The notes under the pieces: generated by a model
What the model was told of the DNA's origin: nothing
Databases searched by the model: none
The model's input: the letters and a program-made list of their open reading frames with translations, nothing else
Program-made: the position numbers and the translations under genes
NCBI RefSeq assembly: GCF_011492945.1
Contig: NZ_CP045119.1
Coordinates: forward strand, 3,844,001-3,908,000
Origin: Rubrobacter tropicus
Lineage (GTDB): Bacteria > Actinomycetota > Rubrobacteria > Rubrobacterales > Rubrobacteraceae
DNA length: 64,000 nt
Reading direction: 5' to 3'
Part shown: in pieces, positions 1 to 64,000 of the stretch
How the letters are laid out: the number at the start of each line of letters is the position of its first letter
How positions within the stretch are numbered: the stretch's first letter is position 1

Positions 1-1083
1 GATCAGGAACACCACCATCGCAACCCCAGCGGCCGGCCTGGCACGCCCGAGTCCGGCGAAATTCCTCAGGGTGGTCCCGGACAGGGCGACGATGGCGAAC
101 GCACCAATATTCATAGCCGCGTAGGCGGCGGCGAAGACGACCAGCGACCTCACCGCGAGCCTGCTCTCCCCCACGGCCACGACGCCGAGAAGAAAGTACC
201 CCGACTGCGCGATCGCGGAGTAGGCCAGGAGCCTCACCACGTTCTCCTGGACGAGCGCCGTCAGGTTACCGTAGGTCATAGAGATCACGGAGAGGACGGC
301 GACGGCGAGCGGCCAGCCCGTCTCGGCCGGCAGGTCGCGCGCGATCTGGGCCACGGCGAAGATGGCGCCGACCTTCGGAACCACGGACAGGAACGCGGCC
401 ACCGAGACCGGCGCTCCCTCGTAGGCGTCGGGCGCCCAGAAATGGAACGGGACGAGAGAGGCCTTGTAGCCCAGGCCGACGAGCACCGCGACGAGGCCGA
501 AAGTGGCGGCGAGCGGGATGGCCGTGAGCCCGTCCAGGTCTACCAGCAGGGTGGAGCCCGCCGCTCCGAACCAGTACGTGAGCCCGAAGATCATCACGGC
601 CAGCGTCACCGACCCGAACACGAAGAACTTCATCGCCCCCTCCGTGGCCCGGTCGTCTGCCGGGTAGGCGACCAGCGCGAAGGAGCCGACGCTGGAAAGC
701 AGCACGCCCAGCACCAGGAACATCACGTCCCCCGCGCCGGCCAGCACCAGCGCCCCGAGAGCCGTCAACGAGAACAGCACGTAGACCGTCCCCTCCCGCT
801 CGGTGTCCCTGACCTCCGGGTACGCGAGGACGACGCTCAGGATGGTGGCCGGAAGCAGCGTCAGCTTGGCCCACTCGGAGAGGGCGTCTATGCGGAACGT
901 CTCGGAAAAGACCGTCGTCTCCGTGCCAAGGAGCGGCACGGTCAGGCCGGTGGCGACGAGAAGACCTACGATGGTGAGCGGCAACGCCACCCTCGGCAGG
1001 CGCAGCATCTCGAAGAAGAGGGCGCCGACGGCGGTCAGGACAACGACGATCTCGGGAGCCAGAAGCGACAGGTCACGCGCCAC
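1..1083 (-). CDS. nuoN: Complex I-like antiporter subunit NuoN (3' end outside window)
   Basis: This is the last visible gene of the complex I-like operon; it runs off the left edge, so about 361 codons are present of the roughly 480 usual for NuoN. The GTG start at 1083 gives VARDLSLLAPEIVVVLTAVG, and the repeated hydrophobic segments match the NuoN/MrpD proton-pump family. A strong ribosome-binding site (ggagg, about 1086-1094) supports the start, and the gene begins 27 nt after nuoM ends. By family knowledge it is one of three antiporter-like, ion-translocating subunits in the membrane arm. The C-terminal residues cannot be judged from here. Confidence 0.88.
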   Translation of the reverse strand, partial: MARDLSLLAPEIVVVLTAVGALFFEMLRLPRVALPLTIVGLLVATGLTVPLLGTETTVFSETFRIDALSEWAKLTLLPATILSVVLAYPEVRDTEREGTVYVLFSLTALGALVLAGAGDVMFLVLGVLLSSVGSFALVAYPADDRATEGAMKFFVFGSVTLAVMIFGLTYWFGAAGSTLLVDLDGLTAIPLAATFGLVAVLVGLGYKASLVPFHFWAPDAYEGAPVSVAAFLSVVPKVGAIFAVAQIARDLPAETGWPLAVAVLSVISMTYGNLTALVQENVVRLLAYSAIAQSGYFLLGVVAVGESRLAVRSLVVFAAAYAAMNIGAFAIVALSGTTLRNFAGLGRARPAAGVAMVVFLI

Positions 1084-1110
1084 GCGCCCCTCCTATCTCC
1101 AGCGCCGGGT

Positions 1111-2583
1111 TCACGGGAACATCGCCTGCGTCGCGCGGTGGATCACGTCCAGCACCACGAAAGGTACGACCCCCAGCACGACGGTGAGCGCGAGCAACGG
1201 GGCTATCGCCAGAACCTCCCGCGCGTTCAGGTCCTTCATTCCGGACCACCTCCCGGAGATCGTGCCCAGGAAGGTCCTCACTATAGCGAGCAGGTACAGG
1301 CCCGCCGTTACCACGATCCCCAGCACGACCACCACCGCGACCGGGTAGACCTGGAGCGTGCCGAGGAAGATCTGGAACTCCGCCGGGAAGTGCGCCAATG
1401 CTGGAAGACCCAGGGACGCGAACGCGGCCAGGACAAACCCCCAACCGAGGACGGGCGCCGCCCGCAATATCCCCCCGAACTCCCCCATCTCGCGCGTGTG
1501 CGTCCGGTCCTGCAAAGCCCCGACCAGCAGGAAGAGAACGCCGGTGACGACGCCGTGGCTCACCATCTGCAGGACCGCCCCGTCGAGCGCCAGCGCCCGG
1601 ACGCCCGCGTCCGTCGCAGCGGCGGCCACGCCGACGCCCACTACGACGTAGCCCATGTGGTTCACGCTGGTGTAGGCGACGAGGCGCTTGAGGTCCGTCT
1701 GGGCCAGGGCGACGAACGCGCCGTAGAGGGCGGAAAAGACGCCGAAGATCACGACGACCGGGGCGGCGGCCCGGAAGGCGTCCGGGGTCATCTGGAGGGC
1801 GAAGCGGACCAGGCCGTAGGTGCCGAGTTTCAGCAAGACGCCGGCCAGGATCACGCTCCCCGCGGTCGGGGCCTCGGTGTGGGCCAGCGGCAGCCAGGTG
1901 TGGACCGGGAAGACCGGGGTCTTCACGAAGAAGGTGACGAGCATGGCGATCAGGGCGAGCATCGCCGCGAGCCCCGTCAGGGGAGGACTCGCTATGTACT
2001 CCCGCATATCGAAGGTATTGGGGTCGCTAGCGAGATAGAGGCCCAGAATCGCGAGCAAGAGCGGCAGGCTCCCGAGCAGGGTGTAGAGGAAGAACGTCAG
2101 GGACGCCCGTCGTCGTCCCTCGTATCCCCAATCGGCGATGATGAAGTACATCCCGACGAGCGTCACCTCGAAGAAGACGTAGAACAGGATCGCGTCGAGC
2201 GCGACAAACACCCCGATGGAGGCGGTCTCCAGCATCAGGAAGAGGGCCACGTAGGAGCGGGCCCGCTCGGTGATCTGCGTCGAGAAGACGAGGGACACCA
2301 CGAACAGGACGGTCGTGAGGAGCACGAGCGGCAGGCTCACGCCGTCCACGCCGACCCGGTAGGCGGCTCCTATGGAGGGGATCCAGGCGACCTCCTCGAC
2401 CTGCGAGAAACCCGGACCCGAGGGCACCCCGCGCGCCCACATGACCCCCGAGCCGGCGAGGGCGAGCCCGGCGGCGGCGAGACCGATCGCGTGCGCGACC
2501 CGCGGGGAGGCGCCCGGCAGCGCCACCAGCAAGATCGCCCCCAGGAGCGGGACGAAGAGCGTCAGGGATACGATGGGGATCAT
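1111..2583 (-). CDS. nuoM: Complex I-like antiporter subunit NuoM
   Basis: 490 residues, normal NuoM length, hydrophobic throughout with about 14 predicted membrane segments. The two residues that define the proton channel in this family are visible: the glutamate in FFEVTLVGMY (about residue 139) and the lysine in VKTPVFPVHTWLP (about 221). HTEAPTAGSVILAG follows as in canonical NuoM. The gene lies between nuoL and nuoN in standard complex I order. Keeping the pump residues implies that ion translocation is still under selection, although the matching redox module of this locus is unusual. Confidence 0.95.
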   Translation of the reverse strand: MIPIVSLTLFVPLLGAILLVALPGASPRVAHAIGLAAAGLALAGSGVMWARGVPSGPGFSQVEEVAWIPSIGAAYRVGVDGVSLPLVLLTTVLFVVSLVFSTQITERARSYVALFLMLETASIGVFVALDAILFYVFFEVTLVGMYFIIADWGYEGRRRASLTFFLYTLLGSLPLLLAILGLYLASDPNTFDMREYIASPPLTGLAAMLALIAMLVTFFVKTPVFPVHTWLPLAHTEAPTAGSVILAGVLLKLGTYGLVRFALQMTPDAFRAAAPVVVIFGVFSALYGAFVALAQTDLKRLVAYTSVNHMGYVVVGVGVAAAATDAGVRALALDGAVLQMVSHGVVTGVLFLLVGALQDRTHTREMGEFGGILRAAPVLGWGFVLAAFASLGLPALAHFPAEFQIFLGTLQVYPVAVVVVLGIVVTAGLYLLAIVRTFLGTISGRWSGMKDLNAREVLAIAPLLALTVVLGVVPFVVLDVIHRATQAMFP

Positions 2584-2595
2584 CCGAACCTTTCT

Positions 2596-4413
2596 CTAGA
2601 GGGTCACGGCACCCAGCGCCAGCAGCGCGAGCAGGACGGCGCCGCCCGCGACGGCGAGCAACAGCTCCTTGTGAACTAGCCCGGACTGCAAGACGCGGGC
2701 CCGGCCACCGAGGTCTCGCGTGCCCCTCACCAGCGCGGAGATGAGGCCGTCTATCCCCCGCTCGTCGGAGATCCGCGTCGCGTCCGCCAGGGCGAGGGAG
2801 CCCCTCCCCACGCCGAGGACGAGGGCGTGTATGCCGCGGTCGAACGCGTCGAGAGCTCTTGCGATCTCCATCGCCGGACGCGCAACGAGCCCGTCGAAGC
2901 CGCCGCCGAAGCGGAACCCGCGTCCGGCGGCGCCGCGTAGCGGGCCCAGGAGACGGCCGGCAGGGACGGACCATCCCAGCGGCAGCCCGACCAAGGCCAG
3001 CACGATGCCCAGGCCCGCGACCAGCAGGTCCTTCGGCACCTCTTCTCCGAGCAGTGCTGCGAGCGGTTCGAGCGCGAGGCCGAGCGTAGCGGCGAGGACG
3101 ACGAGCGTCGCCAGGCCCGCGCCCATCCATCCCGCGCCCGCGACCCGCTCGTCTCTTCCCTCGCCGCGCCACAGCAGCGCCAGCGCCCGGCCGACGTAGA
3201 CGGCGGTCAGGAGCGTTCCAGCCAGGAGCAGGGGAGCGAGGAGCCACGCGTGCGCGGACCCGAAGACGGCGGCCAGGACGGCGTCCTTCGACCAGAACCC
3301 GCTCAAGGGCGGCACGCCGGCGAGCGCCAGGCCCGCGAGGACGAACCCGGCGAAGGTCCATCGCCGCCCGCGGCCCGCGCCCTCCAGGTCGCCGAAGGCT
3401 GTGGAGCCGCGGGCGTGCTGGAAGACCCCGGCGCCGAGAAACAGGGAGCTCTTCATCGCCGCGTGGGCGATAAGGTGGACCGTCGCGGCCACAGGGGAGC
3501 CCGCGCCCACGGCCAGCAGCATGAAGCCGTACTGGCTTGAAGTGGAGGCCGCGAGCAGGCGCTTCAGGTCGCCCTCGCCGACGGCTATGAGCCCGGAGAC
3601 GATCGCCGTGACGCCGCCGAGGAGGCCGACGACGAGCAACACCGGGGGCGGGAGGAGCGGGGAGGTGCGGATCAGGAGTATGGCGCCCGCGGCGACCAGC
3701 GTCGCCGAGTGGAGCAGCGCCGAGACCGGGGTGGGGCCGACCATGGCGCTCTGGAGCCAGCCCTGCAGAGGCGCCTGGGCCGACTTGCCGGCCGCGGCCA
3801 GGAGCAGGAAGAGGCCCACGATTATCGCCGCCGTACCGCCAACGTCCAGGGTGGCCCGGATCCCGCTAGTCCCGGTCTGCGAGATAAGGACGAAGATCGC
3901 CCCGTAGAGGCCCAGGTCAGCAGACCTGGTATAGAGGAAGGCGCGCATGGCCGCGCCGCCCACGCCCGGCCGCTCGTAGTAGAAGCCAATCAGGAGAAAA
4001 GAGAGAAAACCTATAATCTCCCACGCCGCCAGCAGGAGCACCCAGTCTCCGGCTACCACCAGCGCCTGCATCGCCGCGGCGAAGAGGCTCATGCCGGCGA
4101 AGAAACGTGGCTTGCCACCCTCCTCTTTCATGTAGCCGACCGCGTACACCATCACGAAGAAGCTCACGACCGCGACGAACGTCGCGAGCACCGCGGTCAG
4201 GGGGTTGACCACGAGCCTGAGCGGCAGGTCGGGCAGACCCGGCAGCGTCGCGGAGTAGCGCCCCCCGTCCGAGACACGGACGAGCGTGACGAGAGCGCCG
4301 AAGAGTGCGACCCCCGTACCGAGTAGGGCAAACGCCGATGCACCGCGGCGCAGGAGGAGGATAACGGTAGCCGCCGCAAGCGGGCCGAGAATTGTCAGAG
4401 CCGCGATGGTCAT
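2596..4413 (-). CDS. nuoL: Complex I-like antiporter subunit NuoL
   Basis: 605 residues, at the short end for NuoL. The key glutamate is present in AAWEIIGFLSFLLIGF (about residue 132) and the channel lysine in GKSAQAPLQGWLQ (about 210), followed by the family signature GPTPVSALLHSATLVAAG. A further His/Lys pair is in LIAHAAMKSSLFLGAG. The C-terminal part ends in a membrane helix, consistent with the lateral helix anchor of NuoL but shorter. The start overlaps the nuoK stop by 4 nt, so translation is probably coupled. The residues needed for a proton half-channel look intact. Confidence 0.95.
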   Translation of the reverse strand: MTIAALTILGPLAAATVILLLRRGASAFALLGTGVALFGALVTLVRVSDGGRYSATLPGLPDLPLRLVVNPLTAVLATFVAVVSFFVMVYAVGYMKEEGGKPRFFAGMSLFAAAMQALVVAGDWVLLLAAWEIIGFLSFLLIGFYYERPGVGGAAMRAFLYTRSADLGLYGAIFVLISQTGTSGIRATLDVGGTAAIIVGLFLLLAAAGKSAQAPLQGWLQSAMVGPTPVSALLHSATLVAAGAILLIRTSPLLPPPVLLVVGLLGGVTAIVSGLIAVGEGDLKRLLAASTSSQYGFMLLAVGAGSPVAATVHLIAHAAMKSSLFLGAGVFQHARGSTAFGDLEGAGRGRRWTFAGFVLAGLALAGVPPLSGFWSKDAVLAAVFGSAHAWLLAPLLLAGTLLTAVYVGRALALLWRGEGRDERVAGAGWMGAGLATLVVLAATLGLALEPLAALLGEEVPKDLLVAGLGIVLALVGLPLGWSVPAGRLLGPLRGAAGRGFRFGGGFDGLVARPAMEIARALDAFDRGIHALVLGVGRGSLALADATRISDERGIDGLISALVRGTRDLGGRARVLQSGLVHKELLLAVAGGAVLLALLALGAVTL

Positions 4414-4718
4414 CCCTTGAGCTCCCTGGCCTCTTCCATCTCGACGGAACCCCTCGCCCGGAAGCGGCTGGTGGCTACACCGAAGCCGACGGCCATGTCG
4501 AGGGCCATCACGGTCATGATAATGAGGAAGAACGTCTGCCCCGGGTATTCGGTGGGATGCAGGAAGCGCCAGAAGGCGACGAGGTTGACCAGCGCCCCGC
4601 CGAGCATCACCTCGACGCCCATCATGATCATGACCAGGTTCGTCTGGCTCAGAGCTCCGTAGAGCCCTATCCCGAACATGACGGCCCCGACGACGAGCGC
4701 GACGTAGAGCGGCGTCAT
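4410..4718 (-). CDS. nuoK: Complex I-like subunit NuoK (MrpC-like)
   Basis: 102 residues with three membrane helices, the normal NuoK size. The conserved glutamate of helix 2 is kept (E36 in MMGVEVMLGG). The second conserved helix-3 carboxylate, usually Glu in an AAEAAVGLA-like motif, is Asp here (ALDMAVGFG, D74). The C-terminus has an unusually charged extension (ARGSVEMEEARELKG). Start and stop overlap both neighbours by 4 nt. The E-to-D change may matter because this residue belongs to the axis joining the quinone site to the antiporters. Confidence 0.93.
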   Translation of the reverse strand: MTPLYVALVVGAVMFGIGLYGALSQTNLVMIMMGVEVMLGGALVNLVAFWRFLHPTEYPGQTFFLIIMTVMALDMAVGFGVATSRFRARGSVEMEEARELKG

Positions 4719-5245
4719 TCTCCCTCCTCCTTTTGCTCCGTGGCGCCCCTCGTGGCCACCGCGACGGCCGTGGCCGCGATCATGGCCGTGAGGATGGTCA
4801 CCCCGGCGGTCTCGAAGATCAGCATCGAGCGCTCCATCAGGTCCAGACCTAGGCCCCTTAGCTGCGCCTGCGGACCGGGCGCGGATTTCGCTGGCGTTCC
4901 CCAGCCGGCGAGGAAGGCGACGCCTAAAGCCGCGAAGGCCCCGAGGACTCCGGCCACCTGCGAGACGCGCTTCTGGTGGGTCATGTCCATCTCGCCCAGG
5001 CCGCCCGGGTCCATCATGAACATGACCATGAAGATCGCCATGATCGACATCTCCGTCGCCATCATCATTATCTGCAACACACCGAGGAACTCGGCCTCCA
5101 TCGCGAGGAACATCGCGCCAAGGGCGGCCTGCGAGAACAGGAGCGCTAAAGCCGAGCGGACCATCGAATAGGTCCGGAAGACGACGACGGCGAACCAGAT
5201 CGCCGCGAGCCCGAAGAGGCCTATAAAGATGGTCTGCAGGATCAT
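4715..5245 (-). CDS. nuoJ: Complex I-like subunit NuoJ
   Basis: 176 residues beginning MILQTIFIGLFGLAAIWF, with five predicted helices as in NuoJ. The start at 5245 was chosen because longer readings run into unrelated, non-hydrophobic sequence. The helix that usually reads vQIIVYAGAIMVLF reads LQIMMMATEMSIMAIFMVMF, so the conserved Tyr is lost and a new Glu (E65) appears, next to an unusually Met-rich run. The last 40 residues are soluble and charged. In complex I this helix forms a pi-bulge important for coupling, so the changes suggest an altered mechanism. Confidence 0.88.
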   Translation of the reverse strand: MILQTIFIGLFGLAAIWFAVVVFRTYSMVRSALALLFSQAALGAMFLAMEAEFLGVLQIMMMATEMSIMAIFMVMFMMDPGGLGEMDMTHQKRVSQVAGVLGAFAALGVAFLAGWGTPAKSAPGPQAQLRGLGLDLMERSMLIFETAGVTILTAMIAATAVAVATRGATEQKEEGE

Positions 5246-5268
5246 CCGGTCACCAACCCTTACCAGGA

Positions 5269-6183
5269 CTACATCGACATCGAGGACGGCTCCCCGACTA
5301 CAAGAACGACGCCAACGTAGAGAATGTTCAGGAGCGCTAGGGGTATGCCTATCTTCCAGTACCAGGCCAGCATATGCTCCTCGCGCACCCGCGGCACGTA
5401 TCGACCCGCCACGAGCATCACGGCCGCCACCGCGAGCGTCTTGGCTGCGGTCCAGGCCCAGGGCGGCAGCACGGGACCGTTCCATCCGCCGAGGTAGAAG
5501 ACCGTGATGGCCGCCGCGAGCGTCACGACGAGGACCGCGCGGGCGAGGCGCACCACCGCCAGGCGCCAGCCGGTGTACTCTGCCATGGTCCCGCCGGCGA
5601 GCTCCCCGGGCGCCGTGGGTAGGTCGAACGGCGGCAGGAAGCACACTGACATCGCCGCCACAGAGAAGACCACGAAGCCGGCGGGCTGGTAGATCGCGTT
5701 CGGCAACGCGGCCTGGGACTCGACGATCGCCGTGGTCAGCAGCGACTCGGCGCGCATCGCCACGCCCACTATGGCCATGACGATCGGCATCGAGTAGCCG
5801 ATGAGCTGCCCCAGGAACCGGAAACCGCCGACCATGGCGTAGGCCCCGTCGGGCCCCCATCCGGCCATCACGAGCGCGACCATCACGTAGGCCAGCGCAG
5901 CGTTGACGAACAGGGCGCCCGTGGCGAGGTCCGCGACGATCAGGCCCGGAGCGAGCGGCAGCACGGCGGCCGCGAGGACCGCCGAGACGAGCAGCAGCAC
6001 CGGGCCCACCTCGAAAAAGATCCGGTCCGACTTCCTCGGGACGATCGACTCGCGCCCAAGGAGCGCGATCCCCGAGAGGAGCGGAGATGCGAAGCTGAGA
6101 CGCCCGGTGGTGGTCCAGGCTTCCAGTACGGCGACGAGGTACGCTCCCACGATCAGCGCGAAAACGACGATGACGGTGGTCAT
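5269..6183 (-). CDS. nuoH: Complex I-like subunit NuoH (divergent)
   Basis: 304 residues with eight or more helices, shorter than usual NuoH (about 330-430). The family loop is recognisable in PPFDLPTAPGELAGGTMAEY (about 185-203), matching canonical PFDLPEAEAELVAGxxTEY but with acidic residues lost. The normal quinone-channel motif SYEIP reads GYSMP (129-133), so the conserved Glu is Ser. The stop lies 24 nt before nuoJ; the start overlaps the upstream fusion gene by 4 nt. By homology it forms the membrane foot of the quinone cavity and the entry of the E-channel. The substitutions make normal quinone-driven coupling doubtful. Confidence 0.88.
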   Translation of the reverse strand: MTTVIVVFALIVGAYLVAVLEAWTTTGRLSFASPLLSGIALLGRESIVPRKSDRIFFEVGPVLLLVSAVLAAAVLPLAPGLIVADLATGALFVNAALAYVMVALVMAGWGPDGAYAMVGGFRFLGQLIGYSMPIVMAIVGVAMRAESLLTTAIVESQAALPNAIYQPAGFVVFSVAAMSVCFLPPFDLPTAPGELAGGTMAEYTGWRLAVVRLARAVLVVTLAAAITVFYLGGWNGPVLPPWAWTAAKTLAVAAVMLVAGRYVPRVREEHMLAWYWKIGIPLALLNILYVGVVLVVGEPSSMSM

Positions 6184-8063
6184 CGCGTCACTTCCCAGGG
6201 CGAGAGGTCGAGCGACGCGACCCCGGTTAGGGCATCGCCCAGCTCCCTTTGCTCGGTGACGGGTCCGATGAGCTCTATATGCCCCGTCGAGGGTGTGTGG
6301 AGCTCCACGACGACCACCTCGCCGCTTTCCAACGTCACCGCGAGCGTCGCCGCCCCGCGAGGCGTCTCCAGGGTGGCCTCTCCCCTTCCGGCGGATGCGT
6401 TCTCCGGAACGGCGCCGGAAGCGGATGCGCCTCCTACCTTCTCCACGAGTTGGAGGCTCCGCTCCGTCTCCGCCAGCCGCACCCGCAGCCGCGCGAGGGC
6501 ATCGCCCCCCTCAACGACGACCGGCTCGAAACCTAAAGACCGGTACGCGTCCTCGCCCACGCGAGCGTCGATCGACCGTCCGTCGGCCCGCGCCACCGGC
6601 CCTGACGCCCCATCGAGGTCCGGCACCACGCCGACCCCATCCAGCTTGCGCCGCAGGAGCGGCGTCCGCTCCAACCGACGGACGAGTCGTCGCACCTCCG
6701 TGCTGATACGCGCGGTCCCCTCGTTGCCCGTCCGCAGGAGGGCGAGCTGCAAGACTTCAGCCCGCTTCGCGAGCCAGGAGTAGCCAATCAGGTAGCCAAA
6801 GCCCGCCATCCAGTTCAGATGACTCACCGCCCGCTCGCGCTCGAGCGCCCCCACCCGAGCCAGCGTCACCTCATCGGCCGGCTTCACACCAGTCGCGCTC
6901 TCGACGGCGCGCATCGCCAGCAGACGGTAAGAGACCGGCGCGAGCGGGTCGAGCTCCGCGAACCGTTCCACGAATTCCCCGATAGGGCCGCGCGGATCCT
7001 CACGGCTCTGTACGGCCACGGTCGAGGCCGCCTTCGCCTCCGCCACTGTGTCGCCGTCGAGGGTGAGGATCAGCGAGAGCCCGCCCGGCAGCCCCTGAAA
7101 CAGCGGCCCGAACGGCGCTTCGACCCACTCCATCTGCAGCCCGTCGGAGCTCCTCGGCGTCCCCTCAGTCATCTCGACCATCGACATGAACTCCATATCC
7201 CCGTGGTCCATGCCACCGTGGTCCTCGAGGGCATGGTCTTCCCCGTCGTGGTCCGTGCCGCCGTGTCCGCCGTCGTGATCGGCGCGTCCCTCGTGGCCGT
7301 GCGCCCCGCCGTGTTCGACGGACCCTTCGGTGTGCTGTGCCCCTTCATGCTCCGCTTCGATATCCTGGCGGGAGTGTCCCGCACGCCCTTCTCCCGATTC
7401 GGTGGCCTCCGCGCCGTGGTCTGTATCTTCGTGTTGTACGTGGCCTTCGTGGTCGGCGTTCTCTGCCGCGCCGGCTTCGGCGGTCTCACGCGGGACGAGG
7501 TCCATCCCGCACCTGGGGCACGTGCCGGGCTCGCCCTGGACGACCTCCGGGTGCATCGGGCAGGTGTACTCGGTCCTGCTCCGGAGCGCGGCGGGCTCGA
7601 AAGGTTCGGCCGTCGGGCCGAAGGATCCCTCCGCGAACCGGCGTCGCAACTTGGCCACGCCGGCAACCAACTCGTCCTGATCCGGGCCCACGGACACATC
7701 CGGTACGGGAAGCGGCAAGACGTCTTCCGCGCCGACTGCGAGCACCGCCCGCGGCCGGGGCATCTGGGCGTAGGCGACAGCCGCCGCCTCCCTCAAGCTC
7801 TCCGGCACCTGGCCCACCACAACCAGCACGTTCGCGTGGCGCGGGGTGGGAGAGAAGTCCAGGCCTGCGGCCCGCGGATCCAGGGCGCGGGCGCGTACGA
7901 CCTCGGGCCCGGGGACGAAGAACGCGGAGAGATCCCGCGCCAACGTCCGGGAGACCAGCCTCCCGAGCCAAGACACCCGCGCCCCCCGAGAACCGGAGAG
8001 CGAAGCGTTCGCGGAGACGCTCGCTCGAGAACTCACTGCCGTCTCAGCGCTCCCTGGCTCCAT
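6180..8063 (-). CDS. NuoB/NuoD-like fusion with inserted heavy-metal-binding domain
   Basis: 627 residues from the ATG at 8063, which overlaps the nuoA end by 31 nt; a GTG at 7976 is an alternative start. Residues about 30-150 resemble the C-terminal part of NuoB (DFSPTPRHANVLVVVGQVPE). Residues 166-190 are a CPMHP/CPRCGM heavy-metal-binding domain as found in copper efflux proteins. Residues 203-290 hold about 16 His, then Met-rich GDMEFMSMVEM. Residues 290-627 resemble NuoD (RERAVSHLNWMAGFGYLIGY; end SLDLSPWEVTR). The only cysteines are the three of the metal domain, so the N2 cluster ligands of NuoB are absent, as is the GxxHRGxE quinone motif of NuoD. It replaces the whole redox arm. Function unknown; a metal-responsive role is inferred. 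Confidence 0.85.
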   Translation of the reverse strand: MEPGSAETAVSSRASVSANASLSGSRGARVSWLGRLVSRTLARDLSAFFVPGPEVVRARALDPRAAGLDFSPTPRHANVLVVVGQVPESLREAAAVAYAQMPRPRAVLAVGAEDVLPLPVPDVSVGPDQDELVAGVAKLRRRFAEGSFGPTAEPFEPAALRSRTEYTCPMHPEVVQGEPGTCPRCGMDLVPRETAEAGAAENADHEGHVQHEDTDHGAEATESGEGRAGHSRQDIEAEHEGAQHTEGSVEHGGAHGHEGRADHDGGHGGTDHDGEDHALEDHGGMDHGDMEFMSMVEMTEGTPRSSDGLQMEWVEAPFGPLFQGLPGGLSLILTLDGDTVAEAKAASTVAVQSREDPRGPIGEFVERFAELDPLAPVSYRLLAMRAVESATGVKPADEVTLARVGALERERAVSHLNWMAGFGYLIGYSWLAKRAEVLQLALLRTGNEGTARISTEVRRLVRRLERTPLLRRKLDGVGVVPDLDGASGPVARADGRSIDARVGEDAYRSLGFEPVVVEGGDALARLRVRLAETERSLQLVEKVGGASASGAVPENASAGRGEATLETPRGAATLAVTLESGEVVVVELHTPSTGHIELIGPVTEQRELGDALTGVASLDLSPWEVTR

Positions 8064-8395
8064 CCGTAGAGGAGCCCTAAGAACAGGATCGCCAGGAAGA
8101 CGCCCATGTCCAGCAGGGCGACCAGGCCGAGTTCCCTGTAGACTACGGCCCACGGGTACATGAAGGCCATCTCCATGTCGAAGGCCAAAAAAAGCAGGGC
8201 GTACCCGTAGTAGCGCACGTGGTAGCGTGCCCACACGGGGTCCCTGTGAAGCTTGCCGGAGGTCGCAGGCACGTCCTTACCCTCCTCCTCGCGCGGCTTG
8301 CCGAGCGTGCGGGAGATCGCGCCCAGACACAGCGCCAGCCCCACCGTGGCCACGGCCATGCCGAAGAGGAGCGCGTACTGCTGCAGAGATTCCAT
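8033..8395 (-). CDS. nuoA: Complex I-like subunit NuoA
   Basis: 120 residues, normal size for NuoA, with three membrane helices. The conserved block YHVRYYGYALLFLAFDMEMA is the NuoA signature (canonical RYYxxALlFiiFDvEva), and the acidic residues after it are kept. The start at 8395 has a good ribosome-binding site (aggaagg, about 8402-8408). It is the first gene of the operon and is directly followed by the B/D fusion. A GC-rich motif shared with the csoR upstream region lies about 85 nt before it. Confidence 0.93.
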   Translation of the reverse strand: MESLQQYALLFGMAVATVGLALCLGAISRTLGKPREEEGKDVPATSGKLHRDPVWARYHVRYYGYALLFLAFDMEMAFMYPWAVVYRELGLVALLDMGVFLAILFLGLLYGWSQGALRRQ

Positions 8396-8476
8396 GACCC
8401 GCCTTCCTAGAGATCCGCTCCGGCGACGCCCGGCCCTGCGGACGCCTCGAACCGCGCCGTCCGCCGCAACATCGAG

Positions 8477-8493
8477 TTTATGCCCCTGCCCCC
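8477..8493 (-). promoter_or_regulatory. Conserved upstream motif before the nuo-like operon
   Basis: On the minus strand this reads GGGGGCAGGGGCATAAA. The same 17-mer with a single change (GGGGGCAGGGGTATAAA) lies upstream of csoR at 11905-11921. It sits about 85 nt before the nuoA start, a plausible regulatory position. The G-run plus TAT resembles a half CsoR site (GGGGTAT), so shared copper control is inferred, not shown. Confidence 0.4.
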
Positions 8494-8579
8494 CACCTCT
8501 CCAACCCCGCGAAGGTTCCCGCGGGACAAAGTGGTCCCTTTGGGCCAGGCCGCTTGCCGGACGAGGGGGTCGGTGGCCG

Positions 8580-9707
8580 TCATGCGGCGGTCGGCTTTCC
8601 GGGCGACGTTTCGGAGGACGGCGGCGCGTCTGAAGACCCCGCGAGGAAGGCCACGAGCATTCCGACGGCGCCGGCGAGCACGACGGTCCCGGCCCAGAGT
8701 TCCACGGGCCACGAGAGGCCGCCGGTGAGGGCCAGGGCGGCAAAGTACAGCGCATAGAGGCCGGCGGGCGCGGCGAAGGCGAACAGGCGCGGGGCGCCGG
8801 ATCGGCCGGCGGCCGGGTAGCGGAGCAGGACGTCAGAGATCAGGCCACCCAGAACGGCGACGGGGACGAACAGGTAGTACCCGTGCGGGAAGACCGAGGG
8901 GACGAGCGCGAGAGAGAAGACGAGCGTGGCGGCCCCAAAGGGCAGCACCCAGCGCCGCGCGGCCAGGAGCATGGCGCCCATCAGGATCCCAGCCTGCAGC
9001 AGGATTCCGGTGACCCCCAGCGCCCGTCCCAGGCCCTCGGTGGCGGCGTAGACCGGCCCGTCCTGGGATCCGCTCTCTGCTGGTACGACGGAGAAGTCGA
9101 ACCGTGCGAGGTTGAACTGGCTATCGGGCCACGGGATACCGAAGGGGTTGGCGTACGCGGTAAAGAAGACGAGCACAGAGACGGTCAGGCCCAGCGACAG
9201 GAGCGCAGGAAGCGGGACGGCTCCCGAACGGCTCCCCGGACGCAACCACGCGGCCCGTAGAGGGCCGCTGGCCACGAGCGTGGCGCCGGCGGCCAGGAGC
9301 AGGTGCGTGGGGCTCAACAAAGCCTCCAGTCCCACCTCTATCCCGAAAAAGACGTGCCAAAGCATGTCCCCCACGCCGCCGGCGGCGAAGGCCGCCACGC
9401 CGAGCGCGGAGAGACCGTATCCATCAGGCAACGCCCCGCGCCAGGAGACCCCCCGCGCGTGGTTACGGATCGCGGCCCAGGACAACGTCACGGCCGCGGC
9501 AAGGAGGCCGGCGTAGAGGATAGCGTGCCACGGGGTAAAGAACGTCTCAAGCGTCGCGGGGAGGTTATCGTGCGCCCAGGCGTCAAGCCACGCGCCACCG
9601 ACAAAGAGAATTGAGGCGGCGGCCACCGCCCAGTCCAGGCCGGTGGCGCCCGTACCGCGTGCGGCCTTTGTGCCGGCAGCCCCGACGATAGAAGTATCCA
9701 TGTCCAT
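8580..9707 (-). CDS. Polytopic membrane protein of unknown function
   Basis: 375 residues with about nine to ten hydrophobic segments beginning near GLDWAVAAASILFVGGAWLD. Histidines lie near the membrane faces (AWAHDNLPATLETFFTPWHA), and a soluble Ser/Pro-rich tail ends the protein. No family could be named from sequence alone. It lies between the multicopper oxidase gene upstream (72-nt gap) and the nuo-like operon downstream (184-nt gap), all on the same strand, so it may serve copper or redox handling at the membrane. That role is only positional inference. A start Met cluster (MDMDTS) follows a ggaacggag-type binding site. Confidence 0.75.
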   Translation of the reverse strand: MDMDTSIVGAAGTKAARGTGATGLDWAVAAASILFVGGAWLDAWAHDNLPATLETFFTPWHAILYAGLLAAAVTLSWAAIRNHARGVSWRGALPDGYGLSALGVAAFAAGGVGDMLWHVFFGIEVGLEALLSPTHLLLAAGATLVASGPLRAAWLRPGSRSGAVPLPALLSLGLTVSVLVFFTAYANPFGIPWPDSQFNLARFDFSVVPAESGSQDGPVYAATEGLGRALGVTGILLQAGILMGAMLLAARRWVLPFGAATLVFSLALVPSVFPHGYYLFVPVAVLGGLISDVLLRYPAAGRSGAPRLFAFAAPAGLYALYFAALALTGGLSWPVELWAGTVVLAGAVGMLVAFLAGSSDAPPSSETSPGKPTAA

Positions 9708-9780
9708 CTCCGTTCCTTTCAGCTGCTCTTTCGCGCGTCGGTTCGCGGTGACCGGGAACGCCCCGCGAAAGCGACGGACT

Positions 9781-11253
9781 CTATGCGACCTTCACGACCC
9801 GCATCATGCCCCCCTCCTGGTGGTAGGCCTGGTGGCAGTGGAAGGCCCAGTCGCCGGGGTTGTCCGCCAGCCAGTCGAAGGCGAGCCTCTGCTTCGGGTC
9901 GACGAGCACGGTGTCCTTGATCGGGCCGCGACCGGTGCCGTTGTCCACCCTGAAGAAGTGGCCGTGCAGGTGCATCGGATGGGGCATCATGGTCGTGTTC
10001 TCCATCTCGAAGCGCACCCGCTCGCCGCGACCCGCCTCTATGGGGTCGGCGTCGGGGAAGGCCTGGCCGTTTATGGTCCAGACGTAGGTCTCCTCGTCGC
10101 CGCGGAGGGTGATGGGCACCACGCGGTCCGGGCTGCCGGCCTCGACCCCATCGATACCCGGCGCGCTCCTGAGCGCGTTGTAAGAGAGCATCTCGCTCCC
10201 GAGCTCCCGCGGCTCGAGGTCCGGCGGGGGCTGCGGGCCGTTGGTCCCCTCATAACGTAGGACCGCGCGCGCCATCTTCCGCGTCCCCTCGGCCCTTGCC
10301 GCAAGCTGCCAGACGCCGGGGTTTGCGGCCTTCACGATCACGTCGTAACGCTCGCCCATGCCGACGCGCAGGGCGTCCGTCTCCACGGGCTCCACCGGCT
10401 GGCCGTCGGTGTGGGTGACGGTCATGCGGTGTCCGGCCAGTGCCACCCGGTAGATGGTGGCGGAGGAGGGGTTGACGAGGCGCAGCCTAACCGTGTCGCC
10501 GCGGCCGACCTCGAGCTCCTCCGGCTCCTCGGGGGGCTTGCCGTTGATCAGGTACACGGGGTACTTCACGTCTGGCTCGGGCTCCGCGCCGCCCGTGCCC
10601 CCCATACCCGACATACCCTCCATCCCGGCCATCTCGCCCTCGCCAGCCCTGAGCTTCTCGTATGTATCCTCGGGGACACCGTCTACGCCGTCGAGCCAGT
10701 CGTCGATCGTCAAGACGTACTCGCGGTCGTAGGAGAGCGTCTCGTTTTCGGGCTCCACTATCAGGGGCCCGTACAGGCCGCGGTCGAGCTGGAGCCCGGA
10801 GTGGCTGTGGTACATGTAGGTGCCCGGATCGTCGGCCCGGAACTCGTAGGTGAAGCTCTCGCCCGCCGCCACGGGGTCCTGCGTAACGCCGGGCACGCCG
10901 TCCATCCCGTTGGGAAGCGGCACCCCGTGCCAGTGGACGGAGGTGCCCTCGGGCAGCCGGTTGCGTAACCTCACGCGCAGCGTCTCGCCCTGCTGTAGTC
11001 TTATTTCAGGGCCAGGCAGTCCCTCCCCGTATCCCCATGTTTCGACGCTCGGCCCGCCCAGGTTCAGCTTCAAGACAGAGGCCTCCAGGACGTATTCGGC
11101 GACCTTGTAAGTGCTGCGGGCCGTTGGCGGGTTTTGTCTCGTGGATGACAGGGCGCTGCATCCGCCAAGGACCAAGGCGCCGGTCCCCAGCCCCGCGAGC
11201 CCCAAGAAATCGAGGCGCGTGAGCCCACTTCTTCGCGCGCTATTCTCCCTCAT
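9781..11253 (-). CDS. Multicopper oxidase, three-domain, exported lipoprotein-like
   Basis: 490 residues. The N-terminus has a twin-arginine-like segment (RRSGLTRLDFLG) leading to a lipobox (VLGGC, C32), so it is probably exported and lipid-anchored. Copper-ligand motifs are in the standard order: HWHG (107-110), HSHSG (149-153), HPMHLHGHFF (about 425-434) and HCHQAYHQEGGMM (472-484), giving type 1 and trinuclear sites. A Met/Gly-rich stretch (GEMAGMEGMSGMGG, about 207-220) resembles the extra copper-binding loop of CueO-type cuprous oxidases. Family role: oxidising Cu(I) outside the membrane. A following csoR and copper genes support this. Confidence 0.93.
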   Translation of the reverse strand: MRENSARRSGLTRLDFLGLAGLGTGALVLGGCSALSSTRQNPPTARSTYKVAEYVLEASVLKLNLGGPSVETWGYGEGLPGPEIRLQQGETLRVRLRNRLPEGTSVHWHGVPLPNGMDGVPGVTQDPVAAGESFTYEFRADDPGTYMYHSHSGLQLDRGLYGPLIVEPENETLSYDREYVLTIDDWLDGVDGVPEDTYEKLRAGEGEMAGMEGMSGMGGTGGAEPEPDVKYPVYLINGKPPEEPEELEVGRGDTVRLRLVNPSSATIYRVALAGHRMTVTHTDGQPVEPVETDALRVGMGERYDVIVKAANPGVWQLAARAEGTRKMARAVLRYEGTNGPQPPPDLEPRELGSEMLSYNALRSAPGIDGVEAGSPDRVVPITLRGDEETYVWTINGQAFPDADPIEAGRGERVRFEMENTTMMPHPMHLHGHFFRVDNGTGRGPIKDTVLVDPKQRLAFDWLADNPGDWAFHCHQAYHQEGGMMRVVKVA

Positions 11254-11370
11254 ATCCGCACAAGCCCTTTCCTCGTCGGAACCGCGTCAAGACGCCTCCC
11301 GGGCGACACTCGACGACAGAGAAACCGTTCGATCCCCCGACGTTGGCCTCGTCGTGGTCCGGCGTCTTGT

Positions 11371-11748
11371 CTAGACCCTCAGGAACCGCTCGACCGCTGC
11401 GGTCAGCTCCTCGACCTTCTCGTCGGCTTTCTGCCGGTCCCCGCTCTCGATGGATTCGCGAACGCAATGCTCGACGTGGTCCCTTAGGATGATCGTGCCG
11501 ACCTTCTCCAGGGCGGAGACGACGCTGGCGACCTGGGTGAGGACGTCCACGCAGTAGGCCTCCTCTTCGACCAGCCGTTGTAGCCCGCGCACCTGCCCCT
11601 CGATGCGCCTCAGGCGGTTCCTGAGCTTCTCCTTGTCCCCCTCCTTTATGTACCCGTGGGGAGCGCCGGCCGTCTCGATCCCCCGCTCGTTTCCCTCTAC
11701 TGTCTCCATGCCTTCGTCCCTTTCCCTAGACATCCGTCGCCTCCGCAA
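11371..11748 (-). CDS. csoR: CsoR-family copper-sensing repressor (first copy)
   Basis: 125 residues. The core KLRNRLRRIEGQVRGLQRLV and the copper ligands C66, H91 and C95 match the C-H-C spacing of CsoR (25 and 29 residues apart), so a Cu(I) sensor rather than RcnR or FrmR is likely. The first 30 residues are an unusual charged extension, and translation may begin later, near HGYIKEGDKEK. The protein ends in the motif AAVERFLRV, identical to that of the second CsoR at 18545-18829. It precedes the multicopper oxidase gene (117-nt gap) and probably controls it and the neighbouring copper genes. Confidence 0.92.
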   Translation of the reverse strand: MRRRRMSRERDEGMETVEGNERGIETAGAPHGYIKEGDKEKLRNRLRRIEGQVRGLQRLVEEEAYCVDVLTQVASVVSALEKVGTIILRDHVEHCVRESIESGDRQKADEKVEELTAAVERFLRV

Positions 11749-12077
11749 TCTTCGTGATGCTCGACGCCGGGGTTACCACCGTCGCCTTCTTCCCCGGACA
11801 AATAGCCCGCCCAGCGGGCCAGCAACCACGAGCCTACCCGCGAAGGCCGTTCCGTCACCGAGGCCACGAACCCGGCCAACGGCCGCCCGCATCCAGACGC
11901 CCACTTTATACCCCTGCCCCCTATTTTGCAAATCGACGTACGAGCGGGCGCGTGTTTCTTGGGCGTTTCGAGACGGCTGGCATCCTGACCGCGGGAACCG
12001 TCGAAGGAGGTTCGAACCTCGCGAACGCCGCCGTCGGATACTCCCACTGGGTTGCGCGACGTCCCCGGCGTTGACGG
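11749..12077. other. Intergenic region with a CsoR-type upstream motif
   Basis: No convincing gene is seen in these 329 bases. On the minus strand, 11905-11921 reads GGGGGCAGGGGTATAAA, almost identical to the motif before nuoA, and overlapping 11908-11924 gives a 17-mer starting ATACCCC like the CsoR sites at 12821 and 18288. It lies about 160 nt before csoR and may mark its promoter or operator. Confidence 0.45.
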
Positions 12078-12443
12078 CTAGACAGGGTTATCGACCCACT
12101 CGGGGTCGGGTGTGATCTCCGCCTCGGGTTTGCGCCCCGGACCCCCGGCGCCCATGGACGTGACGGTGGCCAGGGGCCTCACCTTCACGTCGTGGTCGGC
12201 CACCGCCTGGCACGAGAGCCGCGCCTCCCCGAGCAGGCCTTTCTTCTCCAGCACCTCGAGCTCCGCCCGCGTCATCTTCTCGGGCTCGCCCTCCAGGTAC
12301 TCGACGCGGCAGGTCGTGCACCGGGCGTAGCCCCCGCACCGGTGCATGATGTCCACGCTCGCATCCTCCTCTATCGCCAGGACCAGCCTCTTGCCATCCT
12401 CGACCTCGAAGGCCCCGACACCATCAACTTCAACCCGCGGCAT
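12078..12443 (-). CDS. 2Fe-2S plant-type ferredoxin
   Basis: 121 residues from the ATG at 12443, chosen for the strong ribosome-binding site ggagggt just upstream. The iron-sulfur ligands are C36, C42, C45 and C78 in CGGYARCTTC and LSCQA, the plant/vertebrate-type pattern CX5CX2CXnC. The C-terminal 25 residues (GAGGPGRKPEAEITPDP) are an acidic-proline tail. It sits within the copper block, between the copZ terminator and csoR. The electron-transfer partner is not evident; a link to the multicopper oxidase or glutaredoxin is only positional. Confidence 0.9.
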   Translation of the reverse strand: MPRVEVDGVGAFEVEDGKRLVLAIEEDASVDIMHRCGGYARCTTCRVEYLEGEPEKMTRAELEVLEKKGLLGEARLSCQAVADHDVKVRPLATVTSMGAGGPGRKPEAEITPDPEWVDNPV

Positions 12444-12504
12444 CCCGTACCCTCCATACTCTCCGCCCGTGGAAAAGGCGCCCGAAAAACGATCCACCCG
12501 CCAA

Positions 12505-12535
12505 AAAGTCGGGCGGGGAGCCGCGCTCCCCGCCC
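12505..12535 (-). terminator. Rho-independent terminator after copZ
   Basis: On the minus strand a perfect 10-bp stem GGGCGGGGAG / CTCCCCGCCC with a 5-nt loop is followed by GACTTTTTGG. It begins 26 nt after the copZ stop codon, so it should end the copZ transcript before the ferredoxin gene. Confidence 0.88.
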
Positions 12536-12560
12536 AGGCCCGCCGGAAACCCAGCCCGCC

Positions 12561-12773
12561 TCAGGACTTGAGGGCGTAGCCGGCCTCCTCGACGGCTCCC
12601 CTGAACTGCTCGTCTGTGACCTTGCCCTCCTCGTATGTGACCTCGACATCACCGGTGTTGCGGTCCGCCCTTGCCGCCCGCACGCCGTCGAGCTCGTCGA
12701 GCGCCTCCTGGACGCTCATCTCGCAGTGCCCACACGTCATGCCCTCAACCTTCAGCACCGTCGTCGTCGCCAT
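12561..12773 (-). CDS. copZ: Copper chaperone CopZ (HMA domain)
   Basis: 70 residues, one heavy-metal-associated domain with the metal motif GMTCGHC (C14, C17). The start at 12773 follows an ideal ribosome-binding site (ggaagga). A family Cu(I) chaperone that delivers copper to CopA. It lies 79 nt downstream of copA with a CsoR-like palindrome in the gap, and is followed by a terminator, so it can be transcribed alone as well as with copA. Confidence 0.95.
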   Translation of the reverse strand: MATTTVLKVEGMTCGHCEMSVQEALDELDGVRAARADRNTGDVEVTYEEGKVTDEQFRGAVEEAGYALKS

Positions 12774-12820
12774 CCTTCTCTCCTTCCGTTCCAAGGGTCT
12801 ATCCGCGGTCCATTTTACCC

Positions 12821-12837
12821 ATACCCCTTATGGGTAT
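12821..12837. promoter_or_regulatory. Putative CsoR operator upstream of copZ
   Basis: ATACCCCTTATGGGTAT is a 17-bp inverted repeat with arms ATACCC and GGGTAT around CTTAT. The form matches known CsoR operators (TACCC...GGGTA). It lies 48 nt before the copZ start and 16 nt after the copA stop. Confidence 0.7.
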
Positions 12838-12852
12838 CAACTATTCGGTCTC

Positions 12853-15800
12853 TCAACTTTGCGGGTACCACTCGGTCCTCCACTGCTCAAGTTGCCGGAT
12901 CTCGCGCTCCTGCTCCTCGACGATGCCCCTGGCGAGCTTGCGGATCTCCGGGTTCTCGCTCTCGTCGAGGACCACGTTCGCCATGTCTATGGCGGAGCGG
13001 TGGTGCGGGATCATGGCGTCTATGAAGGCCCTGTCGAAGGGACGTTGCCCAGCGAGCTGACCGGGATCCGTCATACCCATCGCTCCCATGCCGCCGGCGT
13101 TCGAAGGGATGGCGGAGGAGCCGAACTCGCGCTCTCTTATGTCCTTCAGGTCCTCGATCTCGGGCCGTTGAGAGGAGACGATGCCCCTGGAGAGGTCGAG
13201 GATCTCGGGCCGCTGGGACTCATCCAGGGCCACCTCGGCCATGTCGATCGCGCCCTCGTGGTGCGGCACCATCGCGTCGATGAAGCGCTCGTCGGAGTAG
13301 CGGCCGTTCTGGACGAGCATCTCGCGGGCCATGCCGCCGGAACCGTCCGCGTTCGCCGCCGCTCCCAGGCCGCCGCGGGATCCGCCCGTCTCCGACGGCA
13401 TCTCCATCCCGGGCATCGCGTCCCGTCCACCGTCCATGTTGCGGTGCGGTCCCGGGGCCAGGAAGAAGGCCGCGGCGCCGATGGCAAGGGCTACCACGGC
13501 GATGCCGCCGAGGTAGGCGACCTCGCCGACGCGGGCGCGCAGTGGCGGGTGCAGGATCTCTTCCGCGCTCTTCGGCCGTTCGAAAGAGCGGAGGCGGAGG
13601 GCGTTCGTCACCACGCTTACCGAGCTCATCGCCATCGCCGCCGCGGCCAGGATCGGGCTCAGAAGCACACCGAAGAACGGGTAGAGGACGCCCGCGGCCA
13701 CCGGGATCAGGGCGACGTTGTAGGCGAAGGCCCAGAAGAGCCCCTGCTTGATCTTGCCGACCGTCTTTCGCGAGAGCGAGATCGCGGCGACGATGTTCCT
13801 GAGATCCCCCCCGATCAGGGTGATGTCGGAGGCGGCCATCGCGACGTCGGTGCCGGTGCCTATTGCGACGCCGAGGTCGGACCCGGCGAGGGCGGGGGCG
13901 TCGTTGATGCCGTCCCCGACCATCGCCACGGTCTTGCCCCGACTCTGGAGCTCGGCCACCTTCGCCGCTTTCTCCTCCGGCAGCACCTCGGCCAGGACAC
14001 GATCCCGGCCTATCCCGACCTCGGCGGCTATCGCCTCGGCGGTGGCGCGGTTGTCGCCGGTGAGCATCCAGGCTTCGAGGCCTAAAGCCCCAAGCTCCGC
14101 GACCGCCTCGCGCGATTCCGGCTTGAGGGTGTCGGCGACGGCGATGAGGCCCGCCCACTCGCCGTCCACGGCGACGTACATCGGCGTAGCCCCGCCCCGA
14201 GCCAGCTCCCCGGCACGCCCCACGAGGCCGTTCGGTACGATGCCCGCCACGTCCATCATCGCGCGGTTTCCTATGAGGACCTCACGCCCCTCAACCCTCG
14301 CCCTGACGCCTTTGCCTGTCATGGACTCGAAGGTGGAGGCTCTTGGAAGCTCAAGGCCCCGCTCCTTGGCCCGCGCCACGATCGCCTCGGCCAGGGGGTG
14401 CTCGGAGCCGACCTCCGCGGCGGCGGCCAGCCGCAACAGCTCCTTCTCGGGGACGCCGTCAGATGGTACGACCTCTGTCACCGCAGGCTTGCCCCGCGTT
14501 AGGGTTCCCGTCTTGTCGAGGACGATGGCGTCTATCTTGCGGGTCATCTCCAGCGCCTCGCCCCCCTTAACCAGCACGCCGTTCTCGGCGGCCTTGCCGG
14601 TGCCGACCATGATCGCCGTCGGCGTCGCGAGGCCCAAAGCGCACGGGCAGGCGATGATGAGCACGGCGATGGCCGCCGTCAGCGCGAAGATGGGCGAGGG
14701 GCCGAAGACGAGCCAGACCGCGAACGTCAGCACCGCCAGCACGAGCACGGCCGGCACGAAATAGCTGGAGATGGTGTCCACCATCCGCTGCATCGGCGCC
14801 TTCGAGCCCTGCGCTTCTTCGACCATGCGCACGATCTGGGCGAGCGCCGTCTCACTACCGACCTTCTCTGCCCGCATGACGAACCCGCCGGTCTTGTTGA
14901 GCGTAGCCCCTATGACCTTGTCGCCCACGTCCTTCTCCACCGGCAAAGACTCGCCGGTCAGCAGGCTCTCGTCCAGCGCGGAGGCACCCTCCATCACGAT
15001 GCCGTCCACGGGCACCTTCTCACCGGGACGCACCCGGACCAGGTCCCCGACCCGCACGTCCTCGACCGGCACGTCTACCTCCGCACCGTCCCGGATAACC
15101 CTGGCCGTCCTCGCCCGCAAGCCCATGAGCGCCTTGATCGCCGCCCCGGTCTGCTTCTTGGCCCGCGCTTCGAGCCAGCGACCCAGCAGTACGAGGCCGA
15201 TAACGATGGCCGAGACCTCGAAGTACAGGTAGAACGGGAAGCCCCACGCCGCGCTGAGCTCGGGCCACAGCGTCACGAAGGCGCTGTAGCCGTACGCCGC
15301 GCTCGTGCCAACGGCGACCAGCGTGCTCATGTTCGTCCCGCCGTGCCTCGCCGAAGTCCAGGCAACCTTGTAGAACGTGGACCCGGCCCAGAACTGCACG
15401 ATGGTCGCCTGGATCAGAAGTAGTGGGGCGACGACCTCCATGCCGGGTCCGAAAGGCAAATACATCTCGGCCATCATGATGACACCGAGCACGAGGCTGA
15501 CGATCCACTTGTTCTTCAGATCCTTTAGCTCCGCCTCGCGTTCCCGCTCTCTCGGGTCCGCCTGCGCGTCGGCCGGCCGAGCGGAAGGTGTCTGCCGCGG
15601 CTCTGCGATCTCGCCGACCTTGTAACCGGCCTTCTCCACGGCGGCCCGCAGGTCCTCGACGCCGGCCCCCGCCTCAGGGTCGTAGACGACCTTGGCCTTC
15701 TCGGTCGCCAGGTTGACGGTCGCGTTCTCCACGCCCGGCACCTTCAGGAGCGCCTTCTCAACCCTGCCGACACACGAGGCGCACGTCATCCCCTCCACCG

Positions 15801-16122
15801 GCAGCAGCACCTCGCCGTCGGCGCCCCCGGCGTCATGGGCCCGCGACACGGGCGGAGCAGCAACGGGGAGCTCACGCACCCGGTAGCCCGCCTTCTCGAT
15901 GGCCGACTTCATCGCCCGTGGGTCGGCGATCTCCGGGTCGTAGGAGATTCGCGCCTTCTCGGTGGCGAGGTTGACGCTCGCCTCCTCGACGCCGTCCACC
16001 TTGCCCAGCGCCTTCTCAACCCTGCCGACACACGAGGCACACGTCATCCCTTCTACCGGGATCTCTAACGTGCTCCGTTCGCGCTCTCCAAGCACCGCTT
16101 TCTCCTCTTTTTTCTCGTACAT
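12853..16122 (-). CDS. copA: Cu(I) P1B-ATPase CopA fused to a C-terminal DUF305 domain
   Basis: 1089 residues from the ATG at 16122. Two HMA domains have GMTCASC (C28/C31 and C114/C117). The ATPase core has the membrane copper site CPCALG, phosphorylation loop [19 protein letters not shown] and [11 protein letters not shown], all intact, so it is a complete Cu(I) exporter. After the normal end of the ATPase an extra membrane segment ([12 protein letters not shown]) leads into about 190 residues of DUF305, with the paired motifs [15 protein letters not shown] and [15 protein letters not shown]. Ordinary CopA is about 750-850 residues, so this is an in-frame fusion. The DUF305 part closely resembles the separate lipoprotein at 62513. 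Its predicted outside position suggests it receives exported copper. Confidence 0.95.
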
Positions 16123-16187
16123 ACTATACCCCTCCACCCCATGCTACCATGGATGGCGGGTCGAGCGCCGCTTGCGTCTCGCCGGCT

Positions 16188-16538
16188 CTAGAGACCGTCT
16201 CTCGGGATGGTACGCGCGGTCGTGGCCGCTTCCCTGGACGCGGGCTCCACCGCCACCCCTCCCTTGACCAATCGCTCCAGCCGCGAGGCCTTGAGCCTCA
16301 GCCGTCGGGCCTCGGAGATCAGCCGTTCCGCGAGATCATCGTCGGTGCCGGCGGAGGCGCATCCGAAGCACACGAGACCCAGACGCCCTCCCCCGATGCG
16401 ATGGGCCACTAGACGGGTCTGGCCGTTCTGGACGCCGAAGTTCCGGCCGCACAGCGCGCATGGCCCCATCAAGCAGATCGTCCCCACGTCCCCTTCGGCC
16501 CGGATCTCGACGGCCGTCTTCTCTGCGACCCTGCTCAT
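16188..16538 (-). CDS. Small protein with two CxxC pairs, unknown function
   Basis: 116 residues from the ATG at 16538. Two cysteine pairs, CALCGRNF and CFGCASAG about 28 residues apart, suggest a zinc or other metal ribbon, followed by a helical Arg/Leu-rich stretch (ERLISEARRLRLKASRLERL). The gene begins 2 nt after the glutaredoxin gene ends, so they are probably co-transcribed, and lies before copA on the same strand. The ribosome-binding site is weak (ttaggga). No family recognised. Confidence 0.6.
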   Translation of the reverse strand: MSRVAEKTAVEIRAEGDVGTICLMGPCALCGRNFGVQNGQTRLVAHRIGGGRLGLVCFGCASAGTDDDLAERLISEARRLRLKASRLERLVKGGVAVEPASREAATTARTIPRDGL

Positions 16539-16540
16539 CC

Positions 16541-16795
16541 CTAACCCACACTTGGAAGGCCGGCCCTGGCGAACGCGCGGTCGATGGTCGGCGGGTGGAA
16601 CCCCACGACCCAGGTGTCCCCGATCTTTAAGGCAGGCACGGCCGACTGGCCGGTCGCCTCGACCATCTCTTCGGCCGCCGCTGCGTCGCGCTCCACGTTG
16701 ACCTCCCTGAACGAGAGGTTTTTGTTCGCCAGGTACTCCTTGGCGCGTCGGCACCAGGGGCAGGTGGACGTGGTGAACACCAGCACTTCGGCCAT
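16541..16795 (-). CDS. Glutaredoxin/mycoredoxin-like protein
   Basis: 84 residues with a thioredoxin fold and the redox-active motif TCPWCRRAK (C12, C15), plus the cis-proline motif SAVPALKIGD. The ribosome-binding site aaggagaag precedes the ATG. Size and motif fit the NrdH/mycoredoxin group, which reduces disulfides or mycothiol mixed disulfides in Actinobacteria. Its place just upstream of a metal-ribbon gene and copA suggests a role in thiol protection during copper stress, by inference. Confidence 0.9.
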   Translation of the reverse strand: MAEVLVFTTSTCPWCRRAKEYLANKNLSFREVNVERDAAAAEEMVEATGQSAVPALKIGDTWVVGFHPPTIDRAFARAGLPSVG

Positions 16796-16862
16796 CGTCT
16801 TCTCCTTTCTCGATTCTTCGTTCGGCTATTCGGTTAGGTCTTCGATGCGGCGACGGACCCGC

Positions 16863-18101
16863 TCAGCAGGCCACGACGCCGACCACGGCCTCCGTGCAGG
16901 AGTATCCGGGCGCGCAGGAGCAGACGTCTGAGCCGCACCCGCAGGCGGGCGGACCGGTTTCGTTGTCCCCCATCTTCTCGCGCACTAGGCCGGCCAGGAT
17001 CTCGACCCCGCGCCGCGCGAGGCGCGGCTCCGCGAAGGAGAAGCTCAGGCGCAGGGCGTTCCTTCCCTCCGTACCGCCCCACCCCCCGGGATAGAAGTCC
17101 GCGCCGGGGACGTAGGCCACGCCGCGTTCGGTCGCCTCGGGCAGCATCCCCGCCGCGTCGATACCCTGGGGTAGCGTCACCCAGACGAAGAACCCCCCTG
17201 AGGGGCTCGTCCAGGAGACCCCCTCCGGCATGAACTCGCCGAGGGCGCCGAGCACGGCGTCCCGACGTTTCCGGTAGCGTCGCCCGAGCCTTCCCAGGTA
17301 GGTCTTCCATTCACCGCTCGCGAAGTAGGCGGCGGTCACGGTCTGAGAGAGGACCGAGGGGCCGAGGTCGGCGCCCTTCCTGGCGGCACGCATCGCGCCG
17401 AGGATCTCGGGGTGGGCGTGGATCCACCCGAGCCTGACCCCGGGCGCGAAGACCTTGGAGAAGCTGCCCAGGTAGACCACGCGCTCGGGTCCCCCGCGCT
17501 CGCGCATCTCCAGGGCGGCCAGGGTCGGCACGGCGTCCCCCTCGTAGCGCAGGAGGCCGTAAGGGTTGTCTTCGAGGATCAGCGCGTCGTGCTCACGCGC
17601 GATCTCGAGCAGCTCCCGCCGCCGCTCGAGCGCCATCGTCGCGCCGGTCGGGTTCTGGAAGGTCGGTACGACGTAGATGAACTTGGCCCGGTAGCCGGCA
17701 CGACGCTCGTGCGAGAGGATCTCCCGGACGGCCTCGACGTCGAGGCCCCGACGGTCCACAGGCGCCGTCATGACACGCGGCCCGTACGAGGAGAAGGCCT
17801 GAAGGGCCCCGTGGTAGGTTGGCGATTCGATCAGGACGAGGTCGCCCTCCTCCAGGAACGCCCTGCCCGCGAGGTCGAGACCCTGTTGCGCCCCGCTGGT
17901 CACCGCGACGTGCTCCGCGCCGACCGGCGTGCCCTCGGCAGTCATTACTTCGGCGACCGTCTCCCGCATCACCCCCGTACCGTCGGTGGAACCGTACTGC
18001 AGCGCCGCAGCGCCGTCCCCGACCACGGCCGAGGCCATCTCCCGTAGCGTCTCTTCCCCGAAGATCGACGTGTCGGGGTGCCCGCCAGCCAGAAACACCA
18101 C
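16863..18101 (-). CDS. PLP-dependent class I aminotransferase with Cys-rich tail; N-terminal frameshift likely
   Basis: 412 residues in the main frame. Fold-type I aminotransferase of the LysN/2-aminoadipate group: NPTGATM, DNPYGLLRY, and the Schiff-base lysine in GSFSKVFAPGVRLGW (K216). The frame opens inside the normal N-terminal region (GHPDTSIFGEE). Upstream, in another frame (about 18115-18180), are the residues FDPLFAGRVRRTGVREAVR expected at the N-terminus, so one base seems to be missing near 18117. The last 35 residues are not part of the family and hold six cysteines (CGCGSDVCSCAPGYSC and a terminal C), like a small metal-binding tail. It is divergent from the second csoR, with a CsoR-like site between. 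Confidence 0.85.
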   Translation of the reverse strand: MVFLAGGHPDTSIFGEETLREMASAVVGDGAAALQYGSTDGTGVMRETVAEVMTAEGTPVGAEHVAVTSGAQQGLDLAGRAFLEEGDLVLIESPTYHGALQAFSSYGPRVMTAPVDRRGLDVEAVREILSHERRAGYRAKFIYVVPTFQNPTGATMALERRRELLEIAREHDALILEDNPYGLLRYEGDAVPTLAALEMRERGGPERVVYLGSFSKVFAPGVRLGWIHAHPEILGAMRAARKGADLGPSVLSQTVTAAYFASGEWKTYLGRLGRRYRKRRDAVLGALGEFMPEGVSWTSPSGGFFVWVTLPQGIDAAGMLPEATERGVAYVPGADFYPGGWGGTEGRNALRLSFSFAEPRLARRGVEILAGLVREKMGDNETGPPACGCGSDVCSCAPGYSCTEAVVGVVAC

Positions 18102-18287
18102 GCCGGGCTTCGGCGCACGGCCTCCCGCACCCCCGTGCGCCGCACGCGACCCGCGAAGAGGGGGTCGAAAACGCCCGCGACGCTACCTCTCTGGAACACC
18201 ACCGTTATCCTCCTCTTCGACCTCGGCCGGACCCGACACGTGGGCCAACGGCACTCCATTACCTAACCATTTCTCAAGCACTATACC

Positions 18288-18304
18288 ATACCCCCCTATA
18301 GTAT
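18288..18304. promoter_or_regulatory. Putative CsoR operator between the aminotransferase gene and csoR2
   Basis: ATACCCCCCTATAGTAT is 17 bp long and shares ATACCCC and the end TAT with the copZ operator, at the same length. It also sits within a wider dyad ACTATA (18280) to TATAGT (18297). It lies in the intergenic stretch 18260-18544, where no gene is seen (18305-18490 shows nothing else). Confidence 0.6.
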
Positions 18305-18524
18305 TTCAAGAGAGACTTTGCCCCTGCTGCCTCGCGGTGATCGCTTCGAACGCAGCTCCACCTCTGTGCCAAGGGGCGTCGTAGCTGGCCTCCGGGTTCG
18401 TCGGGGCTTCGGTGTCTACAGGACGCAAGAAGACCTGGTCGGAACCGCGCGACGAAGCTGGGCGGTCCCTGCCAGGCGGGGTTTGCCCAGGGGGTATGAT
18501 TGCTGAATACTTGCCATTGTCTAG

Positions 18525-18541
18525 ATATCCCGGGGGTAAAT
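18525..18541. promoter_or_regulatory. Putative CsoR operator at the csoR2 start
   Basis: ATATCCCGGGGGTAAAT has a palindromic core TATCCCGGGGGTA, the classic form of a CsoR site, and ends 3 nt before the TTG chosen as the csoR2 start. This suggests autoregulation. A further GGGGGTATGAT half-site lies at 18490-18500. Confidence 0.55.
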
Positions 18542-18544
18542 GGG

Positions 18545-18829
18545 TTGCAGGGGTACATAAAGGCGCAGAACAAGGAGAAGCTGGCCCGGCGTTTGGACCG
18601 CATAGAGGGCCAGGTGCGGGGCGTCAAGAGGATGGTGGAGCGTGAGGCCTACTGCATAGACATCGTCACGCAGATCACCAGCCTCGTCGCCGCCTCCGAC
18701 AAGGTCGCCTCCATGCTGATAAAGGACCACGTGGAGCACTGCGTGAGGGGCGCGATGCGGGACGAGGATAAGGCGGACGAGAAGATCGCCGAGCTCACCG
18801 CCGCCGTCGAGCGGTTCTTGCGGGTTTAG
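18545..18829 (+). CDS. csoR: CsoR-family copper-sensing repressor (second copy)
   Basis: 94 residues from the TTG at 18545; an upstream TTG at 18500 would add 15 residues of doubtful sequence. The ligands C37, H62 and C66 have the CsoR spacing, and the core KLARRLDRIEGQVRGVKRMV is closely related to the first CsoR. The small size is typical for CsoR, unlike the extended first copy. It is followed by a small membrane protein and a copper-storage protein on the same strand, which it probably regulates, and is divergent from the aminotransferase gene. Confidence 0.9.
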   Translation: MQGYIKAQNKEKLARRLDRIEGQVRGVKRMVEREAYCIDIVTQITSLVAASDKVASMLIKDHVEHCVRGAMRDEDKADEKIAELTAAVERFLRV

Positions 18830-18862
18830 GCCAGGATCCTGAAGGATCGGTTTGGGGACCGC

Positions 18863-19300
18863 GTGGCGCGGGGAACGGTGAGCGCGATGCCAATGGGGAC
18901 GAGGTTCACTCGGCGTACCCGGACGAACCTTTGGGTTCCGTCCGGAGGCGCGTGCGCGGCGTTCCTCCTGGCGATCGCGCTGCTGCTGTGCCACGGCATC
19001 TTCGGAGCCGAGCACCTTACCCCCCCGTACCACGCTGGCGCGACGGACCACGTCGAGCGGTCACCGCTGCTCACCGTCGAGGACGAGCTCGGGGGATGGC
19101 CTCCCCTCGACGGTGGGGACGACGCAGCATACTACGCCACGCTCCTCGCGGCCCTTCTCCTGCTCGCGGCCGTGCTCGGTCCCGGCCTTCCGGTCGTCCT
19201 GTGCGGGGTGCGCGGGCACCGGATGTCGTTCTGCCATCCTCCCCGCGTGCCCCCTCCCCGCGGCCCCACGGCCCCGCTGCTCCAGGTGTTCCGCCTGTAA
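18863..19300 (+). CDS. Small two-helix membrane protein, LQVFRL family
   Basis: 145 residues from GTG; a start at an internal ATG (MPMGTRF) is also possible. Two hydrophobic segments: FLLAIALLLCHGIFGAEHL, and YYATLLAALLLLAAVLG after a His/Asp-containing loop. The C-terminus is PLLQVFRL. The motif ALLLCHGxxGxxHxL and the C-terminal LQVFRL recur in the proteins at 44506-44904 and 63417-63857, so this is a real family with three members in the window. No known family recognised. It begins 33 nt after csoR2 and precedes the copper-storage gene, so a copper role is likely by context. Confidence 0.75.
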   Translation: MARGTVSAMPMGTRFTRRTRTNLWVPSGGACAAFLLAIALLLCHGIFGAEHLTPPYHAGATDHVERSPLLTVEDELGGWPPLDGGDDAAYYATLLAALLLLAAVLGPGLPVVLCGVRGHRMSFCHPPRVPPPRGPTAPLLQVFRL

Positions 19301-19382
19301 GTCACCGTGCACTGAGACGCTTCACCGAGAGCGGGGCAAGAATAGCTCCGCCCGCAAGGAGACGAGCGAGGAAAGGAGCCGC

Positions 19383-19793
19383 ATGGTCACTTACGCGCGG
19401 CAAATCATCCAGAACAGCCCCAATCAGGCCCTCACGGACGACGTCGTGCTGGTCGAGTGCATAGAGGCGTGCTTCGACTGCGCCCAGGCCTGTACCGCCT
19501 GCGCCGACGCCTGCCTCGGCGAGGGGGACCCGGCCGGCCTGGTCAAGTGCATCCGCGACGACCTCGACTGTGCCGACATCTGCGTCGCCGCGGGCAGAGT
19601 GCTCTCGCGTCAGGCGCAGCCGAGCGCTGCGGTAACCCGGGTGGTCCTCGAAGCCTGCGCGGCGTCGTGCAGGCAGTGTGGGGATACGTGCGCCGAGCAC
19701 GCCGAGCATCACGAGCATTGCCGGGTGTGCATGGACGCCTGCCGCCAGTGCGAGGTCGCCTGCAACAACGTCCTCTCCGCCCTGGCCACTTAG
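19383..19793 (+). CDS. Four-helix-bundle copper-storage-like protein (Csp/DUF326)
   Basis: 136 residues. Start ATG at 19383 follows aaaggag. Cysteines are spaced along helices in CxxxC pairs (CIEACFDCAQACTACADAC, CIRDDLDCADIC, CAASCRQCGDTC, CRVCMDACRQCEVAC), the hallmark of Csp proteins that store many Cu(I) ions inside a helical bundle. No signal peptide is visible, so it should be cytosolic (Csp3-like). It is downstream of csoR2 and the LQVFRL membrane protein gene on the same strand. Confidence 0.93.
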   Translation: MVTYARQIIQNSPNQALTDDVVLVECIEACFDCAQACTACADACLGEGDPAGLVKCIRDDLDCADICVAAGRVLSRQAQPSAAVTRVVLEACAASCRQCGDTCAEHAEHHEHCRVCMDACRQCEVACNNVLSALAT

Positions 19794-19897
19794 GGGTAAC
19801 CCCTGGCTCCCCGGAACTGCCCGCTCTACGGGTCCGCGTGCGTGCGGCGCGCGGGCCGTGGCGTCTGTGACGCCGTAGGAATAGGGAGGATCCCGCC

Positions 19898-20197
19898 GTG
19901 AGGAAGAACGCTCCAGCGCTGCTGGACCCCCCGTGGGTGTTCGCAGTGGCCGGCCTTCTCGCGTCTTTGTCCATCGGCCTCGTCGCGGCCATGGCCAGCT
20001 ACCTTGCAAGCCTGATAGTCCCCGAAAGCACCGTCGCACAGCTGGTTCCATGGGCGGTCTACCTCGTCGCGGCGGCAGCGCTCAGCGTCTCGAGGATCGC
20101 CGTGGCGGGCGACAAAAAGAGGCGACTCCCATGGCCTTTCGCCCTGGGTGTGCTGTCCGGCCTGGCGCTTTTCGCCTCCTACTACTGGCCGGCCTGA
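19898..20197 (+). CDS. Small membrane protein, unknown function
   Basis: 99 residues with three membrane segments (WVFAVAGLLASLSIGLVAAM, VPWAVYLVAAAALSVS, FALGVLSGLALFASYYW). GTG start with gggagg 8-9 nt upstream. It lies 104 nt after the copper-storage gene on the same strand; a short hairpin AGGGGTAACCCCT (19792-19804) is between them. No family identified. Its place at the end of the copper block is the only hint of function. Confidence 0.65.
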   Translation: MRKNAPALLDPPWVFAVAGLLASLSIGLVAAMASYLASLIVPESTVAQLVPWAVYLVAAAALSVSRIAVAGDKKRRLPWPFALGVLSGLALFASYYWPA

Positions 20198-20369
20198 CAA
20201 GATCACGCCAGTCTACGTGAAGGGCATGCAGCCTCGCAGGCATCGGTTTGTGGTGCCTCCCCTTGCTGCCAACACTAACCACGTCGCGCGGCGGCGAGGC
20301 CCGTTTCGCGCGGGCTGCCGGCGAGGACGCCGGTCTGGCGTCGGAAACCCGGTGGCGCGATGCAGGCGG

Positions 20370-20795
20370 TCACCAGAGGGTGGACGCCGCCAGGGCCACC
20401 GCCGCGTACCGCACGCCCTTGCCGAGCGTCACCCAGAACACGAAGGCGCCGAACGGCACCCGCGTCATCCCTGCGAGCGCGACCAGCACGTCACCTAAGA
20501 CCGGGAGGGGGGACAAGAGCAGGGCCGGCCCGCCGTGGCGCCGGAGCAACCGTGCCGCCCGCGCTTCCCCGGCCGAAGCTTCCCAACGACGGCCGAAGAC
20601 CCTGGAGGACTTGCGGCCGAGCCAGTACGTCGTGCAGGCGCCGAGGACGTTGCCCGCGGTCGCCACGAGCAGCGGCCCGACAAGCTGTCCCCGGGCGCCG
20701 ACGGCCGCGGCCAGCGCCGCCTCCGAGCCTAGCGGCAGCGCGGTCGCGGCCAGGAAGCTCCAGGCGAAGAGGCCCGAGTGCGCGAGAACCGACAG
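20370..20795 (-). CDS. DedA/YqaA-like (VTT domain) membrane protein, start unclear
   Basis: About 141 residues. The motif LPLGSEAALAAAVGARG followed by ATAGNVLGACTTYWLGRK is the signature of the YqaA/DedA SNARE-associated family, and the G-P-F-G element is in MTRVPFGAFVFWVTLGKG. No ATG or GTG precedes the conserved region: a TAG is directly upstream, so a CTG at 20795 with a gaagg site is the only candidate, or the start was lost. Family members are thought to move lipids or ions across membranes. Its neighbours are cbtA and a strong hairpin. Confidence 0.7.
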   Translation of the reverse strand: MSVLAHSGLFAWSFLAATALPLGSEAALAAAVGARGQLVGPLLVATAGNVLGACTTYWLGRKSSRVFGRRWEASAGEARAARLLRRHGGPALLLSPLPVLGDVLVALAGMTRVPFGAFVFWVTLGKGVRYAAVALAASTLW

Positions 20796-20815
20796 GGCCG
20801 TCTACCTTCCCGCCG

Positions 20816-20859
20816 GGCCGGCGGGAGACGGGGTTGCGCGTTCCCGTCTCCCGCCGGCC
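20816..20859. terminator. Perfect 17-bp hairpin between cbtA and the dedA-like gene
   Basis: Arms 20816-20832 (GGCCGGCGGGAGACGGG) and 20843-20859 pair perfectly around a 10-nt loop. It lies between the stop of cbtA and the dedA-like gene, both on the minus strand. There is no T-run, so it is a possible terminator or RNA-processing hairpin rather than a certain terminator. Confidence 0.55.
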
Positions 20860-20988
20860 TCTCGACTCAAAGCGCGAGAAGCCGGGTTCAACACGGTGCC
20901 CGAAAGCGGGCGAGACGACCTAAGGGATCGCCGACCCGGCGCTCGAAGGCCGGTCTCACCTTCTCCGCCCGTCTCCGGAGCGCCACCT

Positions 20989-21677
20989 TCACGAGACCTC
21001 TCTCCGGGCAGCTCGTTCGCAGAGGGCTCCGAAGAGCGCATCGAGCCCGGTCCAGAAGACGAGCAGCGTGCCCAAGGAGGAGAGCCGGAAGTCCCACAGC
21101 AGGCCGGCCGGGAACCCGCCGGGGTCCGCGCTGTCCGGTAGCACGGCGAAGAGCACCAGCACGCGGAGACCGCGAGCACGAGCCCCACCGCCACGTGGCG
21201 GACGGGGGCGCTCACGCCCCTACCACGGAGGGCCCTGGCCGCGTCCCAGGCCGCCAGCACCGTCAGGAGGGAGAGCGCCACCATCGCGAGGTAGGCGCCG
21301 GTGCGCCCGACGATGGTGGCCGGGTCGCCCACGGTCGGGGGGTTAGCCGGGTCCTTCAGGAAGGGTATGAGGATCGCCCCGGTGAAGATCGCGGCCGCCA
21401 GCGAGAGGCTTCGGGTCCAATCGCTCTCCGAGACCAGGTGCCCGCGAAAGTGGGCGAACACCAGCGCGAACAGCCCTCCGACGAACGATCCTGCGAGCCC
21501 CGTGACGAAGAAGAGCCCGACCTTCTGGGCCATCCGGCCGACGAGTTCGGCGTCGGGCTGACCCCCGGCCGCGCCCTCCAGCTCGACCGCCCGGTCCAGG
21601 GCCGACTCCCCGAAGAGGAGCGCGAAGAGCCCCGCCAGAAGGTCCGCCGCGAGCCCCCGACGCAGGTACGCCGCCAC
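20989..21677 (-). pseudogene. cbtA: Cobalt transporter subunit CbtA, frameshifted
   Basis: GTG start at 21677. The first frame gives a CbtA-like membrane protein (AYLRRGLAADLLAGLFALLF, then four more helices) up to VGLVLAVSA. It then loses the family sequence. The expected C-terminus (LFAVLPDSADPGGFPAGLLW, LSSLGTLLVFWTGLDALFG) continues in another frame from about 21157 to the TGA at 20989. One base is missing near 21157. With this base restored the protein would be about 229 residues, full length for CbtA. By family it is part of a cobalt uptake system with CbtB. A sequencing error is as likely as a true mutation. Confidence 0.8.
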
Positions 21678-21693
21678 CGCGTAGGCTCAGCCC

Positions 21694-21907
21694 CTAGTGG
21701 CAGGGGACGGCCATCAGGTGGCGGCCGTCGTGGGCAAGCTCGTGCAGGCAATCGGTGGCCCCCGCCGCCTGCCCGAGCAGCGGCGCGAGCAGGGCCCCGC
21801 TGGCGAAGAGGAGCAAGAAGAGCGCGACGACAAACAGCGCCGCCAGGAGCCAGGCCCACAGCAGCAACCTCCCGGACGGGCCGGCGCTCCTGGGTAGGGC
21901 TCTCCAT
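21694..21907 (-). pseudogene. cbtB: Cobalt transporter subunit CbtB, frameshifted near its start
   Basis: The CbtB helix and tail are clear: LLLWAWLLAALFVVALFLLL followed by HELAHDGRH and the end MAVPCH, giving the family histidines. The well-placed ATG at 21907 (after gaggagg) opens a frame that differs by one base: MESPTQERRP continues into the correct frame only if one base is removed near 21878. The corrected protein would be about 70 residues, as expected. It follows a cobalamin riboswitch and precedes cbtA by 16 nt. Confidence 0.75.
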
Positions 21908-21944
21908 CGAATCCTCCTCGGGACCCTCGCCCCGGTCGGGTGTT

Positions 21945-22120
21945 TGAGGGCGGCGGGCCGGTATCCTGGCTCCCGGATCCACGCTCACCCCGGCCTTCCC
22001 ACCGGCCTGGTCTCAGGCTGCCAGTGGCCCCACGCAGGGCTCGCTCCCCGGTCACAGTGGCGGGACCGCGCCGGACTCCAAACTGGCTTCCCGGGCTCAC
22101 CGCCCTTCTCACGTGGTCGG
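21945..22120 (-). ncRNA. Cobalamin riboswitch upstream of cbtB-cbtA
   Basis: On the minus strand, in order: GGGAAGCCAGT, GAGTCCGGCGCGGTCCCGCC, CCACTGTGACCGGGGAGCGA, GCCACTGG, GGGAAGGCCGGG and the B12 box GAGCCAGGATACCGGCC. This is the full conserved core of the cobalamin (AdoCbl) riboswitch. It ends about 40 nt before the cbtB start, so cobalt uptake should be shut down when cobalamin is plentiful. Boundaries are approximate. Confidence 0.93.
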
Positions 22121-22253
22121 CAATATACAGGCCGGATAGCCGCCGGGCAACAGCACCGGCGGGCCTCTTGGAACGCGGTGTCCCGCCGCCGGCTTCTCGT
22201 TCCGGCGCGGGCAAGGCTCCGGACGCCGTCGGCCGGCCTTGTGCGCCACGTGG

Positions 22254-22267
22254 CATACGTGTATGCT
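22254..22267. promoter_or_regulatory. Inverted repeat upstream of the LVIVD protein gene
   Basis: GCATAC-GT-GTATGC forms a 14-bp inverted repeat 81 nt before the TTG start of the downstream gene, next to a CCACGTGG palindrome at 22247-22254. A regulator binding site is plausible but not identified. Confidence 0.35.
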
Positions 22268-22348
22268 TCCCGCCATCTTCGGTGCTCGACGAAGGCGCGG
22301 GGCGTCGTGTAGGGCCTGGGGCCGCAAAAGAGAGAACGGAGAAATCCC

Positions 22349-24262
22349 TTGCGTAGGAGAAGATTGTTCTTGCTGGCCTCGTTCGTGTTGGCAGTTTTGG
22401 TTTCGGCCGCCGGTGTAGCGCTAGCGCAGCCGAGCCTGGATGAGCAGCAAACCGTCCAGGCCCAAGAACAGCAGCAGGCCAGCCTGCTCGACGACAAGGA
22501 AGGGGTCATTGACACTGCCGGCGAGGCCCACGCCGAGCACGACGAGCAGCACGGCGGCCAGCAGGGCCACCTGCCGCCGAGGCGGAAGGACATCAGGGTG
22601 GTGGGCAAAGCCGCGATAGATTCGCCCGTCGAGGGCAGGGTCTCCGACGTAGGGGTCTTCGGCAACTACGCCTACCTCGGCGCGTTCAACGAGCCCGACT
22701 GCCAGAGGGGCGGCGTCTACGTCTTCAACACAAAGGACCCCACCTCCCCCAGGCAGGTCAACTTTATCGAGGCGGCGCCGGGGTCCTACGTCGGCGAGGG
22801 CGTGCAAGTCGTGTACGTGACGACGCCCAAGTTCGACGGCGACCTGCTGATCCACAACAACGAAATCTGCTCCGACGATCCGGCCGCGGAGGGCGGCGTC
22901 TCGCTCTACGACGTCAGCGACCCGAGGAACGAAGAGAAGCTCGCTAGCGGCGTTGGCGACGAGGATCCTGAAGCCGCGGCCGGCACCGGCGCCCACCAGG
23001 TCCACAGCGCCTTCGCCTGGGACGTGGGCAGGAAAGCCTACGCGGCGCTCGTGGACGACGAGGAGGGTGCCGACCTCGACATCATGGACATAACGGACCC
23101 GCGCGCGCCGAAGCTTATCGCCGAGTACGACCTCAACGAGCGGTTCCCGCAGATAGTTCAGGAGGACCTCGGCACCGCCGAGTCATTCCTGCATGACATG
23201 GTCGTCAAGAAGATAGACGGCCGGTGGGTCATGAGCGCCTCCTACTGGGACGGCGGCTACGTCACCCTCGACGTCACCGATCCGACGAACGCCACCTATC
23301 TAGCCGACTCGGACTTCAAGAACCCGGACCCCGAGGCCAAGGAGAGCGGCCTCACCGTCGCGCCCGAGGGCAATGCCCACCAGTCGGAGTTCTCGCTTAA
23401 GAACAACTTCATAGTCGCCGCGGACGAGGACTTCTCGCCCTACAGCGTGGAGGCCCGCAACACAACCGACGACGCCGAGTTTGACGCCACCCAGGGCTCG
23501 GACACCCCGCAGGTGGACGCCGACCGCTCCCTGGAGGGTCAGACCGTCTTCGTGGGGCGGGCCTGCACCACAGACACGGCGGTCCCGGCTGGAGACGGCT
23601 CCCAGGTCGCCGTCGTCGAGCGCGGGGTCTGCGGCTTCACCGAGAAGGTCCAGAATGTCGAGAACGCGGGCGGCTACGCCGGTGTGATCGTGATGAACCG
23701 CGAGGGCCCGGACGCCTGCTCCGACCTCTTAAACATGGACGTCCAGGGCACCATTCCCGCCCTCTTTGTCGGGCGCGACACGGGCTTCGCCTTCTTCGAC
23801 GCCGCCTACGACGAGGACGCCTGCCGGGTGGGAGACGGCACGGCCCAGGCACCCATAGAGGTCGGCACGACAGGCGACACCGTTAGCGTCCGGGCGGTCT
23901 TCGACGGGTGGGGCTACGCGCACCTCTTCCGCAACGGGGAGGGCAAACTCCGCGAGCTCGACACCTACGCCATCCCCGAGGCCCACGACGAGCGCTTCGC
24001 CGAAGGCTTCGGTGACCTCTCTATCCACGAAACCGCGATGAGCGGCGAGCGCAACGACCTGGCGTACCTCTCCTACTACTCGGGCGGCTTCAGGGTCGCG
24101 AAGATCCAGAACGGCAACCTCCGCGAGGTCGGCAGCTACGTCTCCAGAGGCGGCAACAACTTCTGGGGCGTGCAGACCTTCGGGAAGAACGGCAAGGAGT
24201 ACGTCGCGGCAAGCGACCGCGACTACGGCCTCTACGTTTTCGAGTACACCGGCCCGCGTTAA
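22349..24262 (+). CDS. Secreted LVIVD-repeat protein with inserted PA domain
   Basis: 637 residues from TTG with ggag 8-12 nt upstream. A signal peptide (LFLLASFVLAVLVSAAGVALA) is followed by a Gln-rich and His-containing linker (EAHAEHDEQHGGQQGHLPP). Repeats such as VSLYDVSDPRN, LDIMDITDPRAP and VTLDVTDPTN belong to the LVIVD beta-propeller family. Around residues 395-510 a protease-associated (PA) domain is inserted (VAVVERGVCGFTEKVQNVENAGG). The propeller resumes until YGLYVFEY. It is probably extracellular and may bind proteins or glycans. The gene stands alone and ends with a strong terminator. Confidence 0.85.
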   Translation: MRRRRLFLLASFVLAVLVSAAGVALAQPSLDEQQTVQAQEQQQASLLDDKEGVIDTAGEAHAEHDEQHGGQQGHLPPRRKDIRVVGKAAIDSPVEGRVSDVGVFGNYAYLGAFNEPDCQRGGVYVFNTKDPTSPRQVNFIEAAPGSYVGEGVQVVYVTTPKFDGDLLIHNNEICSDDPAAEGGVSLYDVSDPRNEEKLASGVGDEDPEAAAGTGAHQVHSAFAWDVGRKAYAALVDDEEGADLDIMDITDPRAPKLIAEYDLNERFPQIVQEDLGTAESFLHDMVVKKIDGRWVMSASYWDGGYVTLDVTDPTNATYLADSDFKNPDPEAKESGLTVAPEGNAHQSEFSLKNNFIVAADEDFSPYSVEARNTTDDAEFDATQGSDTPQVDADRSLEGQTVFVGRACTTDTAVPAGDGSQVAVVERGVCGFTEKVQNVENAGGYAGVIVMNREGPDACSDLLNMDVQGTIPALFVGRDTGFAFFDAAYDEDACRVGDGTAQAPIEVGTTGDTVSVRAVFDGWGYAHLFRNGEGKLRELDTYAIPEAHDERFAEGFGDLSIHETAMSGERNDLAYLSYYSGGFRVAKIQNGNLREVGSYVSRGGNNFWGVQTFGKNGKEYVAASDRDYGLYVFEYTGPR

Positions 24263-24283
24263 ACGGTCGGCGCCGTGGCAAGC

Positions 24284-24313
24284 GGGGGCAGTCCTTCGGG
24301 GCCGCCCCCTTTT
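24284..24313 (+). terminator. Rho-independent terminator after the LVIVD gene
   Basis: GGGGGC (24284-24289) pairs with GCCCCC (24304-24309) across a 14-nt loop and is followed by TTTT. It begins 22 nt after the stop codon. Confidence 0.8.
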
Positions 24314-24413
24314 CGTGGCGCGCAGAGACCGGGGTCAAACCAGATGGGAGGCCGCGCGGCCTCCCGGCAGCCCCAAGGACGGGCATTGGGAGGAGCGGTG
24401 TGTCGCGTCGGGT

Positions 24414-25754
24414 TCAGCCGGCGAAGAAGGTCTGGTAGAGCAGGAAAACGTTCAGGGAGACGATGAGCGCCACCACGACCGCGGCTATCGTCGTGGTGAG
24501 GCGATGGTTGACCAGGGCGCCCATCACGTTACGGTTGCGGCAGAAAATTAGGAGCGGGATCAAGGCGAACGGGATGCCGAAGGAGAGCACCACCTGGCTT
24601 ATGACCAGCGAACGGCTGGGGTTGAGGCCCACGGCCAGGACGATCAGGGCCGGGGTCATCGTTATCAGGCGCCTGAGCCACAGCGGGATGCGGCGGTTTA
24701 TGAAACCCTGCATGACGACCTGCCCGCTCAGGGTGCCGACCGAGGAGCTCGAGAAGCCGGACGCGAGCAGCGCCACCCCGAAGAGGGTCGCCGAGAGGCC
24801 GCCGACCTGCTCGCCCAGGGCGACGAAGGCCTTGTCTATGTCGCCCACCCCCGTGAGGCCCTCCGCGTTGAAGAGGGCGGCGGCCATGATGAGCATGCTG
24901 GCGTTGATCGTCCCGGCTATGGCCATGGCGATCACCACGTCCACGAGCTCGAATCGGAAGATCTTTTTCCTCTCCGCGTCGGTGCGGCCCACCACCCTCC
25001 TCTGCGTGAGGGCGGAGTGGAGGTAGATGACGTGGGGCATCACCGTGGCGCCGAGGATGCCCGCCGCCAATAGCACGCTGTCGGTGCCCGCGAACTGCGG
25101 GGTGAAGAGCCCGGCCAGTATCCTGTCCCCCTCCGGCTGGGCGTAGAACATCTGGAACGCGAAGGAGAGAACTATCACCCCCACGAGCGCTGCGATGCCC
25201 GCCTCCAGCGGCCTGAACCCCCGCCGCTGGAGCTCCAGGATGGCGAAGGCCCCGACCGCCGTCAGGAGCCCCGCCGGAAAGAGCGGGATGCCGAAGAGGA
25301 GGTTCAGGGCGAGGGCAGCACCTATGAACTCGGCGAGGTCGGTCGCCATCGCGATCACCTCGGCCTGCACCCACAAAAACAGGGTGACGGGCCTCGGGAA
25401 GCGCTCGCGGCAGACCTCGGGTAGGTTCTTGCCCGTCGCGATACCCAGCTTGGCCGACATGGACTGTATGAGCATCGCCATCAGGTTCGCGGTAAGGATC
25501 ACCCACAAGAGCATGTACCCGTAGCGCGCCCCGCCCGCGATGTTGGTTGCGAAGTTGCCCGGGTCGACGTAGGCCACCGCCGCGATGAACGCAGGACCCA
25601 AGAACGGCCACAACCGCGCCAGCCCCCTGCGCTTGCCCCTCAAGGAGGCGTGCGCCGCCCTCGCCGTGGCACTCTCGCCCGGCAGGACGCTCTCGACTAT
25701 CCCGTTGCCGTTGTTCTCCTTTGGGTGCTCGCTCACGCACTCCCTTTCCGGCAT
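24414..25754 (-). CDS. mntH: Nramp-family Mn(II)/divalent metal transporter MntH
   Basis: 446 residues with about 11 helices. The metal-site motifs are present: DPGNFATN in helix 1 and the conserved MPHVIYLHSAL in helix 6; the consensus transport motif region AALFNAEG follows. The N-terminus is a charged cytoplasmic tail. It is divergent from an mntR-like regulator gene, and a DtxR-type palindrome overlaps its promoter. By family it imports Mn(II) (or Fe(II)) with protons. Repression by manganese through MntR would be expected, but the regulator here is broken. Confidence 0.95.
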   Translation of the reverse strand: MPERECVSEHPKENNGNGIVESVLPGESATARAAHASLRGKRRGLARLWPFLGPAFIAAVAYVDPGNFATNIAGGARYGYMLLWVILTANLMAMLIQSMSAKLGIATGKNLPEVCRERFPRPVTLFLWVQAEVIAMATDLAEFIGAALALNLLFGIPLFPAGLLTAVGAFAILELQRRGFRPLEAGIAALVGVIVLSFAFQMFYAQPEGDRILAGLFTPQFAGTDSVLLAAGILGATVMPHVIYLHSALTQRRVVGRTDAERKKIFRFELVDVVIAMAIAGTINASMLIMAAALFNAEGLTGVGDIDKAFVALGEQVGGLSATLFGVALLASGFSSSSVGTLSGQVVMQGFINRRIPLWLRRLITMTPALIVLAVGLNPSRSLVISQVVLSFGIPFALIPLLIFCRNRNVMGALVNHRLTTTIAAVVVALIVSLNVFLLYQTFFAG

Positions 25755-25760
25755 TACAAA

Positions 25761-25774
25761 TTAGTCATGTCTAA
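25761..25774. promoter_or_regulatory. Putative DtxR/MntR operator in the mntH promoter
   Basis: TTAGTCATGTCTAA is a 14-bp palindrome of the form TTAG-N-CATG-N-CTAA, like DtxR-family sites. It lies 7 nt upstream of the mntH start, within an AT-rich stretch that also serves the divergent mntR-like gene. Confidence 0.65.
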
Positions 25775-25842
25775 CAATAATATCTGTTTGTTCAAAAAGT
25801 CAAGATTCTCGACACTTGATCCAGGAATTTTGGTCGACTAAT

Positions 25843-26287
25843 ATGGACGGCAAGATGGACGGCGCCACGATACCCCGGTCCCCCTCATCCTCGGTAGGCG
25901 ACTACTTGAAGGCAATATGGGAATCTGCCGAGGCGGGGCCGGCCTCCACCAAGGAAGTTGCAGAAAGGCTCTCGGTGTCGAAAGCGTCGGTCACCAACAT
26001 GTTCGCGCGTTTGCGGGAGATGGGGCTCGTCGAGTACGAGCGTTACCGGGGCGCCTCGCTGACCGAGGAGGGCCGAGTCGAGGCGCACGGGTTGATCAGG
26101 CGCCACCGCCTGATCGAGACGTTTTTGCTGGAGCACCTCGGCTTACCCGTGGGAGGAGGTGCACGGGGAGGCCGAGAGGCTGGAGCATGCCGTCTCCGAC
26201 TCCTTCACCGAGCGGCTGGCAGAACTCCTCGGGCACCCCGAGCGCGACCCCCACGGCGACCCCATCCCCGGCGCGGACGGGACGATC
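25843..26287 (+). pseudogene. mntR: DtxR/MntR-family regulator, frameshifted and truncated
   Basis: The first frame gives a typical DtxR winged helix (SVGDYLKAIWESAE, STKEVAERLSVSKASVTNM, RHRLIETFLLEHLG). After LEHLG the frame is lost near 26138 (apparent extra T), and the true continuation YPWEEVHGEAERLEHAVSD to DPHGDPIPGADGTI is in the next frame. The gene then stops matching at about 26287, without the C-terminal FeoA-like domain, at the join with a nuclease gene on the other strand. It would have been the manganese repressor of mntH. A TTG at 25816 is an alternative start. Confidence 0.85.
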
Positions 26288-27641
26288 GCACGGCCTTCCT
26301 GTAGCGCTTGGCCTGCATGATCGTCTTGCCGCCCTTGAGAGGGTCGGGGTTTATCACCACGGCGTCGACGCCCTCGTCGCGGCTGGCCCGGGTGACGTTG
26401 ACCTCGGTGCCCTCGTCGGAGAAGACCTTCTCGAAGACGTCGCGCACGAGCATCTCGAAGTCCTGCCAGTCCATCGTGATCAGGTTGCTCCCCGCCTCGA
26501 GCTCGTCGAGCACCTCGCGCGCCTCGATGAACCTGGGGTCCTCCCGCTCTATCCTGCGTATGGGCGCCACCGGCTTGAGAGAGGCGAGCCGCGAGGCGCC
26601 CAGGCCCTTGAGCTGCCTGAAGCAGGCCTCCGGTTTCACCCTGCTCAGGTCGATCTCCGAGAAACCCTCGCGCTCGGCCTCGCAGGAGGCGATGCACGAG
26701 CGGAAGTCCCTGCCCGTGCTGGGGTCCACCCCCTGCACCCAGCCGTTGACCACCGCCGCTTCGCAGACCCCGGCGTAGTCGCCCTCGAAGACCTCGTGGA
26801 GGGTCCTGAGGACGGTCTGGTAGACGAGCCCGTCGTAGTACCCCTGGAAGTCAGAGTCCTTCATGCGGGCCTCGTCTACCGTCTTGCGCGAGGCGACGTA
26901 CTTGTACTGGACCACCCGGGGCACCGCCTCCGGCGAGGGCAGCTCCAGGTCCACCACGACCGTCCGCTCCTCGGGCCGGTACTGCACGCCGAACTCCCGC
27001 GGGAAGCCTTGCGGGTAGGCGGAGTTGGCGAGCACGAGCGAGACGTACTTCTCGACCGACTCGGGCTCCCCCGACTCGTAGCCCTGGCGAAGCCCTTCGA
27101 CCTCGGCGTTCTTCGCCGCCCGCTCTTCGTCGTGGCGCCTCTCCGCCTCCTCATGCTCTCGCTTCAGCCTCCGGTACTCCTCGCGCGCCGCGTCCTCGGC
27201 CGCCTCCCGCTTGGCGGCGAGTGAGGGCCTAAGCCTCTCAATGAGGACCCTCTTCTCGGGTACCCCGAGGCGCGTCGCCACTTCCTCGGGCGTCGGAGGT
27301 GTCCCCGGATAGGGATCGCGGTCCTCGAGGTCTTCCCAGTCTATGCGGTCGTCCACGGCCATAGTAGCCTGGAGGATGCCGCGGTGCTCCTCGATGCGGG
27401 CCAGAGCGTCGTCGGTCGCAAGCTCCGCGCGCTCCTTCAAGTCGGCGACCGCCGCCCGTTCGCGAGCGCGTTCCTCTTCCTGGGCCCACCGAAGCACCTG
27501 CTCCGTGGCCTTGGCCTCGACCTCCCTGGGCGTGCGCCCGGTCACGCGCTTATGCTTGCCCAGGTACTCGTTGCCTATCTCGACGTAATAGCTGTGGCCG
27601 GCCACCCGCCCCTCCCCATCGACTCGCCGATCGATACGCAT
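26288..27641 (-). CDS. Mrr-like restriction endonuclease, C-terminus lost at a junction
   Basis: About 450 residues of real sequence. The first 240 are a charged, coiled-coil-rich region (EEYRRLKREHEEAERRHDEE) after an N-terminal beta-rich module (GHSYYVEIGNEYLGKHKR). The C-terminal part is a PD-(D/E)XK nuclease of the Mrr type: MDWQDFEMLVRDVFEKV, DEGVDAVVINPDP, then IMQAKRY, with catalytic D and Q-A-K. Family homology ends about residue 450 (AKRYRKAV); the frame then runs through the reverse of the broken mntR gene. The last helices of the nuclease are missing, so it may be inactive. Probably a restriction or defence gene. Confidence 0.8.
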
Positions 27642-28003
27642 TCCACTATATCAAGGGGGCCACTTCGGGCGCTATCGTGATAACCGAAGGGTAATCACTA
27701 ACTTGCTTTCGACCTTGGGCGCTTTCAGAAGAGCTTCCCTTCAGGAGTCACCGGGTCTCCTAGTAGATCTCGTACGCCAAGAATCACCCGTCATCATTCG
27801 CTGGACCCTCCGCCTCGAAGCTCCAGGGGTACTTAGGGCGTGAGGATCAATTGGTTTGCGCTGAACCGAGGAGCCGTTCGCTCTCTGCCATCCACGTGGC
27901 TGTCACAGTACTACTCTGGAAAAAATGAACGGCAAGGAGATCCTCTACCGGACTGGATGGTCGCTAAGTTCCGTGGGGGAAACCGTCATCCGGAACGGAG
28001 GTG
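27642..28003. other. Intergenic region with no recognised gene
   Basis: 362 bases of lower GC than the surroundings. A possible 71-codon reading on the plus strand (27840-28055) has no family features and overlaps the CBASS effector gene, so it was not accepted. Nothing else is seen. Confidence 0.5.
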
Positions 28004-28561
28004 CTATCCAGAGGCCTTCCTGTTCGACAGCTCGACCAACCGGGGCACGACGTAGTCTCTGATCCATCTGAAGGGCGGGAACTCGAGCTCGTAGCCGACC
28101 GCCCGGACGTACCTGGCCCGCGCCTCCTCCATCCGCGGGAAGCTGAGGGCCACGCCGAGGGGCATCTCCTCGTCCTTAGAGATGGGCGCCGTGTTCCAGG
28201 CCTCCGTCATCGCGGAGCCCGCTTCTTCTCTCGTGGCCCGGAGGAGGGAGTCGTAGACCTCCGTGACGCGGTGAGATTGGATGCGTACCCAGTTCTTGTG
28301 GAACAGGAGATCCTGCTGGACCTCGTGTATGAACTCGGCCATACGACCGCGCACCTCCGGCGTCGAGCCCTGCTGGCGCCTGATCCGGTAGGGCAGCTCC
28401 GCGTAGCGCTCCACGGCGGCGAGGGCTTTGGCGAAGTCCTTGCGCCGCGCATCCTGCCGCGCCTGGTACTGGTTCACGGTCAGCACCACGAGCGCCACCA
28501 GGCCGGTGACGATCGCGGCGATTACCGGCCCGCTTACCCCGGCCGAGGTCGAGGCATTCAA
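28004..28561 (-). CDS. Putative membrane effector of the CBASS operon
   Basis: 185 residues from the TTG at 28561, which overlaps the stop of the E2-like gene (TTGA), so expression is coupled. One N-terminal membrane helix (AAIVTGLVALVVLTVNQY) is followed by a soluble helical domain with conserved-looking blocks (AVERYAELPYRIRRQQG, RVTEVYDSLLRATREE, FRWIRDYVVPRLVELS). No known effector family was recognised. As the third gene after a cyclase and an E2-like gene it occupies the effector position. A membrane-disrupting role on cyclic nucleotide binding is inferred. Confidence 0.65.
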   Translation of the reverse strand: MNASTSAGVSGPVIAAIVTGLVALVVLTVNQYQARQDARRKDFAKALAAVERYAELPYRIRRQQGSTPEVRGRMAEFIHEVQQDLLFHKNWVRIQSHRVTEVYDSLLRATREEAGSAMTEAWNTAPISKDEEMPLGVALSFPRMEEARARYVRAVGYELEFPPFRWIRDYVVPRLVELSNRKASG

Positions 28562-29049
28562 CCGGCGGCCCCCGCCTCGTTCGCGGTCTCCTCGGCTTCC
28601 TCCTCGCCGGGATGGATCTCGGGACCGAGCCACTCCCCGACGTCCCACCCGCCGGTCCGCCTCCAGTACTCTTCGCGGAAGAGGTGGAGGCGCGCCATCT
28701 CGATCAGGCCCACCAACCGGTGCTCTGGCAACCAGCGGAGCTCCGGTGGATCGGCCGGGTACCACATGCACAACCTCCTCTCGCCGTACCTGTGCGGCGA
28801 CTCCGTGGGCCCGTCGGCGAACACCTCCACGCACGACGCCGGTTCGCCGGCCTTGAAGACTATCGTTATCCGCCGCGCCTCGTAGACCTCGAGGTCGAGG
28901 TCCAGTTCGTAGGTGAGCTTTTTCGCCGATCCTGAGATCTCGATGCCGGGGTACCGCGATCGGATGCCGGCCTCCATGCGCCCCCGGGCGGCGACGTCCC
29001 GACGCCACCAGGGCGCTTTCAGATTACCGGGTCTGCTGGTTCTTATCAC
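28558..29049 (-). CDS. E2-like ubiquitin-transfer protein of short type II CBASS
   Basis: 163 residues. The E2-like signature is present: RRLCMWYPADP with the presumed catalytic C94, then an alpha-helical stretch and WDVGEWLGPEIHPG (about 135-148), which matches the W-x-G-x-x-HP end of bacterial standalone E2 proteins in CBASS. No E1 or JAB protein is next to it, as in short type II systems. In that group the E2-like protein primes or activates the cyclase by conjugation. The start overlaps the cyclase gene by 26 nt. Confidence 0.75.
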   Translation of the reverse strand: MIRTSRPGNLKAPWWRRDVAARGRMEAGIRSRYPGIEISGSAKKLTYELDLDLEVYEARRITIVFKAGEPASCVEVFADGPTESPHRYGERRLCMWYPADPPELRWLPEHRLVGLIEMARLHLFREEYWRRTGGWDVGEWLGPEIHPGEEEAEETANEAGAAG

Positions 29050-30066
29050 CGAAGGACCTCGCCGACGGGATGTCCTCCCTGAGCTTGCCGGAGACGCTCA
29101 AACCGCCCGCTCCGCGGTACACCCAACCGTTGCCCTTGCGGGCTCCGGCCGCGATCTCGGCCTCCAGGTCTTCGCCCTTGGGAGGATTAACGGCGACGGG
29201 CAGGACCTTCGACCAGTTGCGCTGGGCCTGCGCCGTCTGCCCGTCGGCGTCGAACTCCAGCGCCTGCTCGGCGAGCTCGGCAAGACCTTTGAACTTCCTG
29301 GCCGCGTCCTTTCTACGAGGCACGTTCATCTTTATCGGGCCGGAGACGCCCGCCGGGTCCTCGGTGAGTCCCTCATTCAAGCTATCCGCGGCGTGCCGGA
29401 GGAACAGGGCGAGCCCTTCGGGCAGGGAGACCTTCTCGGCGACGGCCTCGAGGCCGAGTGCCGCGACGTTGAAGGAGACGATGGTCTTGCCGTTGTGGGC
29501 GTTGGCGTGCTTCGCCAGACGCAAGATCCTCGCGAACCGCGAGTCGGTCTTCTTGTTGCGCGCGACTATGAGCTCGACGTGAGGCTCGGGGTCTGAGGGG
29601 TCCCAGCCGTCCTCGTCGAGGTCGGGGATATACAGCCTGCCCTCGTACCGCCGGATGGCGACTATCAGGTCGGCGGTGAAGTTGTCGCCGCCTGGCTGGA
29701 TAGGCTCCATGAAGTTGACCCTGATGGCCCGGTGCCCCCCGGTGAAGAAGCTTACCTTCGGGTATTTTTCTTTCAGCCGGGTCCGGAGCACGCCCCTAAC
29801 CGTTTCCACCATCGCGCGAGGCCCCTCCCCGTCGGGACCCAGGTCTTCGTAGACCCTCCGGTCGAGGACCACCCCTGCGTCGGCATCGTTGAGGGGGTCG
29901 TTCTGGGTGGCGTGCGCCAGGGAACCCGAACCGAAGGTCCGCAGGGTGTCGAATTCTTCCTCGACTATCACCCAGAGCTCGTCCCGCCGCTTTCGGCCTC
30001 CTTGAGTACCCCGTCCGGCACGGCGATGCGCCCGCGGGCCCCTTCGAACAGTTCGTTTACGGTCAT
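29024..30066 (-). pseudogene. CD-NTase (cGAS-like cyclase) of CBASS, one-base frameshift near the N-terminus
   Basis: The nucleotidyltransferase core is clear: TFGSGSLAHATQNDP then NDADAGVVLD, the GS motif and catalytic D-x-D, and a third Asp in NFTADLIVAIRR. The ATG at 30066 after ggaggg opens MTVNELFEGARGRIAVPDGV, but this frame ends after about 32 codons. The continuation RRDELWVIVEEEFDTLR is in another frame; one base is missing near 29988. Corrected length is about 347 residues, normal for a CD-NTase. It would make a cyclic di- or trinucleotide upon phage infection. The C-terminal 315 residues remain open. Confidence 0.85.
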
Positions 30067-30170
30067 ATGACCCTCCAGGTACTAGGTTTCAACACAACTC
30101 TTCCATAAATGTTCATTTATGGTACCATAGGGAAGCGGAAGACGAGAGTGGCGGAAACGGGAGGCACGGG

Positions 30171-30377
30171 ATGGCGAAGACGCCGAAGAACCACGGCAAG
30201 GACTGGACGAAGAGCGAGGTGAGTCAGCTTCAGAAGCTCGCCAAGGGGAACACCCCAACCGGGCTGGCGGCTTACAAGCTCGGCCGTACGGAGGACGCCG
30301 TCAGGTCGAAGGCCAGCGACGAAAACATCTCGCTTAAGCCGACCAATCAATCGCCGTACAACAGGCGCAAGAAATAA
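30171..30377 (+). CDS. Small Myb/SANT-like DNA-binding protein
   Basis: 68 residues, basic. The pattern KDWTKSEVSQLQKLAKGNTP followed by LAAYKLGRTEDAVRSKASDE is a short Myb-like helix-turn-helix found widely as a small single-domain protein. The ATG lies 105 nt from the divergent CBASS cyclase gene. It has no obvious partner. A regulatory or nucleoid role is inferred. Confidence 0.8.
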   Translation: MAKTPKNHGKDWTKSEVSQLQKLAKGNTPTGLAAYKLGRTEDAVRSKASDENISLKPTNQSPYNRRKK

Positions 30378-30546
30378 GCCGGCTATCTAAGCCTTTCACC
30401 ACAACTTACGGCAAATCCACAGCCCTGTAGCGGGCTCGCCCGAACAATGGCGAGGCCACACCGCGGTGCCCACGGGTCCGATGCTGGATCGGGTTTGACT
30501 GCGGGGTAGACGGGGCACCAGCAAACGCACGAAAGGAGGGTAGGTC

Positions 30547-31797
30547 GTGGCCATCACGCACGAGGAGCTTGCCGGGCGGCTCAAGGCGGCCCGGGAGAAC
30601 GCCGGGCTGACGCAGCAGGAGGTCGCCGAGGAGGTTGGGATGACCCGACTCGCGGTGGTGCGCATCGAGGCCGGCAGGCGCGCCGTGAACAGCCTCGAAC
30701 TGGCGGAGATGGCGCGGCTCTACGGGCGCGGCATCTCCGAGTTCCTCGAAGAGGGGGTATTCGAGGAGGACCCGCTGGCCGCCCTGTTCAGGGCGGCCCC
30801 CGGCTACGCGGAGGACCCCAAGCTCAAGAGGGAACTGCTGCGGTGCGTCGAACTGTGCCGCGAGGCCACGAATTTGGAGGGGCTTCTGGGGCTCTCCTCC
30901 TCGTCCGCCTCCCTCGTTGGGTACGAGTTCAAGGGCCTTTCTAGTCGCTGGGACGCCGTCAACCAGGGGCGGTACATCGCGGAGCAGGAGAGGAACCGCC
31001 TGGACCTGGGGACGTCGCCCACTTGGGAGGTGGCCGAGATCGTCGCCCGTCAGGGAGTGCGGGTGACCGAGTACGATATGCCGGACGCCGTGTCCGGGCT
31101 CTTCTTTCACAGCGAGGACACGGGGTTCGCGATCGTTATCAACCGGGGGCATTCCCGGAGCCGCAGGCTGTTCTCCTACGCCCACGAGTACTGTCACCTG
31201 CTCGCCGACCGCGACCGCTTCGGCGGCATAAGCCACGCGGGGAACAGGAGCGAGCTGGCGGAAGTGCGCGCCAACGCGTTCGCGGCACATTTCCTGATGC
31301 CCGAGGCCGGCGTGAGATCCTTCCTCAAGACGCTCGGCAAGGGCGAGGGAACCCGGCAGAACCTCGAGATCTACGACGAGTGGGAAGGGGTGCCGGCGCA
31401 GAGGCGGACGCCCACAGGCAGCCAGGAGGTGCGGGTCCACGACGTCGTCGGCCTGTCCCACCACTTTGGCACGAGCTACGAGGCTGCGCTCTACCACCTC
31501 CTCAATCTGGGCATCATCAGGAAGGACACCTTCGATGCCCTCTGGGAGAGCAAGGGAGCCCAAGGGCCCATCCGTCGGGCCTTCCGCATACCGGAGTGGG
31601 ACGAGGCGTTCCGCTTCGACCTCGCCGAACAGCTGCTGTCGCTGGGTTTCGAGGCCTACAGGCGGGAGGAGATCTCGCGCGGCAAGCTCATGGAGCTGGC
31701 AGAGAAGACGGGGGTGGAACGCGAAGAGATAGAGGAGGCGCTCTACGACGCCCAGCCGCGGCCGGAGCCGATCGAAGCGATACTCCCGGGCGAATAG
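30547..31797 (+). CDS. XRE-family regulator with ImmA/IrrE metallopeptidase domain
   Basis: 416 residues from GTG with a strong gaaaggaggg site. Residues 6-65 are a Cro/C1-type helix-turn-helix (LTQQEVAEEVGMTRLAVVRI). Residues about 155-300 are an ImmA/IrrE zinc protease with HEYCH (213-217) and a later E-x-x-A-N-A-F-A-A-H-F-L-M-P (239-252). The C-terminal domain is helical. Such two-domain proteins act as regulators cleaved or self-activated in stress, phage or toxin-antitoxin loci. It is directly followed (5-nt gap) by a PIN-domain nuclease gene, forming a likely two-gene unit. Confidence 0.92.
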   Translation: MAITHEELAGRLKAARENAGLTQQEVAEEVGMTRLAVVRIEAGRRAVNSLELAEMARLYGRGISEFLEEGVFEEDPLAALFRAAPGYAEDPKLKRELLRCVELCREATNLEGLLGLSSSSASLVGYEFKGLSSRWDAVNQGRYIAEQERNRLDLGTSPTWEVAEIVARQGVRVTEYDMPDAVSGLFFHSEDTGFAIVINRGHSRSRRLFSYAHEYCHLLADRDRFGGISHAGNRSELAEVRANAFAAHFLMPEAGVRSFLKTLGKGEGTRQNLEIYDEWEGVPAQRRTPTGSQEVRVHDVVGLSHHFGTSYEAALYHLLNLGIIRKDTFDALWESKGAQGPIRRAFRIPEWDEAFRFDLAEQLLSLGFEAYRREEISRGKLMELAEKTGVEREEIEEALYDAQPRPEPIEAILPGE

Positions 31798-31802
31798 CAG
31801 GC

Positions 31803-32321
31803 GTGGGGCCTGCCTCGGACGAGCGAGTGCTGGTCGTCGCCGACGCCAACGTGCTCATCAATTTCTTGCGGGCGGGGCGCCTGGACCTGCTGCGCCACCA
31901 CGGAGGCTACAAGATCGTCGTCACCGAACACGTGCGCGGGGAGGTGGCCTATCCCGACCAGGCGGCCGAGTTGGCGGCGGCGCTCTCGGCGGGGGACATC
32001 GGGGAGATCCAGGTGACCGACCCCGTCGAGCTGGAGATCTTCGCCGAGCTGAACGCCGTCTTGGGACGCGGAGAGTCGGCCTCCATCGCCGTGGCGTCGA
32101 ACCGCGGCTGGGTGATCGCGATGGACGAACTCGGCCGCGCAAGGCGGGAAGTCCACGAGCGGGTCGGAAGAAACCGCCTCATCAACACGCCCGGCCTCAT
32201 CCTCAGTTGCGTCCGCGACGGCGCCATCACCGTGCCCGAGGCGGACGGCATCAAGGAGAGGCTCGAGTCCCAGGGGCAGTCCTTTGCCGTTAACTTCGGG
32301 AGCTTCGGCGACCTGCTGTGA
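31803..32321 (+). CDS. PIN-like nuclease paired with the XRE/ImmA protein
   Basis: 172 residues from the GTG at 31803; the GTG at 31827 is also possible. PIN-fold acids are visible: VVADANVLINFLRAGRLDLL (first Asp), a middle Glu in GRGESASIAVA and an Asp in VIAMDELGRA. These proteins are usually ribonucleases acting as toxins or regulators. It starts 5 nt after the XRE-ImmA gene, which agrees with the COG2856/PIN pairs known from other bacteria. Confidence 0.85.
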   Translation: MGPASDERVLVVADANVLINFLRAGRLDLLRHHGGYKIVVTEHVRGEVAYPDQAAELAAALSAGDIGEIQVTDPVELEIFAELNAVLGRGESASIAVASNRGWVIAMDELGRARREVHERVGRNRLINTPGLILSCVRDGAITVPEADGIKERLESQGQSFAVNFGSFGDLL

Positions 32322-32638
32322 ATTCTGAGTTCGTCCTGCGAGGCTACAAGCGCCTCGACCCGAGGCGTCTCACCCGTCGCCATCTTCGGCCGGATACCCG
32401 TACAAGGTGGACCTGTCTACCCAGAGCATCTCGCCCACCGCCGTCGGGGAATACGCTCCCTCCCCCTTGAGCCTGCCGGCCAAGCTCACCTTGTACTCGC
32501 CGAGCATCCTGGGCCCCGCCGTGGCGCTCCTGCCGAAACGCAAGTCGGAGCGAATATCGGGCCCAAGCGATCGAGACGTAGTTTCGGGACCGCTACCCGG
32601 AGTTGCGAGACGTCTTACCGAGAGAAATACTTTCCGTC
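32322..32638. other. Intergenic region with no recognised gene
   Basis: About 320 bases after the PIN-like gene. Short open stretches on both strands were inspected; none shows a domain or a ribosome-binding site. It may contain eroded coding sequence from the mobile island. Confidence 0.4.
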
Positions 32639-32907
32639 CTAATACTCTCCCCCTAATATTGACATCGAAACTCTAAAGGATTCGGACGTCGGCATAATCC
32701 GGTCGTAGAGGATCTCGTAGGTTCGGCGGTCCATCCCGAGCGTCTGGGGGTCTCGACCTCTAGGCAGATCCCGCCGTCGGCGGCCTCCACGAACCGACCC
32801 ACGTCATCGGACATGTACACCGCGCCGCCGCCGGAGGGTATCTTGCCGATCGTGTGTTCAACGGCCGACGCTTTGTCCCGCCGGTAATCGGGGACCGGCT
32901 TGGACAA
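32639..32907 (-). pseudogene. Small unknown gene with apparent frameshift
   Basis: From the ATG at 32907 the frame reads MSKPVPDYRRDKASAVEHTI, SGGGAVYMSDDVGRFVEA and ICLEVE, then loses protein-like character. In the next frame DPQTLGMDRRTYEILYDRIM and PTSESFRVSMSILGGEY reach a TAG at 32639. One base seems missing near 32755. The corrected product would be about 88 residues. No family recognised. It follows the 32942 gene on the same strand (34-nt gap) and may be co-transcribed. Confidence 0.45.
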
Positions 32908-32941
32908 AGAGGACTCGCCCGCCGGCAGCGGGCGGAGGAGA

Positions 32942-33652
32942 TCACGCGCTCCCTCTGACCCACCAAGTCTTCGGCTCCGAAAGGGGCTCTATCGGGCCGG
33001 CCGTGACGAGGGAGGTCGCCACCGATTCGAGGATGTCGCCAACCCAGGCGACGTCGAAATGGATCAGGCGACGCACCCGCCGATCGGGCGGCCTGATGAA
33101 GTTGACGTAGCTCACCCGCGCCGGCCAACTCGTCTGCGCGAACTCGCTTGCGGGCTCCGAGAGATGGTACTCGTGGGTGTAGGCCGACCGGACGTGCTCG
33201 TAGAACACCCGCCCGTAGCTTAAACGCCTGAGCCCCTTGGTAGCGAGATCGGGGTCTAGCGCGACTAGTTCGGCCTCGGCCTGGTCGATCTCGTCGCCTA
33301 CGAGCACCCGCGAGTCGTTGCCCGGAGCGAAAATGCCGGGGCGGCTGGCCCGCACCTTCTCGATGATTGCCGTCTCCCCCTCCTCCCGCAGAGCGTCGAG
33401 GAGGAGCGGCACGCTGACCCTCCCCGCGTTCAGCGCCGGATCGGAGAGGGTGAACCAGGCCTCCACGAAGCGGACCATGTCCCGTCCCTTGCCTGGCGAG
33501 GCGTCCGAGGCGAAGCCGCTGAGCACCGCCGAGAGGACGAGGATGGCGTCGGCGTAGGTGCCGCCGCACTCGTCGGCGTCCAGGCGCTTGGCAAGCTCGA
33601 CGCGGCCGTTCACCCACTCGTGGAACTCGGCGATCCGGTCTGCTTGGGACAT
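32942..33652 (-). CDS. Unknown protein of about 236 residues
   Basis: 236 residues, soluble, largely helical. The first half (EFHEWVNGRVELAKRLDADE, YADAILVLSAVLSGFASD) and the motif HVRSAYTHEYHLSEP resemble HEPN-type proteins with an R-x4-H element, but this is not certain. The C-terminal part contains RLIHFDVAWVGDILESVATSL. The ATG is followed by a clear reading frame with uniform GC codon use. It lies in the defence/mobile island beside the XRE-ImmA/PIN pair, so an immunity role is possible but unproven. Confidence 0.65.
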   Translation of the reverse strand: MSQADRIAEFHEWVNGRVELAKRLDADECGGTYADAILVLSAVLSGFASDASPGKGRDMVRFVEAWFTLSDPALNAGRVSVPLLLDALREEGETAIIEKVRASRPGIFAPGNDSRVLVGDEIDQAEAELVALDPDLATKGLRRLSYGRVFYEHVRSAYTHEYHLSEPASEFAQTSWPARVSYVNFIRPPDRRVRRLIHFDVAWVGDILESVATSLVTAGPIEPLSEPKTWWVRGSA

Positions 33653-33813
33653 GCCTGCTGATTATATAGCCCCGCGTTGCGCTGCCCGACGCCTAGTTTG
33701 AACCACCGACACGATTCTCTTTCGCCCGCGAACGGCCGCGGGTGCTACGCTTCCTGGACGGGACAGCGCGCCGGAGACCGTTTCGGACCCGGCAGGGCAG
33801 AGGAGGATCAAGG

Positions 33814-34101
33814 ATGCCGATGAGGGCTATTTACCGTGAGGGAAGGTTCTACCCCTCGGCGGTCTGCGACCATTGCGACGCGGAGATCGAGGACGCGGGC
33901 AAGGCTACCGCCCTCTGGGACCCGGACTCCGGGGAGGCTTTCTTCGTCCACAAGCCATGCAACCGGGCCTTCGAGTCCTCCTTCGGCGGGCGCTTGTGGT
34001 GGGAGCCCCTGGACTCGTTCTTGCAGCGAGTCCTGCGCAACTCCGGGTTCCGGCCCGACAAGGCGAAGGAGAAGGCGGAAATGCTGGGGCAATTGCCGTG
34101 A
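33814..34101 (+). CDS. Small unknown protein, first of a coupled gene cluster
   Basis: 95 residues from the ATG at 33814, which follows aggagg at a 7-nt spacing. A single CDHC motif (VCDHCDAEIEDAGKA) and an aromatic-rich middle (RLWWEPLDSFLQRVL) are visible. A second Cys lies in HKPCNRAFE. It may be a small zinc-binding protein. It precedes three genes of unknown function on the same strand with short or overlapping joins. Confidence 0.65.
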   Translation: MPMRAIYREGRFYPSAVCDHCDAEIEDAGKATALWDPDSGEAFFVHKPCNRAFESSFGGRLWWEPLDSFLQRVLRNSGFRPDKAKEKAEMLGQLP

Positions 34102-34117
34102 GGGGAGGAGCGTCGTC

Positions 34118-34615
34118 TTGAGCGAATCGTCGGGTGACAACAGGCCATTGGTGCGCAAGCGGTGGCGGGTGGTGTTCGAGGTGGAGGCGACCGGGCGCGA
34201 GCTCACCGACGAGGTGGCGCGCGAGCACGCCCGCTCGTACTCGAACGCCGAAGAGGTATTAAGCCGTGACAGCTACTGGGAGGACGTCGAGCGCCAGCGC
34301 AGGCTGCTCCGGGCGATGCTCGCCGATCCTGGGATGATCGACGCGTGGCTCGGGCACGAATCCTACGCCCTCTTCGAGGGCGGCGACGCCGCGCGGGCGC
34401 TCGAAGAGTCGGACACCTTCATAAGAAGCGGCGGGCTCGACGGCGACTGGGAGATCCTCCGGAACGCGCTCGGACGGTTGTCCGACGAGGACCGGGCGGT
34501 CCTCGAGCGGGCGAAGGACGCGGAACTGGTCTACGAGAGCACCGACGTGCTCTCGGAGTGCTTCGACGCGAGGATCGTCGGCGTCGAGGTCGAGGAGGGG
34601 ACGGACGGGACTTGA
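34118..34615 (+). CDS. Unknown protein, second gene of the coupled cluster
   Basis: 165 residues from the TTG at 34118, which has an excellent aggggaggag site. It begins with a basic beta-rich part (RPLVRKRWRVVFEVEATGRE) and continues as an acidic helical protein (EVLSRDSYWEDVERQRRLLRAM, LSDEDRAVLERAKDAEL). No domain recognised. The stop overlaps the start of the next gene (TTGA), so they are translated together. Confidence 0.65.
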   Translation: MSESSGDNRPLVRKRWRVVFEVEATGRELTDEVAREHARSYSNAEEVLSRDSYWEDVERQRRLLRAMLADPGMIDAWLGHESYALFEGGDAARALEESDTFIRSGGLDGDWEILRNALGRLSDEDRAVLERAKDAELVYESTDVLSECFDARIVGVEVEEGTDGT

Positions 34616-35745
34616 CCTGGCTCTACGACAGGTTGCTCGCGGAGGAGACGCGCACCATAGTCGCGGGGTACGACTCCGCCGAAGACCGCGCGGAGTCGGG
34701 GCTGCTCCCCGACCTCGTGGTGCTGCGCGCGCCGAGGGACGTGGCCGGACTGGTCGTGTCCGATGGCGAGAGAGGACCCGACTTTCAACCTCCCGACGAG
34801 GAGCGACAGAGGGCGCAACCGATGCGGTTCGCCTGCGCCGACGACGCGCCCCCTTTCGCCCCGCCGCTAGCGGAGGCAAGTGTCTACTTCGTAGAGCACC
34901 TCGACGAAGACGGCACCGCGGGCGGCCACCTGGTCGCCTTCACCGACTTCGCGCGCCACGCCTCACCCGGCTACCTGCGCGGACAGATCGGTCAGGCGGG
35001 AGCGGAGGGGGTAAGCGAGGAGGACGCGAGGAGCGCGCTTTCGGCGGTCGTCGCCGGGGCCGAGGGCGCCGCGGAGCTGGACGCCCCCGATGGTAGCCCG
35101 TTCCCGGGCGTCGAGGCGGCCACGGAGGAGATAGCGCGGCTGGACGACGAAGGGTTGGCCGAGCGCGCAGGACGCCTCGCCCGGGCGGTCCGCTGGACCG
35201 CGCTTCTGAGCACCTACACGGAGACCGAGAGCAACGTCCTGGGGCCGGTCTACTCCTGGCAGGCCTACCTGGCGCCCGACGGCAGGATAGCGAGGGTCGG
35301 GGAGGGCGATGACGCGCATTTCTTGATGAGGGGGTTCCCGGTGGGCGGCCTGTCGGGGGCCGGAGAAGATGCCGCGGAGGCCGAAGAGATGCTGGAGACG
35401 GTGGCCAGCTGGAACCTCACGCCGACGCTCTTCACGCTGGGACTCTACAACTGCGAGAACGTGGTCGCGCGGGCCGCCGCGCCGGACCACGCCGAAGGGC
35501 AGGCGTTCTTCGAGCGCTACGGGCGGCGCGCGTCCGCGTACTTCCGGCCGGAGGTGCGTGCGGTCGCCGGGCAGGAACGCTACTCGAGGCCACGCGGCGA
35601 GGCCCTGATCGCGTCGCCGTTGGCGGGCGGGGAGTTCTGGCGCCGCCCGCTGGCGGACGACGAGTACGAGGCCTCGGGCACGGTCTGGGTGCCACGCGCG
35701 CGGGAACGGGCCGGTAGTAGCGCCGCGCGAGGCGAGATGACGTGA
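34612..35745 (+). CDS. Unknown protein, paralogue of the next gene
   Basis: 377 residues from the overlapping TTG at 34612. Acidic and soluble, without membrane segments. The motif LFTLGLYNCENVVARAAAPD near residue 280 resembles FAISLMQCDNVVERAHEPP in the next gene, and both continue with an aromatic/basic stretch, so the two are related in tandem. Codon use is the same as the host. The function is unknown; no catalytic motif was seen. Confidence 0.7.
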   Translation: MTWLYDRLLAEETRTIVAGYDSAEDRAESGLLPDLVVLRAPRDVAGLVVSDGERGPDFQPPDEERQRAQPMRFACADDAPPFAPPLAEASVYFVEHLDEDGTAGGHLVAFTDFARHASPGYLRGQIGQAGAEGVSEEDARSALSAVVAGAEGAAELDAPDGSPFPGVEAATEEIARLDDEGLAERAGRLARAVRWTALLSTYTETESNVLGPVYSWQAYLAPDGRIARVGEGDDAHFLMRGFPVGGLSGAGEDAAEAEEMLETVASWNLTPTLFTLGLYNCENVVARAAAPDHAEGQAFFERYGRRASAYFRPEVRAVAGQERYSRPRGEALIASPLAGGEFWRRPLADDEYEASGTVWVPRARERAGSSAARGEMT

Positions 35746-36815
35746 GCCGGCTCTACGACAGGGTCGTTACGGCCGCGGGAAGCCGGGACCTAGGGGACCT
35801 CGACGCCGCGGAGATGGACTCCCTGGAGCGGGCCAGGGGGAAGGTGGTGCGCGCCGACGAGATCGCCGAGTACATGCGGGGCCTCGCCGGCGGCAAGGGT
35901 TGGGACCTCTTCGGCGACTTCCCCCGCGTCGTGCCGCCCTTCGACAGGACCTTCATCGAGTTCCGCCACCGCCAGGACGGCCAGGTGTGGGCGCTCGGGC
36001 TTCTGTTCGAGCGGGAAGACCTCTTCCACGGGGTCCCGTTCGAGGAGGCGCTGGCCACCGTCGGGGAGGGGCGCCTCGACAGCGTCGTGAGCTGGGCGAG
36101 GGCGCGACTCTCGGGGGGCATCGAGACCGTGGAGGACCTCGAACGGATCGCCTCCCACGGGAGGCCGTCCGGCCTGTCGGCGACCGCGGCGGGCGCCGAG
36201 CAGGACGGGCCCTCGGGGAGCGGCGGGGCGCCGCGGGGGCTCAGGCGCCGCTACGAGGACGTCGCGGCCCGTGCCCGGTGGGCGTGCCGGGCGAGCCTCT
36301 TCTTCGAGCAGCACAAGGGCAAGCCGGCGGGCCCGATGCTGCGGTGGAGGATGCTCGTCGCGCCTGACCAACGCGCCGTCGGGCGCGACGACGGGGAGCC
36401 CGCGCTGGACTCGGAAGCCGCGACGGGCGGCGAGGGGGCCAAAGACGGTCTCGGCGCGGCCATTCTCCCCGCGCTTTTCGCCATAAGCCTCATGCAATGC
36501 GACAACGTCGTCGAGCGCGCCCACGAGCCGCCCAATAAGCTCTCCAAAAAGTTCGAGAAGCGGACGGGCAGGCCCCTCACCCGCTACTACACCCTCGAGA
36601 TAGAGCCCATGAAACGCGTCCTGAGGCACGAAGGCCGGGTGGAGGACCTTGGCCTGAGGAGGGCGCTGCACATATGCCGCGGACACTTCAAGACGTACAC
36701 AGAGGAGAGACCGCTCTTTGGCAGGTACGCGGGCACCTTCTTCTTCCGGGACCACGCCAGGGGCGCCAAGGAGAGCGGCGAGGTCGAGAAGGACTACGAC
36801 GTAAAGACCCCATAA
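35742..36815 (+). CDS. Conserved unknown protein, phage/mobile-element type
   Basis: 357 residues from GTG overlapping the previous stop (GTGA). The C-terminal end reads LHICRGHFKTYTEERPLFGR then GTFFFRDHARGAK, a block known from conserved proteins found in prophages and integrative elements of many bacteria. SLMQCDNVVERAHEPPNK is shared with the upstream paralogue. The middle holds a Gly/Ala-rich low-complexity linker (ATAAGAEQDGPSGSGG). No enzymatic motif recognised. It closes the four-gene coupled unit. Confidence 0.72.
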   Translation: MSRLYDRVVTAAGSRDLGDLDAAEMDSLERARGKVVRADEIAEYMRGLAGGKGWDLFGDFPRVVPPFDRTFIEFRHRQDGQVWALGLLFEREDLFHGVPFEEALATVGEGRLDSVVSWARARLSGGIETVEDLERIASHGRPSGLSATAAGAEQDGPSGSGGAPRGLRRRYEDVAARARWACRASLFFEQHKGKPAGPMLRWRMLVAPDQRAVGRDDGEPALDSEAATGGEGAKDGLGAAILPALFAISLMQCDNVVERAHEPPNKLSKKFEKRTGRPLTRYYTLEIEPMKRVLRHEGRVEDLGLRRALHICRGHFKTYTEERPLFGRYAGTFFFRDHARGAKESGEVEKDYDVKTP

Positions 36816-36894
36816 CGGCCCGTTACGGGAGCGTCAGGGGCACCGCGGCCGTGAATGTTTATTCGCCCTCGTAACACCGCCCCGAAACCGGCCC

Positions 36895-37165
36895 CGGATC
36901 ACGCGCTGGCGACGGCAAGATGGAGGCCATCAGCGCCCTGCGGGTGGCCCGCCGCTCGGCGGTGAAGGCCAGGACCCAGGCGGCAAACTAGCTCAAGGCG
37001 CTGCGCGTCACCGCCCCGGACGAGCTGCGCGACCGGCTGCCCGTCCTCCGGGTGGCGGACCTCGTGAGGATGGCCTCCCGCTTCCGGCCCGACGGGGATC
37101 CCGAGGGCGCGGCCGAAGCGACCAAGTTCGCCATGAGGTCGGTGGCCCGCCGCTGCCGGGAGGCT
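36895..37165 (+). pseudogene. IS110-family transposase remnant
   Basis: One frame reads GDGKMEAISALRVARRSAVK, ARTQAAN, then an in-frame TAG, then LKALRVTAPDELRDRLP, ADLVRMASRFRPDG and ATKFAMRSVARRC. This is the internal RSAVKARTQAANQL block of IS110-type transposases. Both the DEDD catalytic domain and the C-terminal Ser region are missing, so it is a dead fragment at the right side of the island. Confidence 0.8.
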
Positions 37166-37255
37166 ACCCGCCCACGCCGACCCTGTGCGTTCGCCGAACG
37201 AGGCGTTGGTCTTCGAGCCACCCTGGCCCGGCGGAAGGTTCGAGACGCCTCTGAC

Positions 37256-37705
37256 TCAACGCCTCCCGTTTCGTGCTCCTCGGACGATCAAGACCGGGCA
37301 ACGGGCGTTCCGGACCACTCTGTCGGAGACGCCGCCCGTCAAGGCGCGCCGTAGCTTACCCCGCCGTCGGCCGCCCAGGACGATGAAGCCGGCACCGATC
37401 TCCTCGCTCACCTCCAGAATCGCGTCGGCGGGACGACCGCTCATTCTGAGGTGGGTCCTGGCGACGATCCCACCGGCGTCCTCGATCTTCGCGACCTGTT
37501 GATCGAGGCATCCCTGCGCCTCTTGCCTTAGCCATTCGACCAGGCCCTCGTGACGTTCAAACCAGGGCGGGTGCCCCCGCCCGACGTGGACCACGTGCAG
37601 CGCCGAGTCGGTCGACGCGGCGAGGGTCATCGCCACCAGGGGAGCCGCGTCCGATTCCCTCGAACCACCGGCGGCCAGGAGGACCCTCCCGGGTGAGACC
37701 GCCAT
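37256..37705 (-). CDS. Universal stress protein (UspA family)
   Basis: 149 residues from the ATG at 37705, typical Usp length. The ATP-binding pattern G-2x-G-9x-G-(S/T) appears near the end in GGRRRGKLRRALTGGVSDRV, and the family ending RCPVLIVRG follows. The N-terminus GRVLLAAGGSRES is the usual first strand with DGS replaced by GGS. It is next to a GNAT-like gene on the same strand and beyond the island boundary. Confidence 0.88.
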   Translation of the reverse strand: MAVSPGRVLLAAGGSRESDAAPLVAMTLAASTDSALHVVHVGRGHPPWFERHEGLVEWLRQEAQGCLDQQVAKIEDAGGIVARTHLRMSGRPADAILEVSEEIGAGFIVLGGRRRGKLRRALTGGVSDRVVRNARCPVLIVRGARNGRR

Positions 37706-37921
37706 CCCGTCTTTGCCCTTCCCCTCGAGCACCTCAACCGGTGGACGACGGAGAGTCGTTGCGGTGCCAACGCCCCGGTGGCCGTGACGCGGGAAGCCCG
37801 TGTGCTTGGGGCGCACGCCGGCGGGCCCACGGGTGGCCGAAACGGCGCGCGCGAAAGGGGCGCCGTTTCCGCCAACACCTTTGTCGCCCTTCGCGTCTCT
37901 CTCGTCCCTCACCCGTGCCTC

Positions 37922-38992
37922 CTACCTGACCCAAAATGTCATCTCGCCGTCCCCCGCGCTGTAGGACCAGTGGGCGGGGTGCAATGCCGTCTCGTGCATC
38001 CCGGGGTCGGCGAACCTGACCAGCAGCGTGTGACGTCTCTCCTCGCGCGAGAAGAACCCCAAGCTCCACAGGTCCTCGGCCTGGGGCGAGGTTGCGGACT
38101 CCACGAAGCGGTACCGCACGATGTACGCGCCCGCCTTCGCGAAGTGCCGCACCGCCTCCCTCAGCAGCGAGCGGGCGACGTCGCGGCGTCCCGGCCGCAC
38201 CGTGAGGTCGAGCACGTGGCCGTCCCCGCCCTCCCGGGTGACCCGCAGCACGGCGTAGCCGAGCAGGGCCTCCCCCGCCCTTACGCCGAGGACGGTCACG
38301 GGGACGGCGGGCGAGCCGGGACCGTAGCGCCACCGCAGGAACGCCGCGTCCTTCTCCGCGAGGCAGGGGATGGCGGCGGCGACCCCCTCGAAGAGGTCGT
38401 CGAACGACCCGTCGAACCCGCCCAGGGCATCGACCTCGTGCTTGCCCGCGAAGACCCCGCCCAGGACGCCGTCGAGCGCCCGAAGCCCCCGGGTGGCGGA
38501 CCCTAGCAAGGGCCGGAGCCGCGCGGGGGCTCTCGGCACCCTCGAGAGGTCCAGCAGCTTCGCGTCGTACCGCAGCCTGCCCGCCTTCTCGGCCCCGAGC
38601 CGCGTCTCGACGGCCATGGCCTCCCCCACCTGGTCCAAGGAGACACGGTTCTCGGCGACGCGGAAGAAGCGGCGCATCAGCGAGATGGCGTGGAAGCCGT
38701 ACCCCGGCAAGACCTGGAAGTCCGCCGGGGTGTGGGCGACGACCCGCTCCCCGTTCACGCGGTAGTATTGGGGCACCGCCGCGAGGTGTCCGACCACCTC
38801 GTCTTCCTCCGTCGCCACCACCCAGCGGCGCATGTGCTCGTCCGCCAGCGGGTGGCTCGCCAACCACCCCCAAACGGAGCGGTGCCACGCGGTATCGTGG
38901 GCCTCGGGATGGTCGGGGTAGACGAGCGTGCGCAGCCTGTCCACGCCGCGCAGGAGGTCCTCGCCCTCGAGCGGCCTGACGGTCGCCTTCAT
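37922..38992 (-). CDS. GNAT-like acetyltransferase (Eis-like)
   Basis: 356 residues from the ATG at 38992. The first domain has the GNAT acetyl-CoA region (WVVATEEDEVVGHLAAVPQY, then VLPGYGFHAISLMRRF). A second GNAT-like half has GYAVLRVTREGGDGHVLDLT. The end WSYSAGDGEMTFW is nearly repeated at the right edge of the window (63872-64000), so at least two paralogues exist near the sortase genes. Substrate unknown. Confidence 0.75.
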   Translation of the reverse strand: MKATVRPLEGEDLLRGVDRLRTLVYPDHPEAHDTAWHRSVWGWLASHPLADEHMRRWVVATEEDEVVGHLAAVPQYYRVNGERVVAHTPADFQVLPGYGFHAISLMRRFFRVAENRVSLDQVGEAMAVETRLGAEKAGRLRYDAKLLDLSRVPRAPARLRPLLGSATRGLRALDGVLGGVFAGKHEVDALGGFDGSFDDLFEGVAAAIPCLAEKDAAFLRWRYGPGSPAVPVTVLGVRAGEALLGYAVLRVTREGGDGHVLDLTVRPGRRDVARSLLREAVRHFAKAGAYIVRYRFVESATSPQAEDLWSLGFFSREERRHTLLVRFADPGMHETALHPAHWSYSAGDGEMTFWVR

Positions 38993-39230
38993 CGTCCTGC
39001 CCCCCTCACCCGCGCGCCTTCCCGTCCCCCACCCTCGACCTCGGCCCTGCCGACGGGCTCGGCCCGCGCCATGAGCCCGTCGGTGTAGTAGTCCGGCGGC
39101 GCGCAGTCCCGCGGCGCGCAGGTCCGCAACCCAGGCCCGCGCCCGCCACCTCCGGCCCACCGTCTTTTTCGCGTCCTCGAGTCCCAAGCTGTCACACCCG
39201 CTGTCGGTGGTACGGTCTTCTCTTGCCGCG

Positions 39231-39252
39231 GGACCCGCCGGTTCTGGCGGGG
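39231..39252 (-). terminator. Weak hairpin after the first sortase gene
   Basis: CCCGCC/GGCGGG arms (39234-39239 and 39246-39251) around a 6-nt loop lie a few bases after the sortase stop at 39258. No T-run follows, so its role as a terminator is uncertain. Confidence 0.35.
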
Positions 39253-39257
39253 GGCCG

Positions 39258-39917
39258 TCACGCCTTCTCCTTCGTCTCGGCCAACTCTGCCCGGACGACC
39301 AGCCGCTCCGAGTAGTCCGGGAGGGTGCAGGTCTGCAGGCTCACTATGTTCTTTCCGGGGATGGGCTTCTTGACGGAGACCCTGTCCGGCGGCACCACCA
39401 TCCTATCGAAGACCCGGTAGACGTAGCGCGTGCCCTTCGAGTCCTCGAGCAACACGCTGTCGCCGCGTCTGAGGGTGTTCAGGTCCCAGAAGACGAGGAA
39501 GCTCCTCGTGCGCGGGTAGCCCAGGCGGTGACCGGCGATGTACACGTTGGCCTCCTCCCACGGGAAGCCGGTGTCCTCGACGTGGAGGGCGCCGCCCCGA
39601 AGGGCCACCTCGTCGTCCGCGGCGGCGTCGGAGACTGGCACGTCGCGCACCCGGTCCATCTTGGGGACCGTCAGGGTGAGGGCCTTGTCCCGGGAGACTT
39701 CCGCTGCGGCGGCGCCCCCGCCCGGTTCGGCGGGGCCCCGCAGCTGGGAGAGCGTCGCGAAGAGGGCCGAGATCACGAGGGCAGACCCGAGGGTAAGGAG
39801 CGCGATGCGGCCGAGGTCGCGCCCTCCGGGGCGCCGCCGCTTAGGCCGCCGGGTGTTCTCCGAGAAGGACGCCGGGTTCCGGGCGGACTGGCGACCCGCC
39901 CTCACCCTTCCCCGCAT
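39258..39917 (-). CDS. Class E sortase (sortase A of window)
   Basis: 219 residues from the ATG at 39917. A basic N-terminus and one membrane helix (IALLTLGSALVISALFATL) anchor it with the active domain outside. Catalytic residues: His in NVYIAGHRLGYP, Cys in VSLQTCTLPDY, Arg in ERLVVRAEL. TLP-D-Y after the Cys is typical for class E. It overlaps the end of an unknown gene by 16 nt and is third in a three-gene unit with another sortase. Sortases of this class attach proteins to the cell wall of Actinobacteria. Confidence 0.92.
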   Translation of the reverse strand: MRGRVRAGRQSARNPASFSENTRRPKRRRPGGRDLGRIALLTLGSALVISALFATLSQLRGPAEPGGGAAAAEVSRDKALTLTVPKMDRVRDVPVSDAAADDEVALRGGALHVEDTGFPWEEANVYIAGHRLGYPRTRSFLVFWDLNTLRRGDSVLLEDSKGTRYVYRVFDRMVVPPDRVSVKKPIPGKNIVSLQTCTLPDYSERLVVRAELAETKEKA

Positions 39918-40375
39918 CCCTCTTCGGATTGCCGCTCGGGTTCCGGGGCGGATTCCGGGTCGGGCGCTCGCACTGGTTCTCCGCCGCTGCTCCCCGCGAT
40001 TGCGCGAGGCTGTTGCCCGGCCGAGCCCGGAACGTCCCCGACGGCCTCCAGCACCACGGAATCTTCCGCGACCTTCACGGTCACAGACTCCACCCCCGCC
40101 CAGTGCTCGAGCCAGATCGGGTCCTCGAGGATCGCAGGGTCGAGCCAGAGTCCCCACCCGTCACGCTCGCCGTGGTCGAGGTTGCCCTCGAAGACGCTCT
40201 CGGGCTCGCCGGGCCCGCTGCGGTGGATGCCGTTGCGGGAGCGGAACGATTGCACGGAGGAGGGGCTCGTCCCGAGTGCGTCGGCGATCCACTCGTCCGT
40301 TTTGTTCGCCGTCACCCACTCCTGTATCCGCCCTGCGTGTGGCTTCAACGCTACGCGCTTCTTGGGAGCCGTCAT
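39902..40375 (-). CDS. Unknown protein between two sortase genes
   Basis: 157 residues. The first part (RVALKPHAGRIQEWVTANKT, SPSSVQSFRSRNGIHR) resembles a helix-turn-helix. The middle holds VTVKVAEDSVVLEAVGDVP, a repeated strand pattern, and the end is Pro/Glu-rich and probably unfolded. The ATG overlaps the upstream sortase stop (ATGA) and the end overlaps the downstream sortase start. Coupling to both sortases suggests a joint role, possibly regulatory, but no family was recognised. Confidence 0.6.
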   Translation of the reverse strand: MTAPKKRVALKPHAGRIQEWVTANKTDEWIADALGTSPSSVQSFRSRNGIHRSGPGEPESVFEGNLDHGERDGWGLWLDPAILEDPIWLEHWAGVESVTVKVAEDSVVLEAVGDVPGSAGQQPRAIAGSSGGEPVRAPDPESAPEPERQSEEGCGEG

Positions 40376-41166
40376 GACGTCGCCCTCGCCTCCTCGACTT
40401 GCGGTGTTCGTTGCTGGGATTGCCCCGGGTCCGCCCCCGTGCGTCCCTGATCGGACGGCCCGCCCCGCGCGTCGACGGTCTGTACGAGCTCGGCCTGGAC
40501 GATCAGGCGCCGGGAGTAGTCCGGCAGCGTGCAGGTCTGGAGGGTGAGAATGTTCTTGCCGGGTTCGGTGTCGGTGACGGAGGTGTCGGAGGGTCCGACC
40601 GTGAACTCCTTGAAGACCTTGTAGGTGTACTCGGTACCTTCGGCGTCGGTGACGAAGACCTCGTCGCCCACGGCCACCTCGTTCATGTCCCAGAAGGTCA
40701 GCCAGCTCTCGGTGTTGGGGTAGCCGAGGCGGTGGCCGGCGATGTAGACGTTCGCCTCGTCCTGCCAGGGGAAGCCCGTGCCCTCGAGGTGGATGGCGGC
40801 GTACTTCTTCAGAGAGGCCTCGTCGTCCCCCGTCGTAGTGGGGATCTCGTCGTCGTCAATGCGGCTCATCGCGGAGACGGTCAGCTTCAGGGTCTTGTCC
40901 TCGGGCCCCGCCTCGGTTGTCTCCTCGTTGCCCTGCGTGGTCTCGAGCCTGGGGACGTTGAAGCCGCCGGGGTCCTCGCTGTTGGTCGCCGTGCTGTCCA
41001 GGCGACCGGCCAAGAAGAACGAGGCGACGAGGGCGATCCCGGCGAGGAGCATGACCGGGCTGAGCACCCAGAGGATTATCTTGCCGACCCGAGATCCGCT
41101 TCGCGATCCGCGCCCGGCCCGCCCTTCCTCGGCCGTCTGCGCCGCCATCCTGCCGTCGCCGCTCAT
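40372..41166 (-). CDS. Class E sortase
   Basis: 264 residues. After a basic cytoplasmic segment comes one membrane helix (VLSPVMLLAGIALVASFFLA). The catalytic residues are in NVYIAGHRLGYPNTESW (His), LTLQTCTLPDY (Cys) and SRRLIVQAEL (Arg). The sequence is very close to the sortase at 61788-62477, including NSEDPGGFNVPRLET against NSDDPSGFNVPRLET, so the two are recent paralogues. A long C-terminal Gln/Gly-rich tail follows the domain. First gene of a three-gene coupled unit. Confidence 0.93.
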   Translation of the reverse strand: MSGDGRMAAQTAEEGRAGRGSRSGSRVGKIILWVLSPVMLLAGIALVASFFLAGRLDSTATNSEDPGGFNVPRLETTQGNEETTEAGPEDKTLKLTVSAMSRIDDDEIPTTTGDDEASLKKYAAIHLEGTGFPWQDEANVYIAGHRLGYPNTESWLTFWDMNEVAVGDEVFVTDAEGTEYTYKVFKEFTVGPSDTSVTDTEPGKNILTLQTCTLPDYSRRLIVQAELVQTVDARGGPSDQGRTGADPGQSQQRTPQVEEARATS

Positions 41167-41526
41167 GCGGGGGCCTTTGCCATGCCGTCGGCCCGCGCCA
41201 CGCGGCGGTCGCGCCGCGCGGACGTGCCGCGTCCGCCGTTCTCCGCCGGACCGCCGCGCGGCGGTCTATCCGACGGCCGTAGCTGGAGGGACGGCCCGTG
41301 GATCACGCGACCGACGCCGCGATCCGCGCCCGCCACGAGCGTCCTCTGTCGATGCCCTCTTGCCGGTACGAATTTCTTGCCCCCGCGGGCAACCCGCCCG
41401 CCGCGATTTTTGCCCAACGCGCGCACCTCTCTTTCTGGGTTTCGGTGGTCGACCGGCGCCCGGGCGCGACGACCGCGCCCCAGGGCTATGCCGACGGCTC
41501 AGGGATCCTTGCTTGGAGAGCCTTGC
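41167..41526. other. Intergenic region with no recognised gene
   Basis: 360 bases. A basic 87-codon reading (41163-41426, minus) overlaps the sortase start but has the composition of a shadow frame and no family features. No promoter could be assigned with confidence. Confidence 0.45.
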
Positions 41527-41889
41527 CTAGCGGCTCAAGAGAGCACGGGGGAGCCGCGGCGGCGGCGGCTCGGGGGGGAGGTAAGCCTCGAGGGGCCTCC
41601 GTTGACGCGAGGCCCGCCGGCAGCCGACGAACGCGAAGAAGGCGGGCGCCGCGGCGCCCGCGGCCGCCAGCACGGCGGCCGGGCAGCTCGACGACGGCTC
41701 CGCGTGGGTGGCGTGGGACAACTGGGTGGCAGGCGGGCACCCGCCGTCGTCGCACAGGCCCGCCCCTTCCAGGTAGGGATGCGAGACCAGGAACACGAAG
41801 ACCAAAAGCACCGAGGCCGCCAGCAGCGCGGGCCGGACGAACGACGTCCGTGCCAAAGGGGCTCCAAGGGGGATTCGTGCGGGCGACAT
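41527..41889 (-). CDS. Small membrane protein with Cys/His-containing loop
   Basis: 120 residues from the ATG at 41889. A first helix (PALLAASVLLVFVFLVSH) is followed by a loop with GLCDDGGCPPATQLSHATHA and a second helix (AVLAAAGAAAPAFFAFVGC), then a Pro/Arg-rich tail. The layout (helix, Cys/His loop, helix, basic tail) resembles the LQVFRL-type proteins, but the defining motifs are absent, so a relationship is only possible. No partner gene is evident. Confidence 0.6.
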   Translation of the reverse strand: MSPARIPLGAPLARTSFVRPALLAASVLLVFVFLVSHPYLEGAGLCDDGGCPPATQLSHATHAEPSSSCPAAVLAAAGAAAPAFFAFVGCRRASRQRRPLEAYLPPEPPPPRLPRALLSR

Positions 41890-42025
41890 AACGGGACGGA
41901 TTATACAGGTCGTGCGGGTGCGGAGTGGCCGGCGCGGGCCCGCGGACTCTACGCGGGGCGGATCTCCGAGGTGGTGGCCGCCGCGTCGTCGTGGGCGACA
42001 GCCCCTCCGAAGTGACACCATCGCG

Positions 42026-42622
42026 TCAGTCGGCGCGGGGGCGCAACCCGGTCACGGTAACCGCGACGAGCCGGCGGACCGCGGCCTCGGACGGCATGCT
42101 GCCTGCCGCCCCGAGGGCGTGGAGGCAGTAGCTCGCGAGCTCCTCGGGCGCGACATCGTTTCGGACGTCGCCGGTCTCCGCGCCCTCGCTCAGCAGGTCT
42201 CTGATCAAGTCGCGGAGTTGCTGCCGCGTCCCGGCGACGTGCTGGCCCCGATGCAGGAACGCCGCGAGTTCGCCGGCGTGGTGCCCGTGGGACTCGCTGG
42301 AGATGAGGGCGTAGGCCCCGAGCACCGCTTCGAGCCGCCCGCCGGCGTCGACGGCTTGGTCCCGGACCTCGGTGAGGTGTCCGAGGTGGCCGGCGACCTG
42401 GCGCTCGTGCCAGGCGAGCAGGATCGCCTCGACGTCCGGGAAGTACTTGTACAGCGTGGCGCGTCCGATGCCGGTCTCCTCGGCGATCCGCGACATCGTC
42501 ACCGATAGCAGCCCGCGCTCGGCCACCAGCGCCGCCGTGGCGTCCAGGGTCGCCTCGCGCACCGCCCGACGGTGCGCCTCGATCGTCTCGTTCCACAGCT
42601 TCGGCACCACCCCATTATACAT
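42026..42622 (-). CDS. TetR-family transcriptional regulator
   Basis: 198 residues from the ATG at 42622. The N-terminal helix-turn-helix reads LLSVTMSRIAEETGIGRATL then YKYFPDVEAIL, the classic TetR pattern. The C-terminal domain is helical with a His-rich loop (ESHGHHAGELAAFLHRG). It is divergent from two small membrane-protein genes, with an inverted repeat between them that probably binds it. Confidence 0.92.
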   Translation of the reverse strand: MYNGVVPKLWNETIEAHRRAVREATLDATAALVAERGLLSVTMSRIAEETGIGRATLYKYFPDVEAILLAWHERQVAGHLGHLTEVRDQAVDAGGRLEAVLGAYALISSESHGHHAGELAAFLHRGQHVAGTRQQLRDLIRDLLSEGAETGDVRNDVAPEELASYCLHALGAAGSMPSEAAVRRLVAVTVTGLRPRAD

Positions 42623-42635
42623 AACGACGATATTA

Positions 42636-42677
42636 AGACAATATGAATTGACATAGACGAATTGTCTCGTTAAGCTG
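42636..42677 (+). promoter_or_regulatory. Promoter and TetR operator candidate
   Basis: A TTGACA -35 box (42648-42653) is 17 nt from TAAGCT (42671-42676), in a locally AT-rich stretch. It is flanked by the inverted repeat AGACAAT (42636-42642) and ATTGTCT (42661-42667). The arrangement suits autoregulation by the divergent TetR protein and control of the downstream membrane genes. Confidence 0.55.
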
Positions 42678-42718
42678 CGCCCCCACGGAAACCTTGACGT
42701 CCACGCGCTACGGAGGAC

Positions 42719-42916
42719 ATGAACATGGACGACCCAACCCGCTACCCCGACACCGGCGACGACACCGGCGTAAGGCCAGATCGCGGATCGACCACCGGCA
42801 CACCGCGCTGGGTGAAGGTGGTTGGGATCGTCGCCCTCGTCCTGGTCGTGCTGGTCGTCGTGATGCTCCTCGCCGGCGGTGGCAGCCACGGTCCTGGTAT
42901 TCACACACCGGGATGA
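42719..42916 (+). CDS. Small single-helix membrane protein
   Basis: 65 residues. An acidic N-terminus (MNMDDPTRYPDTGDDTG) is followed by one membrane helix (VVGIVALVLVVLVVVMLLAG) and a short end GGSHGPGIHTPG. It precedes a DUF2269-like gene with an ATGA overlap, so the two are co-translated. It has the form of small proteins found next to DUF2269-like genes and TetR regulators in Actinobacteria. Function unknown. Confidence 0.8.
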   Translation: MNMDDPTRYPDTGDDTGVRPDRGSTTGTPRWVKVVGIVALVLVVLVVVMLLAGGGSHGPGIHTPG

Positions 42917-43437
42917 CCATGAAGCCCCGCGTCCGCAAGTTCGCGCTCACCGCGCACGTCGCCTCCTCGGTCGGCTGGCTGGGCGCGGTCGTCGTCTTCC
43001 TCGCCCTCGCCGTGGTCGGGTTGACCGGCCGGGATGCCCAGACGGTGCGTGGCGCCTACCTCGTGATGGAGCCGGCCGCCTGGTTCGTCCTCGTCCCGTT
43101 GGCCTTCGCCACGCTCACGACCGGGATCGTCCAGTCGCTGGGCACCAAGTGGGGCTTGTTCCGGCACTACTGGGTCCTGTTCAAACTCCTGATAACCGTC
43201 TTTGCCACCGTCGTGTTGCTGGTGTACATGGAGACATTTGGCTACCTGGCGGGCGTCGCGGCAGATCCGACTGCCGATCTCGGCGTGGTGCGCAACCCAT
43301 CTCCCGGGCTCCACGCTGCACTCGCCCTGCTGGTGTTGCTCGTGGCCACGGTGCTTGCGGTGTACAAGCCGCGGGGCATGACCCCGTACGGGCGGCGTAA
43401 GCAGCATGAGGATGGCCACGAAGGCCGCTCCCGCTAG
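42913..43437 (+). CDS. DUF2269-like four-helix membrane protein
   Basis: 174 residues from the ATG that overlaps the previous stop. Four membrane helices, with SSVGWLGAVVVFLALAVVGL, FATLTTGIVQSLGTKWGLF and RHYWVLFKLLITVFATVVLL. The HAALALLVLL helix leads to a basic tail ending TPYGRRKQHEDGHEGRSR. Related integral membrane proteins are of unknown function. The pair is under the TetR regulator. Confidence 0.78.
   Translation: MTMKPRVRKFALTAHVASSVGWLGAVVVFLALAVVGLTGRDAQTVRGAYLVMEPAAWFVLVPLAFATLTTGIVQSLGTKWGLFRHYWVLFKLLITVFATVVLLVYMETFGYLAGVAADPTADLGVVRNPSPGLHAALALLVLLVATVLAVYKPRGMTPYGRRKQHEDGHEGRSR
43386..43405. repeat. 20-bp direct repeat, copy 1
   Basis: GTACGGGCGGCGTAAGCAGC lies inside the end of the DUF2269-like gene (encoding YGRRKQ) and is repeated exactly at 44315-44334. 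The second copy lies in noncoding sequence, so a fragment of a related gene may remain there. Confidence 0.6.
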
Positions 43438-43672
43438 CTTCGAGACCCGGCTGCACGACGACGGGCCCGCCCCTAGCCCCACCTCTGCCACGGAGGCTAC
43501 GAACCTTATCTCCCCTACCGCTCCCAGTAGGCCTCGCAGATCAGCGACAAACGCGGGAAGTGGGAAGACACCTCTCCCGTGATCCCTACCCGGAGGTCTC
43601 CGGCGGCGAGGGCGGCATCACGGTACTCGTCGCCGAGCGTTTCCGAAGTCAGAGTGGCGCCGTGGCATCGTT

Positions 43673-43954
43673 GTGACGGACGCTGACGGGCGCCGGATGC
43701 CTTTTCCGGACGACGGCTTCGATGTGGTCTTCCTCGTCGACGTGGTCGGTGAGATACCGGACAAGCCAGCGTTTTTCGGGGAGTGTGCGCGGGTGCTCAA
43801 ACCGGGCGGCGTCCTGGCAGTTACCGAGCAGATCAGCGATCCGGACTTCCATCTGCCGAGTTCCGTTCGGACGCTCGCCGCCGCCGCGGGGTTGATGGAG
43901 GATGGCCTGGAGGGGCTCCCCTGGTGGACATACACCGCACGTTTTCGCAAGTAG
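43673..43954 (+). pseudogene. Fragment of a class I SAM-dependent methyltransferase
   Basis: 93 residues from GTG. PFPDDGFDVVFLVDVVGEIP then CARVLKPGGVLAVTEQISDP matches the middle and C-terminal motifs (post-I, II and III) of methyltransferases. The SAM-binding motif I (VLDxGxGxG) is absent upstream, so only the C-terminal part remains. No ribosome-binding site is evident. It is probably a dead fragment. Confidence 0.7.
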
Positions 43955-44505
43955 ACCGAACGCGGGGCCTGGTCGGGCATGGACACTGGCCGCTTCGCCC
44001 AAGCCCCCTTTTCCTAGCCTACTCACCCGACGTAGCCGTAGTGGGGTTCTCGCTTGTTGGGCTGATGATTATTTGTTTGGGTGGACGGCTATGCGAGTTT
44101 CGGGGCCTCCGACGGAGCGTTCGGCCGAGATCCGGGACCGGATTTCGGAGTGGTGTTACAGGGTCGCATAAAGATTCAGCGACGCCAGAGACCTGCTCGG
44201 CGTTCTCGGCCGACCAGCACCCGAGCGCTTTGGAGACTGTAAACCTCTAACAAAGGGCGTCGTTACTGCCAGGCTGATGGCACGCATACGCCGGGCCATC
44301 GATGGCGAGATCTGGTACGGGCGGCGTAAGCAGCGCGAGCGGTGTCGCGGCCGTAGGTGCAACGATTCCTGTCCTGACCTTGCTGAGGCGACGGCGGCAC
44401 GGGGGCGCAATCGGTTGTCTCCGAGACTGTGTGAAAACCCTCGAAGGGGGAAAGTCCCGGGCGTCCTGCTACTTCTCCCGGCGCATAATCGTATACTCTG
44501 GCGTC
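43955..44505. other. Intergenic region with repeat copy 2
   Basis: 551 bases without a supported gene. It contains the second copy of the 20-bp repeat (44315-44334) and a possible -10 box TATACT at 44492-44497 directly before the next gene, which may be read as a leaderless transcript. The rest shows nothing recognisable. Confidence 0.45.
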
Positions 44506-44904
44506 GTGTTGCGGACGGTTCACAGGCGGGCTGGCGTCGGGGCGCGGGCGGGCGTTGCCCTTCTACCGACGCTCCTGATCACCGCCCTGCTGCTCTGTCC
44601 CGGCGCCTTGGGTTTCGCGCACGGGCTCTCCCCCTGCGGCCCGTGCGAGCCCACGGACGCTCCTGACTTTCTGCTAAAGCATCACGCCCCGGCGGACGAG
44701 GCGGCGTTGGGGGGGGGTGACTCCGGGTACTACGCCGCCGTGATCGAGCTTGCTGGGGCGACGCTTTTGGTGCTGCTCCTCGGCGTGCCGCCTCGGCGCG
44801 AGGCCCCGTATCGCGGACCACCCCTCCAGCGAACGCACCCGCGGGCGGTCGCCCACTACGCTCGGGGGCCATCGCCCCCCCTCTTGCAAGCGTTCCGGCT
44901 GTAG
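44506..44904 (+). CDS. Small two-helix membrane protein, LQVFRL family
   Basis: 132 residues from the GTG at 44506; nearby TTG codons are possible. First helix PTLLITALLLCPGALGFAHG carries the family motif ALLLC-x-G-x-x-G-x-x-H-x-L. A loop with CGPCEPTD and HHAPADEAA follows, then a second helix (YYAAVIELAGATLLVLLLGV), and the tail ends PPLLQAFRL. This ending is shared with 18863-19300 (LLQVFRL) and 63417-63857 (SLQVFRL). It stands alone here. The family is not recognised; a metal role is inferred from the other two members. Confidence 0.72.
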   Translation: MLRTVHRRAGVGARAGVALLPTLLITALLLCPGALGFAHGLSPCGPCEPTDAPDFLLKHHAPADEAALGGGDSGYYAAVIELAGATLLVLLLGVPPRREAPYRGPPLQRTHPRAVAHYARGPSPPLLQAFRL

Positions 44905-45093
44905 CGCTCTGCGGCCCCGCGCCACCGCGGAGCCGCGGCGAACGGTCGGGCTTCGGCTCTCTCGGCCCCCTTTGGTAGTCCCGCTACCGCCTGCCCCCAT
45001 CGGGCCCGCCACAGGCCGGAGACCGCGACGGCAGAAGTTGCCTTGAAAAGGCGAAAACGAGGAAATCGCGGGGCCACGGTGGGACGAGGAGGG

Positions 45094-45216
45094 ATGAAAC
45101 GGGTGCGTATCTCGGGAGGCTCGGGGACAGTGGGCGGGCGGCGGAGTACTGCCTACCTGCCCGCCAACCCGGGCGATGACGTAGTCGAGGCGAGCGAGGA
45201 GGGAACGACGTTTTGA
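45094..45216 (+). CDS. Possible 40-residue gene coupled to the arylsulfotransferase
   Basis: An ATG closely after gaggaggg opens a 40-codon frame (MKRVRISGGSGTVGGRRSTA, then YLPANPGDDVVEASEEGTTF) ending in a TGA that overlaps the TTG start of the next gene (TTGA). The overlap and the binding site suggest translational coupling. The peptide has no known features. It could also be an untranslated leader. Confidence 0.4.
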   Translation: MKRVRISGGSGTVGGRRSTAYLPANPGDDVVEASEEGTTF

Positions 45217-46712
45217 GCGAGAAGATCACGCGGCTGGGGTTGCTGCGGGCGGCGGCCGGTGGCGCGGCGCTGGTCGCGGTGGGGGGCGCTTTGGGTTGCG
45301 GTGCGGCCCCGCGTATCAGGGCGTCCGCCTCTCCCGCGCGACCGGGGCAGACGTGGGAGTTCCGCTCGCGTCCTGACCTTGCCATGCCCCCGGTTGAGGT
45401 GACCACACCGGCGCGCGGCGTGGCCCCCGGCTACCTCTTCGCCGCCGCGAAGAACGGTCCCGGGGAGTCGTACCCTGCCCAGGACGGGCCGATGATCCTC
45501 GGCAACGACGGCCGGCCCGTGTGGCTGCGCCCCGTGCGAAACGAGGAAGAGGATGCCATGGACTTCAAGGTGCAGCGTTACCGTGGGGAGCCGGTGCTCA
45601 CCTGGTGGCAGGGCACCCACGGCGGTTTCGGGCGGGGAGAGTTCCTGATCCTCGACGGATCCTACCGCGAGGTTGCCCGGGTCCGCGCGGGCAACGGCTA
45701 CGCCGCGGACCACCACGAGTTCCTCATCACCGAAAGGGACACCGCGCTTATCGGTATCTACGGCGAGGCGACCAGAGACCTCTCGTCCCTGGGGGGGCGC
45801 ACGGACGGCGTCGTATTGGAGGGGGTCGTCCAAGAGATCGACATAAGGAGCGGCGAGGTCCTCTTCGAGTGGCACAGCCTGGAGCACGTTGGCTTCGACG
45901 AGTACGCTTACGAGCTGTCGCCCGAAAACGAGGACGCCTTCGACTACTTCCACATAAACTCCGTAGACGTGGACCGCGACGAGAACCTCCTCATTTCCGC
46001 CCGCAGGACCTCCGCCGTCTACAAGATCGACCGCGAGACGGGCGAGGTGATCTGGCGCCTCGGCGGCGAGAAGAGCGACTTCGAGATGGGCGAGGGCGCC
46101 AGGTTCGCCTACCAGCACGACGCCCGCCGCCGATCTGACGGCACCATCACCCTCTTCGACAACAGGGGCGAGAGGATGAACGAGCCCTCCCGCGGCGTCG
46201 CGCTAGAGCTCGACGAGGACGCGATGACCGCGACCCTCGTTCGCGAGTACACCCACCCGACCGATACGTTCGCCATCTTTCAGGGCAACGTGCAGGCTTT
46301 GCCGAACGGCAACGCCTTCGTCGGCTGGGGCAGCTCACCCTACCTCTCCGAGTTCTCCCGCGACGGGGAGCTGCTCTTCGACGCCCGCTTCCCCGACGAG
46401 GCCGAGTCCTACAGGGCCTTCCGCTCCCCGTGGAAGGGCCAGCCAGCGGACGTCCCCGCCGTCGCCGCCGAGTCCGGGCCCGAAGACCAGGTTACCCTCT
46501 ACGCCAGCTGGAACGGGGCGACGGAGATCGCCTCCTGGGAGATGCTCGCCGGGCCAAACCCCGACGGGCTGGAGCCCGTGGGCTCGGCCCCCCGCAAGGG
46601 CTTCGAGACCGCCATCTCCTTCAGAACCGGCGAACCTTTCGTTGCCGCGAGGGCAAAGGATCGCTCCGGGCGGGTGCTCGGCACGTCCGAAGCCGTCAGG
46701 CCGGGGGGCTGA
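45213..46712 (+). CDS. Arylsulfotransferase-like (ASST) exported protein
   Basis: 499 residues from TTG. A lipoprotein-type signal is present (LVAVGGALGCG). The body is a beta-propeller of the Arylsulfotransferase (ASST) type: GNDGRPVWLRPV, YAADHHEFLIT, DYFHINSVDVD, ETGEVIWRLGG and AYQHDARRRSDGTITLFDN. The catalytic His of the family is probably among H-H-E, F-H-I-N and Q-H-D. It is anchored outside the cell. Its natural substrate (phenolic sulfate or another) is unknown. A sortase gene follows 103 nt downstream. Confidence 0.82.
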   Translation: MSEKITRLGLLRAAAGGAALVAVGGALGCGAAPRIRASASPARPGQTWEFRSRPDLAMPPVEVTTPARGVAPGYLFAAAKNGPGESYPAQDGPMILGNDGRPVWLRPVRNEEEDAMDFKVQRYRGEPVLTWWQGTHGGFGRGEFLILDGSYREVARVRAGNGYAADHHEFLITERDTALIGIYGEATRDLSSLGGRTDGVVLEGVVQEIDIRSGEVLFEWHSLEHVGFDEYAYELSPENEDAFDYFHINSVDVDRDENLLISARRTSAVYKIDRETGEVIWRLGGEKSDFEMGEGARFAYQHDARRRSDGTITLFDNRGERMNEPSRGVALELDEDAMTATLVREYTHPTDTFAIFQGNVQALPNGNAFVGWGSSPYLSEFSRDGELLFDARFPDEAESYRAFRSPWKGQPADVPAVAAESGPEDQVTLYASWNGATEIASWEMLAGPNPDGLEPVGSAPRKGFETAISFRTGEPFVAARAKDRSGRVLGTSEAVRPGG

Positions 46713-46779
46713 GGATGGCGGGATCCGAAGGCTCGGCGAACACCGATAAACTTCGCAGGAGTTAACACGGCACATAGCC

Positions 46780-46807
46780 TTGCCCCCCTAGGGTAATAGC
46801 GTATAAA
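46780..46807 (+). promoter_or_regulatory. Promoter candidate before the sortase at 46816
   Basis: TTGCCC (46780-46785) and TATAAA (46802-46807) are 16 nt apart and end 9 nt before the ATG. The spacer contains CCCTAGGG, a small palindrome beside a C-run, which recalls CsoR sites but is shorter. Confidence 0.45.
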
Positions 46808-46815
46808 CTCTCGCC

Positions 46816-47754
46816 ATGGTTCTTAAAGAGAAGCGATCAAGCGGGCGGCGGAGCAACCAACGGGGCGACCGACGGGCGGGCATGCGCGTGTACGGCCGCA
46901 GGTACAGGAGGAGGCGACGGGGCGGCCTTCTTCTGCTCTCGATGCTCACCATTCTGGCCCTGGCCAGCGTGGGGGCCGGCGCCTTTCTCGACGGCTCCCC
47001 ATTGGCTGGGGGCGGCGCCCCGGTGGGACGGATCGACGCACCCCGCGTCGGCGCGGCCCCCGAGGCCGCGGACGAGCCTGCCGGGCAGCGGGCGGACGGC
47101 GGCCTGACCGCAGCGCAAACCGGACAGACGGCCGCGAGGCCCGAGGCCGGCGGCACCGAGGAGGCAGAGGACGCGTCCAGCGCGACCGGATCGGGCGCTT
47201 CGGGCTTCGACGGCGAGAAGGCAGGAGAGCGGCCGGCCGAGAAGAGCGCGGAGGGGAGCCAACGGGAGCAGGCTGATGCGGGGCCCACGGTTCCCACGCC
47301 CGCGACGAACGATTTGTGGATGTCCATCCCGAAGATGGACCTCTACGACGACTACGTGGCAAACTCCGACTCGCTGGCGGCCATGGACCAGGGGGCCATA
47401 AAGCTTCCCTCCACGGCCTTCCCGTGGCAGGAGGGCGCCAACACCTACATCGCGGCGCACAGGATCGGCTACCCTGGCACCGAAAGCGACTACCAGTTCT
47501 ACGACCTCCCGAACCTGGCCTTGGGCGACACGATCTACCTCGGCGACTCCAACGGGACCACCTACACTTACGAGGTGACCGGCTTCAAGGAAGTGCTGCC
47601 CAGCGAAACATACGTCACGGCGCCACAGGCGGGCCGGGACATGATCTCCTTGCAGACCTGCATCGAGGACTACGGCGACTACTGGACCATGGGCCCCAAC
47701 TGGTACGTCCGCTACGTCGTCCAGGCTGACCGCGTGGCCGTAGACCCAGCATAG
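46816..47754 (+). CDS. Class E-like sortase with long linker
   Basis: 312 residues. A basic start (KRSSGRRSNQRGDRRAG) and one membrane helix (LLLLSMLTILALASVGAGAF) are followed by about 110 residues of Ala/Gly/Glu-rich linker, then the sortase domain: NTYIAAHRIGYPG (His), ISLQTCIEDYGDY (Cys) and WYVRYVVQADRV (Arg). GHR is AHR here and the TLPDY element is IEDYGDY, so it is a divergent class E member. The long linker may span the wall. It stands alone with its own promoter. Confidence 0.88.
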   Translation: MVLKEKRSSGRRSNQRGDRRAGMRVYGRRYRRRRRGGLLLLSMLTILALASVGAGAFLDGSPLAGGGAPVGRIDAPRVGAAPEAADEPAGQRADGGLTAAQTGQTAARPEAGGTEEAEDASSATGSGASGFDGEKAGERPAEKSAEGSQREQADAGPTVPTPATNDLWMSIPKMDLYDDYVANSDSLAAMDQGAIKLPSTAFPWQEGANTYIAAHRIGYPGTESDYQFYDLPNLALGDTIYLGDSNGTTYTYEVTGFKEVLPSETYVTAPQAGRDMISLQTCIEDYGDYWTMGPNWYVRYVVQADRVAVDPA

Positions 47755-47962
47755 ATAGGCAAGGGATTGCAGCACCATGGGGTGGTCTGGCGACCCTCAC
47801 GGACCGCTTCCTGCCGGAAACCGTCTCGCTTGCGGCCGAGGTGGCTATTGGGTGACGAAGTCCGAACGAGCGAGGAGCACGGACTGCTATCGCGATACTG
47901 CGGATCTTCGCGTGCCGAACCCGGGTATCGCTCGGACGGCTCGGTGAGGCCGCAATGGATCC

Positions 47963-48751
47963 TTACAAGGCGCAGGCGACGACCACCGCCTCCGGTTTTC
48001 GGTTGGGGCGCGCTGGGCAAAGCCCCGTCGCCTCCGGCGGTCCCGCTTCGAATTCCTCCTTCCCCTGGTCTGATCGTTCCTCTGCATCCATATTCCAAGC
48101 GAGTATCTTCCGCGTCTCGCAGTCGATTACGGCCTTGCCGAAGTAGAGGAAGCCGCCCGATTCGGCACGGCGCGCGTCTGCGAGTACCGGTCCCAGGTCG
48201 TCGGCGCTCCGGGCCACAAGGTAGGTAACTTCCGCCGTGTCTTCCCGCCCGCTGGCGGTCACACCTACCTGGAACAGCCGCAGCCGCTCCCCATCCCGGT
48301 GCCTGTCGGCGAAGTAGCGGAGGAGCTCCTCTCGTCGATTGGCGCCGAACGCGCCACGTCCGTGCTCACCGGTGCCGACGCCGTACAGGGGCGGGGAGGA
48401 GTTCCCAGGCGCAAAAGTTCGGCGCAGCTCGGGACCGTTCCCAGCGTTGAAGGCCCGAAAGAAGTCAGCGATCAGTCCGGCCACCTGCCCCGGCCCGCAA
48501 CCGTCGGGCAGCGAGCCATCGTTGCGGCTCACGGCGACGTCCGCGGGCGGCCCGTCTGGTTGGGCCTCGGTCTGAGGGCTTTCTCCTCTGTCTCCCTTTG
48601 GCGGAGACGCGGGAGTGTCGCCGCCGCACCCCGCGAGCGCCAAAGCCATCGCCAGGAGCACTAGTAGGGTCAGCGCCGCGCGGTCCGGCTTTCGGTCGCG
48701 GGCTGTAGTTTTGGCCTCCACGTGGGCAGTGTACGATGGCGGTTGGCACAT
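47963..48751 (-). CDS. Lipoprotein with SnoaL/NTF2-like domain
   Basis: 262 residues. The start at 48751 was chosen as it gives a signal with basic n-region, but a GTG at 48721 would be closer to the lipobox. Lipobox ALALAGCGG, then a Pro/Glu linker. The domain PGQVAGLIADFFRAFNAGNG and FAPGNSS is of the SnoaL/NTF2 type, with AEVTYLVARSADDLGP and GFLYFGKAVIDCETRKI as later strands. It probably binds a small ligand at the cell surface. Function unknown. Confidence 0.75.
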   Translation of the reverse strand: MCQPPSYTAHVEAKTTARDRKPDRAALTLLVLLAMALALAGCGGDTPASPPKGDRGESPQTEAQPDGPPADVAVSRNDGSLPDGCGPGQVAGLIADFFRAFNAGNGPELRRTFAPGNSSPPLYGVGTGEHGRGAFGANRREELLRYFADRHRDGERLRLFQVGVTASGREDTAEVTYLVARSADDLGPVLADARRAESGGFLYFGKAVIDCETRKILAWNMDAEERSDQGKEEFEAGPPEATGLCPARPNRKPEAVVVACAL

Positions 48752-48779
48752 GGCCAGAGCCCCTCGCACTTGACCGTCC

Positions 48780-49140
48780 GCGGAGGATCAAGCCTTTTCG
48801 GCCTCCTATCCACTCCCGAAAGCCGGACCAAGTAGAGTACCTCCTCCACCCTTTTCGTCGGCAACCTCAGCAGCCATCGGTGCATCTTCAGGTTCTCCTT
48901 CAGGTTCTCCTTCCCTGCCAAGATGCACTCCTTTCCAGTCCTCGACGAAGAGCCGCACCCACCTATCCGTGGGCCGCAACAGCCGGTGATTAGCTTGAGC
49001 AGCGTCGTCTTGCCGACTCCATTCGGTCCCAGGAGCTCTAACGCCGAGCCCGACTCTACCCTGACATCCAGCAACCTCACGGCTACCTGCCTGCCGAAAC
49101 GCTTGCTCAATCCGATCGTCTCCACAATCGCTCTCGTCAC
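48780..49140 (-). pseudogene. ABC transporter ATPase fragment
   Basis: From the GTG at 49140 (ggagg before it) the sequence reads IVETIGLSKRFGRQVAVRLL and the Walker A LLGPNGVGKTTLLKLITG. After this there are only pieces of the family (AGKENLKENLKMHRW, LRLPTKRVEEVLYLVRL) with internal losses, and no signature LSGGQ or Walker B. It is a decayed copy of an antibiotic-type ABC ATPase. Confidence 0.75.
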
Positions 49141-49397
49141 GCTTGCCTCCGCCCCGTTCTCATGTCCGGCCTCTATCGTGAGCGAGCCTATACCACGTCT
49201 CCGAACGGATTCCAAACAAAGCGGACGAGGCTCAAAACTCCCCATAAATTTCTCCGAAACCTCTTATGCTCCTGCGCTGCTCCCGGCAGATCATTGTTGG
49301 GTCGAAGGACTCACAAACCTTTCGAGGCATAAGCCAGGAGCCGGCTGTATCGTCTTCTCGTGAACATTTCTGGGCGTGGGCGCTACTAAGCTTGTAG

Positions 49398-50003
49398 ATG
49401 GATGAGACGCACGCACTGCACACGGCGACGGGGTACGTACTTCGGGTGAAGAGCTCGGCCGACGAGGCAAGAACGGTCGTCGCACGGCTCGCGCGCGGGG
49501 ACGTTCGGGCGCTGGACGAGCTCTATGCCAGCTTCGGGGCGGCGGTCTTTCGCTACCTGCTGACGTTCGTCCCGGACCGGCGGCTCGCTGAGGAAGTCTT
49601 GCAGGACACGTTCGTCGCGGCCTGGCGCGGCGCAGATGGCTACGGGGGACGCTCCGGGGTGAAGACTTGGCTGTTCGGCATCGCCCGCCGACGCGCTCAC
49701 GACTCCCTGCGTCGGCGCGGGCTGGAGTTGGTCGCCGAGAACGAGCTCGTGGCGCTGGTGGACCCGGAGCCGAGACCCGAGGAGTCTCTTCTGGCCGCTG
49801 GGAGGAGGGACGAGCTGAACTCTTGCGTGGAACATCTGGCGCCGATGCACCGGGAGGTGGTGGCCCTGATCTTCTTCCATGGCCTCTCCTACGCGGAGGC
49901 GGCGGAGGTACTCGAAGTCCCTGTCGGTACGGTCAAGAGCCGCCTCTACGGCGCCCGGCGGGCACTGAAGGCGATGTTGGAAGATTCGGAGTACGGAAGA
50001 TGA
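49398..50003 (+). CDS. ECF sigma factor (RpoE-like)
   Basis: 201 residues. Region 2 is seen in ALDELYASFGAAVFRYLLTF and EEVLQDTFVAAWRG, and region 4 in LSYAEAAEVLEVPVGTVKSR then LYGARRALK. No clear ribosome-binding site precedes the ATG; a leaderless start or a later GTG is possible. It overlaps the anti-sigma gene by 4 nt (ATGA). It probably controls the operon that follows, containing an ABC-2 transporter. Confidence 0.93.
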   Translation: MDETHALHTATGYVLRVKSSADEARTVVARLARGDVRALDELYASFGAAVFRYLLTFVPDRRLAEEVLQDTFVAAWRGADGYGGRSGVKTWLFGIARRRAHDSLRRRGLELVAENELVALVDPEPRPEESLLAAGRRDELNSCVEHLAPMHREVVALIFFHGLSYAEAAEVLEVPVGTVKSRLYGARRALKAMLEDSEYGR

Positions 50004-50923
50004 GCGACCTGGCCAGAGATCATGTAACGAGGCTCCTGCCGGCTTATGTGGCCGACACGATCGGACCAACGGGCCGACGGCGCGTGCGCGAGCACCTGAA
50101 AAACTGCGCCGCCTGCCGGGCCGAGCTGGCTTCCTGGGAGGCGATGGCGGAGGCAGTCGCCGCCGCCTCGGAGCGGATGCCGGCGCCCCCGGCGGACACC
50201 ATGGAGAGGGTGCGGACGCGCATAGAACGGGAAGGAGCGACCATCCGGCCCGGATCCCAACCCCTCTCCTCGAAGCTCTCGCTGGCCTGGCAACTGCTCG
50301 TCGGGCAGTTGCCGCTGGTGCGCAAGAAGATATGGGCCGCCTCGACCGTGACGATGGCGCTCGGCCTGGCGGTCTCCCTGTTGCTCTCCACGGGCGCCTC
50401 CGCCGCCGAGGCCACCTTCGCTCTCTTCGCGCCCGTGGTAGCCGCCGTCGGCGTAGCGTTCGTCTACGGTCCTGAGAACGACCCCTCGCTGGAGATCGCG
50501 CTCTCCACGCCCACCCCTCCGAGGCTGGTCCTCCTGGCGCGCCTTACGCTCGTCTACGGCTACGACCTCGCGCTGGCGCTCGCGGCGACCGCCGTTCTGG
50601 CTGTGGTCAACGGGACCATAAACTTGTGGCCCCTGATCTCGCTGTGGGCAGGGCCGATGCTCTTCTTCTCGGCGCTGGCCCTCCTGCTCTCGCTGCTCTT
50701 CGGCTCGTCGGCAGCCGTGCTGACCGCGATGGCGCTGTGGGGAGTAAGGCTCGCGGCCGCCACCTACTCCGCTCCGGGCCTGGACAAGCCCGCCTGGGCG
50801 CAGACGGTGGAGACCCTGTGGCGGGCCAACGCAACGCTCCTTCCGCTGGCGGCCTTGCTGCTTGCCGCGGCCCTCCTCCTGGCGCCGTACCGGTCGGTGC
50901 TCGCTCGGAGCCGGACGATCTGA
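50000..50923 (+). CDS. Anti-sigma factor fused to a membrane transporter-like domain
   Basis: 307 residues. The N-terminal zinc-finger domain (HVTRLLPAYVADTI, REHLKNCAACRAEL) has the H-x3-C-x2-C pattern of ZAS anti-sigma factors. After a linker come about six membrane helices (FALFAPVVAAVGVAFVYGPE, PRLVLLARLTLVYGYDLALA). Normal anti-sigma factors have one helix, so this is an anti-sigma/membrane fusion resembling an ABC-2 subunit. It is coupled to the sigma gene upstream and to the permease gene downstream. Confidence 0.85.
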   Translation: MSDLARDHVTRLLPAYVADTIGPTGRRRVREHLKNCAACRAELASWEAMAEAVAAASERMPAPPADTMERVRTRIEREGATIRPGSQPLSSKLSLAWQLLVGQLPLVRKKIWAASTVTMALGLAVSLLLSTGASAAEATFALFAPVVAAVGVAFVYGPENDPSLEIALSTPTPPRLVLLARLTLVYGYDLALALAATAVLAVVNGTINLWPLISLWAGPMLFFSALALLLSLLFGSSAAVLTAMALWGVRLAAATYSAPGLDKPAWAQTVETLWRANATLLPLAALLLAAALLLAPYRSVLARSRTI

Positions 50924-51612
50924 TGTCGCTCGCCCGTTACGAGCTGCGCCTGCTCGGAAGGTTCGGGCTCGCGACGCCGGTCCTCGCCCTGCTCCTCTTC
51001 GGGGGCATGGCGCTCCTGATGGCCTTCCTCGGGGCGAACGACGGGCAGGTGGCGCGGGTGCTCGTCGCCGCGCTGGAGCTCGGGCTTCCGCTCGCCGCCG
51101 GGGTGATCGCCGCAACCATCGTGAATGACGACCCGGCCATCGGCCTACAGCTCTCTCTCAAGACTCGCTACCCGAGAACGCTTGTTAGGAGGCTCGTCGT
51201 GCTCACCCTCTGGACGGCGCTCATCGCGTTTCTGTGGACCTCGTCCCTGCACCTGAGCGGTCTGTGGGAGTTCTGGGTGCCGGAGCCGTTCCTAGTAGGG
51301 CAACTGGTGTGGCTCTCGCCGCTGTTGTGGTTCGTGGCCGCGGGGGCGCTCCTGGCGCTCCTGCTCGGTGGCCGCGCGACCAGCGGGGCGATCATCGGCG
51401 GCCTGTGGGCCTTCGAGAACTTGATGCGCGGGCTGTTCCTGACCAAAGAGTGGCTCAGGCCGGAGTTCCTCTTCGCCACCACCTATGCCGCAGGCGCGGA
51501 CTTCTGGCTTACCAACCGGCTCGCCCTGATCTCGACCGCCCTCGTAATGGGCGCCGTCGTCTGGGTTCTGTCTTCGAGGATCGAATCCCTCGCCAAAGGA
51601 GGCGAAGCGTGA
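50923..51612 (+). CDS. ABC-2-type permease, A type (copy 1)
   Basis: 229 residues, six helices. It begins 0 nt after the preceding stop. The pattern LARYELRLLGRFGLATPVLA and PLAAGVIAATIVNDDPAIGL is shared with the copy at 52398, including LQLSLKTRYPRTLVRRL against LQLTVLTRYRTTVLRRL. The two copies show an ancestral duplication of a permease pair. Substrate unknown. Confidence 0.82.
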   Translation: MSLARYELRLLGRFGLATPVLALLLFGGMALLMAFLGANDGQVARVLVAALELGLPLAAGVIAATIVNDDPAIGLQLSLKTRYPRTLVRRLVVLTLWTALIAFLWTSSLHLSGLWEFWVPEPFLVGQLVWLSPLLWFVAAGALLALLLGGRATSGAIIGGLWAFENLMRGLFLTKEWLRPEFLFATTYAAGADFWLTNRLALISTALVMGAVVWVLSSRIESLAKGGEA

Positions 51613-52394
51613 GAAAGGAGACACCTTCGGCGCTGGGGGGCGCCATGAGTTACGAGTTCCGCATGCAGCTAAGGCGCAAGGCGCTCTGGATCACCTTCAT
51701 CGTCTTCAGCCTCGCGCTCCTCAACCTCACCTTCAGCCCGTGGACCCGCTGGAGCGAGGGGCTTTCGGTGCCGCACCTCGTCGCCAACTGGTCGCTGGCC
51801 GTACAGTTCTTTCACCCCATAGCCTTCGGCATCCTGCTCGCGGACCGCTTGCCGAGAGACAGGCACACCAGGGTCGAAGAGCTACTCGACACCCTGCCGG
51901 CCTCACTGGGAAGCCGCTTTCTGGGCAAGTACCTCGGCACCACCCTGGCGACGCTCGTGCCCATCTTCCTGATCTACGCGGCGGGAGTAGCCTACATAGC
52001 GGCGGGCCGCGGCGACCTCTCGGCCATACCGCTCGCCCTCGGGGCCTTCGCCACGATCAACCTACCGGGGCTCTTGTTCGTGGCGGCCTTCTCCGTCTCC
52101 TCCACCGCCGTCCTGTGGGTGCCGCTCTACCAATTCCTCTTCGTCGGCTACTGGTTCTGGGGGAACCTCATCCCGACGGACCCGACGGGCGGCAACATGA
52201 TGCCCACCCTGAGCCGCACCATCCTCACGCCCTTCGGCGAGTACATGGCCAACGGCTTCTTCGGCACCGAGCAGACCACCGTACGCGCCACGGCGTTGGA
52301 AGGGATGGCGAGCATGAGCTTGCTCTTGGGTCTCGGAGCCCTGGCGCTCTACAGCGGTTACCGGGTCTTACTCTGGCAAAGAGACAAACAGTGA
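51609..52394 (+). CDS. ABC-2-type permease, B type (copy 1)
   Basis: 261 residues from an overlapping GTG. Six helices. MSYEFRMQLRRKALWITFIV and FGILLADRLPRDRHTRVEEL are shared with the copy at 53183 (TRYEFLMQLRRRAVWTVVGL, ADRLPRDGGTWVGELL). Both end with the pattern YRVLLWQRDK or HRYLRWQRAR. Together with the A-type subunit and the ATPase it makes an exporter. Confidence 0.82.
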   Translation: MRKETPSALGGAMSYEFRMQLRRKALWITFIVFSLALLNLTFSPWTRWSEGLSVPHLVANWSLAVQFFHPIAFGILLADRLPRDRHTRVEELLDTLPASLGSRFLGKYLGTTLATLVPIFLIYAAGVAYIAAGRGDLSAIPLALGAFATINLPGLLFVAAFSVSSTAVLWVPLYQFLFVGYWFWGNLIPTDPTGGNMMPTLSRTILTPFGEYMANGFFGTEQTTVRATALEGMASMSLLLGLGALALYSGYRVLLWQRDKQ

Positions 52395-52397
52395 CGC

Positions 52398-53186
52398 ATG
52401 GATACCCCTGAAACGGACTCGAGGAGGAATAGGCGGGAAGGACATCCCCCGGTGAAAAGGAAGGCTTTAGAGTTGAAGAGCACGATCGGCCCGGAATGGC
52501 TCCCCTACGAGCTGAGGCAGCTCGGAAAGGTCGGATTGGCAATGCCGATTTTCGTGGCGCTCGGGTTCGTGGGAATAGCGGTCGCGATGGCCCTCACCGG
52601 GACTGGGACGGAGCAGATCGCCCGACGGCTCACGTCCGGCCTAGAGATAGCCCTGCCCTTCGTCGCCGGTTTGGCGGCGGCCTTCGTGGTGGCCGACGAG
52701 CCTGCGCTGGACCTGCAACTCACCGTCCTGACCCGCTACAGGACCACCGTACTAAGGAGATTGGCGCTGATCGTCGGGTGGACGGCCCTGGTCGCGATCC
52801 TGTGGGCTGTGGCGTTGCGCCTTCTCGGCTTGTGGGCCTGGCCCGAACCGTTCCTATTGATGCAGCTCGGCTGGCTCTCGCCCTTGCTGTGGTACGTCTC
52901 CTTCGGGGTGCTCCTAGCGCTCTTGCTTCGCAGCCGGATGGCCAGTGGTGCCGTCCTAGGCGGCATCTGGGTGTTCCAGTACGTGCTCGGGGGAGCACTC
53001 GGTTTCAACTACTGGACATCGCTGCTCCTGAGCCTATCCACAACCACCTACCAACTCCCGTTCTTCGGTATCGAACAGTGGCTGTACAATCGGCTCGTCT
53101 TAATCGCTACGGCACTCCTGATGACGCTCGGTGCAGCTCTGATCCTGCGCAACAACGAGACCCTCGTTCGCGGAGGTGACGGATGA
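52398..53186 (+). CDS. ABC-2-type permease, A type (copy 2)
   Basis: 262 residues. A short Arg/Pro-rich start is followed by LPYELRQLGKVGLAMPIFVA and about six helices with LPFVAGLAAAFVVADEPALD. Paralogue of the gene at 50923. The stop overlaps the following gene by 4 nt, so translation is coupled. Confidence 0.82.
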   Translation: MDTPETDSRRNRREGHPPVKRKALELKSTIGPEWLPYELRQLGKVGLAMPIFVALGFVGIAVAMALTGTGTEQIARRLTSGLEIALPFVAGLAAAFVVADEPALDLQLTVLTRYRTTVLRRLALIVGWTALVAILWAVALRLLGLWAWPEPFLLMQLGWLSPLLWYVSFGVLLALLLRSRMASGAVLGGIWVFQYVLGGALGFNYWTSLLLSLSTTTYQLPFFGIEQWLYNRLVLIATALLMTLGAALILRNNETLVRGGDG

Positions 53187-53980
53187 ACGGGAAAACCTAC
53201 GGTGAGACGTGGTCAGCGATAACAGGCGCTACCCGCTACGAGTTCCTGATGCAGTTGAGGCGCCGGGCCGTCTGGACCGTGGTCGGTCTGTTCGTTGCGT
53301 GGGGCTTCGCAGCCTTCCGCTTCTACGTTGCCTTGGGCGGAGACGAAGCGGAAACGCTGTCGCTCGCTCAGTGGATGGCTTCGTGGTCCCTCGTGGCCCA
53401 GTACTTCGCGCCCATAGGCTTCGGCATCCTCGTCGCCGACCGCCTGCCCCGTGACGGGGGCACCTGGGTGGGAGAACTGCTGGAGACCTTGCCGGGTTCT
53501 GCCGGCGGACGATTCTTTGGGAAATACCTGGGTAGCGTGGCCGCGACACTGGTGCCACTGCTCCTGATCTATCTCGCGGGTGTCGCCTACCTGGTGTTCG
53601 AGCGCGGTAACTTGATGGCGATACCGCTCGGGCTGTTGACCTTCGCGGCGATCAACCTGTCCGGGCTCCTGTTCGTGGCCGCGTTCTCCATCTCTTGTCC
53701 TGCAGTCTTATGGGTGCCGCTCTACCAGACTTTGTTCGTGGGCTACTGGTTCTGGGGAAACCTTCTGAGTCCGGACTCGACCATACCCACCATCAGCGGC
53801 ACGATCCTTACGCCGGTCGGCTGGTACCCGGCCGCCGGTTTCTTCGATCTAAAGGGTACGAACGCTGGGGACGCTACGGCATGGGAGGCGGTCGTGAGTA
53901 TCGCGTCGCTGCTCGCCCTGGCCGCGCTCGCGCTGTACGGTGCGCACCGCTACCTGCGTTGGCAGCGGGCAAGACAATAA
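53183..53980 (+). CDS. ABC-2-type permease, B type (copy 2)
   Basis: 265 residues, six helices, paralogue of the gene at 51609 (GFGILVADRLPRDGGTWVGE). It ends 24 nt before the ATPase gene. The tail (YGAHRYLRWQRARQ) is basic and probably cytoplasmic. Confidence 0.82.
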   Translation: MNGKTYGETWSAITGATRYEFLMQLRRRAVWTVVGLFVAWGFAAFRFYVALGGDEAETLSLAQWMASWSLVAQYFAPIGFGILVADRLPRDGGTWVGELLETLPGSAGGRFFGKYLGSVAATLVPLLLIYLAGVAYLVFERGNLMAIPLGLLTFAAINLSGLLFVAAFSISCPAVLWVPLYQTLFVGYWFWGNLLSPDSTIPTISGTILTPVGWYPAAGFFDLKGTNAGDATAWEAVVSIASLLALAALALYGAHRYLRWQRARQ

Positions 53981-54004
53981 AGAATGACGGAAAAGGAGAG
54001 AAGA

Positions 54005-54889
54005 ATGGAAATAACTATCGAAAGGCTGACCAAAGTCTATGGCGGCAAGGTGAAGGCGCTCGACAGCGTGGACCTGGAGATCCCCACCGGCATGTTCGGG
54101 CTTCTGGGACCGAACGGAGCGGGCAAGACCACCCTGATGCGTATACTGGCCGGCATCCTCAGGCCCACCTCCGGTTCGGCGCGCGTCGGCGGCAACGACC
54201 TCTCGACCGAAGCGGGACGGCTGGCCGTCAAGAGGGCGCTGGGGTACCTGCCACAGGAGCTCGGGCTCTACCCGGACCTCTCGGCCCACGAGTTCCTGGA
54301 TTACATAGGTATCTTGAAAGGATTGGAGGATAAGCAAACCCGACGCCGGCGGATCGAGGAACTCCTGGACGTAGTGGGCTTGAGAGACGTCAGCAAACGA
54401 AAGCTAAAAGGCTTCTCGGGCGGGATGAAGCGGCGGGTGGGGATCGCGCAGGCTCTGTTAAACGACCCGCGATTACTAATCGTGGACGAGCCGACGGCGG
54501 GCCTCGATCCCGAGGAGCGCATCCGCTTTCGGAACCTCCTCTCGGATCTGGGCGGCAACCGGACGGTGCTTCTCAGCACCCACATAGTCGAGGACGTCGC
54601 CCAGACCAGCCGCAACCTGGCGGTGATGAACAAGGGGACGGTGCTCTACCAGGGGACGGCCGCTGACCTGATCCGGGCATCACAGGATAAGGTGTGGACG
54701 ATAGAGACCGAAGGTCCAAAGCCGGACGGTGGGCTCACCGTTGTCTCTACGCTGCACCTCGGAGATTCCGTGCAGTACCGCGTTGTGGGAGAACCTTCTG
54801 CAAACCTCAACGCGAAGCCCACCCCCCCCAGCCTGGAGGACGGATACGTGTGGCTGATGCGCGAGAATCGGGTGGTAGAGGCAGCCTGA
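54005..54889 (+). CDS. ABC transporter ATPase of the sigma-controlled operon
   Basis: 294 residues from the ATG at 54005, chosen for the aaaggagag site; an ATG at 53984 lacks one. Walker A LLGPNGAGKTTLMRIL, signature LKGFSGGMKRRVGIA, Walker B RLLIVDEPTAGLDPEE and the H-loop LSTHIVEDVAQ are all intact. It is of the ABC-2 export type (CcmA/NatA-like), with a C-terminal extension after the ATPase (VWTIETEGPKPDGG). It would power the two permease pairs upstream. Confidence 0.93.
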   Translation: MEITIERLTKVYGGKVKALDSVDLEIPTGMFGLLGPNGAGKTTLMRILAGILRPTSGSARVGGNDLSTEAGRLAVKRALGYLPQELGLYPDLSAHEFLDYIGILKGLEDKQTRRRRIEELLDVVGLRDVSKRKLKGFSGGMKRRVGIAQALLNDPRLLIVDEPTAGLDPEERIRFRNLLSDLGGNRTVLLSTHIVEDVAQTSRNLAVMNKGTVLYQGTAADLIRASQDKVWTIETEGPKPDGGLTVVSTLHLGDSVQYRVVGEPSANLNAKPTPPSLEDGYVWLMRENRVVEAA

Positions 54890-54927
54890 ACGAAACGCGA
54901 AGTCTCGTCTCCACTCTCGAACAGTGA

Positions 54928-54983
54928 GGTTCCATGCTCCAGCGACCGGTTACCCCCTCCTTCGGTCGCTGGAGCATGGAACC
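54928..54983. repeat. Perfect 21-bp inverted repeat after the ABC operon
   Basis: Left arm 54928-54948 (GGTTCCATGCTCCAGCGACCG) and right arm 54963-54983 pair perfectly around 14 nt. It lies 38 nt after the ATPase stop, so it may serve as a transcription terminator or mRNA stabiliser, although no T-run follows. Confidence 0.75.
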
Positions 54984-55165
54984 CACAGAAAGGTCTGCGC
55001 GTCCCCGAGATCTCCCGTACCCCTTCCGAAGGAGGGCAGAGTCTCGGAAGGTGCCCCCTGTGCCACTGTGTTTGTAGCTGTCTGCTTCTGGGCGTAGGTC
55101 CTCCCCGGGTGCAAACTAGGGCGCTCCTATAATTTGTCTGGGGTAGCCCGTCTTCGGGTCACGGC

Positions 55166-55402
55166 TCAATGTTCGTGCTGCTCATCTCCCCTCTTATTGC
55201 GCCACAGGAGACGCCTAGGCGGCGCCTCGCGGGCGGAGGCAGCCCACCTTCGGAGGAGGCAATCTGTTTCCCGAAGCCCCGCGAGATCCTTTTGGCAGTC
55301 GGGGCATCGCCGCGCATGGCGCTCCAGCGAACGCTCATCCTCGGCCGCCAGCTCCCCGAGCACGTAGAGGACCAGGAGCTGCCGGAAACGGTCGTCAGCC
55401 AC
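55166..55402 (-). CDS. Small zinc-finger anti-sigma-like protein
   Basis: 78 residues from the GTG at 55402 (aggggag site). FRQLLVLYVLGELAAEDERS, then LERHARRCPDCQKDL gives the H-x3-C-x2-C ZAS pattern of anti-sigma factors. No sigma gene or membrane helix is next to it. It overlaps the end of the sulfatase gene by 8 nt. It may bind the ECF sigma at 49398 or another one. Confidence 0.72.
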   Translation of the reverse strand: MADDRFRQLLVLYVLGELAAEDERSLERHARRCPDCQKDLAGLRETDCLLRRWAASAREAPPRRLLWRNKRGDEQHEH

Positions 55403-57083
55403 GACGTGTCTCCCCTGCCGGGGCTTCTCCGGTCTCGGGCCGTCCACCCTCGGCGGCGCGGCAGTTGTCCGTCTCGCACTGGTTCAGGACGGCGAGTTTG
55501 GCTTCCAGCCAGCGGGTTAGTTTCTCGGGGGCGGAATCGTAGATGTTGTCGAGCTGGTAGGGGTCTTTTCTGAGGTCGTAGAGTTCTCTCTCGCCCGTCC
55601 TGTAGAAGACGTAGAGGTAGTTTTCGGTTCTGAGGGCTTTCAGCCAGGGGCGACCCCACTCCTCGCTCGAATCGGCCCTGCCGGAGGAGGTCTTGCGCCA
55701 GTCGTTCGGCAAAGGGTCGCCGGTGAGCGCCGGCGCCACCTGGCTCTCGTCGACGAACGGGGGCCTGGGCACGTTACCCCTCTCGGCCACCGCCTCGACG
55801 AGGAACCTTTGTCGCCAGTCTTCTTCGGGGGTCGGGGTCTCGTCCAGCAGGGGCGCCAGCGAGCGGCCGTCCACGAAGTCCGGGGGGTCGACCCCGGCGA
55901 GGTCGGTGAAAGTCGGCGCGAGGTCGTTGTTGAGGACCATGTGGGGGAGCTTCTTGCCCTCGGGCACGCCGGGGCCGCGCACCATCAGGGGAACCCTGAT
56001 GTCCTCCTCGTAGGCCGTCCACTTGCCCGCGCCGAGCCTGTGCTGGCCGAGGTGGAAGCCGTTGTCTGAGGTGAAGAAGATGTAGGTGTTGTCTAGTTCC
56101 CCGCTTCGGCGCAACGAGTCCGTGAGGTCCCCCACCATGTCGTCCACGGCGAGCATGGACTGGAGACGTTTGCGGTGGAGCTCCTGCATGTAGGCTACCT
56201 GGTCCGGACCAAGAGGTTGATTGTCCTGCACCCAGCGGGGCTTGTCCCTGACGTCTTCCTCGTTGAAGGAGGGCGACCTCGGGAGCTCGAGGTCCTTCAG
56301 CTCGTCCGCGTGACGGGGGGCAGGGGTGGCGGGCTGGTGGGGGGCCTTCGTGCCGAGCCACATCAAGAACGGGCGGTCGGTGGTGAAGAACGGCGGGTCG
56401 GCGCCAGCGGTGCGCTCGACGTAGTCCGAGGCCTTGTCCGATAGGACGTCGTCGAGGTGGTAGCGGTCGGGATCGTAGCCGATCGTGACGCCGTTCTCGT
56501 TGAGGCTGTTGCTCAGGAAGTTGCCGTTTATCCCGTACCACTCGTCCCAGCCGGGCGGGACGAGGTCGCCGTAGTACCCGTTTAGGTATTTGCCGAAGAA
56601 GGCCGTTCGGTAACCGTCCTCTTGCAGCCAGGTTGCGAAGGTGGAGTCCTCATGGCCCAGGAACCGGAACTTCTCGGCACCCCCTAGCGGCGGCCCGTTG
56701 GAGAGTACCTGGTGGTTGTGGGCGTACTGGCCGCGCAGGGTCGTAGCCCGGCTCGGGCAGCACAGCGAGTTCGTAACGAAGGAGTTCTCGAAGGTCGTGC
56801 CCCCCTCGACCAGTTCCCTCCTCAGGTTCGGCATCTGCTCCAGCATGGCCGGGGAGAGGTCATCGTAAGCGAGGTCGTCGGTGAGGATCAGGACCACGTT
56901 CGGGCGGTCGGCATCTTTCGCCGTTCCGAAGCCCGCCGGTCCTTCGTTGTCCGCCTTTTCGGCTCCGTCTGCCGTCACCGCGCATCCCACCAGCAGGAAC
57001 GCCGCGAGCAGCGCGAGAACCGAGAGGGCACCGCCCGCGGACGGAAGTCGAAGTCCCCCGCCTGCTCCCGCGCCGGTCGTCAA
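55395..57083 (-). CDS. Sulfatase, exported lipoprotein-like
   Basis: 562 residues from the TTG at 57083, which overlaps the lgt stop (TTGA). A signal with lipobox (LLAAFLLVGCA) is present. Sulfatase motifs: PNVVLILTDDLAYDDLSP, the formylglycine site LCCPSRATTLRGQ with the CxPSR signature, FGKYLNGYYG, and FFTSDNGFHLGQHRLGAGK. The active-site Cys is the second of CC. It probably removes sulfate from carbohydrate or aryl esters outside the cell. An FGE enzyme would be needed from elsewhere in the genome. Confidence 0.93.
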   Translation of the reverse strand: MTTGAGAGGGLRLPSAGGALSVLALLAAFLLVGCAVTADGAEKADNEGPAGFGTAKDADRPNVVLILTDDLAYDDLSPAMLEQMPNLRRELVEGGTTFENSFVTNSLCCPSRATTLRGQYAHNHQVLSNGPPLGGAEKFRFLGHEDSTFATWLQEDGYRTAFFGKYLNGYYGDLVPPGWDEWYGINGNFLSNSLNENGVTIGYDPDRYHLDDVLSDKASDYVERTAGADPPFFTTDRPFLMWLGTKAPHQPATPAPRHADELKDLELPRSPSFNEEDVRDKPRWVQDNQPLGPDQVAYMQELHRKRLQSMLAVDDMVGDLTDSLRRSGELDNTYIFFTSDNGFHLGQHRLGAGKWTAYEEDIRVPLMVRGPGVPEGKKLPHMVLNNDLAPTFTDLAGVDPPDFVDGRSLAPLLDETPTPEEDWRQRFLVEAVAERGNVPRPPFVDESQVAPALTGDPLPNDWRKTSSGRADSSEEWGRPWLKALRTENYLYVFYRTGERELYDLRKDPYQLDNIYDSAPEKLTRWLEAKLAVLNQCETDNCRAAEGGRPETGEAPAGETRRG

Positions 57084-57925
57084 TTCCCGGGACCCCGTTC
57101 GGGATTCTCGGGCCTGGCGCCCCCGGCCGGCCTGGAATGGCGAAGCATCAAGACCATCGCGAAGCCGAGCGCGAGCACCGTGGCGACGAGCAGGTTGCCG
57201 CGTATGGCGCCACCGATCAGGAACGCCGGGTCGATCCTCAAGAGCTCCATAAACAAACGCCCCGTCGAATACAGGCTGACGTAGAGCAGGAACACGTCCC
57301 CGTCCTTGAGCCATCCGGCGAAGCGGCGTCCGACCCAGAGCAGCACCAGGCACACGAGCGCGTTCCAGATGCTCTCGTAGAGGAAAGTCGGGTGAAAAGT
57401 AGCGGCGTCGGCGAACCCGTCCGGCCTGTTCTCCGGGGAGATCCTTATGGCCCACGGAAGCTCGGACGGCCTGCCGAAGAGCTCCTGGTTGAAGTAGTTG
57501 CCCCACCGTCCTATGGCCTGGGCGAGCACGAGGCCCGGGGCCACGGCGTCGGCGAAGGCCAGCGGGCTGATACCCCTGATGCGGCAGAAGACGAGTAGGC
57601 CTATGAAGCCCCCGATCACGCCCCCGTAGATGCCGAGTCCCCCGTTCCACACGGCGACGACGCCGGGCCAGGGGTCGCCGGCGTAGAGGTCGTAGTCGGT
57701 GATGACGTGGTAGGCCCTAGCACCTATGAAACCGGGCGGTATTATGAAGAACAGGGAGTCGAGGGCGAGCTCGCCCTCGTAGCCCTTGCGGACGAGCTCC
57801 CGGCCCGAGAGCCAGGTGGCGACGACGATGCCGAGGGCTATGCAGAGGCCGTAGTAGCGAAGGGCGAAGGGCCCCGCCTCGAACATGATCGGGGACGGCG
57901 GGCTCGGCAGGGAGGCCAGAATCAA
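57080..57925 (-). CDS. lgt: Prolipoprotein diacylglyceryl transferase Lgt
   Basis: 281 residues, seven helices. Family motifs are visible: FALRYYGLCIALGI (the catalytic region Arg/Tyr), GRWGNYFNQELFGRPSELPW (the Lgt signature) and HPTFLYESIWN. The C-terminal half ends with a charged tail. It transfers a diacylglyceryl group to lipobox cysteines and would process the several lipoproteins predicted here, including the sulfatase encoded next to it and the lipobox sortase at 58924. Confidence 0.95.
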   Translation of the reverse strand: MILASLPSPPSPIMFEAGPFALRYYGLCIALGIVVATWLSGRELVRKGYEGELALDSLFFIIPPGFIGARAYHVITDYDLYAGDPWPGVVAVWNGGLGIYGGVIGGFIGLLVFCRIRGISPLAFADAVAPGLVLAQAIGRWGNYFNQELFGRPSELPWAIRISPENRPDGFADAATFHPTFLYESIWNALVCLVLLWVGRRFAGWLKDGDVFLLYVSLYSTGRLFMELLRIDPAFLIGGAIRGNLLVATVLALGFAMVLMLRHSRPAGGARPENPERGPGN

Positions 57926-58166
57926 CTGGATGGATCTCCCATGGGAAGGGACTGCAAGCGCAAGTAGGGCGCGGAGAATCCGGTCCGAAGCCCACAGCGC
58001 AAGCCATCGAGAAAGGACGCCGAATCGAACGTTTTAAGGCGCTGGCGCGGGAGCCCGGCAAGGGTCAGCACCGCAGCACCGTATGATCTGCGGAGGCCGC
58101 GCGAGGGTCGTCGAAGGCAGGGATGACCGACAGCCCATCGCCGAGGTCCCACGCCGCGCTCTCCTA

Positions 58167-58919
58167 TCATCCGCACGGCGGCTCTCCAGGGAGACGTCGG
58201 ATGGAGAGTGCCTTCGCACTCTCCGCGAGGATCCTCTCACCTTCGTCCCTCGTCGGGGTTCCCGCTGTGGCCGTACCCGGGTCGCGCCACCCCAGCCGCG
58301 CGAGGAACCGCAGGGAGTCGGGATCCCGACCATGCACCGGGGCGGACACCTCTTTGAGTCCGGCCCTGCGGGCCTGGATCTCGTATGCCCGCACCAGGGC
58401 GGTGCCGACACCGAGTCCTCGCCAATAACGGTCCACCACCACACACGCCAGGCTGCCCATACGCACTCCGCGTCCGTATATACGGTCTGGCGACCAGATC
58501 CCCGGGTTCAGGTCATCCGGCACCGCGCGAGTCGGGTACGCGCCCTGCCCCCCGCCTGCCTTCGAGCCGCGGACCGCGTTGACGAGTGCCTGTCCCGCGA
58601 TGCGCAGACCGTGACGCCGGAGCACATACGAGCGGTGGCCCGCCGCATTCAGCGAACCCAGCAAGAACCCTACGACGTTCGCCTCGCGGTCCTCCACGGC
58701 CACGAGCGCCGTGGCGTGGGGACTCTTCAAGAAGAGGCGATGGTAGCGCGCGACAGACCGACCGGTGTCCCGGCCAGTGTGACCGTCCCGCGTCAGCTCC
58801 TGCGTATGCAAGCCGCAGGCGGCGGAGGCTTCCCCCGGGGCAGGCGGGCGAAGGCTTAGCGTTAGCGGGCGCGTGGCGCTCCCAATCCCATCCCACCCCG
58901 CCCTGGTCGTTTCTCCCAT
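58167..58919 (-). CDS. GNAT-family N-acetyltransferase
   Basis: 250 residues. A GNAT fold is seen with ACVVVDRYWRGLGVGTALVR as the acetyl-CoA pocket (R/Q-x-x-G-x-G/A) and VVGFLLGSLNAAG as a preceding strand. It lies 4 nt after the sortase gene stop, so it is co-transcribed with it. Substrate unknown. Confidence 0.8.
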   Translation of the reverse strand: MGETTRAGWDGIGSATRPLTLSLRPPAPGEASAACGLHTQELTRDGHTGRDTGRSVARYHRLFLKSPHATALVAVEDREANVVGFLLGSLNAAGHRSYVLRRHGLRIAGQALVNAVRGSKAGGGQGAYPTRAVPDDLNPGIWSPDRIYGRGVRMGSLACVVVDRYWRGLGVGTALVRAYEIQARRAGLKEVSAPVHGRDPDSLRFLARLGWRDPGTATAGTPTRDEGERILAESAKALSIRRLPGEPPCG

Positions 58920-58923
58920 CGTC

Positions 58924-59631
58924 CTAAGCCCCCTCGATACCCTTAAGCTCGGCCTTCACGATCAGGCGCTTGGTGTAGTCGGGCAGCGTGCAGGTCTGGA
59001 GCGTGAGGATGTTCTTGCCCTCCACGCGCTTGAGGACGGAGAGGTCGGTGGGCTCCACGATCTTCTTCTCGAAGACCTCGTAGGTGTAGCGCCTGCCGTC
59101 GGAGTCCTCCACGTAGACCTTGTCACCGTTGCCCACCTTGTCCAGATCGTAGAAAGCGAGGTCGCTGTTGGTGCCGGGGAAGCCGATGCGGTGGCCGGCG
59201 ATGTAGATGTTTGCCTCCTCCTGCCACGGGAAGCCCGTGTAAGGGAGCCGGATGGCCGCGTTGTCGCGGAGCAACGCCTCGTTTGTGCCCTTGCCGGTGG
59301 GGATCTCGTCGTTCTTGATCTCCGCCATCTTCGGCACGGTGAGCCTGAGGGTCTTATCCTTGGCCGGCTCCAGCTTGTTGCCCTCGTTCTCCGCATCGCC
59401 GCCGGTGCCTACCTCGGGCGCGACCTGCTGGTCCTTGGCCTCCTCGGTCATCTTCTTATCTTCGGGCTGCTTCTCGGCCTGCTCCGGGGTCTCCTGTCTC
59501 TGGGAACCCTGTCCTCCTGAAGCCTGTCCGGCACCACCGGAGTTATCTGCGGAGCCCGCGGCGCCGCAGGCCGACAGTGCCGCCGCCGCAACGAATACCG
59601 CGAAGATCAAAAACAATCTCTTTACGCGCAC
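58924..59631 (-). CDS. Class E sortase with lipobox
   Basis: 235 residues from GTG with gagggg before it. The N-terminus reads RLFLIFAVFVAAAALSACGA, a lipoprotein signal with Cys at about residue 22, followed by a Gly/Gln/Glu-rich linker. Catalytic residues: NIYIAGHRIGFPGTNSD (His), LTLQTCTLPDY (Cys) and TKRLIVKAEL (Arg). A lipid anchor in place of a transmembrane helix would be unusual for a sortase. It follows the VanW gene by 31 nt on the same strand. Confidence 0.9.
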   Translation of the reverse strand: MRVKRLFLIFAVFVAAAALSACGAAGSADNSGGAGQASGGQGSQRQETPEQAEKQPEDKKMTEEAKDQQVAPEVGTGGDAENEGNKLEPAKDKTLRLTVPKMAEIKNDEIPTGKGTNEALLRDNAAIRLPYTGFPWQEEANIYIAGHRIGFPGTNSDLAFYDLDKVGNGDKVYVEDSDGRRYTYEVFEKKIVEPTDLSVLKRVEGKNILTLQTCTLPDYTKRLIVKAELKGIEGA

Positions 59632-59662
59632 GCTCTACCCCTCTCTTTTGGGAACGGTTCTC

Positions 59663-61126
59663 TCACTCTGGAACTTCGGCCCAGCCGGTGGTGTTGCCGG
59701 GGTCGTCCCAGCCGGCCACCCGCGGGGCCGAGGTGTCGTAGTGAGGCCCGTCCTCCGGCGGGGGCGGGTTGTACGAGTAGGTGTAGGTGTGGATCATGTC
59801 GTCGTAGGTAACCTCGCCGTTCTCGGTCACCTTCTTGTACGTGTCCCACCGGATACCGCGGGTTGTGTCCTCGAAGATTTTCTCGGTAGTCATCTGGACC
59901 TTCTTGCCCGTGGGCTGGCCGAGGATCTGGGCGTTCAAGAAGCCCTCGTCGTCCACCCACTCGCGGATGAGGATCGGGGCCTCCGTGGTGTTCTTGAACC
60001 GCACGTCGATGGCCCCATTGCCGTACTCGTCACCGAACCACACCGTTGCGTCGAATCCGGGCTTGATGTAGGGCAAAACAGCATAGTGTGGTTCTCGCTC
60101 GACGATCTCGAGCCCGGCGTACTGGGCCGCCATGTAAAGCGTCGAGGAGACCTGGCAGAGCCCGCCGCCGTTGTCGATGCCGACGCCGCCGTTGGAGAAG
60201 GTCTTGGCCTCTTTGTAGTCGAGCTCCGCCGCCAACTCGTTGAAGGAGAAGACTTCGCCGGGCTTGACGACCGTGTTGTCCACGGCGCCCGCCGCGAGCT
60301 TCATGTTCTCTTTGCGGTTGGGGTTGGAGTCCCAGCGAAAGTCCGTCTGGTACTCGCCTATGACCTGCTCGGGCTTGCTCTTCTGGATCTCGGCGGTCGT
60401 GATCTCGGGCTCGGGTGCCGGCCCCTCGGCCAGCGGCACCCGGCCGCTCATGTTCTGGAGCGCCCCTTCGAGGTTCGCGAGCGTCGCCTGCTCGTCGAGC
60501 ATCCGCCCGTTTTTCGCCTCCTGCACCACGACGTCTCCGCTATCGGCAACGGTGAACGTGGCGTCTTTGGGCTCCCGGTTGAAGTCGCCGGCGATCCTGT
60601 CGACAGTCGCCTGGGCCGCCTCCCTGTCATAGCCGGCCTCGAGGTCTACCTGAGTCGTCCCGAAGTAGGAGCCGATCTTCTCAAAGAGGCCGCCACGTCC
60701 GACAGCGTAGGCCTCGTTTGCGGCTGCATCCGTGTTCACCCTGACGCCCAGATCCTCGGCGTTCATGGAAACGGCGTCCGGGCCCGTTCCGAAGGAGATC
60801 TCCTCGAAAGTCTCGGAGGCGTTTCGTTCCACGGCACCGCGGGCTTCGTCCTTGCTCATCCCGCCGACGTCGACGTCCCCGATCCGGACGCCGCGCTGGA
60901 TGTCACCCTCGCTGCCCAAGAGATCGACCAAGAGGAAACCGACCAGCAGGAAGCAGGCCACCATCGTCACGACCGCGAACCCGCGCCTCCGGGCGTACCG
61001 CGACCTGCGGCTATAGGCGTACCGGGAGCCGCGGCCGCGCAACTCGCGCTCGCCCGAAGCGCGAGTTGACCTGTCGCTTCGGCCCGGGCCAGGGCGCGTT
61101 TTATCCGTCTTGTACGAACTCTTCAT
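59663..61126 (-). CDS. VanW-family protein with peptidoglycan-binding domains
   Basis: 487 residues. A basic cytoplasmic segment, one membrane helix (VVTMVACFLLVGFLLVDLLG), then two PG_binding_4-like domains (about residues 80-240), then the VanW domain with VFSFNELAAELDYKEAKTF, GGLCQVSSTLYMAA and the later YAVLPYIKPGFDATVWFGD. C-terminal Pro/Tyr-rich sequence follows. The sortase gene before it overlaps by 4 nt. Function of VanW proteins is not fully known; the context implies wall assembly. Confidence 0.92.
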   Translation of the reverse strand: MKSSYKTDKTRPGPGRSDRSTRASGERELRGRGSRYAYSRRSRYARRRGFAVVTMVACFLLVGFLLVDLLGSEGDIQRGVRIGDVDVGGMSKDEARGAVERNASETFEEISFGTGPDAVSMNAEDLGVRVNTDAAANEAYAVGRGGLFEKIGSYFGTTQVDLEAGYDREAAQATVDRIAGDFNREPKDATFTVADSGDVVVQEAKNGRMLDEQATLANLEGALQNMSGRVPLAEGPAPEPEITTAEIQKSKPEQVIGEYQTDFRWDSNPNRKENMKLAAGAVDNTVVKPGEVFSFNELAAELDYKEAKTFSNGGVGIDNGGGLCQVSSTLYMAAQYAGLEIVEREPHYAVLPYIKPGFDATVWFGDEYGNGAIDVRFKNTTEAPILIREWVDDEGFLNAQILGQPTGKKVQMTTEKIFEDTTRGIRWDTYKKVTENGEVTYDDMIHTYTYSYNPPPPEDGPHYDTSAPRVAGWDDPGNTTGWAEVPE

Positions 61127-61791
61127 GCTTGCTCTCTCCTTCCTCTCTCGCCAGCCGGACGCTCCTTCACGAGTTCCGCCCGCACGACGAGGCGCCTGGA
61201 GTAATCCGGCAGTGTGCAGGTCTGGAGGCTCACTATGCTCTTGCCTTCGACCGGCTCCTTGACGGAGGTCCGGTCGGGCGGCACGACTCTCTTGTCGAAT
61301 ACCTCGTAGAGGTAACGCGTGCCGTCGGAGTTTTCGAGGATCACCCTGTCACCACGCTTCAGGACGTTCAGGTCCCAGAAGACGAGGAAGCTTCTGGTGC
61401 GCGGGTAGCCTAATCGATGGCCCGCGATGTAGACGTTGGCACCCGCTTCCCAGGGCATGCCCGTGTCCTCGGAGTGGAGCACGCCACGCCTCAGGGCCGA
61501 CTCGTCGTCGTCAGCCGCGTCGAAGACCGGCACCTCCCGAACCCTCTCCATGGCGGGGACCGTGAGCTTCAGGGACCGCTCCGTCAGGGGCCGGTCCGCG
61601 GGGGCGGTGGTGGCGGCGCCGCTCTCCGGGGCCCTCAGCTGGAGAAGCACGGCGGCGATGGCGACGGCGATGAGGACGACCCCCGCCAACAAGAGCGCGC
61701 CGCGGCCGGGACCCCGGCTACGGCGAGGCCTCGATGTCCGCCAGGCATCTCTGGGGGATGAGGCCGCTCCCGGTGTGGTCCTGCTTCTCAC
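61123..61791 (-). CDS. Class E sortase
   Basis: 222 residues. Basic start, one membrane helix (ALLLAGVVLIAVAIAAVLLQ). Catalytic residues in NVYIAGHRLGYPRTRSF (His), VSLQTCTLPDY (Cys) and SRRLVVRAEL (Arg). Very close to the sortase at 39258 (shared LGYPRTRSFLVFWDLN and VVPPDR). The gene overlaps both neighbours by 4 nt. Confidence 0.93.
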   Translation of the reverse strand: MRSRTTPGAASSPRDAWRTSRPRRSRGPGRGALLLAGVVLIAVAIAAVLLQLRAPESGAATTAPADRPLTERSLKLTVPAMERVREVPVFDAADDDESALRRGVLHSEDTGMPWEAGANVYIAGHRLGYPRTRSFLVFWDLNVLKRGDRVILENSDGTRYLYEVFDKRVVPPDRTSVKEPVEGKSIVSLQTCTLPDYSRRLVVRAELVKERPAGERGRREQA

Positions 61792-62477
61792 GCCTGTCCC
61801 AACTCCCCGGCCGCTTGCCGCGCGCCTTTCGCGCCGACCGCGGTCTTCTCGACGAGCTCCGCCTGCACGATGAGGCGCCTAGAGTAGTCCGGCAGCGTGC
61901 AAGTCTGCAGCGTGACGACGCTCTTGCCGGGTACGGGCCTGGTCACCGAGAGGTCCGTGGGTGGGACGACCGACTCCCTGAAAACCTCGTAGGTGTACTC
62001 CGTTCCATCGGCATCCGTGAGGAAGATCCGGTCGCCGTCTTCCAGCTTGTCGAGGTCCCAGAACGTGAGCCAGCTCTCGGTGTTCGGGTAGCCGAGGCGG
62101 TGTCCGGCGATGTAGACGTTGGCGTCCTCCTGCCACGGAAACCCCGTGCCTTCGAGGTGAATGGCGGCGTACTTCTTCAGGGACGCTTCGTCACCGCCGT
62201 CGGTGCTCGGGATCTCATCGTCTTCGATCCTGGCCATCCCGGGGACGGTGAGCTTGAGGGTCTTGTCCTCGGGACCCGTTCCACCGTCTGCCGCGGCGCT
62301 CCCCGAGGTCTCTCCCCCGGTCTCCAGCCTGGGGACGTTGAAGCCGCTCGGGTCATCGCTGTTCGTGGCAGTGTCGCCGGCTGCCAGTCCCAGAAAGAAA
62401 TACCCTATGAGGGCCACGCCGGCCACGAGCATGGCCAGCCCCACAAACCCGGACACCAGGCCTCTCGCGTTCGACAC
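61788..62477 (-). CDS. Class E sortase
   Basis: 229 residues. Membrane helix (LVSGFVGLAMLVAGVALIGY). Catalytic residues in NVYIAGHRLGYPNTESW (His), VTLQTCTLPDY (Cys) and SRRLIVQAEL (Arg). Close paralogue of the sortase at 40372. First gene of the sortase-sortase-VanW-sortase operon, 35 nt downstream of the DUF305 gene on the same strand. Confidence 0.93.
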   Translation of the reverse strand: MSNARGLVSGFVGLAMLVAGVALIGYFFLGLAAGDTATNSDDPSGFNVPRLETGGETSGSAAADGGTGPEDKTLKLTVPGMARIEDDEIPSTDGGDEASLKKYAAIHLEGTGFPWQEDANVYIAGHRLGYPNTESWLTFWDLDKLEDGDRIFLTDADGTEYTYEVFRESVVPPTDLSVTRPVPGKSVVTLQTCTLPDYSRRLIVQAELVEKTAVGAKGARQAAGELGQA

Positions 62478-62512
62478 AGGTTCACCTCCCCCTTATGGGA
62501 CCGCGTGAGTCC

Positions 62513-63301
62513 TCAGCTCTGCCCGTACCACTGCTCGCGCCATCCTTCCATCTGCCCTATTTCGCGCCTCTGGGCTTCCACGATGTCGCGGGCGATCCCC
62601 TTTATCTCAGAGTTGTCGCTCTCCTTGAGGGCGACCTTCGCCATCGCTATGGCGGAGCGGTGGTGCGGGATCATGGCGTCTATGAAGGCCTTGTCGAAGG
62701 GCCTTTTGTTAGCGAGCTCTTGCGGGTCGGTCATGCCCATCATCTGCATGTCCATGTCGGACATCTCTTCTGAGGACTCGGCCGAACCGAACTCCCGCTT
62801 TCGGATCTCGCCGAGCTCCTTTATCTCGGCCTCCTGGGCGCCGACGATGTCCTCGGCGAGGTTCCTTATCTCGTCGTGCTCGGCGTTGTCGAGGGCGACC
62901 TCGGCCATGTCGACGGCGCCCCGGTGGTGAGGAACCATCGAATCGATGAAAGCCCGGTCGGAGTACTCGCCGTTCTCCATGACCATCTCCCGCGACATCG
63001 CCGCCATGCCTCCTGCGCCCATCTGGCCGTGATCCATGCCTTCCATGCCTTGCATGCCGGTCGTCTCCCCCGCGCCCATCATCGTGGTGCCGCCGGGCAT
63101 GCCGCCGGTGGACTCTCCACCGGACGCGACGGTCGTTTCCTGCTGGCCGCCACTGTTGTTGCCGTGGTTCATGCCCTGCATGCCCCCGCCATCGCCCTGC
63201 TGCTGGCCGTCGGAGCCTGAGCCCTGTCCCCCGCACGCGCCCAGCGTAAGCGCCGCCACGGTCAAGAGCACGGGCATGGCAAGCTTTCTGTGCCTCTCCA
63301 A
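62513..63301 (-). CDS. DUF305 lipoprotein, copper-binding type
   Basis: 262 residues from the TTG at 63301, which has a perfect aggagg site. A lipobox (LTLGACGG) is followed by a Met/His-rich region (MQGMNHGNNSGG, MQGMEGMDHGQMGAGG) typical of Cu(I) binding. The DUF305 domain has the paired motifs SMVPHHRGAVDMAE and [14 protein letters not shown]. The C-terminus (EGWREQWYGQS) is almost identical in plan to the DUF305 end of CopA at 12853 ([11 protein letters not shown]). It probably scavenges copper outside the cell. Confidence 0.9.
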   Translation of the reverse strand: MERHRKLAMPVLLTVAALTLGACGGQGSGSDGQQQGDGGGMQGMNHGNNSGGQQETTVASGGESTGGMPGGTTMMGAGETTGMQGMEGMDHGQMGAGGMAAMSREMVMENGEYSDRAFIDSMVPHHRGAVDMAEVALDNAEHDEIRNLAEDIVGAQEAEIKELGEIRKREFGSAESSEEMSDMDMQMMGMTDPQELANKRPFDKAFIDAMIPHHRSAIAMAKVALKESDNSEIKGIARDIVEAQRREIGQMEGWREQWYGQS

Positions 63302-63416
63302 GGTTTCCTCCTGCTTTCGAAGCCTTGCATTGATGCGTCGTCCTTGAGCGTGCGCCTTCAAGACGTAGCTCTAAAGGATTACGGCTCTACGCCCCCGATT
63401 CCCGGGGAGCGGTCGT

Positions 63417-63857
63417 TTAGAGCCGGAAGACCTGCAGGGAGGAAGTCGTTGGCGGTCGGCCGGGCAAGAAGGCGGCGGGCGGGGGCCTTCGGACGGCCCA
63501 GGAGGCCAGGGCGGAGGGCGGCACCGCGCCACGCGAGGCCGGCCAGAAGATCAACGCAAGAAAGACTACCAGCAACGCGGCCATGTAGAAACTCGGCGGG
63601 AGAGATGGCGCCGGGTGTCCTTCCTCATGCCCGGCCTGGCGCTCCCCGTCGGTCCCCGACTCGGGCGACGCGGAAGCGTGGTCCGCGTGCCCGTGAGATA
63701 TGGGCCCCGAAGCGGGCGCCAGCTGGTGGAAGCCCCCCATGGCACCGTGGCAAAGGAGCAGGGCCAGTATCAGTAGAGACGCGAGCAGCGTCGTCTGGGC
63801 CTTGCCCCCCGCCCACCGGCGGGCCGGGAAGAACGCGTTGTAGGCTGCGCTTACCAT
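63417..63857 (-). CDS. Small two-helix membrane protein, LQVFRL family
   Basis: 146 residues. The first helix LLASLLILALLLCHGAMGGF and H-Q-L contain the family motif ALLLCHG-x-x-G-x-x-H-x-L. A loop rich in His and Asp (GHADHASASPESG, GHEEGHPAPS) leads to a second helix (FYMAALLVVFLALIFW), and the tail ends TTSSLQVFRL. Related to the proteins at 18863 and 44506. It lies 115 nt upstream of the DUF305 gene, on the same strand, reinforcing a copper link. Confidence 0.75.
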   Translation of the reverse strand: MVSAAYNAFFPARRWAGGKAQTTLLASLLILALLLCHGAMGGFHQLAPASGPISHGHADHASASPESGTDGERQAGHEEGHPAPSLPPSFYMAALLVVFLALIFWPASRGAVPPSALASWAVRRPPPAAFLPGRPPTTSSLQVFRL

Positions 63858-63871
63858 AAAGCGTCCAGATT

Positions 63872-64000
63872 CTAACCCATGCGCGCCGAACCGTTGCGGG
63901 AACCCACCGGCCGCCCGGCCCAGAAGGTCGCCTCGCCGTCGCCAGCGCTGTAGGACCAGTTGGCGACGTCCAGGGCCGTCACGTGCAGGTCCGGGTCAGC
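63872..64000 (-). CDS. C-terminal end of a GNAT-like protein (5' end outside window)
   Basis: The last 42 residues are seen, with ANWSYSAGDGEATFWAGRPV, which repeats the end of the GNAT-like protein at 37922 (AHWSYSAGDGEMTFWVR). The stop is TAG at 63872. The rest lies beyond the right edge. Confidence 0.7.
   Translation of the reverse strand, partial: ADPDLHVTALDVANWSYSAGDGEATFWAGRPVGSRNGSARMG

Follow-up and report, generated by a model that had tools for sequence, protein, structure and literature searches.

The window, a 64,000-nucleotide stretch of the Rubrobacter tropicus genome, contains an aminotransferase gene that heads a CsoR-type copper cluster and is followed on the same strand, in this order, by genes for a glutaredoxin-like protein, a 116-aa protein, a CopA-DUF305 fusion and a CopZ-like protein (Table 1). 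Relatives of the 116-aa protein were present in only two other genomes of the 41 searched, and the DUF305 part, fused to CopA in the window, matches as a separate piece beside CopA in three of the compared stretches (L127, L131 and L135).

Table 1. The aminotransferase gene, its upstream region and the neighbouring copper genes, in window coordinates.
Feature	Position	Strand	Basis
Second CsoR gene	11371-11748	-	
CopZ-like HMA protein	12561..12794	-	Homology to CopA HMA repeats and to CopZ-like ORFs beside relatives' copA
CopA-type P-type ATPase, two HMA domains and C-terminal DUF305 fusion	12853..16137	-	Domain search
116-aa protein with CALC...CFGC, family not recognised	16188..16538	-	Pfam hits all below cut-off
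Glutaredoxin-like protein, next gene downstream	16541..16795	-	Domain searches
Aminotransferase ORF, 412 aa, GTG start as listed	16863..18101	-	PF00155, KAT-II/LysN-like
Tail, residues 378-412, six Cys, predicted disordered	16866..16970	-	Translation, pLDDT, codon usage
Frame-change stretch, 16 nt short versus core relatives	18102..18118	-	Segment lengths, codon score
Severed N-terminal arm, other frame, GTG start	18119..18202	-	Match to relatives, segment length, codon score
Shine-Dalgarno-like GAGGAGG	18209..18215	-	Read directly; 6 nt before GTG 18202
Promoter-like site, TTGAAA-18-TATAGT	18280..18309	-	Promoter motif in front of gene
CsoR-type operator, TAC-N9-GTA with G-tract	18288..18304	.	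Inside 18-bp promoter spacer
CsoR/RicR-like repressor, divergent	18500..18829	+	PF02583, E 6.2e-26

No aminotransferase or glutaredoxin match was found in the 13 stretches compared with this cluster, which cover the copA genes of relatives, the other copA genes of the same genome and the homologues of the 116-aa protein. The cluster annotated on the Rubrobacter marinus plasmid NZ_CP045122.1 comprises CsoR, CopA, a cation transporter, pieces of a multicopper oxidase and complex I genes, with no aminotransferase. Among the stretches examined, the arrangement of a copper cluster with an aminotransferase is private to this genome. Elsewhere in the window, Complex-I-like genes (read by eye) lie beside a multicopper oxidase at 1111-8755 (-), the same mix as annotated on the R. 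marinus plasmid, and the ORF at 6180-8234 has an inserted motif of 26 residues and a His-rich stretch. A Cys-rich, copper-storage-like DUF326 protein is encoded beside csoR (19386-19793, +), and the same region holds the metal transporter genes CbtA-like (20802-21677, -) and Nramp-like (24414-25754, -).

The first-pass annotation had placed the aminotransferase gene next to a csoR gene and had seen a CsoR-like site before it, and both features are confirmed. The divergent gene at 18500-18829 (+) carries the PF02583 domain, its best NCBIfam model being RicR at 88.8 bits, below the cut-off of 175, and the operator at 18288-18304 reads ATACCCCCCTATAGTAT. TAC-N9-GTA with a G-tract is the form given for CsoR operators in PMC3902906. 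The window has two TACCCC-N6-GTA sites, at 12822 and 18289, against 0.19 expected, and the longer ATACCCC-N6-GTAT occurs at five places genome-wide against 0 for the reversed control. One of the five precedes copZ, another the aminotransferase gene, and a third directly follows a CopA-like ATPase gene; around the remaining two, nothing matched the window copper genes. The locus thus presents, as in a CsoR regulon, a repressor nearby and a G-tract TAC-N9-GTA operator that overlaps the promoter. Because this operator sits in the promoter-like spacer and the motif is rare across the genome, CsoR control of the aminotransferase gene is likely, and the copper link of the gene is stronger than the first-pass annotation could know. 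A second CsoR-type operator, ATACCCCTTATGGGTAT, lies at 12821-12837 between copA and copZ, and outside the window a Met-rich membrane-protein-like ORF (L230, 889-1479, -), whose start falls just below a CsoR-type operator, is a possible further member of the regulon.

The ORF at 18101..16863 (-) is a class I/II aminotransferase, KAT-II/LysN-like, by its PF00155 domain (residues 21-338, E 6.8e-36 in the Pfam profile search) and its fold. Its solved relatives include the KAT-II-like enzymes of Pyrococcus and Thermococcus and LysN of Thermus, the best alignment covering residues 2-377, and the predicted model, confident in the aminotransferase body, matches 3aov, 1wst, 1x0m and LysN with TM values of 0.85-0.86. 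The 412 codons hold no internal stop. Across 38 sequences, the invariant columns S215, K216 (presumably the PLP lysine of the family) and 22 others are retained in the ORF, as are 31 of the 32 strongly conserved columns; a conserved Ser at residue 3 is lost. The domain, the fold and the invariant columns are therefore shared with the KAT-II, LysN and PH0207 class I aminotransferases, whereas an N-terminal arm out of frame, a six-Cys tail and a CsoR-type operator set the window ORF apart from them. In nearly all alignments the body stops at about residue 377, which bears out the earlier view of an ordinary aminotransferase end followed by 35 extra residues (378-412).

The expected N-terminus had also been noticed upstream in another frame, correctly: from GTG 18202, frame A encodes VVFQRGSVAGVFDPLFAGRVRRTGVREA, which matches FDFLYATRVKG of the relatives, and the upstream codon score is 0.075 (coding-like) in this frame against -0.28 in the frame of the body. 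Measured from the FD codon up to where the LAGG block begins, the segment spans 84 nt in each of the 30 core relatives against 68 nt in the window, and the spacing between a conserved Arg and the GG block is held in 98 of 108 homologues, the other 10 being sequences that did not fit the search expression (eight rows were excluded from this count: the window's own, partial ones and those of three distant paralogues from the same genome). The first-pass annotation had allowed the frameshift to be either real or an error. A real deletion of 16 nt is the simpler explanation, because undoing a one-base error would still leave five codons missing from an otherwise fixed length, so that such an error accounts poorly for the gap. 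Nor are frame breaks widespread in the assembly: when a sample of 59 genes was checked against 578 proteins from relatives, one showed a frameshift and two contained stops. Programmed frameshifting was also considered and rejected, as inspection by eye revealed no slippery site and the 16 missing nucleotides do not fit it. On these alignments and spacings, a real deletion probably severed the N-terminal arm, so that the in-frame junction of arm and body that characterizes KAT-II/LysN-like enzymes is absent from the window ORF. In aminotransferases the N-terminal arm is, according to PMC6400995, crucial to the assembly of the dimer and to access to the active site. Inspected by eye, the sequence before GTG 18101 shows no good ribosome site, and the ORF as it stands would yield at best an arm-less, probably catalytically poor protein.

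The one close paralogue in the same genome (L002, G000:C1:1084400-1085515), a core aminotransferase of the bacterial family, shares 58% identity with the window ORF over residues 2-378. Matches with E <=1e-100 were obtained in 32 of 60 relatives, the own genome counted, with identities of at most 58% save for the window itself, and matches at E 1e-85 in 198 of 396 genomes of the phylum, with at most 4 candidates scored per genome. In the 58-row tree, the window copy branches as sister of the whole set of 32 core copies in the family. A recent duplication of a core copy was discarded, since the window copy falls outside all of them, albeit on a long branch (1.22) whose placement is unsure. The core copies, unlike the window copy, end in Arg/Gly/Ser-rich tails almost without Cys and have no window copper genes beside them: no match to these genes was found in the flanks of L002-L116 (up to 1.5 or 6 kb). 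The window gene is probably best read as a deeply diverged version of the family's housekeeping KAT-II/LysN-like aminotransferase.

The tail contains six cysteines, as first claimed, at positions 387, 389, 394, 396, 402 and 412, forming two CxC motifs, and in the predicted model most of residues 383-412 have a pLDDT below 50. A homologue search for the tail, which the first-pass annotation had proposed, found no Cys-rich end in 121 homologues: the last 35 residues hold no Cys in 102 of them, one in 18 and two, the maximum, in one (the window's own rows and the partial rows L013 and L086 were excluded). The apparently Cys-rich extensions of Thalassospira were dismissed, as tblastn had run past the gene end, where L068 has a stop, and they are gone from this count. 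Within the same genome, sampled over 25 stretches, none of 247 genes has more than two Cys in its last 35 residues and none of 245 in-frame read-throughs more than four. The Cys count alone is no proof, since it could arise in random frames: 10 of 2244 six-frame open stretches from the window and five others, the window ORF included, reach at least six Cys in their last 35 residues. Codon usage is the stronger test, and by it the tail resembles genuine coding DNA and not read-through: its synonymous codon score exceeds those of 64% of the 247 real gene ends and of 98% of the 245 read-throughs, giving odds of about 12:1 for coding against read-through (a rough estimate from the means and spreads of the codon scores). 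Third-position GC is 0.89 in both body and tail. A plain read-through of a lost stop is thus made less likely.

Searches with the tail returned no match among NCBIfam models (E up to 1), metallothionein included, or in Pfam (E up to 10). The genome has no second copy of the tail DNA, the next-best match spanning 31 nt (E 0.012), and no relatives were found in 39 genomes of the class, in 396 genomes of the phylum (by protein search and a degenerate DNA pattern), in plasmids, in IMG/VR or in PDB, where only the window itself and chance matches appeared. The best foreign match (G034, L118, E 3.2e-5) was rejected, since it is out of frame with a longer same-strand ORF that reads as a DUF1232-like protein. 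The first-pass annotation would have given up the tail if it were absent in all homologues and a frame error; the former holds for all homologues read, but the latter is not borne out, the tail being coding-like and sharing the reading frame of the body.

Six thiols are about as many ligands as a small Cu(I)-thiolate cluster uses. With these thiols, two CxC motifs and a CsoR-type operator in the promoter-like site of the gene, Cu(I) binding by the tail, which the first-pass annotation had put forward, remains plausible. No aminotransferase with a Cys tail in a CsoR operon was found in the literature searched. According to PMC10470581, the RicR regulon of Mycobacterium tuberculosis places a multicopper oxidase, the Cu(I)-thiolate metallothionein MymT and cysK2 under a CsoR-family repressor. 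MymT is a separate small protein, whereas the thiols of the window sit on the enzyme itself, at the end of a 412-aa ORF and not in a stand-alone metallothionein, and there is no sequence match between the two. The window, too, encodes CsoR proteins, together with a multicopper oxidase and, like cysK2, a PLP-dependent enzyme. The RicR regulon may thus be regarded as a parallel in layout, not as a family tie.

We tentatively favour, at somewhat less than even confidence, a reading in which the gene is a deeply diverged, copper-controlled copy of the aminotransferase that acquired a tail for Cu(I)-thiolate binding and has since been damaged at its 5' end. A rise in Cu(I) would release CsoR from the operator and allow transcription of the gene, and the flexible tail, with six thiols and two CxC pairs, would hold Cu(I) like a small metallothionein capping an otherwise ordinary enzyme; in the present allele, where the frame of the N-terminal arm appears lost, any remaining use would come from the tail. 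We prefer this reading because an operator of CsoR form sits in a promoter-like spacer and its motif is found at five places in the genome against 0 in the control, because the codon usage of the tail is gene-like while the invariant columns are kept and none of the 121 homologues has a Cys-rich end, and because the model combines a confident body with a disordered tail and the N-terminal segment is 16 nt shorter than in 30 of 30 core relatives. Against it, the tail occurs in no second genome searched and matches no Pfam or NCBIfam model, the codon test discriminates only about 12-fold, and the 5' break and the branch of 1.22 also fit loss of function. A bolder version, in which the tail and not catalysis was kept by selection after loss of the arm, so that a newly evolved tail would have made a metal buffer of a copper-repressed metabolic PLP enzyme and a metallothionein would have been born by C-terminal extension, seems to us rather unlikely.

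Loss of function is itself the core of an alternative that we consider nearly as likely as the favoured reading, namely that the gene is decaying, the 16-nt deletion having ended production of the enzyme and the tail being a functionless leftover or a chance extension. In favour of decay are the frame broken near the start, the lack of a good ribosome site seen before GTG 18101, the long branch and the lost Ser at residue 3, as well as a tail that the searches found in this genome alone, whereas homologues normally carry little or no Cys at their ends. Against it stand 412 codons without a stop, retained invariant columns, gene-like codon usage in the tail and an intact operator and promoter-like site. 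The frame break could instead be an assembly error hiding a full, active enzyme with an N-terminal segment naturally five codons shorter and a tail serving as a metal or thiol site. In its favour, the rest of the ORF is intact and the missing length equals 1 modulo 3, but the segment length kept in 30 of 30 core relatives, the Arg-to-GG-block spacing of 98 of 108 homologues and the small number of broken genes among the 59 tested make it an unlikely explanation.

Two further alternatives accept the tail and differ over its role. The Cys pairs could form disulfides reduced by the adjacent glutaredoxin (16541-16795), which would make the tail a redox handle and not a copper site; the glutaredoxin-like gene does lie directly downstream and has no match in the 13 copA and 116-aa-homologue stretches, but this evidence comes from the neighbourhood, and the CxC spacing and the CsoR-type operator suit Cu(I) at least equally, so that we regard this role as quite improbable. 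The tail could also be, as the first-pass annotation suggested, a peptide substrate, in the form of a RiPP-like precursor of a copper chelator carried on the enzyme. PMC3621798 reports that some methanobactin operons (MbnA/MbnN) hold the PF00155 transaminase MbnN, and these operons share with the window the presence of copper, a Cys-bearing peptide and a PF00155 aminotransferase at one locus. Unlike them, the window genome gave 0 matches to PF05114 (MbnB/DUF692) in a search that was positive in 2 of 14 control genomes, none of the neighbouring genes examined was recognised as coding for a maturation enzyme, and the tail is fused behind an enzyme instead of forming a small separate gene. The suggestion of a peptide substrate thus finds no support here, the chance that the tail is such a precursor being very slight.

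The favoured reading matters for how metal sites arise. If the tail does not bind Cu(I), the locus would serve as a warning that a Cys-rich end and a copper neighbourhood are insufficient to call a metal site, above all where the start of the gene is broken. If it does, the gene would be an instance of a housekeeping-type enzyme that came under copper repression and acquired a metal-binding module, which would offer a testable route to new metallothioneins.
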